Source: Prorocentrum cordatum (taxonomy: Eukaryota; Sar; Dinophyceae; Prorocentrales; Prorocentraceae). From it: a DNA stretch of 64,000 nt. Each line of letters starts with the position of its first letter. Positions within the stretch are counted from its first letter, which is position 1. This document shows, piece after piece, positions 1 to 64,000 of this stretch. The stretch lies in NCBI GenBank assembly GCA_963575745.1, contig CAUYUJ010014354.1:348750-412749 (forward strand), read 5' to 3'. Made by a program: the position numbers and the translations under genes. The notes under the pieces are model-generated. The model was not told the origin of the DNA. It ran no database searches and saw only the letters and a program-made list of their open reading frames with translations.

Positions 1-63
1 CCCGGAGCCCCGGGTCGGCCATGGGGGACGCAGGGGCCAGCCTGGCGGCCCCGATCCCCCTCC
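1..63. repeat. Short duplicated segment, copy 1
   Basis: The first ~63 bases recur almost unchanged at 1,799-1,865: CCCGGAGCCCCGGGTCGGCC, then a GACGCAGGG core and a GATCCCC tail. In copy 1 the segment runs into the TA microsatellite; in copy 2 it runs into class L repeat. No coding role is evident. Confidence 0.75.
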
Positions 64-68
64 GCCGG

Positions 69-70
69 CA

Positions 71-101
<31 letters not shown>

Positions 102-213
102 CTATATATATATATATACATACATACATACACACATATATACATATATACATATATGCATGTATACATATATACATATGTGAATATGTACATGTATACA
201 TATATATATATAT
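69..213. repeat. TA/CATA microsatellite
   Basis: Runs of TA mixed with CATA and TACATA steps. The open frame across it, rich in Tyr and Ile, is a by-product. Confidence 0.95.
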
Positions 214-214
214 A

Positions 215-255
215 CTAGAACCATCGCGCGCGCGAAGCGCGCGCTTTGGTTCTAG
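215..255. repeat. 41-bp GC-cored hairpin beside the TA tract
   Basis: CTAGAACCA at the left pairs with TGGTTCTAG at the right, and the centre is alternating CG around GAAG. It abuts the TA tract on one side and class L repeat on the other. Confidence 0.7.
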
Positions 256-299
256 CCGAGGTCAAGGCCAAATCGAATCAAACTTCGTCGAAACGCGTC

Positions 300-3200
300 C
301 TGGAGCCGTCTTGGAGCTCTCCTAGGTAGTATTGGGGACCTTTTGGGGTGCCCCTCTCGGGACGTCTTTGGAGCCTCTTGGGCCGTTTTGGGACTCTCTT
401 GGGAGCCTCTTGTACCGTCGTCACCGCGGTCGTAGATGCTAAGAATATACGTTTTGTAAATGCAAAATCAATGATTCTGGCCTCTTGGGACCCTCTTGGA
501 CAGTTTTTTCCTGGGCAATGGCCCCGCGGAGGCGAATACTGGCAACACCTCCAGGCGCAGACTCTGCCTCGCGTCCCGCTCAGAGCACCCGAACTACAAC
601 AACCGTGGCTGCACGCTGCTCCCGGGCAGGCTTTGCTGCCCAGAGGAGGGGGGAGAGGAGGCGGGAAGCAGGCAGACGACGTCGAACGCGCAGGCGGGAG
701 GTGGGGGCCTCTTGGGGCGTCTTCGCGGTCTTTTGGGCACTGTGAGAACCGTCTTGGCCGTCCAAGGGTTCGCTTTGAGCGCTCCAGGGCCGCCATGGAA
801 CGTTTTGGGAGCCTCATGGGCCCCTTGGCCACGCCTTGGCCGCCCCTCGGGCTGTCTTGGGCCGTGTTGGTAGCCTCGTGGGGCCGTCTTTGGAGCCTCT
901 TGTACCGTCGTGCACGCCGTGAAAACAAAAGGGTCGTAGATGCTAAAAAATGCGTTTTCCCATGCAAGATCAATGATGGGAGCCATCTTGGGTGTCCAGG
1001 GACGATCTTTGAAAACCCTGGGGCCGTCTTGGACCGACTTGGGAGCCTCTTAGGGTTCCGTGAACACGTCTTGGCCGCCTCTTGAGCACGCCTTGGCCGC
1101 CTCTGGGGCTGTTTTGGTATCCTTTTGGGCCGTGTTGGGAGCCTCTTGGGCCGTCTTGGGGCCGTCGTGGGGGCCTTTTGTACCGTCGTGCACGCCGCGA
1201 AAAACCCAAAAGACGTAGATGCTAAAAATGCACGTTTTCCCATACAAAAACAATGATTTGGGGCGCTCGGGGCTCCCTTGAAAAGCCTCTTGGGGCATCG
1301 TAGCGGCCTCTTGGGCTCTATGGGAGCCATCTTGGGTGTCCAGGGGCGATCTTTGAAAGCCCTGGGGCCGTCTTGGACCGACTTGGGAGCCTCTTGGGGC
1401 TTCTTGGGGCTCCATGGACACGTCTTGGCCGCCTCTTGACACGCCTTGGCCGCCTCTGGGGCTGTCTTGGGCCCCTCTTGGGCCGTGTTGGGGGCCTCTT
1501 GGACCGTATTGGGTCCGTCGTGGGGGGCCTCTTGCACCGTCGTGCAAGCCGCGAAGACCGAAAAAACGTAGATGCTGAAAATGCACGCTTTCCCATGCAA
1601 AATCAATGATTTGGGGCGCTCGGGGCTCTCTTGGAAAGCAACTTGGGGCGTTGTTGCGGCTTCTTGGGCTCTATGGGAGCCATCTTGAGCGTCCAAGGGC
1701 GATCTTTGAGCGCCCCGGGGCCGTCTAGGACCGGTTTGGGGGCCACTTGCGCCTCCCTGGGCACGTTTTGGCCGCCTGTTGGCCTGGACAGGAGCGTTCC
1801 CGGAGCCCCGGGTCGGCCATGGGGGACGCAGGGACCGGCCCGGCGGCCCCGATCCCCTTCCTCCGGCAAATATATACATTGGAAGCCTCTGCTTGGGGGC
1901 CTCTTGGGGGCAAGCACGGTGCTAAGACGAAAACACGAATGCGGTACCTGTACGTTTTACGAAGAGAACGAGGCCATGTTTGCCTCTCGGGGCCCTCTGG
2001 GGGGTCAAATTGCACAGGTTATGAAGCGTCTTGGAGGCCTCGTGTTGGCTGCTTGGGGCCTCGTGGGGGTCTCGGGGGTCCTCTTGGGGCGTGGGGCTGG
2101 CAATTCCAATTGGATTGCCCTATACTGGGCTTCTCTGGGAGCCCTCTGGGATGCTGTTGGGGCCGTTTGGGGTGCCTATGGGACCGGCCTGGGACCCTCT
2201 TGGGCCGTCTTGGCGCCCTTTGGGAGGCAACTTGGGCCGTGTTGGGGCGATCTTAAGGACCCCTGAGGTCGTCAAGGATGGTGCGAAGACGAAAATCACG
2301 AATACGGTAAACATATACGTTTTACGGAATGGATGGGGCTATTTTTGCTTCTCGGGGCCCTCGTGGGGCAAATTGCACAGGTTAAGAGGCGTCTTCGAAG
2401 CCTCTGGGGCCGTTGGAGACGCCCCGTGATCCGTCAAACCGCCGTGACGCTCATCGGACCGCCCTCCGATGCGATTTTGGGCCCTTCAAGGTCCAGCCTG
2501 GCCCCCGGGCCACACATTTGTGGTAGAGGTCGTGGCCCCGGGGCCCCCGGGCCCGGTTGCGGCCCGGTCCTGTCCGCAACCGGATGACCCTCCGTTCCGC
2601 CTCCGAGGCGCTCTTCGAGGCCAAGGCTGGCTTCGTCTCGACATTATTGTCCATCGCAGTTTTTTTTTGTTGCATCTTGAACTGTCTGAGAAGCCTTTTG
2701 GTCGGGAGCGTCGGGGGGGGTCTTGCGAGCTACGTGGGGCTTCCTGTTGGGCTTCCGGGAACCCAGGGCTGGAAATGCTCTTTCGGCCCCCTCCTGGGCC
2801 TGGGCTCTTGGGGGCCTCTTTTCGGCCTCCTGGATGCTGCTCGAGGCCGCTTGGGTGCCTCTTGGGGGCCTCCTGGGCTCTCTTGGGGGCCTCTTGGGGC
2901 CTCCTCGGATCATCCTGGACTGCTTCTTGAAGTCGTCATGGGACCTTCTTGTCATGTCTTCGGGGGCCTCTTCGAAATAGTTTTGAAGCCTTTTGGGTGT
3001 CGTCTTGGGGCCTCTTGGAGCCTCTTTGGGGCTTCTTGGGGGCCTCTTGGGGCGTCTTGGGGGCTTCTTGGGGCATCTTGGGGGTTTCCTGGGGGGCATC
3101 TTGGGGCCTCTTGGGGGTATTTTTGGGCGGAGAGCTTCATTTGTCGGTTCGCGTTCCCTCTCTTGTGCCCCTTTTGGGGCCTTCTTGGGACCCTCTTGCG

Positions 3201-3540
3201 CCGTCTTGGGCGGCTCTGGGGCTGTCTCGGGGCTCTCTCGGGCCGTCTTGGGGCTCTCTTAGGGTCCTCTTGGGCCGTCTTGGAAGGGTTTTGGGAGCCT
3301 CTTGGGCGGTGCTTTAGCGCCGGAAACACGAAACAGCGAGAACGCAAAAAACCATTGAAAAACATCTTATCAAAATCAACGATTTTGCCCTCTCGGGGCA
3401 CTCTTGGCCGGCATCTTAAAGGCCTCTTGGAGCGTCTTGAGGGCCTCCGGGGCAATTTAAAACGCATCGTGCGTCGCCAGAGACCCCTGAACGGCGTCTT
3501 GGGGTCTGGGGCCGCCGGGATTGCTGTCTGAGGGCTCCCC
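300..3540 (+). repeat. Class L degenerate G/T-rich repeat domain
   Basis: Thousands of bases built from variants of CTTGGGGCCTCTTGGG and GGGCCGTCTTGGG. Embedded in them is an A-rich marker (CGTAGATGC, AAAATG, TTTTCCCATGCAA, ATCAATGAT) near 429, 930, 1,208 and 1,562, with looser versions near 1,920, 2,281 and 3,312. This gives an irregular period of about 280-500 bp. Translations read as endless Trp-Gly-Leu-Gly or Pro-Arg-Gly frames on both strands, and I treat all of these as artefacts. The same class recurs near 6.9, 14.2, 17.7, 18.8, 20.7, 25.7, 34.0, 51.9 and 55.4 kb. Confidence 0.85.
2490..2600. repeat. GC-rich dispersed segment (pair with 3,555-3,635)
   Basis: A GGCCCCCGGG cluster followed by TTTGTGGT(A/C)GAGG and then CCCCGG-rich sequence appears here and again at 3,555-3,635. 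The two copies lie at the ends of two class L blocks. Confidence 0.55.
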
Positions 3541-3639
3541 GGGGCGACTTTAGGCCAAGGCGGGCCTGGGCCCCGGGCCCCAACTTTGTGGTCGAGGCTC
3601 TGGGTCTGACCCCGGACCCGGTCCCCAACATACGGTTGC

Positions 3640-4180
3640 AAATTTTGCATAGCGTGTCGCAGCGGCGGCCCCTGCGGCACGCTTCGCCTTACAAGCGGAT
3701 AGCATGTCGCTCCGCTTCACGGTGCGGAGGGCTGGGAACAGATCGGGACGTATACGCTTCGGGCCCAAAAATGGGTAGAGTGTCGTGCCGCAGCGTGGTG
3801 GGCTAAAACCGGCGGCCGACACACTAACCAAAAATACCCGACCGTACATGGTACCCGAACGTATCATATGCACCGTGTACGGGTCTGCCGGGGTGACAAA
3901 TACAAAATGTGTATGACCCCCGGCACGTGCTGGAGACCTGGTCTGCCTTCGCGGGCTTCAAATCAAACCGGTCGTGCTGCGCCAGCCCTCGATGCGCGAC
4001 GGCCGTGTCCATCCCGAGGGCAAGCATGTGGCGACGAGCGCAGCACCGCGAAAACGCCCAAAGTTCCGATTTCAAGAATGCGAAGAGTCACGCCTCGATG
4101 GTGCAAGCGGGAAGGCAATCTTACAGAGTTTTAGCTGGTTGGCAAAGCAGCGGCGGCCAAGTCCTACCAACCCTCTGGGT
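3640..4180. other. No recognisable gene
   Basis: Mixed-composition sequence. Short open frames occur on both strands, but none shows a domain or splice-consistent structure I can support. Confidence 0.5.
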
Positions 4181-4185
4181 GTACG

Positions 4186-4260
4186 TAGGTGGTTTAACGA
4201 ACTTGTCTTCTCTCCTTTCTACAATCCCTCCTTCCCCTGCTCCGGGGAGGGGTGTATCAC
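4186..4260. repeat. Dispersed 75-bp repeat (mate at 5,393-5,462)
   Basis: GGTGGTTTAACGA, a pyrimidine tract (TCTCTCCTTTCTACAATCCC) and CGGGGAGGGG recur in the same order and spacing at 5,393-5,462. The two copies bracket the ~88-bp-unit arrays. Confidence 0.7.
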
Positions 4261-4540
4261 TGCTACCTATTACCTAGTACTAAACCCCTCCCACAAACGA
4301 CTGGCAACCAACCAGGACCAATGAGAACCCCCCCGCCATCCGTCAAAAAAAACAATGAGAAGTCCACTTTTGGGCAAAAACTTGGGTCGTGAAACGGAAC
4401 GCCGCGAATACTTTGTACTGTATTTGAAAAACCATCATGTGGTGATGGGTCCTCGTTTTGACGAGAGAATCCCCGCGTCTCCTCTCCCCTCCTCCTTCAC
4501 CTCCTCCTCCTCCCGTTCCTCCCCCCTCCCGTCACCTCGC

Positions 4541-5030
4541 TTTGGCATGCCTCACGCGCTTCGTGGCGCCATAGGGAGTTCAACCGAAGACCCCAGTGGC
4601 ATGAATCGAATGCCACCTCCCCTCCACTTTGGCACACTCTTCGCACGCTTCGTGGCCCCATAGGGAGCTCCACCGAATGCCACATTTGCATAGTTCGCAT
4701 GCCGCCCCCTTCCAGTTTGGCACATACGTCACACGCTTCGTGGACCCATATGGGGGCTCCACCGACGTCCCCAGCGGCATGGTTCGCATGCCGTTTCCCG
4801 CTCCGCTTTGGCACACACCTCAAACGTTTCGTGGCCCGATAGGGAGCTCCACCGAAGGCACCGGTGGCATGGTTCGCATGCCGACTCCCCTGGTCTGGCA
4901 CACCCATCGCGCGCTTTGTGGCCCCATGGGGGGCTCCACCGAAGGCCAAGTGGCATGGTTCGCATGCCGCCCCCCTCCATTTTGGCACACCCCTCGCTCG
5001 CTGTGTGGCCCCAGCTATATGCAGTTGTGC
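4541..5030 (-). repeat. ~88-bp palindrome-bearing tandem array, minus orientation
   Basis: Unit starts (TTTGGCAC or close) fall at 4,541, 4,628, 4,716, 4,807, 4,894 and 4,981, so the spacing is 87-91 bp. Each unit carries GGCATGGTTCGCATGCC and GGGAGCTCCACC, both nearly self-complementary, plus CTTCGTGGCCCCATAG. Confidence 0.9.
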
Positions 5031-5045
5031 ATGTAGCCGTTGTGA

Positions 5046-5360
5046 GTACTGCTCTCGGTGGAGCTCCCTAGGGGCACGAGAAGCGCGAAAAGTGCGCCGC
5101 AATGGGACGAGGCCGCCATGCGAACGCTACCGCTGGGGCCTTCGGTGGAGCTCCACACGGGACCACGACGCGTATGCGGGGTGTGCCAGAGTGGGGGGGG
5201 GGGCGGCATGCGAACCATGCGGCTGGAGCCGTCGGTGGAGCTCGACCACGAAGCGCGCGAGAGGTGTGCCAAAGTGGAGGCGGGGGGGGCGATGCGGCAT
5301 GCGGACCATGCCACTGGAGCACTTGGGAAAACCACCCGTGGGGACACGAAACGCGTGAAA
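5046..5360 (+). repeat. ~88-bp array, plus orientation (inverted relative to the previous array)
   Basis: The same unit in the opposite orientation, repeated three to four times with GGTGGAGCTCC, ACGAAGCGCG, GTGTGCCA and GGCATGCG(A/G)ACCATGC. The junction at 5,016-5,045 carries CAGTTGTGCATG and GTTGTGAGTAC. A similar leader precedes the array near 61,891. Confidence 0.88.
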
Positions 5361-5392
5361 GGGGTGCGCCAAATCCCACCAGCCCTTTGGGC

Positions 5393-5462
5393 GACAGGTG
5401 GTCTAACGAGGGTCTCTCTCCTCTTCCACAACCCCTCTTCCCTTCGGGGAGGGGAACCCTTC
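5393..5462. repeat. Dispersed 75-bp repeat, second copy
   Basis: Matches 4,186-4,260: GGTGGTCTAACGA, a pyrimidine stretch with ACAACCCCTC, then CGGGGAGGGG. Confidence 0.7.
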
Positions 5463-5469
5463 CCCTCCA

Positions 5470-5985
5470 CTCCCTGGTTTTTTGTCGGCAAGTTCCGCGG
5501 GGTGTCGGAGGCTCCTTGATCGGCCAGTGGGAGGGCCATATTTCGAACACATCTACAACTACACGCAGCAAAACTGCACCTTTTTGCGGGGGCCAGGGTT
5601 GGCAATCGCAATTCGATTTGGCGCGTCGGTCGGTCTGGGTGGACGGACGTCGCCTCATGGCCCACGATGGAAGGCGATGGTCGCGCCGACGACGTTGCGT
5701 GCCAAGCGCGGAAACGACCGCCACGTTGCACGGCGAGGCTTGGCGGCAGCCGCAAGAAAAATCATAACACGAAATAGCGCCCACGCTCGAACGGGAGATT
5801 CGGCGCGAAGAAGAATTTGAAAGCGCGGGGGATCGGATCGCGCATTTGCTGCTGGGGCACAGGCGGGGGAGGGAAGCGGGCTGCGCGACGTCGAGGCCTC
5901 CGGGCATACGGCTGGCTTCGCTGAGCCAGGTGATGCGGGATGTCGGCGGGGGGCGGCCCAGGGGGCGGGGCCTCGGCGATGGGCA
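5470..5985. other. No recognisable gene
   Basis: Open frames exist on both strands but show no motif, and their composition follows the surrounding GC bias. Confidence 0.45.
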
Positions 5986-5989
5986 GCGC

Positions 5990-6270
5990 GGGCAGCCGAT
6001 GTTTCGCGAAAAAGGGACACGTACAGAACGGCACGTAGCGGCCGGGGCGCGGTGCACGTCGGGGGCGCGAGTGGCGGCACCCGACATGCACCCCGCCCCG
6101 CTAGCTAGGTGTAGTTCTATAAGTGCTCCGTTTTGCGGGGGTGTCTCCGGCGAAACCAGCACGTACAGAACTACACCTATTGCCCGGCCAAGTATAGTTC
6201 TGAACGCGCTGGATGTTTCGCGCGGGGCGAGCACGCGCAGACCGGCACCTGACGAAAGGGGCGGGGTGCA
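5990..6270. repeat. Degenerate ~100-bp repeat with ACGTACAGAAC motif
   Basis: GATGTTTCGCG, AGCACGTACAGAAC (or ACACGTACAGAAC), and GCGGGGTGCACGT recur near 5,999-6,075, 6,135-6,190 and 6,205-6,280. A TGTAGTTCTA motif linked to them recurs at about 6,110 and 6,797. Confidence 0.55.
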
Positions 6271-6929
6271 CGTGGGGTACGTCGTCGCGCCCCGCCAGCA
6301 GAGTCAGGAAGGCAAGGGCCGCTGGCCCCCCTGCCGGCCTCCGGGCGGAGGTGTCTGAACGCCCCGGGGCTATCAGAAGGAATTCCAACTGCGGCCTCCG
6401 CCCGCATCGCTCCCACAATCAGAGTATCTCGCCTGGTCACGATGTTCACCGTTCCCGCCCGCTGATTTGCCCTCCCCTTCCCCCGTTTTACCTCTACCAG
6501 CCGCCCTCCATTTCCCTGGGCGTTTCCTAGTTGCCCCTGGCCCCTGCGCGGCGGCAAACGCCCGCGCCCCCCCGCAGCTGAAAGACTCGCCTTGCGCTCA
6601 TCCTCCAATCCACTCGCGAGGCGCAAGCCTTGGTTCCAGACTGACAATGGCAAGACGCGCCGAGGCCCCGGCAAATCCAACAGGCGCGATCGGCCCCCTC
6701 GAATGGCGGGCGAACCAATACGTAAGACGATGCCGCAAAAAATAAAGTTCGGAATTTCGGGACCCGCGCAAGAAGCTAATCCACTCGCCCAAAGTGTAGT
6801 TCTACGCCTGTCCGAATATTTTCTGCCACCCCCCGCGAGGATCGTGGCCCCCGATGGGGGGGGGGGCGCAATTCGAGTGCCCCCCCCCTCTTTTGATCGA
6901 CCGCCTCCAAAGGCTCGAGGCCCCCTAGA

Positions 6930-7110
6930 GGGTCCCACGAGCGCCCCAAGAAGCCAAAATACAGCTTCAAGAGGCGCCCGAGAGGCCCCCGAGCGGCCTC
7001 AGAGAGCCCAAGATTATCTCCAACATGGCTCAAGATGGCCCAAGCTGGCTCAATTGGCTCCCAAGATCCTCCACAAGGCCCCAAGACCGCTCCAAGACGG
7101 CTCGAGATGG
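6930..7110 (-). repeat. Class L repeat, inverted orientation
   Basis: Reads as CCAAGAAGCC and GGCTCAAGATGGCCC on the plus strand, the complement of the class L consensus. Confidence 0.7.
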
Positions 7111-7249
7111 TGACGGAGCCTCCCCAGGAGGATCAGCATCCCCTCGCTGTTTGACTATGCGCGTCTCTTCGGCCAGCTGGCTCCCTCGCTGTTTGGCTGT
7201 GCGTGCCTCTTCCTCTCCCCCTGTCAGCTCGCATGGGCAGCGTTTCTGG

Positions 7250-7400
7250 ATGGGCTGGTGGGGGCACTTTTCTGATTAGCAACCGCAGCCGAGAGCACAA
7301 GCGGCGACTGAGGTCCGAGCGGGCCGCGCGGGGGCCGAATTGCCTAGCGCGGAGCAGAGCAGGACAAGCTGGTGGGGATACTTTTTGGCTCGCGGCTCCA
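7250..7400. repeat. Paired CTGGTGGGGNCACTTTT motif
   Basis: AGCTGGTGGGGATACTTTTTGG-like sequence occurs at about 7,256 and 7,369, and in related form at 21,163 (GGCGGGGACACTTTTTGATC). Each copy is followed by a GCGAGC or GCGGC segment. Role unknown. Confidence 0.45.
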
Positions 7401-7862
7401 AGGCGAGGGACAACGTCCGGGGCGCAACGTCCGGGGCGCGGTGCGATGTAAATTGGCCGCGCTGGCGAACGCACATGCCAAGGACAAAATGCCCCTCATT
7501 GAGACGCAGGACAGCGTCGGCACGTGACCGGCCCAGACATCCCGGCAGCGGGGAAGCAAAGGCGCGGCGACCGGCAGCGGAACGGGGGGGGGGAAGTCGC
7601 CCTTGCGGCGCTAAGCCCCAGCCGAACCACATTCGGAAGCGAGGCCAAGAGAGACGGCGGGGCACTGCAAGGCCGCATGCGCGGATCCGAATGGCCAATG
7701 ACCAAGCGAAGCCCACGTGCGCGCGCCCAGTGACAGGCCTAGACCTCAGAAAAGAGAGGGGGGGGAGTGCGAGCGCGAGCGGCTAACTCAGACTCACTGC
7801 AGCCCCGGGCGAACGATGGCGCGGCGAAAGGGGCCTGACTCATCAAAGCTCGCTGGAGCTAA

Positions 7863-8340
7863 GGTGTGGCTGATCCGCGTCAGAGCGCCATCCATTAGAG
7901 AAAGACCACTGGTGTGCGCTCACGAGGCTGAGCCACCTCCAGCCGGTAGCCAGCGCGTGCACATCGTCTCCGACTCACACAGTTCGGGGGCACAACGATG
8001 CAAAGTACTGACGAGGGCTGGTAGCCAGGGCTGCTCTGAAGAGAGCGACCAGGAACTGCAGAAGGCTGAACCACCCATAGCAAGGCCGCTCACTTGCAAA
8101 GGTGTGGCTGATCCGCGCCAGAGCGCCATCCAGTAGAGAAAGACCACTGGTGTGCGCTCACGAGGCTGAGCCACCTCCAGCCGGTAGCCAGCGCGTGCAC
8201 ATCGTATCCGACTCACTCAGTTCGGGGGCACAACGATGCAAAGTACTGACGAGGGCTGGTAGCCGGGGCTGCTCTGAAGACAGAGACCACGAACTGCAGA
8301 GGGCTGAACCACTCAATGCAGGGCCGCGCACTTGACAAAG
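7863..8340. repeat. 238-bp direct tandem repeat
   Basis: Two nearly identical units begin GGTGTGGCTGATCCGCG at 7,863 and 8,101. A third, diverged unit (8,590-8,830) keeps GACCACTGGTGTGCG, GTATCCGACTCACGCAG and AGCACAACGATGCAA. Confidence 0.9.
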
Positions 8341-9135
8341 CCAAACTAGGTGTCACCGAGCGCACGGCTGACAGCTGCACCAAACCACACCTGCCACGCT
8401 GCCCGTGCGGAAGCCGAATACCCCGACGCCGGAGGCGTGACTATGGTTGGCGGCTACCGAGCTGCTGGGCCGCACCGCTCGCAGGCGGCGTGCCGACAGC
8501 GGGCCAAGACAGAACCATGGCCGGGTCGGCGACGGACCAGGGCGGGCCACAGGCAGGAGGGGGGCGCAGCCAAAAGCCGCTGAGCACTGGTGTCAATGAG
8601 GGGTGTTGGGGCACCCTCCCATAAGAGACCACTGGTGTGCGTGCGCGAGGCTGACAACCACCAGCAGGTAGCCGGTCCACATGCGCCGTATCCGACTCAC
8701 GCAGTCCGGGAGCACAACGATGCAATGTCCCAGCGAGGGCTGGGGCTGTGGCTGCGCCGAGAAGAGCGAAACGAACTTGGACCGCGGAAGGCTGTCCCTC
8801 TCGATGCGGGGCCGCTCACTGACGAAGCCAAGCGCCATGCGTATGGAGGACAGCCACACGCACTCCACACCTGCCACGCTGCCCATGCAGAAGCCGGATG
8901 CCTCCGACGCCAGGGCATACGGGTGGCTGTCATCAGCCGAGCTGCTGGGCTGCACCGTTCGCTGGCTGCGCGCTGACGTGCCAAGGCGTACTTAGTAGAA
9001 CCGTGGCAGAACCGTGGCTGGGTCGGCGACGAGGGGCCGATGCTCCCTGGGCAGGTTGCAGGGCGGGCGCTCATCTGCGCCCGATGCAATCTACGCTGTT
9101 GATCGGGGGGGCGCAGCCAAAAGCCGCAGAGACGT
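8101..9135. repeat. ~490-540-bp higher-order repeat
   Basis: The 238-bp unit plus a second block (CACACCTGCCACGCTGCCC, then CGAGCTGCTGGGC, GGGTCGGCGACG and a terminal GCGCAGCCAAAAGCCGC) occurs as 8,101-8,590 and again, diverged, as 8,590-9,130. Confidence 0.75.
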
Positions 9136-10525
9136 TGTGAGTGAAAGGAAGAGAAGGGGGGGAATGGCGGCGCAGCCCAAAGCCGCTGAACACTGATCCA
9201 GGTCAAGAGGAGGAGGAGGGATCAGGGGGGCGCAGCCAAAAGCCGCAGTCACCGATGTATTGATGAAGGAGGAGGGAAGGACGGCCCTCGGGAACAGCGC
9301 TGTCTGCTCGGAGCCCGCTCTTCCATCGTCGCCTAGCGGTCTCCGAGGTGAGGCGCCCGTCGCTGCAAGGGGGGGTATGGTCGCCTGCTCCCGTGGTGGG
9401 TGGCCAACGCCGTCCACATCCATGGGCGCGTGTTGACTCTCTCCAGATACCTCGTCCACGGACGCCTTTTGGTTCCCTACGGGGGCCTCATACTCGGCCC
9501 CTGGGGGCTGGGTGGAACCTGCTGCTGGGGCATCGCACTCGCGGCCAGACCCCTTGCGGGGGGAAGAGGGGGAGGCGTGAACGGAACTGGGATCAGGACG
9601 GGGATCCCGGCAGTGCGCCGGCACATGTGGACCATGCTGGCGAGGGCGGCGCGGTGCCACCGCCACCGCTGACCGACAGAAACGGGATGCAGGAGTACCA
9701 GAGCAACAGAGGGCGGACGCGGGACCAGCGGCGGCACCCCAGGGGGCCCGGCGCCAGGGCGCAAGCCACAGGAGAGCCCGCGGGACACGCAGTCCGTTCA
9801 CACTGCAGTCGCTGAGTCCACACTTCTGCACTGTACCTCTTGTCCAACGGTCCATTGTTGTTCCTCCTCCGCCTCTTGCAGGGGGGGCGCGCAGCCAAAA
9901 GCCGCTGAACGCAAGTACACGGTGGGGGGTGGAAAGCTGTAGGGGCATCCCGGCAGTGCGCCGGCACGAGTGGACCACGCTGGAGAGGGCGGCGCCACCG
10001 CCACCGCTGACCGACAGAAACGGAATGCAAGAATGCCAAAGCCACAGAGGGCGGACCCGGGGCCAGCGGCGGCCCCCCAGGGGGCCCGGCGCCAGGATGC
10101 AAGCCACAGGAGAGCCCGCGGGACACGCAGTCCGTTCACACTGCAGTCGCTGAGTCCACATTTCTGCACTGTACCTCTTGTCAACGGTCCATCGTTGTTC
10201 CTCCTCGGCCTCCCGCATGGGGGGGGCGCAGCCAGAAGCCGCTGAAAGCAGGTGCACGGTGGGGGGTGGCGAGCTGCAGGACCATCCTGGCAGTGCGCCG
10301 GAACGCGCGGGCTGGAGAGGGTGGCGCCGCCGTCGCCGCTGACCGACAGAAACGGGATGCAAGAATACCAGGGCCACAGAGGGCGGACCCACACCAGCGG
10401 CGGCCCCCCTGGGAGCCCGGCGCCGGGACGCAGGCCACAGGAGAAGCCGCGGGACACGCAGTCCGTTCACAGTGCAGTCGCTGAGTCCACACTTCCAATC
10501 GCACAGGGGGCGCAGCCAACAGCCG
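8566..10525. repeat. Recurrent GGCGCAGCCAAAAGCCGC motif (7 copies)
   Basis: Near-exact copies sit at about 8,566, 9,108, 9,170, 9,227, 9,889, 10,222 and 10,506. Most are preceded by a G run and followed by AGA or TGA. They close the repeat units in two otherwise unrelated tandem families, so the motif behaves as a shared boundary element. Confidence 0.8.
9588..10525. repeat. ~340-bp tandem triplication
   Basis: Units begin at about 9,601, 9,942 and 10,280 with ATCCCGGCAGTGCGCCGG. They contain CGCTGACCGACAGAAACGG and GAGCCCGCGGGACACGCAG, and end in the GCAGCCAAAAGCC motif. The 459-residue minus-strand open frame across them is repetitive and resembles no family I know. Confidence 0.9.
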
Positions 10526-10607
10526 CAGAGCTCGCGCTTTCATCCGCGCTGAATGCGCCAGCGTCGGAGGCGCCTCCTGGGGGGGTGCATGCGCCTCCGC
10601 CTCTACT

Positions 10608-10840
10608 CACAGCGCTGCAACTGCGACAGTGGGCGCCGAGACGACGAGCACGATTTGGAAGAAAGGGGGCCTGCGAGAGCCCCATCAGATAGGAAGGGCC
10701 CCCGACGCTGCTCACAGCGCTGCATTGCTGGCTGGGGGCGCCGAGAACACGAGGCGAGCACGGAAGGGGGGCGAGGGGCGCGCCCCTTCCGCTGGCTGTG
10801 TTTTGCAGGGAAGCGACGGGCCTGCTGCCAGTGACCACCC
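10608..10840. repeat. ~107-bp tandem pair
   Basis: CTCACAGCGCTGCA, then GGGCGCCGAGA and ACGAG, occurs near 10,610 and 10,717. Confidence 0.55.
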
Positions 10841-10890
10841 TCCACGCACCTGATCCCCGCGCGTGCGATGCCACAGGGGGGCAGCAAAGG

Positions 10891-11364
10891 CTACTGTAGG
10901 GCGACGGCCCACCACTGTATTTTGCGCTTCTTGGGGGCCTGGTTGTTCGCGTGGCCCTTTGCCGCGTGGTGATCACTGCTCACTCCGCCGCACCGACCCA
11001 GGTGCAGCTGCCACAGCCGAGTCCAGTCGACGTCGAGGCCCAGCGCTTCGCTGACGACCCGTACGTCGCACTTGTGGCTGCAGAAGGATTCCAGGAAGAG
11101 GCGGCAAGCTTGCGGGTCGTGCCGAAGCGGGTCGAGCGCGCCCTTGCTGCCGGGAACAGACTGCCGCTTGGCGAAAGCGTGCCAGGTGCCAATGAAGAAT
11201 GGTCCCAATGTGACTTGGGGTCGTCTTATCGCCTCGCCGGGTGTCTCCCCAGGGAGGTCCCACTGGATGTTTTTTGATTCATGTTTTGTACAGCTGTTGT
11301 CCCGTGTCAGGGTCCTTGGGCTCTGGCCATTGGCGCGGGTCGGGCCCTTGGTGCCGCCGTGCAT
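10891..11364 (-). CDS. Hypothetical protein, possible exon
   Basis: A 157-codon open frame with ATG at 11,362-11,364. It has balanced, non-repetitive composition, with a Cys/His/Trp-containing segment (LFLESFCSHKCDVRVVSEAL) and a basic C-terminus (APKKRKIQWW). I recognise no family. It stands out because neighbouring frames are repeat-derived. A second minus-strand frame (11,279-11,701) overlaps its 5' end, so the true start could lie upstream across an intron or frame break. Confidence 0.4.
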   Translation of the reverse strand: MHGGTKGPTRANGQSPRTLTRDNSCTKHESKNIQWDLPGETPGEAIRRPQVTLGPFFIGTWHAFAKRQSVPGSKGALDPLRHDPQACRLFLESFCSHKCDVRVVSEALGLDVDWTRLWQLHLGRCGGVSSDHHAAKGHANNQAPKKRKIQWWAVALQ

Positions 11365-11907
11365 CCTGGCCGCTAGTCTCCAACGTACTGGCCTCGTTGT
11401 CCCGGCCGGAGGGCTCGCGATCTGCTCGCGACAGCTCCGGTTGCGCGCCTGGCGGGGTTCCGGGGGGAGAAACAGGCCGCATGGTTGGCCGCCAGGCGGG
11501 GGTCGGATCGCATTCGGCGGCCAGGGCAGACGCAGCCTTGTGGCACGTGGGGAAGGGCCCCTTTCGCTGGCGTTCGCCTTCGGGCCTGCGCCCGCCGTCG
11601 CTCCCAGGCGCGACCCCCCTGGTCAGAGCAGGGCTCTCTCCAGGCTCTGGGGCACCGCTGGTTGTGCCAGGCGCGTGTACGCACGGCGGCGCAGCTTCCA
11701 TAGCCGGGGCACGAGCTGCTTTGCCAGTAGCGCCCTGGGCGCCCGGAGAGGGCGCCTAGGATTCGCCGCCCATGAGAAGTTCACTGACAGGGGAAGAAGG
11801 GGGGCGACTCGGCGCGAAGGGGCTTCTCCCGACGAGCCAGTGGATGGCTTCGCTGTCCTGCGTCTGGATGGTTGTTCCGTGGTCTCCTTGCTGGGTGTGT
11901 GGCGCTC

Positions 11908-12050
11908 CCAGAGGACTGCTGATGCCCTGCTGGTACTGCTGAAGGGGGGAGTTGTTAGTGTGAGCTGCACACTGATCACTGCAGGCTACCGCCTCTCGAT
12001 GCCCCTCTGGGACGTCATCTTCTGACAACGATGCGGGGGGTGGTATCGTG
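11908..12050 (-). repeat. ~140-bp duplicated segment, copy 1
   Basis: Matches 12,345-12,495: ACCACCCCCCGCATCG, GACGTCCCAGA, CGAGAGGCGGTAGC and CAGTGATCAGTGTGCAGC in the same order on the minus strand. The copies flank the CAG tract. Both encode a PPPASL(A/S)xDDVPEG-like peptide in one frame. Confidence 0.85.
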
Positions 12051-12079
12051 ACCCTAGCCTCATTTCCCCTGCCCTGCGG

Positions 12080-12087
12080 GGTGCTGT

Positions 12088-12123
<36 letters not shown>

Positions 12124-12305
12124 CCTGCTGCTGCTGCTGCTGCAGCTGCTGCTGGGTCCTGTTGCTGCTGCTGCTGCCGCTGCGGCTGTTGCTGCAGCTG
12201 CTGCTGCTGCTGCTGCCTTGCTGCTGCGGTTGCTCCTGTTGCTGCCCAGCTGCTGCGGCTGCAGCGGCTGCTGCAGCCCTGTTGCTGCTGCTGCTGCTCT
12301 GCTGG
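12080..12305. repeat. CTG/CAG trinucleotide tract
   Basis: Imperfect CTG on the plus strand, CAG on the minus strand, giving poly-Gln or poly-Ala frames on the minus strand. It lies between the two 140-bp duplicates. Confidence 0.9.
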
Positions 12306-12344
12306 TGCCTGCAGCTCTCTTTGTGCTGCCCACCTCCCTGCTCG

Positions 12345-12495
12345 AGGCAACTCCTCTCCTTTCCTCTGCCCTGCTGGTACTGCTGAAGGGGGGGTTGTTA
12401 GTGTGGGCTGCACACTGATCACTGCAAGCTACCGCCTCTCGATTCCCCTTCTGGGACGTCATCATCTGCCAACGATGCGGGGGGTGGTATGTTGC
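12345..12495 (-). repeat. ~140-bp duplicated segment, copy 2
   Basis: Second copy of the 11,908-12,050 segment. It overlaps the 3' end of the LHC-fragment open frame, whose last residues are the shared IPPPASLADDDVPEG peptide. Confidence 0.85.
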
Positions 12496-12948
12496 TGCTG
12501 CTGCTATTTTCCGACATGTCGTTGTGAGTAGCGAGATTTCTCGCGTCAGCGCCAGGGGCTTCAGAGACAGCCGACCGAAGGATTCCAGAGACGCTGGGCC
12601 CAGGGGGGGCCTCCAGGCGGGATCCGGGGGCCTCAGAAGGGACGACGATGCCAGCAGGTAAATATCGGTTGTCGTCGCGTCGGTCGTCAGCGTCGTCGTC
12701 TCCAGGTTGGCCAAGCAGCTGCCCAGTGATCTCGGGCTCGATGAACCACATGGTCGCCAGCATGCTCGCGCGGCCGTGCTCCAGCTCGGCGTGCCGTCGG
12801 CGGCGGGCGGATGTGGCCGTTCTGCCATCCGCTGTGAAGCCAGCGGCGTCCCAGGGGCCCGCTGGGGCTAGAGCGTCCAGCGAGTTCTCGATGACGCGCA
12901 GCGGGGATCCAGTGTACGGCGCGGCGGCCGCCGCCAGCGGCCCGCCCG

Positions 12949-12979
<31 letters not shown>

Positions 12980-13387
12980 CGCGGCCGCGGCACGGCCAGC
13001 CACATGCACCAGCGCAGCCGCCGTTTCCCAGAGGCCGGCGGCGGCGGAGGCCTCGGCGGCAGCCGCCGCGTCCGCGGCGCATGAGGCGGCAGCAGCCGGG
13101 CCACCAGCCGCGGCGGCGGCAGTCCAGCCCGCGAGCAGCACGGGGCACGCCAGCCCGAGCAGGGCACCAGCAGCGGCGACGCCAGCAGCGTCACGCCCCC
13201 CCCCCCCGGCTGCGGAGACGGCGGAAGGGGGCCCAGGGTGCGGGGCAGCGGCGGCAGCCCAGCGGGCAGCCAGCGCCCGCCGTTGGCCCCGGCGGCGGGC
13301 GGCACGCGACAGCGCAGCGGCGGCGGCACCAGGCGCGCCCGGAGGACCGCCAGCGCCAGCCGCCAGCCGCGGGGAAGCGCCCGCCAT
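12419..13387 (-). CDS. Chlorophyll a/c-binding (LHC) protein fragment
   Basis: From ATG at 13,387 the frame gives a long Ala-rich leader with a hydrophobic stretch (ALLGLACPVLLAGW), possibly plastid-targeting. Roughly at 12,910-12,715 comes an LHC start: GSPLRVIENSLDALAPAGPW, DAAGFTADG, and first-helix signature HAELEHGRASMLATM then IEPEITG. The E..HGR core is the chlorophyll- and charge-pairing signature of LHC helix 1. In dinoflagellate antenna proteins this is followed by a PGYLSPS segment and two more helices. Here the frame runs instead into Asp/Arg-rich, low-complexity sequence and the duplicated PPPASL segment. I see no helix 2 or 3 downstream. It is therefore a truncated copy, or one exon of a gene whose next exon lies elsewhere. 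Family call firm; functionality doubtful. Confidence 0.72.
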
Positions 13388-13564
13388 GGCACGGGAGGGG
13401 GGGGGGCCAGGAAGGGGCACCCCTTCCCGGCTCCCCCCCGGGCGCGCCGGAGGTCAGGGCCGACCTCCGGCCCCAGGGGCGCGGGCGACGGGCCAGCTCG
13501 GCAACCTCGAGCCAGAGCGGCCTTGATCCAGGCTACGGAGCTGGTGGGGATACGCGAAGCATCA

Positions 13565-14112
13565 AGCATTAGATGGGGGGCATGCGAACCATGCCACTGG
13601 GGCCGTCGGTGGAGCTCTCTATGGCGCCACGAAGCGTGCGACGGATGTGTAAAACTGGAGGAAGGCGGCATGCGGAGGGAGGGCCGCATGCCAACCATGC
13701 CAGTGGGTCCTTCGGTGGGGCTACATATGGTGCCACGAAGCCTGCGTGGGGTGTGCCAAAGTTGCGAAGGTGGACATGCGAACCATGCCACTGAGTAATT
13801 CAGTGGAGCTCCCTGCGGGGCCACGAAACGTGTGCAAGGGTGTGCCACATTGGACGTGGGGCGGCATTCCAGCCATGCCTCTGGAGACTTTGGTGAAACT
13901 CAGTATGGGGTGATGAAACGTGTCAGGAATGTGCCAAAGTAGAGGGGGCGCGGCACGTGAAACATGCCACTGCGGCCTCCAGTGGAGCTCCCTATCGGGC
14001 CATGGAGCGTGTGAGGGGCGTGCCAAAGCGGAGGGGGGCGGCATGCGAACCATGCCAATGGAGCTGTCGGTGGAGATCCCTACGGGGCCACGAAACGCGC
14101 GATGGGCGTGAA
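13565..14112 (+). repeat. ~88-bp palindrome-bearing array, plus orientation
   Basis: About six units of the 4.5-5.4 kb family, each with GGTGGAGCTCCCTA, GGGCCACGAAACG, GTGTGCCAAAG and GGCATGCGAACCATGCC. It begins 12 bp after a GAGCTGGTGGGGATACGCG segment related to the 7.3 kb motif. Confidence 0.9.
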
Positions 14113-14223
14113 TTATTCCGCGCCGTCTTGTAGTTATTATGCGTGTGCGTATTAGCATTGGTATTCGTATTACGTTTCTGATTCTCACTACTAATTAACA
14201 ATATTCGTCTTCGTATTCATATT

Positions 14224-14375
14224 TTTCGGATTTGTCTGAGGCCCTCTCGAGGGCCCTCTGGAGGGTCTCTGGAACCGTCTCGAGGCTCTCTGGACCGTCT
14301 GGAAGCCATCCGAAGCTCTCTTGGGGCCGTCTTTTTGTCGTTTTGGTGTCCTCTTGGGCCGTCTTGGGGGCCTTG
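14224..14375 (+). repeat. Class L lead of composite repeat A
   Basis: CCCTCTCGAGGGCCCTCTGG, then TCTCGAGGCTCTCTGGACCG and AGCCATCCGAAGCTCTC, match the lead at 18,395-18,525 (copy C) and 15,250-15,385 (left part of copy B). Confidence 0.75.
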
Positions 14376-14870
14376 TGCCGCTTCACCACAAAAAAAAAAG
14401 GAAACGGGCTGTGGAAGGCGCCCGCGAACTCGACAAAATACAAAGGAAACGGCCCACTCTGGCCATTAACGCTCGTACGTCTGGCCCTCGCCCCTCCCCT
14501 GGACCCCCCCCTAAAAGACTTCGCCCCACCAAAACGTCATCGCTCGTACCTCGCTGTTTCCGTTACCTGGGCCGGCACCGGAACCGGAAAGAGCGCCTCG
14601 AGAACTTGCCCGAGAAGGCTCTTGAAACCCTTCGCTCCGGGGAGCATTGGCGCGAATAACTTGTTACGTCGCCGCTCTCCGTTGGGAGCCCCGGTGTTCA
14701 GAGACTTTTACGTTGCCGCTCGCTCTTGGGAGCCTTGGTGTGACGAGCTCTTTACGTCACCGCGCTCTGGGGAGCCTTGGTGTCAAGAGCTTGTTATCTC
14801 ACCGCTCGCTGATGGGAGCCATATTGTGTTCTTGAGCGTCTCTGGTCTCCTTGGGGCCATTGGGGAAGCC
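14376..14870 (+). repeat. Composite repeat module, copy A
   Basis: CCGCTTCAC, A-rich, AACGGGC, GGAAGGCGCCCGCGA, a CTCCCCTGGACCCC segment, TTTCCGTTACCTGGGCCGGC, then four ~46-bp subunits (CTTGTTACGTC or CTTTTACGTTG, CCGCTC, TGGGAGCC, TGGTGTTCA). Copies B (16,911-17,410) and C (18,526-18,830) share this order. I see no coding frame conserved among the copies. Confidence 0.85.
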
Positions 14871-15385
14871 TTCTGGGCCAATTTTGTGCCGTCTTCGGGC
14901 CCTTCTGGGCCGTCTTGGGGCGGCTTGGAGGCCTTTGGCCGTCTTGGGGCTCCCTCGGGGGTCTCTCTGGGCCCTCTTGGGAGCCTCTGTGGGCCCTCTA
15001 GGGGCTCCCTTGGGGCCGTCTTGGGACCCTCTTGGGCCGTCTTGGTGCTCTTTTGGGCAGTTCGGGGCTCCTCTGGAGCAGTCTTGGGGCCCTCTCGGAC
15101 TGTGTTCGGGCCCCTTCGGGGGCCTATGGGGCCGTCTTGGGATGATCTTTGGAGCCTCATGGCTGCTTTGGACAGTTCTTGGCCCGAAAACGCAAAACCC
15201 AAATAAACCGGCGAAAACCTGCGACAAATCAGTGTCTTTTGCCCCTGGGGGTCGTCTCGGGGGCCCTCTGGAGGGCCTGTGGATCCATCTCGAGGCTCTC
15301 TTGGAACGTCTGGAGGCCATCTGAGGCTCTCTCGGGGCCGTCTCTGGGTCGTGTTGGTGCTCTCTTGGGCCGTCTTGGGGCCCTT
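14870..15385 (+). repeat. Class L repeat, tail of copy A and split left part of copy B
   Basis: Class L text. From about 15,250 it matches the lead of composite copy C (18,385-18,530) up to GTCTTGGGGCCCTT at 15,385, where the homology stops abruptly at the retrocopy junction. Confidence 0.7.
15365..15385. repeat. Candidate target-site duplication, left
   Basis: TTGGGCCGTC followed by TTGGGGCCCTT. It nearly equals 16,911-16,932 (TTGGGCCGTC, GTTGGGCCCCTT). Caution: this motif is common in class L, so the call rests mainly on composite-repeat homology resuming at 16,911. Confidence 0.55.
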
Positions 15386-15521
15386 TGTTTGTGGAGTTCT
15401 GGCGGCCCGACGCCCGCCGCGGCCTGCGTTCTGAAGGCGATGGCTCTACGCGAGCGGCGTCGGCCGATGCTTCCGCGCCCACGTCGGCGCTCTCTCAAAA
15501 GTCGAGCGGACTGTATCGGTG

Positions 15522-16796
15522 TCAGTCGTGAGCCCGCCACTTCCTCGGGCATGTCCAAGCGCGGCGCGGGTGGTGCTTCCCCTTATTCGGGCAAGAAGCC
15601 AAAGCATTTTGCCCGTCAAACTGGCCCGCAGCCCGTTGTAGGGACTTGAGAGTTGCATTTGCAGGCCAACGCCCAGCAAGCTGGCTCAGACGGATCATGT
15701 CCATGGAAAGCTTCCGCCCGTATTCATACATCGCCAATTCAAATCGATAGCGATACCTGAGTTGATTGTATATGTCTTCGGGTAGATACTCACTCGGGTG
15801 TCGGTGGACTTTCTGGGCGACCCCGCAATATGAAAAACCAAGCTCAGCGCAGAGCAATTTCATAGAAGTCGCATAATTGCCCTGATCAATAATCAAATCG
15901 AATGACGCCAAGCGTCGCTTCGCAAACTCTACGTCCTCCCATGACAAATTTGCGGGTAACGGCGTACCTATAAGCTTACGCAAACCATATTTATCTGAAC
16001 TGCACATGTCCATGTTAGTACCATTGGCGAATGTCCTCCACATCCCATCACCAGCAAAAGTTCGCTCAATCGAATCCCGCAAGGAAACCAGGCTGACAAA
16101 TCCGTCCGCATCGCACGGCAGGAAGCTGCTCAAGTCTTCTGGCGGTATCTCGCTTTCCTCCTTCCACGCGCTGAACCACCGATGGGTCGAATTATCTGGG
16201 GCCATGAGGAAGGGATCTGCGTCGATCTCGCAGAGGCCATTCAGTTTGAGGATGCTCTGAATGTTCCTTCCAGCATGGTGAGTGATATGGAAAAATGCAG
16301 CCTCCCGCCGTGCATCCTGTACTCCAGAAGAGCAGCCTCGCGGTTGTGAGAACACTCCTGCGGGTCCTGGACGGTGCCGTTCCTGCCGGGCCGGGCGAAA
16401 GGGGGGGATAGCAAAGGGGGGGGGGGGGTGAGAATCAGCTCGCGTGGCTGATGTTCCCGGCGCCTCCCGGCGCCCCATGTATCGAGGAATGGGCCCCTCG
16501 GTGGGGCTGAAACCAGCTGCATACAGCAGATTTCGTGCCCCCTCCTTTCCCAATCCCCCCCTTTCGTCCGGCCCGATCCTGGCACGGCCCGCAATGGGGC
16601 CCGAGGCGGCGCTCCCAGGTCGTGCTTCCGGAATACGTCGTGTGCTGCTCAGCACCTTGCCGGGCGCGGAGAGGCCCAGAGTTGCCAAAGAGCAGGAAGA
16701 GCAGGAAGGCCAGGCCGAAGAGCAGGAAGGCCAGGCCATGGCCAGCATTGCCGCCCAGGCGGTCGAGCGGGCCAGCGTCTGCCCCGTGCCCGGCAT
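15522..16796 (-). CDS. Longest surviving sulfotransferase-like open frame
   Basis: 424 codons from ATG at 16,796, 93 nt after the spliced leader. The conserved domain occupies roughly the last 250 residues. The first ~140 residues (Ser/Pro/Arg-rich) probably read out of frame relative to the ancestral protein, as shown by the two frame breaks described for the retrocopy. Confidence 0.5.
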   Translation of the reverse strand: MPGTGQTLARSTAWAAMLAMAWPSCSSAWPSCSSCSLATLGLSAPGKVLSSTRRIPEARPGSAASGPIAGRARIGPDERGGLGKEGARNLLYAAGFSPTEGPIPRYMGRREAPGTSATRADSHPPPPFAIPPFRPARQERHRPGPAGVFSQPRGCSSGVQDARREAAFFHITHHAGRNIQSILKLNGLCEIDADPFLMAPDNSTHRWFSAWKEESEIPPEDLSSFLPCDADGFVSLVSLRDSIERTFAGDGMWRTFANGTNMDMCSSDKYGLRKLIGTPLPANLSWEDVEFAKRRLASFDLIIDQGNYATSMKLLCAELGFSYCGVAQKVHRHPSEYLPEDIYNQLRYRYRFELAMYEYGRKLSMDMIRLSQLAGRWPANATLKSLQRAAGQFDGQNALASCPNKGKHHPRRAWTCPRKWRAHD

Positions 16797-16888
16797 CGGA
16801 CGCCACGCGCTGCAAATACAGAGGCTCGGCTGCTGTCACGGGGGGGCGGCCACGGGGCCTCCCAGCGCTTGCACCGCGGTGGCTTGAG

Positions 16889-16910
16889 CTTGAGCCGAAA
16901 TGGCTACGGA
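16889..16910 (-). other. Relict dinoflagellate spliced leader
   Basis: The minus strand reads TCCGTAGCCATTTC then GGCTCAAG, one substitution (T to C) from the canonical 22-nt leader. A further CTCAAG follows at 16,883-16,888, possibly the stub of an older leader. In dinoflagellates the leader is added to mRNA by trans-splicing, so a genomic copy ahead of a gene marks reverse-transcribed mRNA. Confidence 0.85.
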
Positions 16911-17410
16911 TTGGGCCGTCGTTGGGCCCCTTAAGCCGCTTCCCTTGAAAAAACAGCAGGAAACGGCCGTGGAAGGCGCCCGCGAGCCGCTTCACTCGAA
17001 AAGTGCAGCAAGGAAACGGACCCCGGCGGCGATGAACGCCATTGCGCGCGGCACTCGCCCCTCCCCTGGACCCCTCCCTAGAAAACTTCGCCACACCAAA
17101 AGGTCATCACTCGTACCTCGCTCTTTCCGTTACCTGGGCCGGCACGGAAACGGAAAGAGCGCCTCGGGAACTTGCCCGAGAGGGCTCATGACACCCTTCG
17201 CTCCGGGGAGCCTTGGCGTAAAGAGCTTGTATCGTCGCCGCTCCATGATGGGAAACCTGGTGTTCAGAGGCCTTTCCTTTGCCGCTCGCTCTTGGGAGCC
17301 TTGCTGTTCAGAGCTCTTTACGTCACGGCCTTGATGTTCAGAGCTTGTTACGACACCGCTTGCTGTGGGGAGCCATGGTGTTCCTTGTTGTCTCTGGGGC
17401 GTCTTGGTAG
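16911..17410 (+). repeat. Composite repeat module, copy B (right part)
   Basis: Resumes at the retrocopy junction with TTGGGCCGTC and then AAGCCGCTTCCC. The CGCTTCACTCGAAAA segment is doubled. It continues through TTTCCGTTACCTGGGCCGGC to the ~46-bp subunits and ends at GGGAGCCATGGTGTTCC. Confidence 0.85.
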
Positions 17411-17464
17411 TCTTCTGGTGTGGGCCCCAAAAACGGCAGGGCAATTTTTTCACCGATTCCGAAA

Positions 17465-17640
17465 ATGTGTCCCTTGAAAATAGAAACGGCAAAAAATCTG
17501 CGACCGGAAACGGCAAAAAAACGGCTCCAGGATTGGACCTGGAGCCGGAACCGGTCAAAAAACGGCGACAGAACCGGTGAAAAAACGGCGTCGGAACCGG
17601 CAAAAAAACTGCAAAACGGAACCGGTAAAAACACGGCCCT
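17465..17640. repeat. ~21-bp AAAAAACGGC/GGAACCGG repeat
   Basis: Alternating GGAACCGGTCAAAAAACGGC-like units with variable A-run length. No gene. Confidence 0.75.
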
Positions 17641-17644
17641 GTCT

Positions 17645-18525
17645 TTTCCAGGGCCCACTAAGTTCTGGTGGCCCTTTTGGACAGTTTTGGGACTGTTGGG
17701 CCGTCTTAGGGCCAGCCCAGTCCCCACACCCAAGTAGCCCAGTCCCAACACCACCTCTTCGGGCTCTCTTGGGAGCCTCTTGGGGTCATCTTAGTGCTCT
17801 CGTAGGGCCGTCTTGGGGCCCTCGTGGGGCCCTGTGAGGCCGTCTGGGGGGCCCTCTTGGATAGTTTTCGGGCCCTTTGGGGCCGTCTGCGGAGAATACT
17901 TGGGACCGCGTGGGCCGTCTGAAGCCCTTCTGGGCTCGAAAGACGAGAATCTCAAAAACCTTGAAAAACCTTAGGACAAACAGTGTGTTTCGCCTCCTGA
18001 CGCCCTCCTGGGGGCCCTCTTGAGGGCAGATTTGATACTCTTGGGCAGTCTTGGGACCAGCCCAGTCCCCACACCCAAGCAGTCCAGTCCCACACCGCCC
18101 CTTCGGGGCCCCCTTGGGAGTCTCTTGGGAGTCTCTTGCGAGCCTCTTGCGAACCTCTTGGGGCCCTCTTAGGGCTCTCTTGGGGCTGTCTTGGGCCATC
18201 TGGTGCTGTATTGGGGTCCTCTCGGACCGTCTGGGGGCCCCCTTGAATAGTTTGCCGCCTCTTTGGGAGGCCTCTGGGGCCGTGTTGGGACGAGAAGTGG
18301 GACCTCATGGGCCGTGTTGGGGCCGTCTAGGCCCGAACAGGCGAAAAGCAGAAAAACCCTACGGATACCAATCTGTTTGGCCTCCTGAGGTCCTCTCGAA
18401 GGCCCTCTGGAGGGTCTCTGAAGCAGTCTCGAGGCTCTTTTGGACCGTACGGATGCCATCCGAAACTCTCTTCGGGCCGTATTTTGACCGTTGTGGGGCC
18501 CTCTTGGGCCGTCTTGGGGCCCTTG
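17645..18525 (+). repeat. Class L block with internal 45-bp duplication
   Basis: Class L text. AGCCCAGTCCCCACACCCAAG plus flanks occurs at 17,711-17,755 and 18,055-18,100, and each copy is followed by CTTCGGG class L sequence. Confidence 0.75.
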
Positions 18526-18830
18526 AGCCGCTTCACTCGAAAAAATACAACGAAACGGGCCCTGGAAGGCGCCCGCGAGCCGCTTCACTCGAAAAATACA
18601 ACAGATTGGTGTGAAGAGCTTGTTACGTCGCCGCACTCCGTTGGGAGCCCTGGTGGTCAGAGATTTTTACGTTGCCGCTCGGTCTTGGGAGCCTTGGTGT
18701 GAAGAGCAGTGTACGTCACCGCGCTCTGGGGAGCCTTGGTGTCAAGAACTTGTTACGTCACCGCTCGCTGATGGGAGCCATGGTGTTCTTGAGCGTGCCT
18801 TGGGCCTCGTCGGGGTCTTCTTAGGGACCT
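18526..18830 (+). repeat. Composite repeat module, copy C
   Basis: CTTGAGCCGCTTCACTCGAA, GGAAGGCGCCCGCGAG and the ~46-bp subunits. It lacks the middle CTCCCCTGGACCCC/TTACCTGGGCC portion of copies A and B, so it carries an internal deletion. Confidence 0.85.
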
Positions 18831-18834
18831 CTTG

Positions 18835-19125
18835 GGGCCCTTTGGGGGCCCTTTTGGGACAAGTTTGGGTCGTCTTGGGGTCCTTTTGGGCCGTCTTGGG
18901 GCGTCTTGGAGGCCTTTGGCCGTCTTGGGGCTCTTTTGGGGGCCTCTTGGGGCCCTCTTGGTAGCCTCTTTGGGCCCTCTTGGGGCTGTTTGGGGGCCGT
19001 CTTGAAGCCCTCTTGGGCCGTCTTGGTGCTCTTTTGGGCAAATGTGGGTCCCTCTGGGACCGTCTTGGGGCCCTCTTGGACTGTGTACGGGAAATTTCGG
19101 AGACCTCTTGGGCCGTCTTTTTTAT
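18835..19125 (+). repeat. Class L block
   Basis: GGGCCGTCTTGGGG-type repeats ending at TTTTTTATTTATTG. Confidence 0.75.
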
Positions 19126-19149
19126 TTATTGTCTTTTCTAAACCACGGC

Positions 19150-19306
19150 GACGCTGGCCCACGGCAAGTCGAAACCAAAACGCTCGACTCAAGAGATCCT
19201 CTTCGGAAGCTAATTGCTGCAGCGCCACTTGACACATGTATCGGATGGCCCATGCGTTCCTGGATGAAGTTAATCGCCTGTGGTCTCTTCCGATGCTGAC
19301 TTTCAA
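19150..19306 (-). CDS. Possible coding exon, unknown
   Basis: Non-repetitive minus-strand frame containing NAWAIRYMCQVALQQL and SEEDLLSRAFWFRLAVG, helical and free of the surrounding repeat signature. No start, no certain splice sites, no family recognised. Confidence 0.25.
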
Positions 19307-19339
19307 ATACAGCCCGCGGAACTCAATACCCGAAAGCCT

Positions 19340-20410
19340 GGACTCAGACTAGCTCTCGCTGTCCCTGGGTGGTGCGATTTGCGGAACTGTCGCCGGTATG
19401 AAGGTCGTTTAAGGGGGCTAGCACAGTGACGCCATACGTGGATTAAGGTTCGACCTCGCTATCCCTGGGGGTCTGCGATGTGCGAAACTGTCGTCGTTTT
19501 CGGGGCCTGCTGGGGGAGGATGGCACAGCGACGCCATACGCGAACCCACACTAGACTTCGCCATCCCTGGGGGGCTGCGATGTGCGAGACTATCATCATT
19601 TTCAAAGGCATCCCTGGGGAACGCGACATAGCGAGGCCTGACCCTGAGTCAAACCAAACTTCGCCATCCCTGGACGAGAAGGCTACAATCTGCGACCCTG
19701 TTGCAAGTATTGAAGCCTCTTGGAAAGGCAACACATTGGGCCGACCCAAATCCCGATTCAACTTTTCATCCCCAGAAAGGGGGGTTGCAATGTGCGACGC
19801 TGTCGCCACATTCGGGGCCTGCTGGGGGGAATCAAAAAGTGACGTCATATGCGGACTAAGATTCGATTTCGCTATCCTTGGGTGTCTGCGAAATGCGGCA
19901 CGGTCTCCACGCTCGAGGGCGACAGGGGGCTCCAGCGCAGCGGTGTTTTACCGAAATCTAGAATAAACCTCGCCGTTATTGGGGGGTTGCGGCGTGCGAA
20001 ACGGTGGCCGCTTTCGAGGGTTGCTGGGGGGTCCAACCGCGCGACGTCTTACGCAGGCTCCGACTAAACCTCACCCTCCCTGTGGAATTGCGATTTGCAT
20101 AACTGTCGGCATTTTCGAAGCCTGCTGTGGGGGCAAACGAAATGACGTTCTACGCAAACGCATACGAAACCCCACCATCCCTGTGGAGCTGGAGCCTGCG
20201 GGATTGTCGCCGCTTTCGGGCCTGCTGGGGGGTGCAGCACAGTGACGTCACACGCAGACTCAGAGAAACCCTGACCATCCCAGTGGGGCTGCGATGTGCG
20301 AAACGGCCGCCACTTTCGAAGTCTGCTTGGGCAGATCGAAGTCATACGCAGACTCAGACTCGACGTCACCATCCACTTGGGGCTGCGATCTGTGAATCTG
20401 CCGCTACGTC
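19340..20410. repeat. ~102-bp tandem array, about 11 units
   Basis: Unit marks (CCATCCCTGGGG, GCTGCGATGTGCGAAAC, TTTCGGGGCCTGCTGGGGG, GACGTCATACGC) recur near 19,362, 19,462, 19,564, 19,666, 19,769, 19,874, 19,978, 20,076, 20,178, 20,278 and 20,370. Spacing is 92-105 bp. Confidence 0.92.
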
Positions 20411-20429
20411 CGAAAGTCGCCCTCTGCTG

Positions 20430-20675
20430 TTTCGTTGGTTGTTCGGTTCTCCGTTCGCCGTCTCCTCCCAGTTCCCGCTTTCTTCCACGTCGATCGTAGC
20501 CTCCATCGAGCCAATGTCAATCGGTCGATGTCCTGCGAGTCGCGCAGCTTGCGGCCCTGCCAGGTAACGCTGGCAGGACGTGTACATCCTTGCCAGGCGA
20601 CCGTTTCCTTTGAAACGTGCCCAACTATGCGAGCAACGCAAACGCAAAAGTTGGGCTCATCGTCGGGGTAAGTTG
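20430..20675 (+). other. Unique sequence ending in a strong donor-like site
   Basis: The only non-repeat stretch between the 102-bp array and the next class L block. A plus-strand frame runs to GGGGTAAGT at about 20,667-20,675, a good 5' splice consensus. No family recognised, so I do not call a gene. Confidence 0.3.
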
Positions 20676-20689
20676 ACCATGGAACCGAA

Positions 20690-20820
20690 GAGGCCTCCCA
20701 GACCCTTCCAAAGGCCCAAGGAGGGCCGCACACAACCCCAAAAAAAAACCCAAGAGGGCCCGACGAATGCCCCAAGAAACCCGACGGGGACCCCAAGAGG
20801 GCCGATTATTAGTCCCTGAA
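20690..20820 (-). repeat. Class L repeat, inverted
   Basis: AGGCCTCCCAGACCC and CCCAAGAGGGCCC, the complement of the class L consensus. Confidence 0.7.
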
Positions 20821-20874
20821 AAACCTGTCGCAACAACATGTTTCCAAAGCCCGGCTTCCCGCACTCCATGTCAT

Positions 20875-21075
20875 CTTCGGGTCCTTGTTCCTTGTCCTTT
20901 CTTGCTTCCTCCCTCCTTTTCCTCATCTTCCTCATGCCGCACTCCTCCGCATCCTCCTCTTCCTCTTCATCGTCCTCCTTCTGCGCGATTCCTCCTGCTA
21001 TTCCTCCTGTTCCTCTTCCTCTCCCTCCTTCCTCCTCCTCCCCCTCCCCCTCCCCGTCCTCCTGTTGCTCCTCCT
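20875..21075. repeat. CCT/TCC-rich low-complexity tract
   Basis: Polypyrimidine sequence built of TCCTCCT and CTTCC steps. Confidence 0.85.
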
Positions 21076-21079
21076 AAAC

Positions 21080-22375
21080 CAAAGATGGACCCTGGAGGTC
21101 GAGCATGGTTCGAGATAGCCTCCACGAGGCGCCAAGAGAGCCTCCAACTGTGTCTGGAAGGGCTGGCGGGGACACTTTTTGATCGCGAGCGACGCGGAGC
21201 CAACCGCGCGCCCTCAGGAAAGTCGCGTGAGTAGCGCAGGCTGGTGTCACAGGCGGCACGCAAGAACAATTGTTACAACGGTGGCGAGAACTACGCAACG
21301 GGAGTGGAGAACAAACGAGAGACACAAGAGAGAGCGAGGCGACGAGAAAGCGCGAGGCGACGACAGCGGGGGGAGAGACAACACCGGAAACCAGAGAGCT
21401 AAGCCGCAGCGCGGGCTCATACTAAGTAGCACACGGCCGCACCTTGCCGAACAGCATGTACTTGCCGTAACTCTCGACATGATGCCCAACCGACCCACTC
21501 GGATGCGGTGCCGCAAGCGGCGAGGACACAACGGAGTGGAACTCCGGCAGCGGGAGCGTTGAGCACTAGCGTATGGCCCATGCAGCCGGCAATCCATCAG
21601 GCCTCCTCCAGGGCAAGCGCGGCGGGAATGCAGAGGTCCTCACCTCTTTCGAAAGCGGGAAGGGGGGGGGGGGGGGGCGACCGAGAGAGGCAGCAGCCGG
21701 CTGGGAAGCGGGGGGCGTCGTCGACAGCAACCGGAAAAATATGGGTGTTTCATGGAAGGTTGCCTGGCGTTCGCCACCCAGGCCTGCAGGTGTTCGGCTC
21801 GCCCAAAAGCATGGCAACAAAAGGGGCTCACGGCCACCAGGGCCTGGAGGCAAAACACTGGTGCGTCTGGGCTTCTCCCTGCCCCGAAGACCGAGGCCCC
21901 GCCACTGGACCACGGGGGGACCCCCTCCTCCGTCCGCCCGCTGCTGCTGAAGAGGGGGTGGCGGAGGCTGAGGGGGACGAGGGCGGCCAGGAGGCTAAGG
22001 ATGACGGCTTTCAGCTCGGGTCCAGCCAGCAGTGGAGAACCCAAGACCACTCGACTTTGAAAGTGGGGGTGCCTGGAGGGGACAAGCTCCTTGTCTGCAC
22101 GACATACGACAGATAGGCCACCAGCACCAAGCGGAGAGCCCCGTCAGGTTCATGTGGGATCGGCCTACACGGTCAGGAAACCACTGCGAGCGTGTGGCAT
22201 CCTTCACGTGCGGGGCATCCCGCTCGGCGAGCCTCGCCGCCTCCCTCCCCCTGCCTCTGACCTCCCTCCTCGACTCTCCGTTCGCTGTCCTTCCCCCCAA
22301 ACCTCTTCCCTGTCCCCATCCTTCTGTGGCAACTTATGGGAACCTCCCATACCATCTTGTCCGGCTGGCTCTTAC
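21080..22375. other. No gene supported
   Basis: Mixed GC-rich sequence with a 13-bp G run near 21,665. Overlapping 100-200-codon frames occur on both strands, Pro/Arg/Gly-rich and without recognisable motifs. The plus-strand frame at 21,508-22,116 is the longest, but I cannot support it. Confidence 0.45.
22262..22330. repeat. Pyrimidine-rich segment repeated at 22,560-22,620
   Basis: CTCTCCGTTCGCTGTCC, CTCTTCCC and GTCCCCATCC here; CTCTCTGTCCTCCCC, CTCTTCCC and GTCCCCATCC in the second copy. Confidence 0.45.
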
Positions 22376-22377
22376 GA

Positions 22378-22480
22378 TTCGACGCTTAGCCGCTCATCGA
22401 CGCTAGCCGACGCAAAATCGACGCTGATCGACGCCGCCAAGCAACGCTCACCGACGCTAAATCGGCCGTAGCTCATCGAC
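22378..22480. repeat. Short GACGCT/GATCGACGC repeats
   Basis: CATCGACGCTAGCCGACGC, AATCGACGCTGATCGACGCC and CACCGACGCTAAATCG, an irregular 8-18-bp repeat. Confidence 0.6.
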
Positions 22481-23003
22481 TACCAGAAACGGATCGCCGC
22501 GAATGTACTCGACATAAGGACTTGGGACGGCACAACAGGCTCCCATGATTTGCTACCGAATACACCCCCTCTCTCTGTCCTCCCCCGCGCACCTCTTCCC
22601 AGTCCCCATCCCCCATTTTCTCGGGCGCACGCCAACATGGATTAAGGGTCATTGCATCTGGCGCGTGGCGGCCAGATCCACGACTCGGGGACATACCCTC
22701 AAAATAATAAAACCAATGCCGCTTGGCTCGACAATGGATCGCGCCGACTCTGTACGGAAACGGGACCCGTCGCTAATCCACGCACCTTGATCGATGCTTG
22801 AATGTCATCGAATCCCCCTTGTCACCTTCTCCGTTCACGTCCCCGTCCCCCCTCAGCCTGGGCATCGGTCTCTTCCTCCACATCCGCCATCTCATGGACA
22901 CCCTGCTCCTCGTCCTCATAATCCACCCCCCTTCTCCATCCTTCTCCTCGCCATCACCAATCCAATAGCCACGTCTGTCTGAAAATGTCTCCACTTCGGT
23001 ATC

Positions 23004-23198
23004 TCATGCATCCCGGAATGAATTACGAGCACTGGATGCCAAACCCTCCATCTGCAACTGGGTATGAAAGTTCTCGATCTCGTCTGGATCCGTGGGGTAT
23101 TCCTCGTAGATCTGATCCTGCCAGCCCAACAACATAGCCAGCAAAAAGAGGATGAATATGATTAGAAGGACGGGGTGGGCCGCTATTACCTCACAACC
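23004..23198 (-). CDS. C-terminal exon of a membrane protein
   Basis: After an acceptor-like CTAG at 23,199-23,202 the minus strand is open for 64 codons to TGA at 23,004-23,006. It encodes one clear membrane helix (HPVLLIIFILFLLAMLLGW) followed by an acidic tail (QDQIYEEYPTDPDEIENF). Composition and codon choice are unlike the adjacent repeats. The arrangement resembles the first helix of RND/Patched-type proteins, but that is only a guess. An internal GTAATTC at about 23,024 could act as a donor, in which case the stop is intronic. No upstream exon identified. Confidence 0.45.
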   Translation of the reverse strand, partial: GCEVIAAHPVLLIIFILFLLAMLLGWQDQIYEEYPTDPDEIENFHTQLQMEGLASSARNSFRDA

Positions 23199-23209
23199 CT
23201 AGACGAAGG

Positions 23210-23720
23210 GTGAGCAACTCCTGCACAAGCGCACGCCAGCTAGGATTGCCAGCACCCGTTGATATACGAAGATGCTGAGTAGGATCGTGTGTGGGTGACA
23301 ACTGGGCGGACTGATATGCACGACGATATGGGCAGGAGAAAGGAGCACGAGTAGCACATCGATCTAAGCCAGCATGACGTGGATTGAAGCAAGCGCAAAC
23401 TCAAGAAAGCAGCCCAGATCCTCCAGAATCTGGGCAGTGCATACATGTGATATTGAGCCCAGATGGCACTTGAACTCCCTTCAAACGCAACCATGAACGA
23501 GCAATGAACTGGACTGCAGAGGCGGGCAACACCCCAAACATGCACAAGTGCCTTGACCACCATCATGCACAAATACTTGACGTGACGGCCTGTGACCGTC
23601 CGGCCAGTCGGGAAAGACTCTTTCGGCGATCTCGCCTTCGGCGACTTCGGCGACTTCGCCTCCGCATTCATACGAGCTAAAAGCATGCAGTTGCGACGTC
23701 AACAACGACGCTGAGGAGAT
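23210..23720. other. Unassigned sequence
   Basis: A minus-strand frame (23,240-23,686) has a basic, Ser-Pro-Lys-rich start from GCCGAAG-type short repeats and then hydrophobic text. I cannot tell whether it is coding or part of the gene at 23,004-23,198. Confidence 0.3.
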
Positions 23721-23727
23721 GGATATA

Positions 23728-23826
23728 CAAACAGCAAGAGAGAGAGAGAGAGAAAGAGGGGGAGAGAGAGAGAGAGAAAGAGGGGGAGAGAGAGAGAGAC
23801 AGAGAGAGAAAGAGAGAAACAACAAA
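23728..23826. repeat. GA microsatellite
   Basis: AGAGAG runs interrupted by AAAGAGGGGG at about 30-bp intervals. Confidence 0.95.
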
Positions 23827-24323
23827 CAAAGACGCGATGGCCAACCCATACAAAGGGATGTGGATTTGTGGCGGGAGAAAGAGGGGGGACGCAGTATACA
23901 ACAACAAGTACCATAACTTCAGCCGCATCCCACACATAGACAAAAACGGCGACAGGAAAAGGGGTGAGGACGATGAGAAGGAAGAAGAGAAACGAACTGG
24001 GCCAGACCTGATATCAATGATCGGCTGGTACATCCAATGCTGCCTACTGTCGGCGCCAGCCGGCGAGGATAAATGCTGGAGGTCGGTGATTCGGTGATGT
24101 GGAAAAGCACTGCGCAAATTGCCTTGGGTTGTTGTTCGTTCCCGTGCCTCGCGCCGCGCGGCACGCGCGCACAGACCCGTTCGAAAACGACGCGCGTGCG
24201 GCGCTCCCGAAGACAGCCACGCAGCCCGTGTGGCCCGCGGAACCCACGATCGGCTGCACGCGAGAGTGACCTTATAGAGGCCCCTTAGATGGGGTCTGGA
24301 TCGGTGGGATCGGAGGATCGCAA

Positions 24324-24575
24324 ATGCACCGCCGATGCATCGACGATGACACGGGGTCGTCGGCGAAACGGCGAAGACAGGGCTCCACACCGAACCATTC
24401 CCCGACCCCATCTACAAAGCGTAGATCATTTGGCAAGAGTGATCCTCTGACGCACGGCCACAAGGGGCCGCGGGGGATGCACAATCCGCACAACAAAGCG
24501 CGCCAGCCAGTGCTGATGGAGCCCCGTGGGCCCGCACCAACATTCACCCTGGCGAAAGGTCACTCTTACGCGTAG
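24324..24575 (+). CDS. Small basic ORF, hypothetical
   Basis: 83 codons from ATG, containing DDDTGSSAKRRRQG and STKRRSFGKSDPLTHGHKG. It is polar and nuclear-localisation-like. It starts in a CGCCGATGCATCGACGATG palindromic segment similar to 54,905-55,025, so the 5' end may be repeat. No family recognised. Confidence 0.28.
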   Translation: MHRRCIDDDTGSSAKRRRQGSTPNHSPTPSTKRRSFGKSDPLTHGHKGPRGMHNPHNKARQPVLMEPRGPAPTFTLAKGHSYA

Positions 24576-24579
24576 CCTA

Positions 24580-26880
<2,301 letters not shown>

Positions 26881-26884
26881 ACTG

Positions 26885-27565
26885 GAAGAGTGCCATCATA
26901 AGCACGACACATCAGTCTTGGCGTACATCGTGCACACAACGACGACGGCCCAAGAAGCTGACCTACTCGTGTGATGTCCCTCTCTCGACTGCTCTCAAGG
27001 AAACTGGAGGCAACAACTCAGCCCACCAAAGGGTTTCAAACCCGACGGGCAGGCACCCCCGCAACTTACCGGATCGGCTTTCCAAGGGGGGGTCAAAACC
27101 GAAGGGCCGGCATGTCCCAAATCTGTTGGCTCGGAGCACCGGTCCCGCGCCCCAAATAGCCTCAACCTTCCCATCTTGTTGAGACCCACGCCCACGCCTC
27201 CAGAACGCCGACCTCCACAAAGAAAGGCAATATCCCATGCTGCAGCGGATGGAGGTGCAGCAGAGCAACAGACAAAACCAAGGCGGTGGCCGACGCAGAC
27301 GGACGCTCCAAGGACCGAGAGGGCCAGCAAGAACACACAACCCCGCGGACCTTGCGCGAGCACAAGACGGAAACACGCTCTAGACGTTTCGAGCTGCCCG
27401 CACAGGCCTACCTACAACGCGTTGGTAGAAGGAGGCCGAATGGCGGGTTGCACAACGCAACTCCAGCGCGCACTCAAAAGCCCAGTCCCAGACATACTGG
27501 TTGGGAGAAAACGCGCGACGCTACAGGCCGACGCTTCCCCTGAACGACCCACGGGGCGGCCCGAG
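26885..27565. other. No gene supported
   Basis: Overlapping frames on both strands without motifs. It may contain a third, very diverged copy of the duplication that follows (CGGTGGCCGACGCAGAC near 27,285). Confidence 0.4.
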
Positions 27566-28400
27566 CAAAAACGAACCGACAAAACGGCAGCGCTGCCGAC
27601 GCAGAACATTGCGAAACGGGCCCATCGGGATTGCGCGCCTTCCCCCTGGGGCGGGGTGCCTGATGCGCGCGCAGGCAACAACGCAGCGCGCGCACGCGTG
27701 CACGCACGAACAATCACATGGCCACGCCAGGACGACGAGGCAAAGCCACCCCTGGTGCAGAGAACGCCAGGACGGCGCAAGGCCTCGCCCTTGGCGCGGG
27801 CCAAACTAGCAACAGAAGGTGCCAGGGTCGCCCGGGGCCGACTCCATACGAAACCTGAAATCCCGTCCCGCCCCCCCAGGCTAGGGGCCAAAGTCCCTCG
27901 GCAGGGGCCCGACCCCGACCCGAGCATCTTGATGCCAGAGACTGAAACTTGAAGATTGGGTCCACTACGCCATAAAACCAACCAGCAGCTGCAGGCCGAC
28001 CCCCCCGAGGACAAAACGGGAGGCGCGGGCAAACGCGCCGACGTAAACGGCAGCATGCCGCCGACGCAGAACACGGCGAAAACCACGCCGGAGCGCACGC
28101 CTTCCCCCAGTGGCGGGGCGCCTGGCGCGCGAGCAAACAAACGCGAGCGCGCGCTTGCGCGCGCGCGAAAACAAACGCACGGCGACGCCAGGACGACGGG
28201 GCGAAGCCACCCCTCGTGTAAGGAACGCCAGGACGGCGCGAAACCTCGCCCCCGGTGCTGGCGTGACATAGCAACAGAGGTGCAAGGGTCGGCCTGAGCC
28301 GCATCAATCAGGACCTGAGCCACATCTCGCCCCGCAAGGCTAGGGGCCGAAGGCCCTCGGCGGGAGCGCGATCCCCGCCAAGGCATCTCGCTGAACATGC
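27565..28400. repeat. ~440-bp diverged tandem duplication
   Basis: CTGCCGACGCAGAACA, GCGCCTTCCCC, GACGCCAGGACGACG, GCCACCCCT, GAACGCCAGGACGGCGC and AGGCTAGGGGCC recur in order, beginning at about 27,590 and 28,050. The minus-strand 388-codon frame spans both copies and is probably a by-product. GCCGACGCAGAA recurs at 30,608. Confidence 0.75.
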
Positions 28401-28759
28401 CGCGCAAGACGCGCCGAGCAACGCCAGGCGGAGGCCCCATCAAGTTGTCCCACCCTACCCCCGCGGCCTGACCAAACGGGAGCTCGCGGCGTGCGGGGTC
28501 GGAGGGCGCCTTCGACGGAGAGGCCTCAGAACCTTGGCTGTCTGGCCGAAAAGACGATCTGTCATCGCCGACGCTCAAGAAATAGTCTGAATCGCTCTGA
28601 CTGCGCGCGCGGATAGCGGGAATTAAAATGGCACTCTCTTCGCCCTCCCGCAGGCGGGCCGAGACGCGAGCAAGCTGCTGACCTCGCAGGGGAAAGGCGC
28701 GAGGGCACGCGCGCTCGACGACGCCGGCGCACCACCAGGCGCATCAAACAGATAACCGT

Positions 28760-29740
28760 TGAATCATTCCATCAGTGAGCAGGCATCTACAGAGACATTA
28801 AGCTTTTGCCTGCTATAGTGGGCGCGTCTGCCGCTGCAGAAGCCCCCCCCCCCCTCCCCCCGCATTAAAAATAATGGGCAGCGCGGCCGGGATGGGGGGG
28901 CGCATCTAGCCCCGGGGCCTCTGACCAAGTCCCTGTGGAATGACATTTCCGGAGTGTGCTAATGAAGAGCACCGAACTGCCACTGCGATCAAACGCTACG
29001 GTCTCGCGTCCAAGGGCGCCCAGAACAGAGGCGCGCAGCTCGGAATTCCTCGGGCAACGACCAGGGGGAGGCAATGAGGTCCCACGAGAACCCCTCAAGC
29101 ACACTTCGCACCGCCAGACGCCAGCCCATCGTGGCCATTGATGCCCAACAGAAGGCGAATCATTGACTGGCTCGTCAAACCGCCGGACATGAATGAGATC
29201 GACAGAAAGGCCACTGAAAAGGAACGGAGGCAGCTACTTTCAACGCGACTCTTGCTCGCCCCACAAACTCGTCGACATCACCAAACAACTCGCGAGACCG
29301 GGGGCGGGGGTGCGCTGTTAGCTTGGCGCCAACGTCGGCAAGGCGACTGCCGATCCGGAGCCGCCGCTCCCGAGAATATGTCCCGGGCTCGTCAACGTAG
29401 AAATAGGGCGCTACATTGCTGCTCCTAGCGACGCCCCGCTGCTGGGCATGGCATTGAAGGGGCGGGGAATGCTGCTCAGCTTTGGAACGCTCAGCGGCCT
29501 TAACCACGTTACTACGGCCCGAGCAAACATAAGAAATACCAGGGCCCCTCGAGATCGCATTGGGCCACGCGAAGGCCGGAATCCCAGCGCCCCGAGGGGC
29601 CCAGGGGCAAGGGCCACTAGACTGAGGAAGCCCGCCCGGGGGGGGCTCACCGCGCAGACCGAGCACGCAGCCCTAGATAACTCGCGGACGGCGTGCCTGA
29701 AGCAAGACGCGTCAACGAACGGGTCGCCCCGAACACCCGC
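28760..29740. other. No gene supported; probable decayed retroelement flank
   Basis: Minus-strand frames continue from the reverse-transcriptase remnant but show no domain I can name. Confidence 0.35.
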
Positions 29741-29742
29741 AC

Positions 29743-30168
29743 CTAAAAGCTTATCACCAGGAGATGCACAAGTCTTCGTTGTGCCACATGGACAGGGCCA
29801 TCGCCGAACTCGCTGACAGGCTCCGGGAAGGCGTCGGCGGGATGCCGAGAGGCTCCAGAAACGAACGCAGACGCAGCGCATCGATCGCCAGACGCCGCAG
29901 CAAACAGGGCGGCATCTATGAGTTCGGGAAAAATCGCTTCTGAACGACTGGCCACGACAAACGGGTGAAGACATCCCCGCAGCCCGTGGAAGATCGCGTC
30001 GCGTTGCCCACATAATGGACAGTCGGTGGGGCACGCAGTAGCCGCGCCCAACTGCGCGACCCCCCGAGGAAAAAGGCTTCCGCGGAGAACGCCCGAATCC
30101 GTGCTTTTTGGGGGTGGGTGCATCGCCTGGGCCGAGTAGAGATGCACTCTTCGACGATGCCATCGCAA
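29743..30168 (-). pseudogene. Retroelement C-terminal zinc-knuckle-like segment
   Basis: The minus-strand frame contains CPTDCPLCGQRDAIFHGLRGC, a C-x2-C-x6-H-x4-C arrangement like the one after the reverse-transcriptase domain of many non-LTR elements. It lies ~600 bp downstream (minus direction) of the RT remnant, in another frame. Decayed. Confidence 0.5.
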
Positions 30169-30302
30169 ATTCCATGGAGGATCCCGCGCGTTTCCCCAGA
30201 CCCACTTTCGAGCATCCCCAGGCGCCCTTCCCGCGCGAGGGCCACAACAAGCGAGGGGGGGGGGAACAAGCCCCAGGGGATCAACTGGCCAAACTCATCT
30301 CA

Positions 30303-31200
30303 TTAAGTCACGAAGTCGACCATCTGCCAACCATCCCTCGCCAGCGACACGCGCAAAGCCGAGGCGGGCCCGGCCGTGCGTCGCCGCGAGCAGCTGGGGC
30401 CCGAGAAAACGACTCGCCAGGCTCTGCGCAGCGCGGGCAGATCGAGAGCCCACCTATAAGTGTCAGTTTGGCATGTCCAAATCACCTTACTCCAGCTGGC
30501 GACGGGCGCCGCGGCCGCCCCCCAGGCGGGGTCGCCGCCCAGGGCGGCGGCAGCAATGAGAGACCTCAGTTGGCCGAGCGGTCGCGCGGCCAGAAACAAA
30601 AAACCGCCGACGCAGAAGACCAATGCCGTTGTCGCTGGCCCCCGATACCTCCGATGCGCATGACGCATGCGGCCCCCGCCAGGGGGCCCGCAGGACAAAA
30701 CCTTCAGGGTGGCGGCTCTCTTGGCGACCTCAGACTGTCTGTCTGACCAAGTCTTTGCGCGGCGCGAGCCGACTTCGCCAGGCGGCTCTTCATCTTGGCC
30801 GAACGGACAGCGCGGACTGCACGTCCAACGCGGAGCTGAGCTCGCCGCCGAGATGCTCCAGAGCCCGAGAAAACTCAGATCCCGCATGCTTGGAACTGCA
30901 CACGAGGGCCGTTATATCTAAAACGAGACGGCATCCTAAGGGGCCCCGGACAACGCAACCCAAACCAGCTCCTTCAACGGTGTCACTAATCACTTTAACG
31001 GCAGGCCCAGTCGACGACAACCCTCGGTCGTCGATGCGCACGTCGAGGTCCATCCGCGGGGGGGGGAGTCACACGCGAGATCTCGTGCCCATCAACGCAG
31101 AAAATCCAAAACAGCGCGGCGGCCATCGAGCTGCCAGCAACAATCCTGGATTAAAGTGCCAATCGCGCTCCGAGCGCTGCCGTTGACGGTCTGAACCTTG
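30303..31200 (-). pseudogene. Decayed non-LTR reverse transcriptase
   Basis: The frame 31,053-30,790 reads LDVRIDDRGLSS, then LGCRLVLDITALVCSSKHAG and FSRALEHLGGEL. I read RIDD as the xDD box of RT motif C, and the rest as the following helical and LGC/SSK segments typical of these proteins. A preceding minus-strand piece (TLIQDCCWQL ... AVLDFLR, 31,150-31,093) and a following piece (FCVGGFLFLAARPLG, 30,640-30,590) are in other frames. No intact ORF remains. Confidence 0.5.
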
Positions 31201-31686
31201 AGCGCCACAACTTCGTGCTTCTGCGCCCCAGAACCCAGGTCGACACCGCTATGCTGGGCAACCAGCGCGGCAACAAGAAGAAAAGCCACCGCAGCGGTGC
31301 GATAAGGGGGTTCTTTGGCCAAGGGCATCACAGGATACCACAATGACGGCTGGGCAAAATTGACTGAAGACTCCTGCTTAAAAAATCGCACAGCACGGGC
31401 ACGCAGTCGGTCGACCGACCGAAACCGCAACGACACGAGCTCGCAGGGGGGCCAACCGATAGGGCGGACTCTCTGCTGGAGCAGATCAAGAGGCTGCGCA
31501 ACTAGCAGCGGGGGGCCACGCTTGCGCCATAGACTGACTGTGGCTGTCTCAGCACTAGCCCTAGACAACAGCCAAAACTTAGATACAGTTGAATCTTCAC
31601 CCCGCTGGAGGAAAGCATCCCTGAAGCCCGATAGGCCATCGCCCCGGGCGTGGACATCCCGAGGGTGGCCGCCAAACGCGAGAGAC

Positions 31687-32291
31687 TTACACGGCATCCT
31701 CCAAGGGGGGCTGCTTCAGAAACGGGCGCCTGAGCATGGGCACGCTGCTTGGCTGCAATGCGGTGAGCCGAGCGCGGGCGTCCTCAACGGCCTGTGGGCC
31801 GGGCGCTGCATCGGCGTCCGCGTCGATATTGAACACGTCGCCGAACTAGATGTCGAAGAACTTATCGGGCTTGGCTCGGTCGAGCAGCACATCCGCAGGA
31901 AGCGCGGGGACAAGTCCAGGCTCCTCAGGAAGACCCTCGGCGAGTTGGCGCGCCAGCTTGTCATGCTCACTTGCGGCCTCGCTCGCTGCGATGCTCCACC
32001 GCGACCTTCTGCTGGGCCGCCAACTGGGACTCATGGGACTCGTACCGCGTGCAAGCCTCCTGCAGCCTGCCCTCGAGATGACGAGTGCGTCCATGAGCCT
32101 TATGGAGCCGTACTTGCAAACTCTCTGGGACCGCCTTGCGCTGGAAGTGCCTAAGCCGCCACGCGGTGAGCAACTGCACTCTGCTTGCCACCGCACTTGT
32201 CGCATAGCTCGTCAAGTTGAGTATAGTCGGCTGCGCTGAGAGGTGGGTCACCAGGCTGGGAGGCAGCGCCCTCGCCCCCCACCTTCGACAT
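31687..32291 (-). pseudogene. Broken coiled-coil ORF, possibly retroelement ORF1
   Basis: Starts at ATG 32,291 (MSKVGGEGAASQPGDPPL), shifts frame near 32,170 to a helical stretch (RTRHLEGRLQEACTRYESHE), and shifts again near 31,985 to EHDKLARQLAEGLPEEPGLV and DRAKPDKFFDI. After an in-frame TAG it continues FGDVFNIDADADA and ends LEDAV at a GTGTAAGT sequence. It lies directly 5' of the RT remnant on the same strand, hence the ORF1 suggestion. Confidence 0.4.
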
Positions 32292-32299
32292 GCCCAGCG

Positions 32300-33980
32300 C
32301 CGCCGACCCTGGCCGCCCCCTCCAGCACCGCCTGCAGGTCCAGAGGATGGAGCGGGGGGCCCTCCAGCCCACGCTGAAGAAGGACCGACCACGTCGTCAG
32401 AGTTGAGTGCTCCGCAATGCTTTGCAGAAGGAGAAACGTGACACATTCTTCGCACAAGCACAGAAGCTGCATTTCCAACACTGTCCTTTACAAAGTACAG
32501 CTCCTCCTTCGCGCCAAGGGTAATCGCAGCGAGGCTGAAGACTAGAAACGAGAGGAGGCCAAGCGCGAGCATCTTGAGTGGCCAAACCCCCCCGACACCT
32601 CTGGCCAAATGACGGGGAATTCCACTGCCAATGCCACGGCGCCCACGCCTAGCCTTTGCCTTTCCCGCCTCTGCCACGCGCCATTGCCCGATGCGAGACG
32701 TGGCTGAGGTTCCCGCGGGAGACGCGAAAGGGAACACCCTCGAAAGTAGACGGAGCCAGATGGCCCGCAACACCGCGAAGCCGTTCTGCAGGCGCGCTGC
32801 GGCAAGCACAAAAACTCGCGCCAGAACGGCTCACCCCCCCCATCGGCCCCAGGAGGAAGAGGAAAGAAAATGGGAGACGAAAAGACAGGAATGACAAGAC
32901 TGCCCATCCTCCGGAGATCTGCTCCGCCCCCCCACTGGCGCTTCACACTGCGGCGCGGCATTGCGCATGCATGAACGGTGCGCGCGCGCGCGCAAGGCCG
33001 TCATCTGAATTATTGTGCCGTCCTCCCACTGGCGCTTCACACCGCAGCACGGCATGGCACGCGCATGCGCGACGTGCTCTCTCACACGCACACACACACA
33101 CACGCACACGCAAAACACATGCACGCACCGCCTTCCCGGTCGTTCCGATACACCCTTCTTGAAGTAAGTCTCGGAATCAAAGTCTCAGCGGCCGGCGCTG
33201 CCGGCGGCCTCTGCGCCGCCCCCGGCGCGCAGCCGGTTGAGCAGGGGCTGCCCGGGTGGGTCGCGACAGCTTCAAGTCCCGCGCTAAGCCATGAGGTGAT
33301 TCGAACAACAACCTACAAGCAACAGAATCGAAGCAGAGTCGGCAATGCCAGAGAAGCCGGAACGAAATCGAAGCTGAGCCGGCTAAGCCACCAACGTCAA
33401 CCTAAAATCGAAGCTGAGTCGACGCCTCCTTTGATGTCTGAACTAAGTAGATAGCGTCGTTTCTTTCTTCGCCTCCGTCGCAGAAACGGCGGGCGGGCTT
33501 CTTTCCACCAGAAAACGAACCCCGCCCCACACAAGAGCGAAACAACGCATATTACATCCGCCGACCCTGTCGGCGTGTGGAGGAGGCTGCTCCGATTGCA
33601 TCGTCTTCTTCGACGTCGTCGTCGCCGTCGCCGCCCCCTCTTTCCCTGGGCCCGTCGCCGCCCCCCCCTTGTCCTGGGCCCCCCTCCCCGAGCGCGCCAA
33701 CCAGCGCGAAATTGGGCAATGTCGATATTGAGTCGAAGGGGGGCCCCTTCCCTTTGATCCCTTCCCCGGCAGGGGGGGGGGGCCCAGGGGGGCGGTCCCT
33801 GAGGGGTCGCGGGGAAGCCCCGGGTCAGAGCACCGCCCGCCAACAAACCAGCGCTTGATCCTGGAGAACTTGAGCCGAGCGGAAGAAGGGGGAGGGGCAG
33901 GGGTGAACCCCTTCCAAGGGGAAGAAGAGGGTTGGAAGAGGAACCGCCCTAGACCACCTATGCCCAGAGGGCTATCTGGC
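32300..33980. other. No gene supported
   Basis: A short CA tract at 33,088-33,120, three ATCGAAGC-GAG-CGGC repeats at 33,327-33,420, and GTCGTCG/CCG-rich sequence at 33,600-33,660. CACTGGCGCTTCACAC occurs at 32,934 and 33,028. Confidence 0.45.
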
Positions 33981-33984
33981 GAGT

Positions 33985-34145
33985 GCTCTTCGAGGCCTCC
34001 TGGGGCGTCTTCCAGCTCTCTTGGGCCGTCTGGAGGCCGTAAAGACGTCTTGGACCGATCGTTCGGCGATTCGGGGTCCTCTTGGACCGTCTTGGGGGCC
34101 TCTTGGTGCACTCTCGGCTCGTCTTGGGATTTTGTTGGGCCCTTC
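33985..34145 (+). repeat. Class L repeat immediately 5' of the retrotransposon ORF1
   Basis: TCTTGGGCCGTCTGG and TCTTGGACCGTCTTGGG. A polypyrimidine stretch then leads into CCCCAG at about 34,165 and the ORF1 coding text. Confidence 0.7.
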
Positions 34146-34159
34146 TTTTCCCTCCCGCT

Positions 34160-34810
34160 CCCCAGCTCACCCAGGGCCCGACGCCTGCCACGCCGCCGAG
34201 CACGCGGCAGCCGGGCACCCCAGTGCGCGGAGTGCTAGGCGGGGCGTTATCCGATGCAGCGCCAGTCGAAGTTGTGGCCTCTGCCACTCCTGCCGCTCCT
34301 GTCGACAAGCGGGCCCGCCTCAGGAGCCCCCTGACCAGGGCGAGGACCTGCGGGGCGACGAGGAAAAGGGGAAAGGCAGGCAGTCCGTGAACCCCTTCCG
34401 GCAGCCGGAATTCGCGAGTGCCGAAGCCACCATCGTGGACGCGGAGCCCGTGACGATGGGCGGGATCGCCAAGCTCCTGAAGCAGCAGTTGGCACCTATG
34501 TCATATGTGGTGGATGCCTTGCGCAGCGACTTCGGGAAGCTGGAGGTCCAGGTCGCGTCCCTCGGCGAGACTCTGTCCGGCCGGATGGAGGGCGCGGGGG
34601 CGGCCATGATCAACGCCGACTTGCGAGTGGACAAGTTAGAAGACATGCTGCGGCAAGTCCCCACGACGAGCGACGCGATCGAGGCCATGATCGACAACCG
34701 TTTCAAAGAACTCTTGTCGAATACTTCTTCGAGCGCCGGGTCCCCAGACCCCCGCGGCCACGTGGTGAACGAGCGCTTCGCGACGATGGTCGTGGGCAAC
34801 ATGGGCGGCC
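34160..34810 (+). CDS. LINE-type retrotransposon ORF1, 5' half (interrupted)
   Basis: A gag-like ORF1. A Pro/Ala-rich start (PTPATPPSTRQPGTPVRG, VDKRARLRSP) changes frame at a C5 run near 34,327-34,331. Coding then runs uninterrupted from QGEDLRGDEEKG through VTMGGIAKLLKQQL, LRSDFGKLEVQVASLGETL and DLRVDKLEDMLRQV (heptad-like coiled coil) to NERFATMVVGNMGG. Coding stops at the GGCC at 34,807-34,810, where the inverted-repeat element begins. The same frame resumes at 48,073 with LGDLSQTTERLKSKL. One C missing from the C5 run explains the early frame shift. Confidence 0.75.
34807..34810. repeat. Candidate target-site duplication GGCC, left
   Basis: GGCC directly outside the left terminal repeat, matching 48,073-48,076. 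Collapsing the two copies and removing the intervening segment restores the ORF1 frame. A 2-bp GC duplication with a one-base-longer terminal repeat would fit equally. Confidence 0.7.
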
Positions 34811-34839
34811 CCAGTGGTCCTCAGGATCTTGCGTTAAGA
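34811..34839 (+). repeat. Left terminal inverted repeat
   Basis: Begins CCAGTGGTCCTCAGGATC and is identical over 29 bp to the complement of 48,044-48,072. The stem GGATCTT/AAGATCC (34,824-34,842) can also form a small hairpin. Confidence 0.92.
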
Positions 34840-34854
34840 TCCCTGATCTTGTTG

Positions 34855-34885
34855 TGTTTTTGGGATCTTGCGTCAAGAGCCCCAA
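34855..34885 (+). repeat. Left subterminal GGGATCTTGCG repeat
   Basis: TGGGATCTTGCGTCAAGAGCCC repeats the inner part of the terminal repeat (GGATCTTGCGT-AAGA). Two more copies lie inside the right end. Confidence 0.75.
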
Positions 34886-34889
34886 CGCA

Positions 34890-36765
34890 ATGAAATTTCA
34901 GGTTTTTGCTTATTAAGCACGCGCGCATGGAATTCATGTGCCCCCAACAAGAAAATGTAACACACCAGCCAGCGGAGTACCGCAAGCCTATCAAACAACC
35001 CTATAACAACCCATCGAGATAAGAGGATCGGCAAAATGATTCCCTCATGGTCACCATCACCAACATAACCACCAACATCTCCCTCATCATTTAGATATGT
35101 TTTGGTTGGCAAGGCAAACAGTACCGAAACGTCGACCAGTGCCTACGATGACATCCACGCAGAAATCACACATTCTGCGACATCGACACACGTCAGCTGG
35201 GACGCGCCGAATCTAAAAACTAAACTCTGGGGTTGCCTAAAAAAATGGCCAGGGCGTCTTTCCAAGCGACAGAAAAAGCATGGCACCCTTTCCTTATAAT
35301 TGGTGGCGGACCCGCTTCGAAGCGCACCATTGAATAAAAAACTCTTCGGCATATCATCCCAAGTTTGACGTCTCATCCATAATCATACCCATGTTCGTGT
35401 TGTGTCTTGTTTCTCGTCCTCCTCTTCCTCCTCCGCCTCCGCCTCCTCCTCCCGCATCCTCCTCCTCCTCCTCCTCCCCCTCCTCCTCCTTCTCCTCCTC
35501 CCACCCACTACCTTCGTCAAACTGTCATGGGCGGTGCGCCGAGGAGCAATTCATCGGCAAAACGCGACTGCGCTATCGCTCGGGCGCTGGAAGGGTGTGT
35601 GTGTATATATATATAGAGACAGGAATACTGATAACGATGTTCGCGTGCGTTTGCGCGCGTGCGTGCGTGAGTGCGTGGGAGAGAGAGAGAGAGAGATTGT
35701 GTGCGTGTGTGTGTGCGTGTGTGTTTGCATGTGCGTTGTTAGGTCGTCCGTGAAATGCAGACGAGAGAGGTTCCCCTCAGCAACCCGATCGCGAACTCAT
35801 GTGAAACGTCAGAGTGCCGCGCGCACTGGCACGCAAAAGCAACACGTGCGCCTTTATGCAAACATGCGTTGTGCTGCACTTGGGTGAAAAGGGACACCCT
35901 TGCAGAGGGTGTGAATGATGAACGGGCGGGGCCACTCGAAATCATCATCACTGCGCCTTGGCGGAACGGAACACAAACCGACACCGCGTGCGCGTGACGC
36001 GTCTGACACCGCATCCAACAGCTAGGATCCTGCACGCAACGCAGGGCGTGCCGATAGAAAAGCATAAACCCGTTGCAGCCCCCCCTCCGCGTCAACTCCT
36101 CAATCCTGCCTACGCTCCTCCGCCTTCTCCCCCCCCCCGTGTTCCCACTCCGTGTCGGTTTTCGTGAGCCCCGTCATCCCCCTCTGTATGCCTCATCGTA
36201 TCTCGTTCACCAAATCTGATCCCACACACCCGCTACCACACACTGAACATCATATGTGTTTCACTGTTGTCTCTTCCACGTGCCTCACATGCCGCACGTG
36301 CTTCGTTTTCAAATTGTTACCCCCGACCCGTCGTTATCCTTACACCCCCGCAATCCTCGGCTATCTTACGTTCCTTATGTGTGTTCCTGTCACCGTGTTT
36401 GAGCCGACGTCCACTGGCAATGCATAACATCCCTCATCCACCTCCTCATTACGTGCCTGCCATAGTGGGCGCAACGGTAAGGAACGCGAAATCGATGGAA
36501 CGGCCAGGGACCTGAATTATGAAACAATGTCACTGATAAAACACTCGACGCATCAGATGCGCTTGCGTTGCGCTCCGAACCCATCGGCGGTGCAATCGAT
36601 CGAACTCGCATCAATGGAACGATGGTGGGGCGCATGATGAGGATGGGTGGGGCCAGATGAGGAGGTTGAGTAGAATGACGAGTCACAACACAGTGCTGTT
36701 GCATTCGCACCAGTTCTCGCGAGTACAGCCCCGAGCAGCGCCTATCGAAAAGATGCGCCAAACGC
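34890..36765. other. Non-coding left arm of the element
   Basis: CCT-rich microsatellite (35,415-35,510), TA then GA and GTGC tracts (35,595-35,735), and no credible gene. Confidence 0.5.
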
Positions 36766-36770
36766 TGCAT

Positions 36771-37049
36771 CTAATCAGCGCCATCAGCGGCAGCTGCCTG
36801 CACAGAACTGCCCGCCGACCCCGAACCGAACAGGGTCGTCTGCTCAGAGACGTCCGCACTCAGCATGGCAATCGCCTTTGCCAGGTCGTCAGGGTATTTC
36901 TGCGATCCGTGCGCGTGATCCGAAGCCGTCAGCCCACTCCCAGAACCCTTAGTCAACGGGACAGCAGACTCACCACGCAATGCCAGCGATTGGTTCCCGT
37001 CCTTCTTGCTGCGAGCAAGGTAGGTCTCAGCTTTCTCCTGGGCGGGAAA
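36771..37049 (-). CDS. Terminal exon, unknown protein
   Basis: Follows an acceptor-like AATAATTCAG at 37,050-37,059. It is open for 92 codons to a stop at 36,771: AETYLARSKKDGNQSLALRG, HAHGSQKYPDDLAKAIAML and an Ala/Gly/Ser-rich end. Non-repetitive and soluble-looking. It could be the last exon of a gene downstream of the transposase, or a distal exon of the transposase transcript. Confidence 0.4.
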   Translation of the reverse strand, partial: FPAQEKAETYLARSKKDGNQSLALRGESAVPLTKGSGSGLTASDHAHGSQKYPDDLAKAIAMLSADVSEQTTLFGSGSAGSSVQAAAADGAD

Positions 37050-37483
37050 CTGAATTATTGCAGATGTAGGAAGTTGCCATAACACCACGGAACATCGACA
37101 TTGGATCGAGAACGATTAGATTCAAATTCTGTGTATATCAAACCTAGTCAAAGCATAACGTGCGTTACACAGATGTGTACTCAATATATGGGAGAGGGAG
37201 ACGGGGCGGATGTGGTGGTGGAGTCGCACGAGCAATATGAACGATTGCATCCGAAATCTCCTTGGGCAGCGTGACGTAAATCTCAAGCTGTTTATGAAAG
37301 GGCGCGCCAAACGCAGACGACCAAGTGAGTACCCTGTGAGATCTCGTAAGCACCAGCGCCTCTGCAAATGGGTGAAACTGATACAGGAGGCTGTTGATGG
37401 GCTGCTCGATGCACGCGTACACTCCACGCGTATAGCACAAATACCACAGAAAGGACCTGAGCTCGCCGGTGGTTTGAACTCCC

Positions 37484-37600
37484 ATGGCCCAACGCGGTTC
37501 CAACGCGTTCCAACGCGTTCCAACGCGGTTCCAATGCGTTCCAACGCGTTTCCAACGCGTGCGTTGGAACGCATTGGAAACCAATGTGTTCAATGTATAG
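37484..37600. repeat. CGTTCCAACG decamer array with terminal palindrome
   Basis: About five GCGTTCCAAC units end in TTTCCAACGCGT-GCGTTGGAACGC, which folds back. Same family as 37,655-37,722, 41,305-41,555 and 46,630-46,716. Confidence 0.9.
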
Positions 37601-37654
37601 ATATATACAGGTAATATAGAGAACGACGTATTTGACGAAAGCGAGCCATCACCC

Positions 37655-37722
37655 CCTATGGATAACCAACGCGCTCCAACGCGTGCGTTGGAAACGCGAT
37701 GGAACGCGTTGGAAATCCATCG
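37655..37722. repeat. Palindromic TTCCAACG repeat
   Basis: CACCCCCTATGG-type left flank, CCAACGCGCTCCAACGCG, then GCGTTGGAAACGCGATGGAA and an ATCCAT right flank. A near-perfect hairpin, closely related to 46,630-46,716. Confidence 0.85.
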
Positions 37723-38459
37723 TGGGTGAGATGTGTTCGCCGTTTTCGATCTTCTGGTGTTGAAACCTTTACACAGGTATGCCATCGCTCCTAAATGTAA
37801 ACTTCCACTCCTCCTCATAATCATCCATCTCGTCTCCATTCGGATTGTTGTGGCATGTGTGTAAGGTGTGCGTTATTGGGGTGTGAGGGTCAGACGATTC
37901 ACGAGATAAAGACATTCGACTCTGGGGCGGGGTGATTAATGGGTGCGGGCCCACTGATCAATCACGCACGTCCAGAGCATGCACGGGCAACTTTTGACTT
38001 AACCCCTGATCTCAACACCGATCACTCGATGCACACTGAGGCACGGACAAGATAACAGCGCACGAGTTAGCTTCCTGCACGGGTCCTAGCTCCTCGTCCC
38101 CAAGAAAGCAATTGTCCGCGCTGCGCTTGTACGTGCCTCGGGACAGCCACATCAACCAAGTGCGGCACTCTGGAGACGCCCACATCGTGCCCTTTGGAAC
38201 GATCTCGTACACGCAATAGATTGCGTACAGCAGTCCACAAAGAGTAAGGACGCACTGGCAAGGTTCATCAGTCCTCTCAATCGTTCTCGTGTCAACGCCG
38301 AAAGTATCCTGAGCGTGCTTTGCACTCGCGCCCTCACCAGAAAAGAGTAGGACAAGAACAGCTGTGCGTTCCACATTCCATTGTGAAGCAACTCCCAATG
38401 CGATCGGCAACAATTCAAAGACAGTGAGTGGTTCCACACATCCAGATCGGGCAAGCGCA

Positions 38460-41186
38460 TCACGAGCCGCACACTGAATCCATGATGGCACTCTCGAGGT
38501 CCATGGCTTCTCCATGGTCGAAGTTCAACGAAGGATCTGCATCTTCGTATGTAGAGCTGATGTATGGATTGAGCCTGAGACACGCGATCAGGTTGAACGA
38601 TAGATGGACTCGAATGTAAAATGTTGCCCGATGGGCTACCTCGGCAAACCCCCTGAGGACGGCGTTCAGAGACTCGTCCTTCCAACAACTGTACGCTGTC
38701 GGGTCCCCCAGAAACGGGATCCTGGGACATTTTTTGCATAATTATGGGCTGAGATGAACACTTGGCGCCTCTATCCTAAATCCTTACCACAACTTTCGGG
38801 TTTACCCCTGCGAGCCACCCTCTTGTCAATCTTCATCTCCATCACGTGTTCCCTCCCTTCCCCAAGTTCCTTCCCCTTTCCCAATTGATGCTCGTTCCTC
38901 TCATCTCTCATACCAGGCATTAGCATCAGCCCCCTCACTCTTAATCCGTACACCAACCTCCCCCTATATCATCCTCGATCCCCCAATTAGGTAACAGTAG
39001 TTAGCCTGCGTATGCATGCCCCCATGTGAAAAATGGATCCTCCTTGTCAGTTCGTACATGAAGTGGTGCTTGGGGACCATCGAAATCCTAGCTGCCTTGC
39101 TTTGGGTAAGGGCGACCTTCATGTTGTGGAATATATTGTTAAACTGCTCCTGCGTCGGTGCCACTGGCGATGTCCTCAGGAGCTCGAGATAATCGGTTAG
39201 GGCTGCGCCAACTCTGGACAATTCTGTGAAGTATGGCACGCGCTGTCCATGCCGCCCCAGAACATCGCACGCATAGAGTAGTACAACTCCACTTTCATGA
39301 CCTTTCAACTTTACTGGGCACCCAGGGTGGCACATCTCAGCTGTGTCCGTAGAGTCTCTTCTGTCCCCTAGCATCGCCAATGTGAGGTCACCAATTCTGT
39401 GGGATGGTTCCAGGTTAATTCTCGATTGCCATTGGAGAAAATCTGATCTAAGATGTTTAACTGCAAGATCCAGTCGGCCATCTAACGTTGAAGAGCGGAC
39501 CTTAAACGGATTATTCAAGATGGTCCGCCAAAGCACAGCCCCAATGAACCTCTGCACAGGACCCATGTAAACAGTATGCAGACTATCGACTGTTAAGTTC
39601 TCCACACGAATGCCAGTGCCCTCGTCAAAGATCGGGTTTGCATGAACCACAGGGTCCACAAGCTTTTTGTTCGAACCTGGTTCAAACCTAGCTCTCCAGA
39701 AAACACATTGAACCCCGTCATCTGGAATCTGGGATTTCGCAAATGTATCGGGGTCGGGCATTCCCTCGAACGGCTCCAAGCGATCGCCTGCCAGAAGACC
39801 GAAACGCGGAACATCGGCTCGCAGCGTCCTCCCCCAGAACCCTCTCCCTTCCATTGGAACCAAACCACCCGACTCAATAATAAGACGCTTCTCATCTTCA
39901 GATGCAACAATTACTTGCTTACAGTGGCTGGCAATACTGGCCGTATTCATATCGTGTGTTTTTGAAGGCCATGGACAGTGGTCAACTCTGCAATCGTGGT
40001 ACCGCTCGTGGCAGGAGCTAGCGGTGCACTCACAAAAGGGGCACATATTGTATTCTGACGAAACCGACGGGAAACCAAATGTGTGTGATAACTCAGCCAA
40101 ATCCCCTTTCAGCCAAATAACTGCTGCTCTGAACCCTAGCTCTACCCCTTTAATTTTTATGATGTCTAGCAATGGGTCGGCATCGTCAAATGGCGTGTCG
40201 TCATATCGCCGATCAAACCTGCGCCCTTCGGACAATTGCGACAACTGCCACGACAAACAGTTCAGCATCGGGAATATTGAATCCCACCCCCGACAGCCAC
40301 ACCTACACGTTTCTAGTTCTCGAAGGCAGCCGAAGTAGTATCGTTTGGACGTCATCAAGTTTATAAGCCACACCCCGCTGATGCTATCAGCCCTGCCAGC
40401 AACGTTGGAAGAGTATCGAACCCCGCCGATAAACAACGCAAGTGGCAGTGGGTCGGCCTGTCCATTTGCGCGCGCATCCAGAGTCACGGGATGTTGGTGG
40501 TACACTGCTGGCCACGTTCGCTCTGCAATCGTACCAATCATGCTGGAATCATTTTGCACATCATTATACACGAACTCGTGCAGAGCAGCAAATGGCACAG
40601 TCTGATATGTACGGCCTAGGCTGTGGCGGTCAACCACTGGAATGTTTTCCCAAATCATAGGGCCAGCCTTAGGTAATGCTGAATCTAACTTCCGTTGGTA
40701 TTTACCGCTCTGTTTACCTGGTTCCAGCGCGTAGCGAGCCCAGTCAACCCCGAGAACCCCTGCATCCTTACAATAGTGAGCACACACGCAGAAATCTTGC
40801 GCAGTTATTTTACCACACACTTTAAGCGACAGCAAGTGCTTGAGCAAATGAGAGCCAGCATCCCTCCAGCGTTGCCGCTGGATCTCGGCCTCCACATTCA
40901 AATATGCAGACATGTCATGTGTCCTTCGTCGGGAACGGTTAGGGGATAGCGCCAAGAGTTGGCTTGAGGTGAAACTTGCTCCTACTGAACGGCAGAGCAC
41001 AACATGCCATGTCGATAGGGCCCCCATGCTACCCACATGCCGCACGACACGCCATCTCACGAGCCCGCTGTCCCTGACGAGTGACACTCGTGTAGGATTC
41101 ACATGACCTGTTACTGCTACCCCTAATGTTATAGTGATACCCCACCCGCCCGCCTTATTCAACACAAGGACGATCGCCGAACACAT
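38460..41186 (-). CDS. DDE-like transposase of the TIR element
   Basis: Two exons at least. Exon 1 is a 740-codon open frame (41,186-38,964); the likely start is ATG 40,913, giving MSAYLNVEAEIQ, since the first 91 residues look like leader. Exon 2 (38,721-38,460) follows an acceptor CCCAG and encodes CWKDESLNAVLRGFAEVAHR and YEDADPSLNFDHGEAMD, then stop. Core features: PLALFIGGVRYSSN, CRCGCRGW, GVELGFRAAVIWLKGDLAEL, a Cys pair MCPFCECT, TVDSLHTVYMGPVQRFIG and PKHHFMYELTRR. The 'hydrophobic strand ... R ... GD ... CPxC' layout is like CACTA/Plavaka-grade transposases. Where those have an Asp after the first strand, this one has Gly-Gly, so catalytic competence is doubtful. The exact exon-1 donor is unresolved; TACTGTTACC near 38,992 is the only nearby GT. 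Confidence 0.72.
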
Positions 41187-41304
41187 ACTTTGGACGTTGG
41201 CACCTCGAAATCACCAATGCAAACTCATCTGAGGTGCTAACAATGCATTACAATGCAGCGCGCGTGCAAATTCATATCTTCTGAAGGCGGCCGATGCCCT
41301 CCAC

Positions 41305-41555
41305 CGGCTTCCAACGCGTTTCCAACGGCGTTCCAACGGCGTTCCAACGGCGTTCCAACGGCGTTCCAACGGCTTCCAACGGCTTCCAACGCTGTTCCAA
41401 CGCTGCTCCAATGCTATGGTTTTGTGAGGATGTCTCAGGCGATTGCTTGAATTCTTACAACTTCCAACGGTCGTCCAACGGCGTTCCAACGCTGGCGTTT
41501 CCAACGGTCTTCCAACGGTCTTCCAACGGTCGTCCAACGGTCTTCCAACGGTGAC
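41305..41555. repeat. TTCCAACGGCG 11-bp direct repeats, two clusters
   Basis: GGCGTTCCAACGGCGTTCC-type repeats at 41,305-41,413 and GGTCTTCCAACGGTCGTCC-type repeats at 41,459-41,552. They are separated by a segment related to the 152-bp array at 57 kb. Located between the transposase start and the next gene. Confidence 0.92.
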
Positions 41556-41961
41556 CCGCCAGGTTTTCCAAGCAAATCCACAGGGGAGCGTGTCTCGCAT
41601 TGTTTTTTTACAATTTTCCAGCATGCGTCGTTACATCAAGTACCAGGAAGCACACGCACCCAATACTTCCACTGTGGGTGGTGGGAATCGCCGCTGCAGA
41701 CAGTTGAGCGACCATCTTCCAAGCGAAACCGACGTCAAGGCATGAGCTTAACCATACATGTGCCCACCTCCACCCACCCGCACTATGTAGCAGCAAGAAC
41801 GCCTGTGTAGTTTGCAGGCGGAAACACGCTCCCTAAAGGCCGCAACCTCTGACGCGCAGGGTTGAACCTCGCGTGCAGTCAAAAGATGCCTCATGCGCGC
41901 AAGTGGCGGTCACGCGTCTCCCCACACGAGAAACGTGACCTGCTGCGTCCAACGGTAGCAC

Positions 41962-42920
41962 CTACGATGCCTTCATGCGCTGCATCCTCAACTCCGCCTG
42001 GTCGTTCATCATCTGCATGTGGTCCTGGATCTTGAGGATGGGAGCGTCGAGCTGGCAGCAGAAGTTCTCGAGGTTGGCGTTGAAGCTATCCTCGCTGCCC
42101 TCGTGGAGCTCGGACTTCTTGAAGAGTGCGAAGTTCGTCGCCTTGATGAAGCGCTCGTTGAAGCCACCCGTCCCTGGTGCAAGCAGGGCCGCGAACATCT
42201 CCTTGAAGATCTTGTTGTCATCGGCTGCCCATGTGCCCCACTTGGCCTCCTTGTCGTCTTCGATCTCTTTCACGAACGCTCCGCAGTTCATCAAGAGGCA
42301 CGCATAGCTGTTTTTCATTTGTTTGGCCTTTGCTTCGGCGTTGCCTTTCAGTGCAGCGTATCCGCGAGGCCTGCTGGTGACCCCTGGCTTGGTCTTGGCC
42401 TTGGCCTTCGCCTTGGCCTTCGGCTGGGCGCCATCGCCGACGGCCGCCTCCTGGCCCCCGGTGGTCGCGTCGATCTCGCGCTTGCGGCGGAGGCTGCGTT
42501 TACCAAGCTGGTCAGCTGCTGCAGCACCGCCCCCCTGGCCGTGTCCAGGAGGATCTGCCTTCTGGGGCGTCTCGCCGCCCTGATGCAAGTGACCCCTCAA
42601 ACGTACAACATCCCGACCTCTCACATACCTTCCCTCCCCCACCCTCCGAGTGGAGGGCAGGGGAGTAGAACTGGACGAGGAGGACATGGAGGCGGAGGAA
42701 CGACAGGATACGTTGATCCGAATCCGTCCTCGAGCGCGGCCTGCTTCTTGGTCGTCTGGTCGAAGAACCACTTCAACTGCAGCTGCCAGTGCTTCATGGC
42801 GCCGTCCTCGCCCTCGTCCACGGAGTAGTGCCACCGCACGCGCTTCGTGAACGAGTGCAGCTGGAAGTAGCTCGTGCCAGCTTGCAAACAGCTCAGGGCG
42901 TTCTCGATCGCAGCAGCCAT
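41962..42920 (-). CDS. Cargo gene B: Lys/Ala-repeat protein
   Basis: Unrecognised. Exon 1, from ATG 42,920 to 42,712, encodes MAAAIENALSCLQAGTSYFQ and RVRWHYSVDEGEDGAMKHWQ to GFGS. A donor GTATCC follows at 42,711. The best-fitting acceptor (TTTGAG, ending 42,596) keeps frame into GHLHQGGETPQKADPPGHG. Exon 2 (42,595-41,962) has a basic KAKAKAKAK tract, then a globular helical stretch (YACLLMNCGAFVKEIED, WGTWAADDNKIFKEMFAALL, LENFCCQLDAPILKIQDH), ending KAS-stop. Total about 280 residues. No homology claimed; the basic tract suggests nucleic-acid or nuclear targeting. Confidence 0.6.
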
Positions 42921-43141
42921 CCCTTCCTCGCCGCCGCCCTCCAACCAAGCGATCCTCCCTAAAGGGAGGAACTGCCTTTGAACAAAATAACTGCAACCCA
43001 ATCCGATCGGGCGCTGTCCTTGGCGCGCAACGGGCGCACGCGTAAGGGCCTGGCCAATGCGATCGGGCATTGTCCCGACACTTTCGCGCGCACCCGTCGT
43101 GCGCCAAAGAAAAACGCATCAATTGGGTTGGAGGTATTTTA

Positions 43142-44579
43142 TCATTCCTCGTGCCGCTTGGTGACGTCCTTCTTCCACTGAGAGGTCGTCTCCTGCCTGC
43201 TCTGCTGGTACTTGTCGTACTCGTCGCTGGCCCATTTCATCCTGAACTCCTCCTTCGCACGTGGGCCCTTGCAGCTAGTGTAGTCGGCCCGCAAGCTCTC
43301 GTTGTTGTCGACTGCCCGTTGCCAACGGCCTGCAATCGCATGCACTTTTCCAGTCGTAGGGACTTGGAAGCCCCGAGCTTTCACTGACTCCCAAAATTGC
43401 ATTTCTGCCGAAACGCCAGAAGCAAGCGTTTCCGTGTCGGCCGTGAACGCCTCTGGGGACTGCTCCTTGAGATCGTTGGTAGCCATGGTGGCGAGATCGA
43501 AGAGCATCCTGCTGGCGTTCGCTACGTTGGCGCTGGTGCGACCCATGATGTCGGTGGCGATGGTCTGCTTATCGGCGGTGTTGGCCGCCAAGAACTCGTC
43601 GAGGTCGTTCTTCTCCAACGCTGCCTGGCTGGTTGGCTGTGTGTGTGGGGGGGGGGGCGACCGCAAGGTGGGGGGCAGGGGGAGTATTTCTGCAGGAGGC
43701 ATCCTGGGAGGACGCGGAGTAGCTTCGGACCAGGAGATGGAACATGAGGAGGGAGATGAGGAGGATGAGGAGGAGGGGAGTAGGAGTAGGAGGAGGTGGA
43801 GCAAAAGGACAAGGTGAGGGAACATAATACTTACACCACGCATTACTCATGCACCCCATACATGCCTGCGAGAGCGCGCTCCTGCTCAGCTTGGCGAAGG
43901 CGCTCTCCAGGATCTCCTGCGGCTCACGCTGTAAAGCTGACACGTTTGCAAACCTACGCACCAACTAGAGGGCCCCCCAAAACTAAACTCCTCAAAACCA
44001 TCATCCTCGATCCTCCTCGTCACTACTCGTTACTTGGCGCCCCGTCTCCTTCTGCGCACCGATATCGAAGTTGCCAGTGCTGCCCTGGCCGCCCGCGGAC
44101 CAGTCCCCGCCATCCCAGTCCCAGGTCTCCTCGTTGTCCGTGCCGCTCCGACCGCCCCAGCCGTTGGAGTACCAGTCGTTGTGCTGCCACGCGTTCCAGC
44201 TCCAGTCCTGCCAGCCACAGGCCGATGCACTCGTGTCCCACCTGGCGGTTGGCTCAGCTGCTTCCCCGGTGGTTGGCTCCACGGAGCTTGCCGCCCCAGT
44301 GGTTGCTGCCTCGGGGGCCGAGCCCGTCGCCTCGGCGGCCTCCACGTGCTCGTCTACCTCCATGTCATTCTCTTCCTCCGTCGGCATGCCCCCCTCAACC
44401 TCGCCGCCGCCGCCCTCGGGCGCGTCGAACGGCACCCTGGGCGAGCTCTGTGCGCCAGCCCTGGCCAACTCCGAGACCGATAAACCATCCAAATCCTGCT
44501 CGGACAACATGGGCTCATCGCGAGGCGGTGAGTCATCAGACACAACGACTGGGCTCGAGGCGGCATTGGCAGTCAGCAT
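43142..44579 (-). CDS. Cargo gene C: acidic Trp/Gly-rich protein
   Basis: Three supported exons. 44,579-44,034 follows acceptor TTTTTCAG and encodes MLTANAASSPVVVSDD, an acidic stretch (EEENDMEVDEHVEAAEATG), then a Trp/Asn/Gly-rich region (WQDWSWNAWQHNDWYSNGW), and ends at donor GTAACG. 43,964 to about 43,830 encodes LVRRFANVSALQREPQEI and CMGCMSNA, ending at GTGTAAGT. About 43,625-43,142 encodes ALEKNDLDEFLAANTADKQ, FWESVKARGFQVPTTGKVHA and FRMKWASDEYDKYQQS, then stop. A further upstream exon may lie near 44,979-44,751 (donor GGGGTGATAT). No family recognised. Confidence 0.58.
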
Positions 44580-44589
44580 CTGAAAAATA

Positions 44590-45490
44590 AGAACGTTCGA
44601 GAGGTCTTTCGGTCGAACTGTGAACTTTTCGTGCTCTTCAAAAGCGTACTTCGTAGGCATACGTCACTTGTGCCAAGGAGGCTGCAGGGGGAGGAAGAGG
44701 AGGAGGAGGAGGAGGAGGAGGGTAAGGAAGAGGAGAGGTGGTGTATATCACCCCCCAACGCAGTCCATACAATATCAACTGTTTATCTGGCCCATGGAAT
44801 CCAGGCCTTGCGCGCAATGCAATGCGAGTGCAACCGAATTCCAAATTCCAAACAGTGCTTGCACAATCGTAAACGGTTTCAAAATGGTTTGAGTCCGAAC
44901 GAGCGTTAGGGGCAGCCATGAGGATATACAACCTGAGGGACAATACGCCTGGTGGTGGCGTGGCCGCTCCAACCGTCATAACTTCAGGGCGGGCGCAACC
45001 ATGTGAGCGACTATCGGCGGCGACCCCAATTGAACATTATTGCATTTAACACTGTGCTGAAACTCAGAGTAATGAGCAATGCTGGACGCAACATCGCACG
45101 CAATGCAAGCCCAAACGCCTGCCCCAGCAACGGCGGCGCATTTGCGTATCTGAAGACGCGTAGCCCATGCAAATCGCTCAAGCAAACGATACACCGCACT
45201 GCTCGCTGTCGCGCTCGACCAGCGCATGCAAACTAAAGAATAGAGCGGCAGAGCAGTACGCCTCCATTGTTATCCCTTCAGTCACCACCTCTATGCATCA
45301 TGCTCCCCTTTCCTAAACCCCCTCGCTCCACATGTTGTGTGTCGTTCATCCTTGCTTCCCCGCCATTTTTCCCCATCCTCCTCCTACTCCACCTCCTGCT
45401 CGTCATGCTCATCATGCCCATCCTTGCTGCCCCCTCCCCCATACTCATGGCAGATCCTCAGAGGCTAGAAACAAAGGCATCCGCGCAGAC
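44590..45490. other. Spacer between cargo genes C and D/E
   Basis: Contains a GAG/CTC tract (44,695-44,745) and a possible exon (44,751-44,979, minus). Otherwise nothing I can support. Confidence 0.4.
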
Positions 45491-45493
45491 CCG

Positions 45494-47584
45494 TCAGAAC
45501 TTCCAATCGTCGAACAGTGGGTCAGCTGCCCGCGGCAGCTTGTTAGCGACGAGCATCTTCGGCGTCGATGGCACGCGGTCATCATCGATGGGCGCAGCAG
45601 CAGGTTTCTTCATATCAGTAGGTGCGGTGGCTGGCGGAACGCCGAGTTGATGCTCAGGTGTCTCTGGCTCGGTCTTACCAGCTGGCCTCCTCTTCGACGA
45701 TGTCTGCTTCTCACAGGGGCCTATGCGATTGACCTTCCAGTCCTCGGCCCTCCTCTTGGCCTCGCTCTTGTCGTACTTGCCATCCGAGAAATCCCTGGCG
45801 AGTGTCGTCATGAAGGTGATGACCTCCTGGATGCTCTTGTCGTCCAGTGTGGTCACGACTATCTGCGCGACTTGTTCTGTTCTGCCGCCGACCATCTTCC
45901 TTTGGATCTGGATCATCCTGCTGTACTTGCGGCCCTTCTCCTTGTTCTCGCTCTCGATGTTGTTCCGAACGTTGACCTTGGACCCGTCCTTCTGCCAGAA
46001 CTCCTCGATGATGCGGTGGCCCTTCTCCTTGCCATCAGGCACGGCCTCGATCTGGGCAACCGTGATGTCCGCCAGCGTGACCTTCGTGCGGGAGCCATCT
46101 AACTCCGCGAAGTAGACGACTGCATTATCAGTCGGGAGTGCATCATCAGAAGGGCGCGTTGGCGCCCCCTCCGACGTCTGCTGGCCAATCTTGCGGATGG
46201 TGCCGTCGGTCTGCTTCCAAAGCCCCACGCGCACCACAGCCTGCTGAGAAGGATGTGAGTGAAGGTGAGGTTATGAGGTGGGATGCGAGGAGCGCCTGCA
46301 TATCTGGATGATACGTGTACTCGTAATTCACGAACTCGCTCTTCCCGCGGATCACGGCTTTCATCGTCCCCTCGGGCGGCGTGTCTTGCAACACCTCGTC
46401 CTCGCTACCTTCCGCCTCCGCCTCCTCCTCCGCCTCCGCGTCGGCCGATTCACCTGGAGCCTCCGCCTCGGCCACATCACTGGGAGCCGCCGCCTCCTCC
46501 GCCGCCGCCGAACCGCTCGCACAGCTGCTTGCAGATCCAGTGGGAACCGCCGCTCCATCGCCAGCGACGCCATCAGCCGCATCACGTGCACTGTGGTCCT
46601 TAAGGGCATCAGAAAGCATTTGATCCTACAGTCACCCCCTATGGTTTTCCAACGCGTTCCATCGCGTTTCCAACGCTCGCGTTGGAATACAATGGAACGC
46701 ATTGGAAATCCATAGGGTACACCTGCAGCCTAAAGGGATAAGCAATACCTTCAACGCCTCGTTGCTAGTCTGAGGGGTCCCCCTCCACCTCCTCCACCTC
46801 CTCCACCTCGTCTTCCACATCGCCCCCATCCTCATCCGTTTCACCCCCTCCCCCCCACTCATCCACCCCCTCGTTGGCGCAAAAGTGATGGGGGGGCGAC
46901 CCTCGTCGGCAGAAGCTGGGCGTGCGTTTCGTCGATGCCCCGAAACCCAGGCACGAGAACAATTCCCAAACGGATTCAATATCAATCAACAAGGGGCCGA
47001 TTGCAAGTACTGGGTGGATGTATGTAGGCTTGAACGTTGAACGCGTTTACCCCCCAGCGTTGGAAGTCATTGGAGCTGTCTTGGATAACCTTCATGTGGG
47101 CCTTCATCCAGTCGACGATCTTCTTGGTCGGCGTCGACTTGTACTTGTTCACCATCTGCTGGACGTCCCGCATCATTGCTCGCAAGCGGCTGGCCTGGCT
47201 CTGAGCCCACCCACTGGCTTCATCAGCGAGGTGCCACGCCGACCCCTTCCTCGTCGCCAGCTCCCTGAACGCGACCCAAGCGCACTTGGGCGTCATGCTC
47301 CCGTTGGGGAACAGCACCCGCAGCTCCAGGAGGAGCTCCTCGTGCTTCTTCAACACCTCCGTCGCCATCGGGCCAGAGTTCGTCTCCCTGTACGAAAATT
47401 TCATAGCTGACAGAATGTGTTTCTCGAGCACATCGGCAACCGCCACAATATCGGCTGTGCCGTGCGTTCGGCCCCGCTTGGCCGGATGACCTCCATCGCT
47501 GTCGTCGTCGTCGGCGGCAGCCGCCGCCGCCCTGCGCGGCGCGACCGCGGGCGCCGCTGCAGGGCGCTTCCTGGGCGGCGCCAT
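45494..47584 (-). CDS. Cargo gene D/E: four-exon protein starting near the right end
   Basis: ATG at 47,584, 488 bp inside the right terminus. Exon 1 (47,584-47,051) starts MAPPRKRPAAAP, a nuclear-localisation-like basic stretch, with acidic DDDDSDGG and then VADVLEKHILSAMKFSY, LLELRVLFPNGSMTPKCAW and QQMVNKYKSTPTKKIVDWMK; donor GTAAAC. Exon 2 (46,769-46,749) is a 21-nt microexon, TSNEALK. Exon 3 (46,625-46,296): DQMLSDALKDHSARDAADG, a Glu/Ala-rich run and EFVNYEYTYHPDMQ; donor GC. Exon 4 (46,240-45,494): AVVRVGLWKQTDGTIRKIGQ, VAQIVVTTLDDKSIQEVITF and PLFDDWKF, then stop. All junctions are phase 0, which supports the model. About 540 residues. Function unknown. Confidence 0.62.
46630..46716. 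repeat. Near-perfect TTCCAACG hairpin
   Basis: CCCCTATGGTTTTCCAACGC at the left pairs with GCATTGGAAATCCATAGGG at the right, with a short CTCG loop between CCAACG and CGTTGG. It lies in the intron between the microexon and exon 3 of gene D/E. Confidence 0.92.
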
Positions 47585-47989
47585 GCTGTCGTAGAGGAGC
47601 TACGCAGGGCTTGGGCAGCACACGTGCCAGACGTATCTGAGCCGCGCCGCTCTGGGCGACACGCGACACGACGAGACCGTTCGCCAATGCCAAACCTCGA
47701 AGCTGCAACCATGGGTTATCAAGAACTTGCTGGGGGGAAGGGGCTCTATCTCGAAATGCACGCGCGCGCATGCGCACTGCAATCCTCCAGCCCCATTCGG
47801 GCGTGTAGGCGTGATAACGCGGCTGTAACCATGATAGCTCAAGCCGATTTTGTCTGAACGTTACTATGAACCCCCAGACAACACATCATACTACCTACGA
47901 AACGCGTACATGATGATGGTTATGACGATGATGAGATGCGAAAAGTAGGGTGATAATGCTTTTTGATGAGTTTTGAATGAAAGCCATGG

Positions 47990-48043
47990 ATGGGATCTTG
48001 GAGCAAGATCCCAAGTGCATTGCAAGATCCCAAGAGAGTGGGC
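47990..48043 (-). repeat. Right subterminal GGGATCTTGC repeats
   Basis: On the minus strand TTGGGATCTTGC occurs twice, and a third copy forms a hairpin (stem TGGGATCTTG, 3-nt loop, at 47,991-48,013). They match the left subterminal repeat and the inner TIR. Confidence 0.8.
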
Positions 48044-48072
48044 TCTTAACGCAAGATCCTGAGGACCACTGG
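48044..48072 (-). repeat. Right terminal inverted repeat
   Basis: Ends GATCCTGAGGACCACTGG. Its complement equals 34,811-34,839 with no mismatch over 29 bp; the next base differs. Confidence 0.92.
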
Positions 48073-48076
48073 GGCC
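48073..48076. repeat. Candidate target-site duplication GGCC, right
   Basis: GGCC followed by TAGGCGACCTC, where retrotransposon ORF1 coding resumes (GGC CTA GGC GAC = GLGD). Confidence 0.7.
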
Positions 48077-48640
48077 TAGGCGACCTCTCGCAAACCACCG
48101 AGCGGTTGAAGAGCAAATTGGCGTCGCTTTCAGGTCCCACCCCGTCCAACACATACAGCAAATAAGCTTTTAGCGGAGTCATGTTCGCAAAGTTCCTCAG
48201 CACGGACACGCGCGACAAGGCCGCGGAGCTGCGTCGCAAGGCAAGCTGCGCGAACGACGACAAGAAGATCTGGGCCACCGAAGACCGCTCTGCGCCAGAG
48301 CGTGCCGCCCGGAACTACTGTCTTGGTCTCAAGCGCTTCTTGAAGGGCGAATGGGAGAGCCCGCGCAACATTTCAGTCAGCAGCGAGGCGCCTTACACTG
48401 TGACTGCGGGGGGCGAGCACGCGCTCACAGCTAAGGTCGCGGGGGGCAGTGTGGAATACGAGTGGCAGAGCGAGTGGGCCACCTGGTCCGAGCTACACGG
48501 CAACCCGCTGATCAAGGACCTCGCTAAGAAGTCAGACGACCTCCTCCAGCGCGCATCCCAAGGTCGCGAAGGGAATCCAAAAGGAAGGGCCAAGGGGCGC
48601 GGGCCCCATTGGGAAGCAAGGCATATGAGCAAAGTTTCAC
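48077..48640 (+). CDS. Retrotransposon ORF1, 3' half
   Basis: In frame with 34,810 after removal of the insertion: LGDLSQTTERLKSKLASLSG and PTPSNTYSK, an in-frame TAA at about 48,163, then AFSGVMFAKFLSTDTRDKA, RRKASCANDDKKIWATED, RAARNYCLGLKRFLKGEW and a basic GNPKGRAKGRG end. The internal stop shows that ORF1 is damaged independently of the insertion. Confidence 0.7.
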
Positions 48641-48834
48641 CCGTTTCACCGGTAGTCGGCCTTACTGCCAATATGAACCACGAGTTGTTGAGAATTCGCC
48701 CGCGCAAACACGTGCCCGCAGCGGCCGGCAATGCCGCTGCCTATCTTTACCTTGCTCCCCAACGTCCCACCAGAGCTGAGGAAGCACTTCGTTTTCGCGG
48801 GGGCCCCCGTCGCCCGCGTTCTCGGCTGCTCCGG

Positions 48835-49925
48835 GCGGCGCCCTGGAACGCGGAGGGCTCCGCGGACGCAACGCAGCTGGAGCTGGACTGGCACGCGGTT
48901 CAGCTCAGCATCGACATTCTGTGCATCCAGGAGACGCGCAAGGCAGGTTGCGATTATCACGTTTCTGATGGAGGTTCCCCCGCCGTTTCCTTCGGCGCCG
49001 CCGGCGCCGACCAGGAGGAGACGGCCGGAGTTGGGTTCATAGTTGCCCCTCATCTTCGCAACAGCGTGGTTGGATTCAGACAAAAGACAACACGCATGGC
49101 GCACTTGAAGTTACGGGTGGTTGGTGGCAAAGTTGTGGTCTGTAGCGCATATGCCCCGCGCAGCGGCGAACTCTTCGAGCGCCGGCAGGCCTTCTACAAC
49201 AACCTCAGTGCTTTCCTGTCTGGTGTATCTTCGCACGGGCCACTTTTGGTCCTGGGAAACTTCAATGCTCGGCATCATCGTCGCTTCCCACAGGAGGAGG
49301 GCATCATGGGGCCATGTGCTCGGCAACCCTGCGGCTGCATGCAATCCGCCTTCCAACCGTAGTCTGCCAGCAGAGCTTTGAACCAGACGCAAACTGTTCA
49401 TCGGCAACGCAGCCTTCGATCAACCAGCAGACCGGCAGATCACGTGTCATAACGTTGGGGGGAAGCCGTCTGGCGCCCCCGCGCCATATAATTTTGGACA
49501 GGTCGACTTTCTGTTGTTGTCAAAGGATTGGCTGGGCAGTCTGAAAGACATTACATGTGACCGGCGGCGCACTTTGGCGTCGCACCATTTTCTGGTCTAC
49601 GCAGATCTAGACGTGCATGTCCCAAAGGAGTCGCGACAACAGCCAATTCCCCGGCGAGACCTGCGCGCCCTCCGCCCCCCTGGGACATCTAACCGGTTTG
49701 CCGCGGCGTTCGCCGATCGCACAGAGGAGCTGGAAAACAGCATGCCGGTATCGACGGCATCCGACATCGACGCTCTCACGAAAGAGTCGTTCGCCACGGC
49801 TGCGCTTGCGATCCCTGCCCAGACGGCTACGCCGCGGAGACCGTGGGTCTCTGACCTCGCAATGGACATCATCAAAGCACGCACAGCCGCCAGGCGCCGC
49901 GGGGACGTGGACACAGAGAGACGGT
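48835..49925 (+). CDS. Endonuclease (EEP) domain of the retrotransposon
   Basis: The exonuclease-endonuclease-phosphatase fold nicks target DNA for target-primed reverse transcription. Visible motifs: WNAEG (strand 1), ILCIQETRKAG (catalytic Gln-Glu), VVVCSAYAPRSG, LLVLGNFNARHH (usual GDFN with Asp replaced by Asn), and RRTLASHHFLVYADL for the terminal SDH-type His. The frame breaks near 49,310 and resumes as LFIGNAAFDQPADRQ and FGQVDFLLLSKDWLGSL. A linker follows (SDLAMDIIKARTAARRRGD) to a stop at about 49,925. Confidence 0.75.
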
Positions 49926-49936
49926 AAAATCAGCAA

Positions 49937-51724
49937 GTGAAGGCGTCTGCGAAGAGAGACCGTGCAGAGCGGTTGGAACGCATTCTCGCCACTGGAGACT
50001 GGGGGCAAATTCGCAAATTGCGGCTGGGGGTTGCGCCTAGGCAAAGGCGGATGCGGGACATGCACGGCAAGCTTATTGATTCAGATTCCCGTCGAGATAC
50101 AATGGCTGATTACCTCAGCAGCGTGCAGTGGGCGGCGCGAGACACATCGCCTATGCAGGCAAACATGCTGGGGCCTTCGCTCCCCGTGGAAGTCGGGCCC
50201 AGTCAAGACTGGGAAGTCGTCGAGGCAGCAAGGGCGATGAGACGGGAAAAAGCTTGCGGATCAGACGAAATCCCTGGGGATTTTGAAAGCCAAGATGTCG
50301 CCCGGACTCGCCGGCGCAAGCTTGGCCACCGCGCTATGCCAGAAATGCTGGGAAGACGGTAACATCCCAGAAGGCTGGCGCGAGTCGCTGGTGACCACCA
50401 TCTTCAAGAAGGGCGATCCTTCCCTTTACGGGAACTACGGGCCCATCTGCTTGCTGCAGGCCGGTTGCAAACTTTTAGCAGCAATACTCTTGCGCCGCTT
50501 GAAGAGGACAGGGGCGGATAACACAATCTGGCGGACGCAGTTCGGGATCAAGTCAAAGCGCGGCACAAATGACGCGATCTTCATTGCGAGGCGCAGACTG
50601 GAGGAGGCATTCGCGCGGACTGAGAAGCCGCATGTGTTCCTCGCGCTGGATTGGGCCAAGGCTTTCGACAGTGTCATGCCCGACGCTCTCATAGCAGCCC
50701 TGCGCCGATTCGGGCTACCAGGCAAAATGCTGGACATCGTCCAGACGATCTACTCTGACCGGCTTTTCGCTGTTCGCGATGCGGGCAGGACGTCAGGGCA
50801 GCGAGAGCAGTGGGCGGGCATCTGCCAGGGCTGTCCTCTGTCGCCGCTCTTCTTCGCCGTTTTGATGACCGTCCTCCTCTGGGGCGCGAAGAACGCGCTC
50901 GGTTACCTGGCCGGGCGCGTCAGTGACCTGGTATACGCGGACGACACCTTGATTGTGGTTTCCAGCGCTGCGGGTGCGGAGGAGCACATGAAGGCCACCG
51001 CAGACGCCGGAGCTCATTTTGGATTTTGACGTGAAGCTCGAGCTCATGGCCACTGGGTGCAACGCCCATGCTATACTTAAGCCTGACGGCGACCCAATCC
51101 CGCAGAAGACGAGCATGATATACCTGGGAAGCGTCTTGACATTGGATGGTTCTGTGGGTGCAGAATTGAGCCGGCGGCTCGGCCGAACCAGGTCAGAATT
51201 CTATTATTTACAGCGTGCTTGGTCTCATTCTTCTGTCTACCAAGAGAAAGACCAACGTGTACTTTGCGTGCGTCGAGTCGACGCTGCTGTACAGCCTCCA
51301 CAAATCTTGGTTACGTCAGCACGAACTGGCCAGATTGAATGTTTTTCAGGCGCGGCGCCTGCGGAGAATCCTCGGCATCGGGCATTCTAATGTCAGTCGA
51401 GTCACCAACGCCGCAGTGTTGCAGCGAGCCGGACGCGGCAAGCTCAGCGGACCTCTTGCTGCGACGGCAGTTGATCCTGTTCGGGGAAATCGCACGCAAG
51501 GCCGACGACCATCCTGTCCGAATGGCTGTCTTCCAGCCTCCTTCCTGTGAGCTGACGCAGGCGCCCGGCCGCCCCGGAAGAGGGGCAGGCCCTGGCAGGC
51601 GTGGGCAGCAGAATTGTCTAAGCATGCTAAGCAGATGTGTCGTAATTATGGTTGGAACTTTTCGGGTTTGGGCACCTGTCCAGCGGAAACCTGGAAACCA
51701 GCGGTGCGCAAATATACTGTGTAG
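49937..51724 (+). CDS. Reverse transcriptase and C-terminal domain (ORF2)
   Basis: Pre-RT text ARAMRREKACGSDEIPG breaks frame near 50,275 and continues ILKAKMSPGLAG. RT signatures: GNYGPICLLQAGCKLLAAIL (usual NYRPISL), FLALDWAKAFDSVMPD (motif A), GICQGCPLSPLFFAVL (motif B), LVYADDTLIVV (motif C, YADD at 50,934-50,945), and MIYLGSVLTLDGSV (thumb). After a stop at about 51,028 and more frame changes come LNVFQARRLRRILGIGHSNV, LILFGEIARKADDHPVRMA, and the end CRNYGWNFSGLGTCPAETW to TAG at 51,722. Catalytic residues are intact, but the ORF is broken at three or more points. Confidence 0.82.
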
Positions 51725-51766
51725 CGCACGCTCGTGCCTTTGCTCATGTGCCTACGGACACGCGGC

Positions 51767-51786
51767 TTCATTCATTCATTCATTCC
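51767..51786 (+). repeat. TTCA tetranucleotide tail of the LINE
   Basis: Four to five TTCA repeats, 43 bp after the ORF2 stop. Short tandem-repeat tails are known in several non-LTR clades. Confidence 0.65.
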
Positions 51787-51899
51787 TACCCCCTCCCCGG
51801 GACCTGGACGAGCCGGTCGCGGGTAATGGCAGCGCCCAAAAAGACCTCGGCGAGTAAGCCACAATTATTGGTTTTACCATAATTTTGGCTCCAGTGTGG

Positions 51900-52640
51900 C
51901 ATCTTGGGGGGGCAACCGTAATTGAAACTCCCCTCTTCTTTGATCGGTTTCCGCCAAGATGGCCCTAAGAAGCGTCCAGAAGGCCCCAAGAGGTCCCAAG
52001 ATGGCCCCAAGATGGCCCCAAGAGGCCATAAAGAGGACCTCGGGAGGCCCCCAAGAGGACCCCAAGCGGCCCCCCCCCCGAGGCACCCAAGACGCCCAAG
52101 AGCCCCCAAGAACCGCCAAGAGGCCCCCAAGACGTCCCAAGAGGCCACCAAGAAGCGCCGAAGAGATACCCCAAGAGGCTCCGAGCGGAATCCAGGAGAA
52201 CTCTGGCCCTGTTGTTTGCCCTCCTCCTCCTGCTCCTCCTCCTCCTCCTCCTCATCATCATCCTATTCATCCTCCTTCTCGCTCCAAATCGGCCCCAAAG
52301 GCTCCAACGATCCCCCAAAGAGGCCTCCAAGAGGGTCCCGAAACGGGCCAAAGAGGGTCCGAAGACGGCCACAAGACGCCTGCAAGTCGGCCCAAGAGGC
52401 CCCCAAGAGGGCTCCAAGAGCGTGCCCAGATAGGAGAACCAACGGACAGTTCGAGCCCTCGGCCCCGAGCGGCAAGAGGCCCCCGAGGGGGCCAAAACAG
52501 GTTCCACTACGCCCTCAAGAGGCCCCCCTAGAAGTCCCAAGAGGGTCCCAAGAGGCCTCCAAGATGCTCCCAAGGGCCCCAAAAACTGCCCCCCAGAGGC
52601 CTCCGAGAGCGCTCCAAAGAGAACCCAAACAGAATCCCTG
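51900..52640 (-). repeat. Class L block, inverted
   Basis: CCCCAAGAGGCC and GGCCCCAAGATGGCC repeats. Includes a CTCCTC tract (52,215-52,265) and a CTTCTTTGATCG core (51,934-51,945) whose complement recurs at 55,650 within a plus-oriented class L block. Confidence 0.85.
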
Positions 52641-52656
52641 AGGACTCTGACCCACG

Positions 52657-52660
52657 TCAG

Positions 52661-52728
<68 letters not shown>

Positions 52729-52735
52729 CCGTCCC
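52657..52735. repeat. CGT/GTC trinucleotide microsatellite
   Basis: GTCGTC repeats interrupted by CGCCGTC. The poly-Arg frame on the minus strand is an artefact. Confidence 0.95.
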
Positions 52736-52769
52736 CCTTCAGGGACCGTGAAAATCAAGCATGCAGAAG

Positions 52770-53180
52770 CATCGTCCCCTCCCCTCCTTTCCCCTCCCCC
52801 TCCCCCACCTCCCCCACCCCCTCCACCGTCTCCTCCTCCTCTTCCGCAATGCCTCCTCCTCCTCCTCCTCCCTCCCTCTACCCCCTCCCTCGCTGGTGCG
52901 GACACGAAGCAGCCGAGGAGGCGAGGGAGGCAGAATGGAGGGGAGGGGGGAGGGAGAAGGGGGGAGGGCGAGGGGGAAAGATGTGAAAGGGAAGCAGGGG
53001 GAGGAGGATGACGGAGAAAGGAGAGGGAAGGGATGGAGAGGAGAGAAACGGGGAGGAAGGGCAGAAGGAGGAACGAAAAAGGCGAGAGAGGGACAACTGA
53101 AGGGAGGGCGAAGGGGGGAAAGAGGGGAACAGGGAAGCAGGAGGAGGAGAGGGAACAGGACAAGACAATATTGCATATGA
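52770..53180. repeat. Pyrimidine- then purine-rich low-complexity tracts
   Basis: CCTCCCC-rich text to about 52,890, then GGGAGGG/GAGAAAGG-rich text to about 53,165. Confidence 0.8.
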
Positions 53181-54900
53181 TATGGGGAAGTGCCGCAAGG
53201 TTTCAGATCGGACCAAATATACCCCACGAACTCAGAGCACGTGCCCTGCGCTCGTGCAAAACTGTGTACAGCGAGAGGAGGGAACAGCAGCAGCAGCAGC
53301 AGCATGGGTCCGAGCGGTGAAACGAGGAACACGATCGGCCCGCCAGCAAGAAAAGACACTCAAGGGGAACACGGGGGAACATAATTGCAATGGTCAGGCC
53401 AGAATCAGGTCGGTTTGCGTGGGCAACTTCGCTCGAGCATGCCCGATTGAGAGCAGCTCCTCAACTGCTCCAAGGGCCTGCAGATCGATTCAACCCTGTG
53501 CGAAAAGATCTGAAACGGGGGACTCGTGCAAGGAAGGCCCGCATAAACCATGCAGGCGCACACTGCTGTTCTCCGCCCAGCGTACCTAACATAACAGCCA
53601 ACAGCCCGTGGCTAGAAAAGCACGTGGGCAGCGAGAGAGGCAGGGGAGACGCGGCTCGCTCATCGACCGTGAGCAAGTCCCACGCGTCCTCGTTCGTCGA
53701 AAGGACCTGTCCCGCTGGCAACAAAGGCTTCATAATCACGGCAAGCAATATGCCGTGGGGCTGCATGTTTCCGCGGTGAACCAGGCTCTTCGAGGAGCAA
53801 CCCGGGGCGACGCTCAACAGCATATGCTGCGCAGAATGGGGCAGGAGCTGCTGTAGGTCGACGTTCCTGCTCATCACGTTCCCCCTTCGGCCGTGCCGAC
53901 TGAACTGGCCTGAAACGAACGGGTCCCGAGGGAAAGGGTCGTGGGACCCAAAGGCTCCTCAGAGAACCCGCGTATCGTTCTGGGCCGTGGCTTGGCTGTC
54001 CCGGGGCCTGTGAAGACCCCTTCAGAGCCCGAAAACGCAGAAAAACAATTGGACACATTTACCTCAACACCTCTGTACTTCATGTTTGGACGCCCGAAGT
54101 GGGCACGGAAAACTTGGGTACGATACCCAACAACAAATGTTGTCCAAAACCGACAGCGGCTGCTGTTGGGCAGGCGGCCGTCTGCCTCAAATAAAAAATC
54201 CCGTGGCGACACCGACAACGAGGCCTGCTTCAAATGGGCAGGAACTGCTGGCGGTCTTCGAGCTTCCTTGGAAGGCCCGCCCCCTCTGTTAGTGGCTTTC
54301 GGGATATAACTCGGGCCTCTGGCGGCCGTTGAGGGCGACCTGGACACCCCTCGAGCAGGAAATCAACTGCAGAACTGATTTACCCCCAAATCGATTTTTG
54401 TCGACGAATCTACGGTCAATACGTAGAATGTTTGAAATTATCTACCAAAACTCCCACTGATGGGGTTAATCAATTCTGTAGTGGACCTCCTACCAGGACA
54501 CTTGGAAAACCATCGGCGAGGCGCAGCCGTTGAAGCGCACCCCGAGGCTGGGAGACCGCCAAGAGCCGACGAAACCGTCCGAAACCATGAAAACGCCCGA
54601 ACCTTCTCCCCTCGGGCGGCCGCCGCCGTTTCTTTCCTTAGCCATCTCGCTCGCCCCGATCACCGATCATGGCGACTGAAGGCATCGGCCGGCGGCGCGG
54701 CGAGTCCCAGGGCGAATGCCGAGCGGGCGGGCCTGCTCAGAAGGCTCGGAAAGCTTCGGGCCGTGTGCGAAGTGTTTTCAGCCTCCCTCGAAGGCGCAGA
54801 AAAATTCTCGGAAGGCGCGAGGGCCTCTGAGAAGCCTCGCCTTTTTCTGAGGCCTGTCCCCTCTCCAGAGGCCTCCCGCATGGGGTCGGAGTATCGCGCC
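53180..54900. other. No gene firmly supported
   Basis: A minus-strand frame (53,877-53,461; MSRNVDLQQLLPHSAQHMLL) and plus-strand frames at 53,608-53,856 and 53,941-54,309 have mixed composition but no motif. A short CAG run lies at 53,286-53,303. Confidence 0.35.
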
Positions 54901-54904
54901 ACAT

Positions 54905-55025
54905 CACAGTCGCATCGCCGTTGCATCGGCGATGTACCGGCGACGTCGGCGATGCATCGGCGACGTCGGCGTGGAGAAGATCGGGCCCCACATGGAACCG
55001 CATCGCCGATGCATCGGCGATGCGG
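54905..55025. repeat. CGATGCATCGGCGA palindromic short repeats
   Basis: GCATCGGCGATGTACCGGCG, ACGTCGGCGATGCATCGGCG and CATCGCCGATGCATCGGCGA. Similar sequence lies at 24,325-24,350. Confidence 0.75.
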
Positions 55026-55369
55026 CGCGATCCTGCGACCTCATGTACTCAGACCCCATCTGGGAGGCCTGGGTTCTCACTTTGCACACTGAGGTATCTG
55101 GGCTCTGTCCCATGCGGCTTCGCAGAAACGCCACAGAACAACGTAGAACGTACACTGACATTGGGCGGCCATTTGCCAACAAGCATCGGGGAGACGTAAG
55201 ACTCGGGTTCAGGGGACGCAGGTTGGCCTGACGGGGCCGCCAGGAAGATGACGAGGCCCAGTCTGATATTCTAGACGTTTCGCGCAACCCCACCAGCCCA
55301 TCCACAGACGATGCCCAAAGGAGTTGCCTCGATGAGGAAAGTGGGCAGTGCGGCAGCACACAGAGGAAG

Positions 55370-56085
55370 GGTCCCTCTTGGAGCGCTCTTGGGACACCCT
55401 TGGGCGCTCTTGGGGCCGTATTGGAGCTCTCTTGGGCATGTCTTGCGTCTTGGGGGCCTGTTGGCGGTTCCAGGGGCCTCTTGGAACCTCTCGGGTGCCT
55501 CGGGGAACCTCTTGGGGCCTCTTGGGGGTCTCTTGGGAGCCCCTTGGAAGCTTCTCGGGCGCCTCTTGGGGCCCTCTGGGCGCCTCTTGGGGCCCTCTTG
55601 AGGCGCTCCTGGAAGCCTTGGGAGCGCTCTTGGGGCCATCTTGGAGAACGTCGATCAAAGAAGAGGGTAGCTTGAAGTAGCGTTGTCTTTCGGGAGCCCT
55701 AGAAGTCGCCTCTTGCGACGTTCTCGTGGCGTCCTTGGAGCGCTCTTGGGCACTCTTGGGGCCGTCTTGGGGCTCGCTTGAGCCTTTCTTGGAGCCCTCT
55801 CGGGCCATTTTGAGCCATCTTGAGGCCTCGGATGGCCATCGGAAGCGAAAAGGCGAGACAACAAACAACATTGAGTTCCCCTAGGTGTTGGAAGGACGTT
55901 GGCCTCTTCAAGGCCTCCATGGTGAGCTCTTTGGCCACTTGGAGCCGTCTTGGAGCGGTCTTGGGGTCTCTTGGAAGATCTTGGGAGCCATCTTGAGGCA
56001 TCTGGGGATATCTTGAGCCATCTTGGAACTCACCATGGGCTTTCCGAGGCGTTTTTGGAGCCATCTTGGACGCTCCGATTCCTCG
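55370..56085 (+). repeat. Class L block
   Basis: GCTCTTGGGGCC and CCTCTTGGGGCC repeats interrupted by GATCAAAGAAGAGGG (55,652-55,666) and an A-rich ACAAACAACATTGAG marker (55,858-55,873). Confidence 0.85.
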
Positions 56086-56179
56086 CGGGGCCCCCCGTCC
56101 AGGTCCAGGGGAGAGGTCAAAACTCCCTCCCCGCCCGCAAGCCGTCTCGCTCACTACCACCCGCCCTCCCATCACATAC

Positions 56180-56258
56180 GTAGCACCCGAGCCTGGCCTG
56201 GGCCGCAGCATATTCAGCAGTCGTTTTTGGATGGGCAGCTACTGGGGGCGAATCCGCC
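56180..56258. repeat. Dispersed segment, mate at 58,545-58,617
   Basis: CACCCGAGCCT, GCATATTCAGCAGTCGTTTT and TGGATGGGCAGCTACTGGG. The second copy reads CACCCGAGCCTCAGCATGCT, CAGTGGTCGTC and TGGATGGACAGCTACTGGG. Confidence 0.75.
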
Positions 56259-56620
56259 GCTGCCGCCGCCGCTTCCGCCGGCGCCGCCGCCCGCCCGCCG
56301 CCGCCGCGCCACCGCCGCCGCCGCTGTCCGCCGCCGCAGTCGCCGTGCCGCCCGCCGCCGCCGCCGCCGCCGCCGTCGCCCCAGCTGCCGAATCGCCGCC
56401 GCCGCAGCCGCCGCCGCCGCTGCCCCCGCTGCCGAATCGCCGCCGCCGCAGCCGCTGCCGCCGCAGCCGCTACCGCCACCGCCTCCGCCTCCGCCGCCAC
56501 CGCCGCCGCCTCCGCCGCCGCCTCCGCTCCAGCCGCCGCCGCCACCGCCGCCGCCACCGCCGCAGCCGCCGCAGCCGCTGCCCCCGCCGCAGCCAACGCA
56601 GCCGCCATCGCCGCCAAGTG
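56235..56620. repeat. CCG trinucleotide tract
   Basis: CCGCCGCC and CCGCCAC repeats giving poly-Pro, Ala, Arg or Gly frames on both strands. Confidence 0.95.
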
Positions 56621-56809
56621 CATTCTGGATTATTCTTGACAGGGATGGCGGGGGGAGGCCGCACTGGGTTCGCGGCGCATGCTCCGAATTTGGAAGCAGT
56701 GTGTGTTTTGTATTGTGTTCCCCCATATCCTAAGATTGAGTTCTTGTTATTACTTGGACGCCTCCTACTCCTTTTTCTCCCTCTTCTCCTTCTCCTCCTC
56801 CTCATACCC

Positions 56810-57010
56810 AGAATTACTCACATCAAATTTACGCATACCCAGATTTACCCAGACATAAACTTACTCATACTCAGACCTACTCATACTCAGACCTACTCTT
56901 ACTCAGAGTTACTCATGCTGAGACTCACGCATGCCCAGGCTAACTAATACTCAGGCTTGTTCCCAGACTTCCTCATACTCAGACCTGCTCGTACTCAGAC
57001 CTTTTCATTG
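56810..57010. repeat. ~16-bp ACTCATACTCAGACCT repeat
   Basis: About twelve degenerate units (TACTCATACTCAGACC, TACCCAGATTTAC and similar). Confidence 0.85.
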
Positions 57011-57038
57011 TCTGAGTTATTCCACACACACACAATAG

Positions 57039-57565
57039 ATTGTGAGGATGTCTCAGGCGGGGCGCTGGCTTCAGCCCCCCAAGGGGAGCCGCCAGGGGTG
57101 TTTTCACGGTCCCATTCGCAGCAATTGTGTGGGGATGCCGCAGGCGGTTTGCTTGTATTCTGTCCCAACATCCTTGGCTATCCGAGCAGATTGTGAGGAT
57201 GCCTCAGGCGGGGCGCTGGTTTCAGCATCCCGAAGGGGGGCCGCCAGGGGTGTTTTCACGGTCCCGTTCGCGGCCGTTTTGTGGGGATGTCTTAAGCGGT
57301 TTGCACGTTCTCTGTCCCAACATCCTTGGCTACCAGAGCAGATTGTGAGGATGTCTCAGGCGGGGCGCTGGTTTCAGCTCCCCCTGAGGGGAGCCGCCAA
57401 GGATGTTTTCACGGTCCCGTTCGCGGCCATTTTGTGGGGATGTCTCAAGCGGTTTGCCTGTTTTCTATCCCAACATCCTTCGCTTTCGGAGCAGATTTGG
57501 AGGATTTCTCGAGCGAGCCGCTCATTTTCACCCCCCAGGTGGGCCAGATTTTGAGGACGTCTCGA
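57039..57565. repeat. 152-bp tandem array made of ~76-bp half units
   Basis: Units start ATTGTGAGGATG(T/C)CTCAGG at 57,039, 57,190 and 57,342, with a diverged one at 57,494. A second half begins TTGTGTGGGGATG and contains AGGCGGTTTGC, a diverged copy of the first half. Confidence 0.92.
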
Positions 57566-57589
57566 TCGGTGGCCAGACTCGTGGGCACA

Positions 57590-57860
57590 GATTCTCCTCA
57601 GGATGCCACAGGCGGCTCCAACAGGCTCCAGGAGGCCCCAGGAGACCACATGAGGTCCCAGGATGCATCAGGAGGCCACAGAAAGACTCACGAGGCCACA
57701 GGATGTCCCAAGAGGCTCTAGGAGGCCCGAGGAAGCTCCGGGAGGCCTCAGGAAGCCACAGGAGGCCCCAGGATGCCAGAGGAAGCGCCAGGAGGCATCG
57801 GAAGGCAACAGGAGGCCCCGAGAGGCCCCAGGAGCAGGAGGCCTCAGACGACAACAGGAG
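57590..57860. repeat. CAGGAGGCC short repeats (also 58,125-58,230)
   Basis: AGGAGGCCCCAGGAG, AGGATGCATCAGGAGGCC and similar 9-18-bp steps. Confidence 0.85.
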
Positions 57861-57889
57861 TGGCTCCAATCCCATGTGTTTTCCGTATG

Positions 57890-58125
57890 CTCATATAGAT
57901 TGGGCCTCACCTGGAGCACGAATCCTTGATGTTGTACGTATGTTTCTATCGATTGTTCTTCTCCTGTGTACGTATGTTCCTATAGGGCCTCTCCTGGGGC
58001 ACGAATCCTTGGTGTTTTACGTGTGTACCTATAGATTGCCCCCTTCTCCTGTGGCTCCAATCCGCAATGTTGTATTACTTTTGTTGCTATAGATTGGGCC
58101 CCTCCTGGGGCACAAATCCTCCCTA
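57890..58125. repeat. ~60-bp repeat with TATAGATTGGGCC
   Basis: TATAGATTGGGCC, CTCCTGGGGCACGAATCCT and TGATGTTGTACGTATG-like parts recur about four times. Confidence 0.75.
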
Positions 58126-58239
58126 GGAGGTCCCAGGAGGCCCCAGGAGGCCTCAAGAGGCTCCTGGAGGCCCCAGGAAGCCCCTGTAGGTTTCAGGGGG
58201 CCCCAGGAGGCCCCAGGAGGACCCAGGCTCATGCGCAGA

Positions 58240-59160
58240 GACGCGCTCGTACTACTGAGGCTCATTCACACTATTAGATTCATGACCACCCCGTCACAAG
58301 TGAAGCCCGTTTTTATTCGAAAACTCTTGCGCCTAGACATTCACGGCGGAGAGGTCCATGCGAATAGATGCACAGATGGGGAGCTCCACGCAATGAATAA
58401 TTTACAAGGGATGGTGGGGGGGGCCCGCATTGTTTCTGGTTGGCTCCCAGTCGCCTGGGGGAGGGGGTGTATACTAATAGGGAACATGGATCCAGACACC
58501 CTCTGGATAGCAAGCCGTCCAGCACTCCCACCCGCCGTCCCAACACATAAGTAACACCCGAGCCTCAGCATGCTCAGTGGTCGTCTTTGGATGGACAGCT
58601 ACTGGGAACCAACATCGAGCCCATGTACGCGACGGTTGAGCGAGGTGCGTCACGCGTGCCGGGCGCGCCACGCGCGCCAGGCACCCCTGGGGCCCGAGCG
58701 TGCCAGGCACGCCTGTTGCGCAAGATGCGCCACGTGCCTCCGCGTTCGCCAGGTGTGCCGCATGCTCCAGCAGCGCCAGGTGCGCCACCCTCGGGACACG
58801 TGCAGAGTATGTCAAGTGTGCCTGCGCACGTGACAGCACACATCGTGAAAAATGTCGATCCCGCCAACCTTTTCGAAAACCAATGCCCATTTTTGTGTTT
58901 CGTGGGCCTGCGCCAAGCCATACGCCACCACCCCCGTCCCTATCAAAAACCACTTGACTATGATCGCGAGGTGGCCGCGCATGATCCATATTCATCCGCG
59001 AGGTGTTTTTCGTATTAGCTCTGGGCAAAGCAGGCAATATGCTGACACCCCCGACGTCCCTATCAAGATTCTAAACAAAATGCTCGCGGGCCGCACGAAC
59101 ATGACTCCAGACAGCGCCCCACCATGTGCTCTGTATGTTATTATCTTGCACAGGGTGTCT
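58240..59160. other. No gene supported
   Basis: Includes GCC/GCG-rich short repeats (58,645-58,800; GCGCCACGCGCGCCAGGC). Frames lack motifs. Confidence 0.45.
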
Positions 59161-59164
59161 AGAG

Positions 59165-61135
59165 CTCCGACCACTTTATTCAGCGTCGCACGCCCACCTC
59201 CCCCCGCCGCTCCCCCCGCGCCCCCAACGCCACAATGGGACCCCAACCCCAGCGCCAGTGGGACCCCCCCTCCGCGGCCCTCTGCCCCGAGCCCCCTTCC
59301 GCGCCACCAGCGCCCCAGAGGGGGCACCGCCCATTGCCCCCTCCGCCACGAGGGTGTTATTCCGCGTTGCACGCCCACCTCCCTCCGCTCCTCTCCCCGC
59401 GCCACCAGCGCCACGGTGGAACACACGCTCCGCGGCCCTCTGCCCCGAGCCCCTCCTTGCCCCCTTGGCCCCGCCCACTGCCCCCTCCCCAACGAACGTT
59501 TTATTCCGCGTCGCACACCCACCTCATCCACCCTCACCCCGCGCCCTCGGCGCCACAGTGGCTCCCCCCGCTCCGCGGCCCTCTGCCCCGAGCCCCCCCG
59601 CGACCCCAGCGCCCCAATGGGGGCCCCGCCCATTGACCCCTCCACCACGAACGGTTTTTTCCGCGTCGCACACCCACCCCACACCCGCCCCTCCCCGCGC
59701 GCCCCCAGCGCCACAGTGGGACCCCCCATCCGCGGCCCTCTGCCCCGAGCCACCCCGCGTCCCCAGCGCGCCAGTGTGAGCCCCGCCCATTGCCCCCTTC
59801 CGCAGCGAATGATGCTCTATTCAGCGTCGCGCACCCACCTCCCCCCGACCTCTCCCCGCGCCTTCGGCGCCGCAGTGCCCCCCCCCGCTCCGCGGCCCTG
59901 TGCCCCGAACCCCCCCGCGTCCCCCGCGCCCCAGTGGGAGCCCCGCCCATTGCCCCCTCAGCCGCGAACGCTGTATTCCGCATCGCGCACCCGCCTCCCT
60001 CCGCCCCCACCCCGCGCCCCCAGCGCCACAGTGGGACCCCCGCCCCGCGGCCCTATGCCCCGAGCCCCCCCGCGCCCCCAGCGCCCCAGAGGGAGCCCTG
60101 CCCACTGCCCCCTCCGCCACGGACACTGCAGTCCGCGTTGCACGCCCACCTCCCCCCGGCGCCCCCAGCGCCACAGTGGGACTCCTGCTCCGCGGCCCTC
60201 TGCCCCGAGCCCCCCCGCGTCCCCAGCGCCCCAGCGGGGGCCCCGCCCATTGCCCCCTCCGCCACGAACGCTTGATTCTCTCGCGCAGGGTGTTCAAAGC
60301 TCCGACCACTATATTCCGCGCCGCGACGCACACCCACCCACCCCTCCTCACGCACCACATTACCACCTCCCCTCCTCCAGTGAGGGCCCCGCCCGCTGCT
60401 CCTTCCGCCACGACGATTGTATTCCGCGTCGCGACGCACACAGCCTCCCCCACCTTTTTCCCCCCGCGTCCCCAGCGCCCCAGTCGCCCCCCCCGCCCAA
60501 CGCCCTCTCCGCCCCGACAACTTTATTCCGCGTCGCGACGCACACCACCTCCCCCACCCCTCCCCCCGCGCCCCCAGCACCAAGTGTGGACCACCGCCCG
60601 TGCCCTCTGCCCCGACCAACCGCGCCCCCAGCGCACCCAGTGGGGCCCCGCCCATTGCCCGCTCCGCCACGAACGCTGACTGCATACCGGTCGCGACGCA
60701 CGCCACCTCCCCCAGCTTCCTCCCCGCGCCCCCAGCGCCCCAATGAGGGCCCCCACCCCGTGCCCACACCGCACCCACAGTCTATTCCGCGCCGCGACGC
60801 ACACCACCTCCCCCACCTCCCTCCCCGCGCCCCCACCGCCCCAATCGGGGTTCCGCCCATTGCCCCCTCCGCCCCGACAATGTTACTCCGCGTCGCGACG
60901 CGCGCGTCCTCCCCCCTTCCCCCCCGTCCCCGGCGCCCCAGTTGGACTCCCGCCCCGTGGCCCTCTGCCCCAGGCCCCGCCCATCTGCCCCCTCCGCCCC
61001 TATTCCGCCCCGTGCCCCCTTTCAGCCCGGTCATTATATTCCGCGTCGCGACGCACGCCGCCTCCCCCCCTCCCCCCGCGCCCTTGGCGCCCCAATGGGC
61101 GCCCGCCCCGTGGCCCTCTGCCCCGACCGGCCCGT
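59165..61135 (+). repeat. ~105-160-bp C-rich tandem array (Pro-coding artefact)
   Basis: Units start (T/A)TATTCCGCGTCGC near 59,178, 59,359, 59,500, 59,659, 59,817, 59,972, 60,130, 60,310, 60,418, 60,522, 60,781, 60,882 and 61,034, and carry CCCAGCGCC, CGGCCCTCTGCCCCGAGCC and CCCATTGCCCCCTCCGCC. AGAGCTCCGACCAC or AAGCTCCGACCAC at 59,169 and 60,297 marks two sub-arrays. It keeps an 868-codon Pro-rich frame open only because of composition. Confidence 0.93.
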
Positions 61136-61224
61136 CCGAGAATAAGCGGGCTCGCTGGGGAAGCAGGGCCGCCAGCCGAGAGGTCGGGGCGGCCACCGCC
61201 GTCCCCGGCGCGGGGCGCCAAGAG

Positions 61225-61450
61225 AAAGAGGCTCCGCCTCTTTCTCCTCCTCCTCCTCCTTATCGTCTGTTCTTCTTCCTTCTCCTCGTCATTTCTGCCT
61301 CCTCCTCCTCCTTCCCCTACACCTGCTCGTCCTCATCGTCCTCCTCGCGAACTTTTTCCTACCACCTCCGCCCCACCTTCCACTCCTGTCCCTGGTCGTC
61401 ATCCACCCCCTCCTCCATTTCATCCTCGTCCTCCGCCCTCCCCCAGCTCC
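61225..61450. repeat. TCC/CTC-rich tract
   Basis: Polypyrimidine sequence following the C-rich array. Confidence 0.8.
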
Positions 61451-61579
61451 GCCCTTAGGCATACCGCATACAACTGCCTCGTAGGCTGCCCTTTGGGTGA
61501 TAAGAAGGTTCGAGGGATAGGTTAGCTGTCGGTTGCGATTGGCGTTCGATCGGTTTGTAATATACATCTACATATGATA

Positions 61580-61870
61580 ACCAGATGTGACCACAACCAT
61601 ACTATGGCAACATATGTTGTGCAATCTAGGTGGAGCAATGCATATGGGACAAAGGAGAATTGTAAGCTATGATTGCAATATCTGGTGTGACACATGCGTT
61701 GTGCAATGCATGTGGCGCAATAACGTTTGTGGTGCAATGTATGTTGCAACGCGTGGTGTGCAATCCAAGCAAATGCTCAAAGTAGAGCAAAGCAACGCAA
61801 AGCAATGCAACAACAAAGCAATGCAACTAATGCAAATAAATGCAGATCAACGCAACGCAATGCAAATCAT
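61580..61870. repeat. A/T-richer TGTTGTGCAAT and GCAATGCAA repeats
   Basis: TGTTGTGCAAT at 61,614 and 61,697, GTGGTGCAATG at 61,729 and GTGTGCAATCC at 61,756, then GCAATGCAAC units to 61,865. A compositional island with no gene. Confidence 0.6.
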
Positions 61871-61904
61871 CCTGGCGAAGGACCCAACCATATGCAGTAG
61901 TTGT

Positions 61905-62505
61905 GAGTACCGCAGTTGTGGATATATTCTTCGGTGGCGCTCCATATGGTGCCACGAACCGTATGAAGGTGTGCCGAATTGTGTGGCTCAGCCTCTGCAG
62001 GGGCTTCGCTGGGAACCCCGACGGCAGCGCCCGCTCGCCGCGACGCCCATGTCGGCACGCCCCACTGGGAGACGGCCGGGGCGACGGCCGGGGCGACGGC
62101 CGGGGCGACGCTGGCCGCCTCATGGATCGCTGCGGGCTGAGACCGTCGTGGCGACGACGGGCCTCCGAAGGCCAGAAAGCTTCGAGCCTTGATCCTGGAG
62201 GTTCGCACTTCAAACCTCGACGTGAACCTTCGAAAATGCCGAGGCACCCTCGTTAGCCTTTCCAAACGAGAACTCCTTCGGTGGAGCCTCTATGGGGCCA
62301 CGAAACGTGTGAGGGGTGTGCCGAAATGGGTGTGCGGGACGCATGCGGGCACACCCACTGGGACCTTCGGTGGAGCTCCCTATGGGGCCACGAAACGTGT
62401 GAGGGGTGTGCCGAAATGGGTGTGCGGGACGCATGCGGGCACACCCACTGGGACTTCCCCATGGGGACACGAAACGAATGAGGGGTGTGCCGAAATGGGT
62501 GTGCG
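61905..62505 (+). repeat. ~90-bp palindrome-bearing array, fourth copy
   Basis: Leader TAGTTGTGAGTACCGCAG resembles the 5.03 kb junction. Units near 61,930, 62,275, 62,365 and 62,455 carry GGTGGAGC, GGGGCCACGAAACGTGTGAG and GTGTGCCGAAATGGGTGTGC. A CGGGGCGACGGC triplet repeat (62,074-62,112) sits between units 1 and 2. Confidence 0.85.
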
Positions 62506-62560
62506 GTGATGACGGTGATGATGAAAACGATGCTGATGATGACGATGATGATGGTGGAAG
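62500..62560. repeat. GATGAT-rich microsatellite
   Basis: GATGACGGTGATGATG and GATGATGATGACGATG steps. Confidence 0.85.
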
Positions 62561-62659
62561 GAGGGAGGAGGGGGAGGAGGAGGAGGGGAGAGGAGAACCC
62601 GGGGCGACGTCTCCTCACAACGAGGACCCAACACCACAGGATGGTTGGGAAATAGCGCA

Positions 62660-62885
62660 AAGCCGCGACGAGGCGGCGACGGAGCGGCGACGACGAGCAC
62701 GGAGCCGCCAGACCAGCAATCAGGTTCAGACGACGGGCGGCGACGAGATGGCGACGCGGCGGCGAAGGCGAGCACGGAGCCGCCAGACCGACATTCAGGG
62801 CCAGATGACGGACGGGCGACGAGCCGGCGATGGGGCGGCGACGGCGAGCATGGATCCGCCAGACCGACATTCAGGGTCAGTTCCT
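62660..62885. repeat. ~75-bp tandem repeat, three units
   Basis: GGCGACG, GCGAGCACGGAGCCGCCAGACC, ATTCAGGGTCAG-type units end near 62,730, 62,805 and 62,880. Confidence 0.85.
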
Positions 62886-62889
62886 TAGA

Positions 62890-63740
62890 AGAGAAGCGAG
62901 AACTCCTGAGTGCAAGCACTGGTTGGGGAATATGTGCGTATCCCGACCTCACGTTCAAACAATCCCAGAACCTACCCGCTAGTCCCAACATCCACCTAGC
63001 CGCGTCACTGTTATGTGTTGATCTCAAGACCTGTCAACCGACCGGACTCGATATCTATCGGTACGAATGTACGTATCGGTCCCAGTATCAAGAGATCCGT
63101 GGGCCGATGTGCGTGCGGTGCTTGCAGTACTTACACGACTTGCATTTCGAATTCCAGTCAAATGCGCATCTCAAGTTCCATTTCGAATTGCATTGCGATT
63201 GCCATTGAATCAGCAGTGGATGTGTAGAGCCATCGTTCTACCAGAAGGTATGCTGAGAAGGGAACGAGGGCGGTTTGCTGGGCACGGCGGGCATTGGCCA
63301 CGAATAGGTCCCCCGACCAAAATCTAAGGAACGACCCGAAAACCGGAGCCACTCCTGAGCTCAAGGTGGTCCTCATCCCGGCATCTTCACAGTGCTTCGA
63401 TGCTCAGTTCGATTGTCAATTCGATGTGCGTCTCGGCGTGCAGGCCGAACTGTATGTCAATGTGCATGTCGATCTGCATATGGACGCGCATGTCGTTCTA
63501 CAGTTCTACATGTCAGTGAGCAATGCGACGTGCCAGTGTGTTGCATTCCGCTGTGTCTGCCGATGTGAATGTCGATGCGACCTCGCGAAACTTCACCTCG
63601 CCCGTCCGAAACCGAAAAGCGAACATCATTCCCCGGCCGGCATCACGTCGCTGACACCCTCCAACCTCCGACTCATAACATTGCTGGTCGCAACGCTGCC
63701 TAATAAGCCCGCAATGTGACGTGTCGATTTGCTACTGATG
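62890..63740. other. No gene supported
   Basis: Lower-GC unique sequence with imperfect ATGTCGATCTGCAT-like repeats (63,415-63,590). Short frames only. Confidence 0.4.
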
Positions 63741-63744
63741 GCAG

Positions 63745-64000
63745 TTGCAGCCTGCAGTAGGTCGCCAAGAGTCCTACGAGACATCTGTGCAGGATCTCAA
63801 GGTCTTGAGGGCGGGCGTCTCTGCAGCCACCCAATTCCAGTGGCATGTTGTCGCGTACCTGTGGGAGCAACTTCGGCGAGGAGATGTACCGCCTCGCCCT
63901 GAATGGATCTCGACGTGCTCGTCGCATCGCACGCCAAAAGCGTGCTTGAAGAACACCTCCCCAAACAAGAGCGGGAGGAAGGCCCACGCCATCGAGGCAG
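63745..64000 (+). CDS. Possible exon running off the window edge
   Basis: After an acceptor-like CTACTGATGGCAG the plus strand stays open to the last base: LQPAVGRQESYETSVQDLKV, SAATQFQWHVVAYLWEQL and RGDVPPRPEWISTC. The middle looks helical and globular. The opposite strand is also open here, so strand choice is uncertain. No family recognised. Confidence 0.33.
   Translation, partial: MQPAVGRQESYETSVQDLKVLRAGVSAATQFQWHVVAYLWEQLRRGDVPPRPEWISTCSSHRTPKACLKNTSPNKSGRKAHAIEA

Follow-up and report, generated by a model that had tools for sequence, protein, structure and literature searches.

What divides a LINE reading frame into two parts some 13 kb apart in this stretch of Prorocentrum cordatum DNA (the window, 64,000 nucleotides)? 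Our answer, to which we give a probability of roughly 0.83, is that positions 34811-48072 are a single cut-and-paste DNA transposon of the CMC/Transib (RAG1-like) DDE kind, lying within the LINE frame of this probably photosynthetic dinoflagellate. The following features, among them the terminal inverted repeats (TIRs), define the element's borders and its surroundings.

33907-34810, plus strand: left-hand portion of the LINE reading frame that the element splits (open frame; alignment with P0009).
34807-34810, unstranded: left GGCC of an apparent 4-bp target site duplication, matching the right flank.
34811-34839, plus strand: left TIR, 29 bp, perfect, 5'-CCAGTGGTCCTCAGG... (repeat comparison).
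34825-34870, plus strand: left GATCTTG repeats at 34825 (in the TIR), 34845 and 34864 (motif count).
47994-48058, minus strand: right GATCTTG repeats at 48052 (in the TIR), 48023 and 48004, with one in opposite orientation at 47994 (motif count).
48044-48072, minus strand: right TIR, 29 bp, perfect (repeat comparison).
48073-48076, unstranded: right GGCC copy, matching the left flank.
48077-49359, plus strand: right-hand portion of the split LINE frame, running into the AP-endonuclease domain (Exo_endo_phos, E 1.7e-6).
50241-51026, plus strand: reverse transcriptase domain, taken as that of the same LINE (RVT_1, E 3.3e-29).

Read inward from 34811 and from 48072, the first 29 nucleotides are identical and form a perfect inverted repeat; with the flanking bases included, 34807-34843 pairs with 48040-48076 over 37 nt at 97%. 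Searching the window for a 23-nt piece of the TIR with up to 3 mismatches allowed gives exactly two sites, oppositely oriented, whereas none of 100 shuffles contains a match. The element so bracketed is 13,262 bp long, has the termini CCAGTGG..CCACTGG (counting from CAGTGG leaves no equal flanks) and has a G+C content of 0.557, versus 0.617 outside. Repeats that abound outside are sparse within these borders, at which the original prediction had an ~88-bp repeat and a class it called L stopping: among three strings that we used as stand-ins for class L, CTCTTGGG has 1 of its 66 copies within the element (13.7 expected by length), CCGTCTTGG has 0 of 26 (5.4 expected) and TCTTGG has 10 of 187 (38.7 expected), and none of the five merged blocks of the 88-bp repeat lies inside. 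GATCTTG, a motif chosen after inspection of the ends, has 7 copies in all within the outermost 100 bp of the two ends, where 0.028 are expected.

The insertion site is the N-terminal part of the LINE reading frame. The insertion totals 13,266 bp, that is, the element plus the apparent 4-bp GGCC duplication, and when the flanks are joined with a single GGCC the left frame reads on into the right-hand frame. P0009, an independent uninterrupted relative, aligns with 95% of the joined query at 81% identity and without a gap at the junction; the insertion is therefore clean. An open frame is insufficient to choose the join, as joins that leave out 0, 1, 3, 4 or 6 right-flank bases are all open for 228-232 aa; it is the P0009 alignment that selects 4: with 1 base removed the frames also join, but with an extra residue absent from P0009, and with 0, 3 or 6 removed the frame is open yet unlike that of P0009. 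The simplest reading of the flanks, which are equal for no more than 4 bp, is a 4-bp GGCC duplication. Because GGCC is palindromic, duplications of 0 to 4 bp all yield the same empty site; less simple alternatives are a 2-bp GC duplication with ends CCCAGTGG, a 3-bp duplication of the EnSpm/CACTA length (GGC or GCC, which fits solely with unequal ends), and no duplication. The LINE frame's right half contains one in-frame stop at 48163-48165, and the AP-endonuclease frame proper is 48166-49359.

These results support the original prediction of a large DNA transposon in a retrotransposon frame, through the TIR that it had correctly placed at both borders, the apparent duplication, the uninterrupted relative and a transposase-like gene (below). 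It had also described the flanks as halves, 13 kb apart, of one ORF1; the joined frame and P0009 bear out that they are halves of one frame, and the ORF1 label is corrected here, the frame continuing into the AP-endonuclease domain with a stop in its right half.

Three genes are predicted in the element, all on the minus strand, and one of them carries the main argument for its kind.

38460-38721, minus strand: predicted transposase exon B, including the stop, with a predicted catalytic Glu, E641, at 38673-38675 (P0003 match).
38722-39039, minus strand: predicted 318-bp intron with AGGATCC at both borders and a non-GT donor (inferred boundaries).
39040-40913, minus strand: transposase exon A, with G163 (first Asp position), D271, C291-x2-C294, D443-x-L-H446 and H616-x4-E621 (alignment with relatives).

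The two predicted exons encode a 711-aa product whose motifs follow the order known from CACTA, Mirage, Chapaev, Transib and RAG1 transposases: D, D, C(2)C, LH, H(4)H, E. A protein search with 8000 scored candidates gave at least 8 relatives, at E values from 5e-184 to 8e-39, and a second, alignment-based protein search listed 7 of the same 8 and no new ones. The second Asp, the C(2)C and the D-x-L-H are each present in all nine family sequences, and the C(2)C lies 20 residues past the second Asp in eight of them and 19 in the other. The first Asp is found in 8 of 8 relatives and is Gly in the window copy. H(4)H is intact in P0003 and P0007; in the window copy its second His is Glu, P0001 has N-x4-E, P0006 has Y and S in an unrelated-looking end, and the remaining four of nine have gaps. 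At the catalytic-Glu site Glu is found in two sequences only, P0003 and the window's exon B; when the C-terminal 75 aa of P0003 are compared with the whole 64-kb window, exon B scores highest (E 1.3e-4). Five of nine have gaps at the Glu site, and P0001 and P0006 have R and G in ends that resemble intron read-through or unrelated sequence. The window copy's enzyme is probably dead, because its first Asp is Gly and its H(4)H is altered.

The 711-aa gene is a probable cut-and-paste transposase that the standard domain library misses. With E values up to 5 admitted, none of the nine sequences of the family matched a Pfam transposase, the sole Pfam trace being a sub-threshold Colicin_E5 to P0003 (E 0.12), and PDB gave no sequence match to a single-sequence query (E up to 1) or to a profile (E up to 10). 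These null results, the lack of a functional name on any of the 8 relatives, and termini outside both CACTA and Chapaev are what would be seen if the element belonged to a separate, undescribed superfamily whose transposase merely converged on D-D-C(2)C-H-H-E. We consider this unlikely, as the order and spacing of the motifs are near those of RAG1, including the Glu on an exon found independently.

The other two genes lie on the same strand.

41962-44660, minus strand: predicted multi-exon accessory gene 2, frames 44004-44663, 43145-43846, 42624-43118 and 41965-43236 (start and exon borders approximate).
45494-47584, minus strand: predicted accessory gene 1, exon 1 at about 47051-47584, exon 2 ending at 46296 (start approximate) and exon 3 at 45494-46240.

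Gene 1 has a predicted 55-bp intron (46241-46295) with a GC donor. Neither gene 1 nor the three exon frames of gene 2 that were scanned had a Pfam match above cut-off, and our coding profile, having been trained on the transposase itself, says little about either gene. They are probably accessory genes rather than captured cargo; thus the cargo genes of the original prediction are not the best reading of a set consisting of a transposase and probable accessory genes. A non-autonomous composite, in which the ends come from one transposon and the enclosed genes are host or foreign cargo, would suit the lost catalytic Asp and the lack of a known Pfam transposition domain in genes 1 and 2. It is distinctly unlikely, however, given a transposase-like gene inside, three predicted genes on one strand, ends that pair solely with each other within the window, and the fact that CACTA elements normally carry another gene beside the transposase, as described in the excerpted literature. 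That an assembly artefact or segmental rearrangement split the LINE is scarcely credible, for although a single contig is the only source, the 29-bp perfect TIR, the equal 4-bp flanks and the gap-free independent relative across the join all speak against it.

Returning to the cut-and-paste transposon, we infer catalysis, splicing and the roles of genes 1 and 2 as follows. An intact version of the 711-aa gene would make a DDE transposase that pairs both ends, probably with the aid of a DNA-binding accessory protein that sits on the mirrored GATCTTG repeats, by analogy with the help that TNPA gives TNPD in En/Spm. The transposase would excise the element and insert it at cuts staggered by 4 bp, whose repair would give the GGCC duplication. 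Since Gly replaces the first catalytic Asp in the window copy, an enzyme acting in trans may have mobilised this copy, or it may have decayed after insertion. The young age first proposed has partial support from this one copy: the transposase frame is open and the site clean, but that Asp is lost. The exact 22-nt terminus was found 0 times in viral_contigs and 0 times in genome_contigs (prokaryotes), neither of which is meant for dinoflagellate genomes, so these counts tell little about copy number; searches with the transposase alignment gave 63 and 91 pattern matches, of which 0 were confirmed as loci, and bear just as little on copy number.

In the excerpts that we consulted, two dinoflagellate papers give DNA transposons solely in bulk and as a minor fraction, at 1.56% for Symbiodinium microadriaticum and under 0.1% for Alexandrium ostenfeldii. 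Dinoflagellate introners, introns with short boundary repeats and inverted ends, are ascribed in part of one paper to non-autonomous DNA transposons. The element could be anatomically complete and belong to a RAG1/CMC-like lineage of dinoflagellates distinct enough to form a superfamily of its own, with relatives that supply the missing introner transposase; we hold this very improbable, the more so as PMC7789003 argues against general transposase-driven introner movement in Amoebophrya. The exact ends, the empty site, the readable transposase and the probable accessory genes of this element yield a protein profile and terminal sequences for finding and classifying similar elements and for hunting the enzyme behind introners. 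Being precisely bounded, it is a search query for very large dinoflagellate genomes, and it brings to light a family, probably of RAG1/CACTA-type transposases, to which Pfam is blind.

How does the element compare with known transposons? piggyBac (TTAA), MuDR (9-bp duplication), Polinton (6-bp duplication) and Helitron (no TIR) are set aside on those hallmarks. Transib duplicates 5 bp, whereas the flanks here are equal for at most 4 bp. KDZ is also set aside, as Zisupton duplications are 8 bp in the excerpt of PMC12730594. Like En/Spm-CACTA, whose TNPA, TNPD and subterminal repeats appear in part of PMC2613891, the element is large, has short TIRs, a transposase with a second multi-exon gene and a C(2)C after the second Asp, and bears subterminal repeats, the mirrored GATCTTG at both ends. 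It differs in ending in CCAGTGG rather than CACTA (EnSpm/CACTA termini are CACTA..TAGTG in the excerpt of PMC4158355), in having no Transposase_21 match, and in a duplication of 4 bp on the simplest reading versus 3 bp. Chapaev shares the 3-4-bp duplication, the C(2)C and LH, and the H(4)H of P0003 and P0007, but the element's ends are not the CAC..GTG defined in part of PMC4079192 and there is no DUF1280 match. An excerpt of PMC12730594 gives the CMCT clade C(2)C with H(3-4)H and duplications of 2-5 bp, a range that includes 4 bp; the ends CCAGTGG, not CA..TG, count against assignment to it. ESTA, Plavaka and Lanisha, compared by their partial descriptions, have C(2)C and H(3-4)H in common with this family, whereas the TA duplications of ESTA and the 2-3-bp duplications with TGT or CATCA ends of Plavaka are unlike the element. 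Transib/RAG1 has no sequence match to the family, yet shares the order D-D-C(2)C-H(4)H-E at near-equal spacing. Against the RAG1 values in the excerpt of PMC4914335, the two Asp are 108 residues apart in the window copy and P0001 and 99-102 in the seven others (RAG1, 108), the second Asp and the C(2)C are 20 apart in eight sequences and 19 in one (RAG1, 19), and the last His and the Glu are 20 apart in P0003 (RAG1, 20), where H(4)H is as in RAG1, as it is in P0007; the stretch separating C(2)C and H(4)H, at 302 in P0003, exceeds the 207 of RAG1. On these motifs, the element is a likely member of the wider CMC/Transib/RAG1 clade.

The 13,262-bp element at window positions 34811–48072 would work as a cut-and-paste transposon of CMC/RAG1 type whose ends resemble those of En/Spm. 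A 37-nt inverted repeat (97%) joins 34807–34843 and 48040–48076; in it 29 nt are identical going inward from 34811 and 48072, with patchy similarity beyond, which bears out the 29-bp perfect inverted repeat of the original prediction. With up to 3 mismatches allowed, a 23-nt piece of this terminal repeat has only two sites in the 64 kb, and none in each of 100 shuffles. Counted from the left end, GATCTTG lies at 15, 35 and 54 bp; counted from the right end it lies, in mirror orientation, at 15, 44 and 63 bp (each copy at 15 within the terminal repeat), with one further copy in the opposite orientation at 73 bp. These seven copies, all within 100 bp of one end or the other, compare with 0.028 expected there and a simulation maximum of 2 (n=2000), for a motif selected only after the ends had been inspected; six others are scattered through the window, three in the element interior and three outside.

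GGCC adjoins both ends, and the flanks joined with a single GGCC encode ...MVVGNMGG before the junction and LGDLSQTTERLK... after it. Removing 0, 1, 3, 4 or 6 bases from the right flank always leaves an open frame of 228–232 aa, so openness does not choose the join; the relative P0009 does. This 282-aa protein was the one match at E ≤ 0.001 among 2792 candidates in a search with the joined peptide, with 81% identity across 95% of the query and a gap-free alignment over the junction (MVVGNMDGLGDLSQATEWLK); at the protein level, this is the uninterrupted relative originally sought. The insert measures 13,266 bp (13,262 + 4). Since GGCC is a palindrome, any duplication length of 0–4 bp leaves an identical empty site; 4 bp is the length that goes with equal, perfect ends. 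In the interrupted frame a stop codon stands at the position of a Gly in P0009; beyond it the frame continues into an AP-endonuclease domain (frame 48166–49359, E 1.7e-6) and is followed by a reverse transcriptase (50241–51026, E 3.3e-29). It is a decayed LINE copy; the interruption stands as first described, with the correction that the frame called "ORF1" runs on into that domain.

Repeats said to stop at the borders are indeed scarce inside: strings standing in for the class L repeat have 1 of 66 (CTCTTGGG), 0 of 26 (CCGTCTTGG) and 10 of 187 (TCTTGG) window copies within the element, and the 88-bp repeat none of its five blocks. Conversely, TTCCAACGC lies inside in 16 of 16 cases. G+C is 0.557 inside vs 0.617 outside. 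A 563-bp CA-rich microsatellite occupies 26320–26882.

A spliced-leader relict at 16889–16909 (minus strand) matches the leader motif with one mismatch (0 expected), and an ORF at 12422–13453 (minus strand) carries a partial chlorophyll a/b-binding domain (E 6.6e-9); the host is therefore a dinoflagellate and probably photosynthetic. The relict sits directly upstream of a 437-aa ORF without Pfam match (15525–16835, minus strand), and together they look like a reinserted mRNA copy.

The element carries the following predicted features.
38967–41210, minus strand: transposase ORF, start taken at 40913
39039–38722, minus strand: predicted transposase intron, 318 bp, AGGATCC at both borders, leading to exon B
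47584 to 45494, minus strand: gene 1, a prediction based on open frames together with candidate splice borders
about 44660 to 41962, minus strand: gene 2, predicted likewise

The predicted transposase product has 711 aa and at least eight relatives among 8000 scored candidates (P0001 at 47% identity, the others at 28–31%). Pfam gave no match to the nine family members save a sub-threshold Colicin_E5 to the relative P0003 (E 0.12), and PDB sequence searches, with one sequence and with a profile, gave none. In tblastn of the last 75 aa of P0003 against all window frames (composition correction and low-complexity filter off), exon B was the best match at E 1.3e-4, followed by the end of exon A (0.096) and the best unrelated frame (0.63). 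Predicted introns 38722–39039 and 46241–46295 have non-GT donors (GA and GC), and the same bases recur at both borders of each (AGGATCC and CAGGC); PMC7789003 mentions boundary repeats of this sort in introns of dinoflagellates.

Scanned exon frames of genes 1 and 2 had no Pfam match above cut-off. Gene 1 has a lysine/arginine-rich start, and gene 2 contains KAKAKAKAK as well as an acidic segment; such sequences are probably common in dinoflagellate proteomes. In the weakest part of our reading, we infer accessory DNA-binding or assembly roles for both.

Palindromic CCAACGCG/GTTGGAA clusters at 37489–37729, 41300–41552 and 46632–46713, one of them within a predicted intron of gene 1, are MITE- or introner-like. 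Introners have been linked to non-autonomous DNA transposons (PMC10666404) or called reminiscent of them (PMC7789003). The latter paper reports two putative transposases in Amoebophrya, in one of two strains only, and holds general transposase-mediated introner movement there to be ruled out, which weighs against the element's relatives supplying transposase for dinoflagellate introners. A literature search judged by titles and abstract openings yielded no paper describing such an element in a dinoflagellate; a table in PMC3229502 has a 119-bp EnSpm6_SB match in Alexandrium ostenfeldii, and Merlin transposons are described from eukaryotes including alveolates.

Motifs of the window copy fall at 163 (site of the first catalytic Asp, D1), D271 (the second, D2), C291-x2-C294, D443-x-L-H446, H616-x4-E621 and E641. 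D1 is Asp in 8/8 relatives and Gly here, and this copy is probably unable to catalyse its own movement now; the Asp may have been lost after insertion, or the enzyme of another copy may have moved it. P0003 and P0007 have H(4)H; in the window copy and P0001 the motif is altered, P0006 carries other residues at that place, and four sequences are gapped. The predicted catalytic Glu is seen only in window exon B and P0003. On these motifs, the element likely belongs to the wider CMCT clade. It is filed neither as EnSpm nor as Chapaev, as it lacks the termini of both. CACTA elements are described with a transposase plus a second ORF (PMC4158355), and En/Spm with subterminal repeats bound by TNPA, both TNPA and TNPD being required for transposition (PMC2613891); Chapaev is described with C(2)C, LH and H(4)H motifs and CAC..GTG ends (PMC4079192). 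For RAG1, PMC4914335 gives D600, D708, C727, C730, H937, H942 and E962, with H(4)H. Its D1–D2 distance of 108 recurs in the window copy and P0001 (99–102 in the other seven), its D2–C distance of 19 is 20 in eight of nine sequences and 19 in one, and its 20 from last H to E is matched in P0003, whereas the distance between the C(2)C and H(4)H motifs is 302 in P0003 vs 207 in RAG1.
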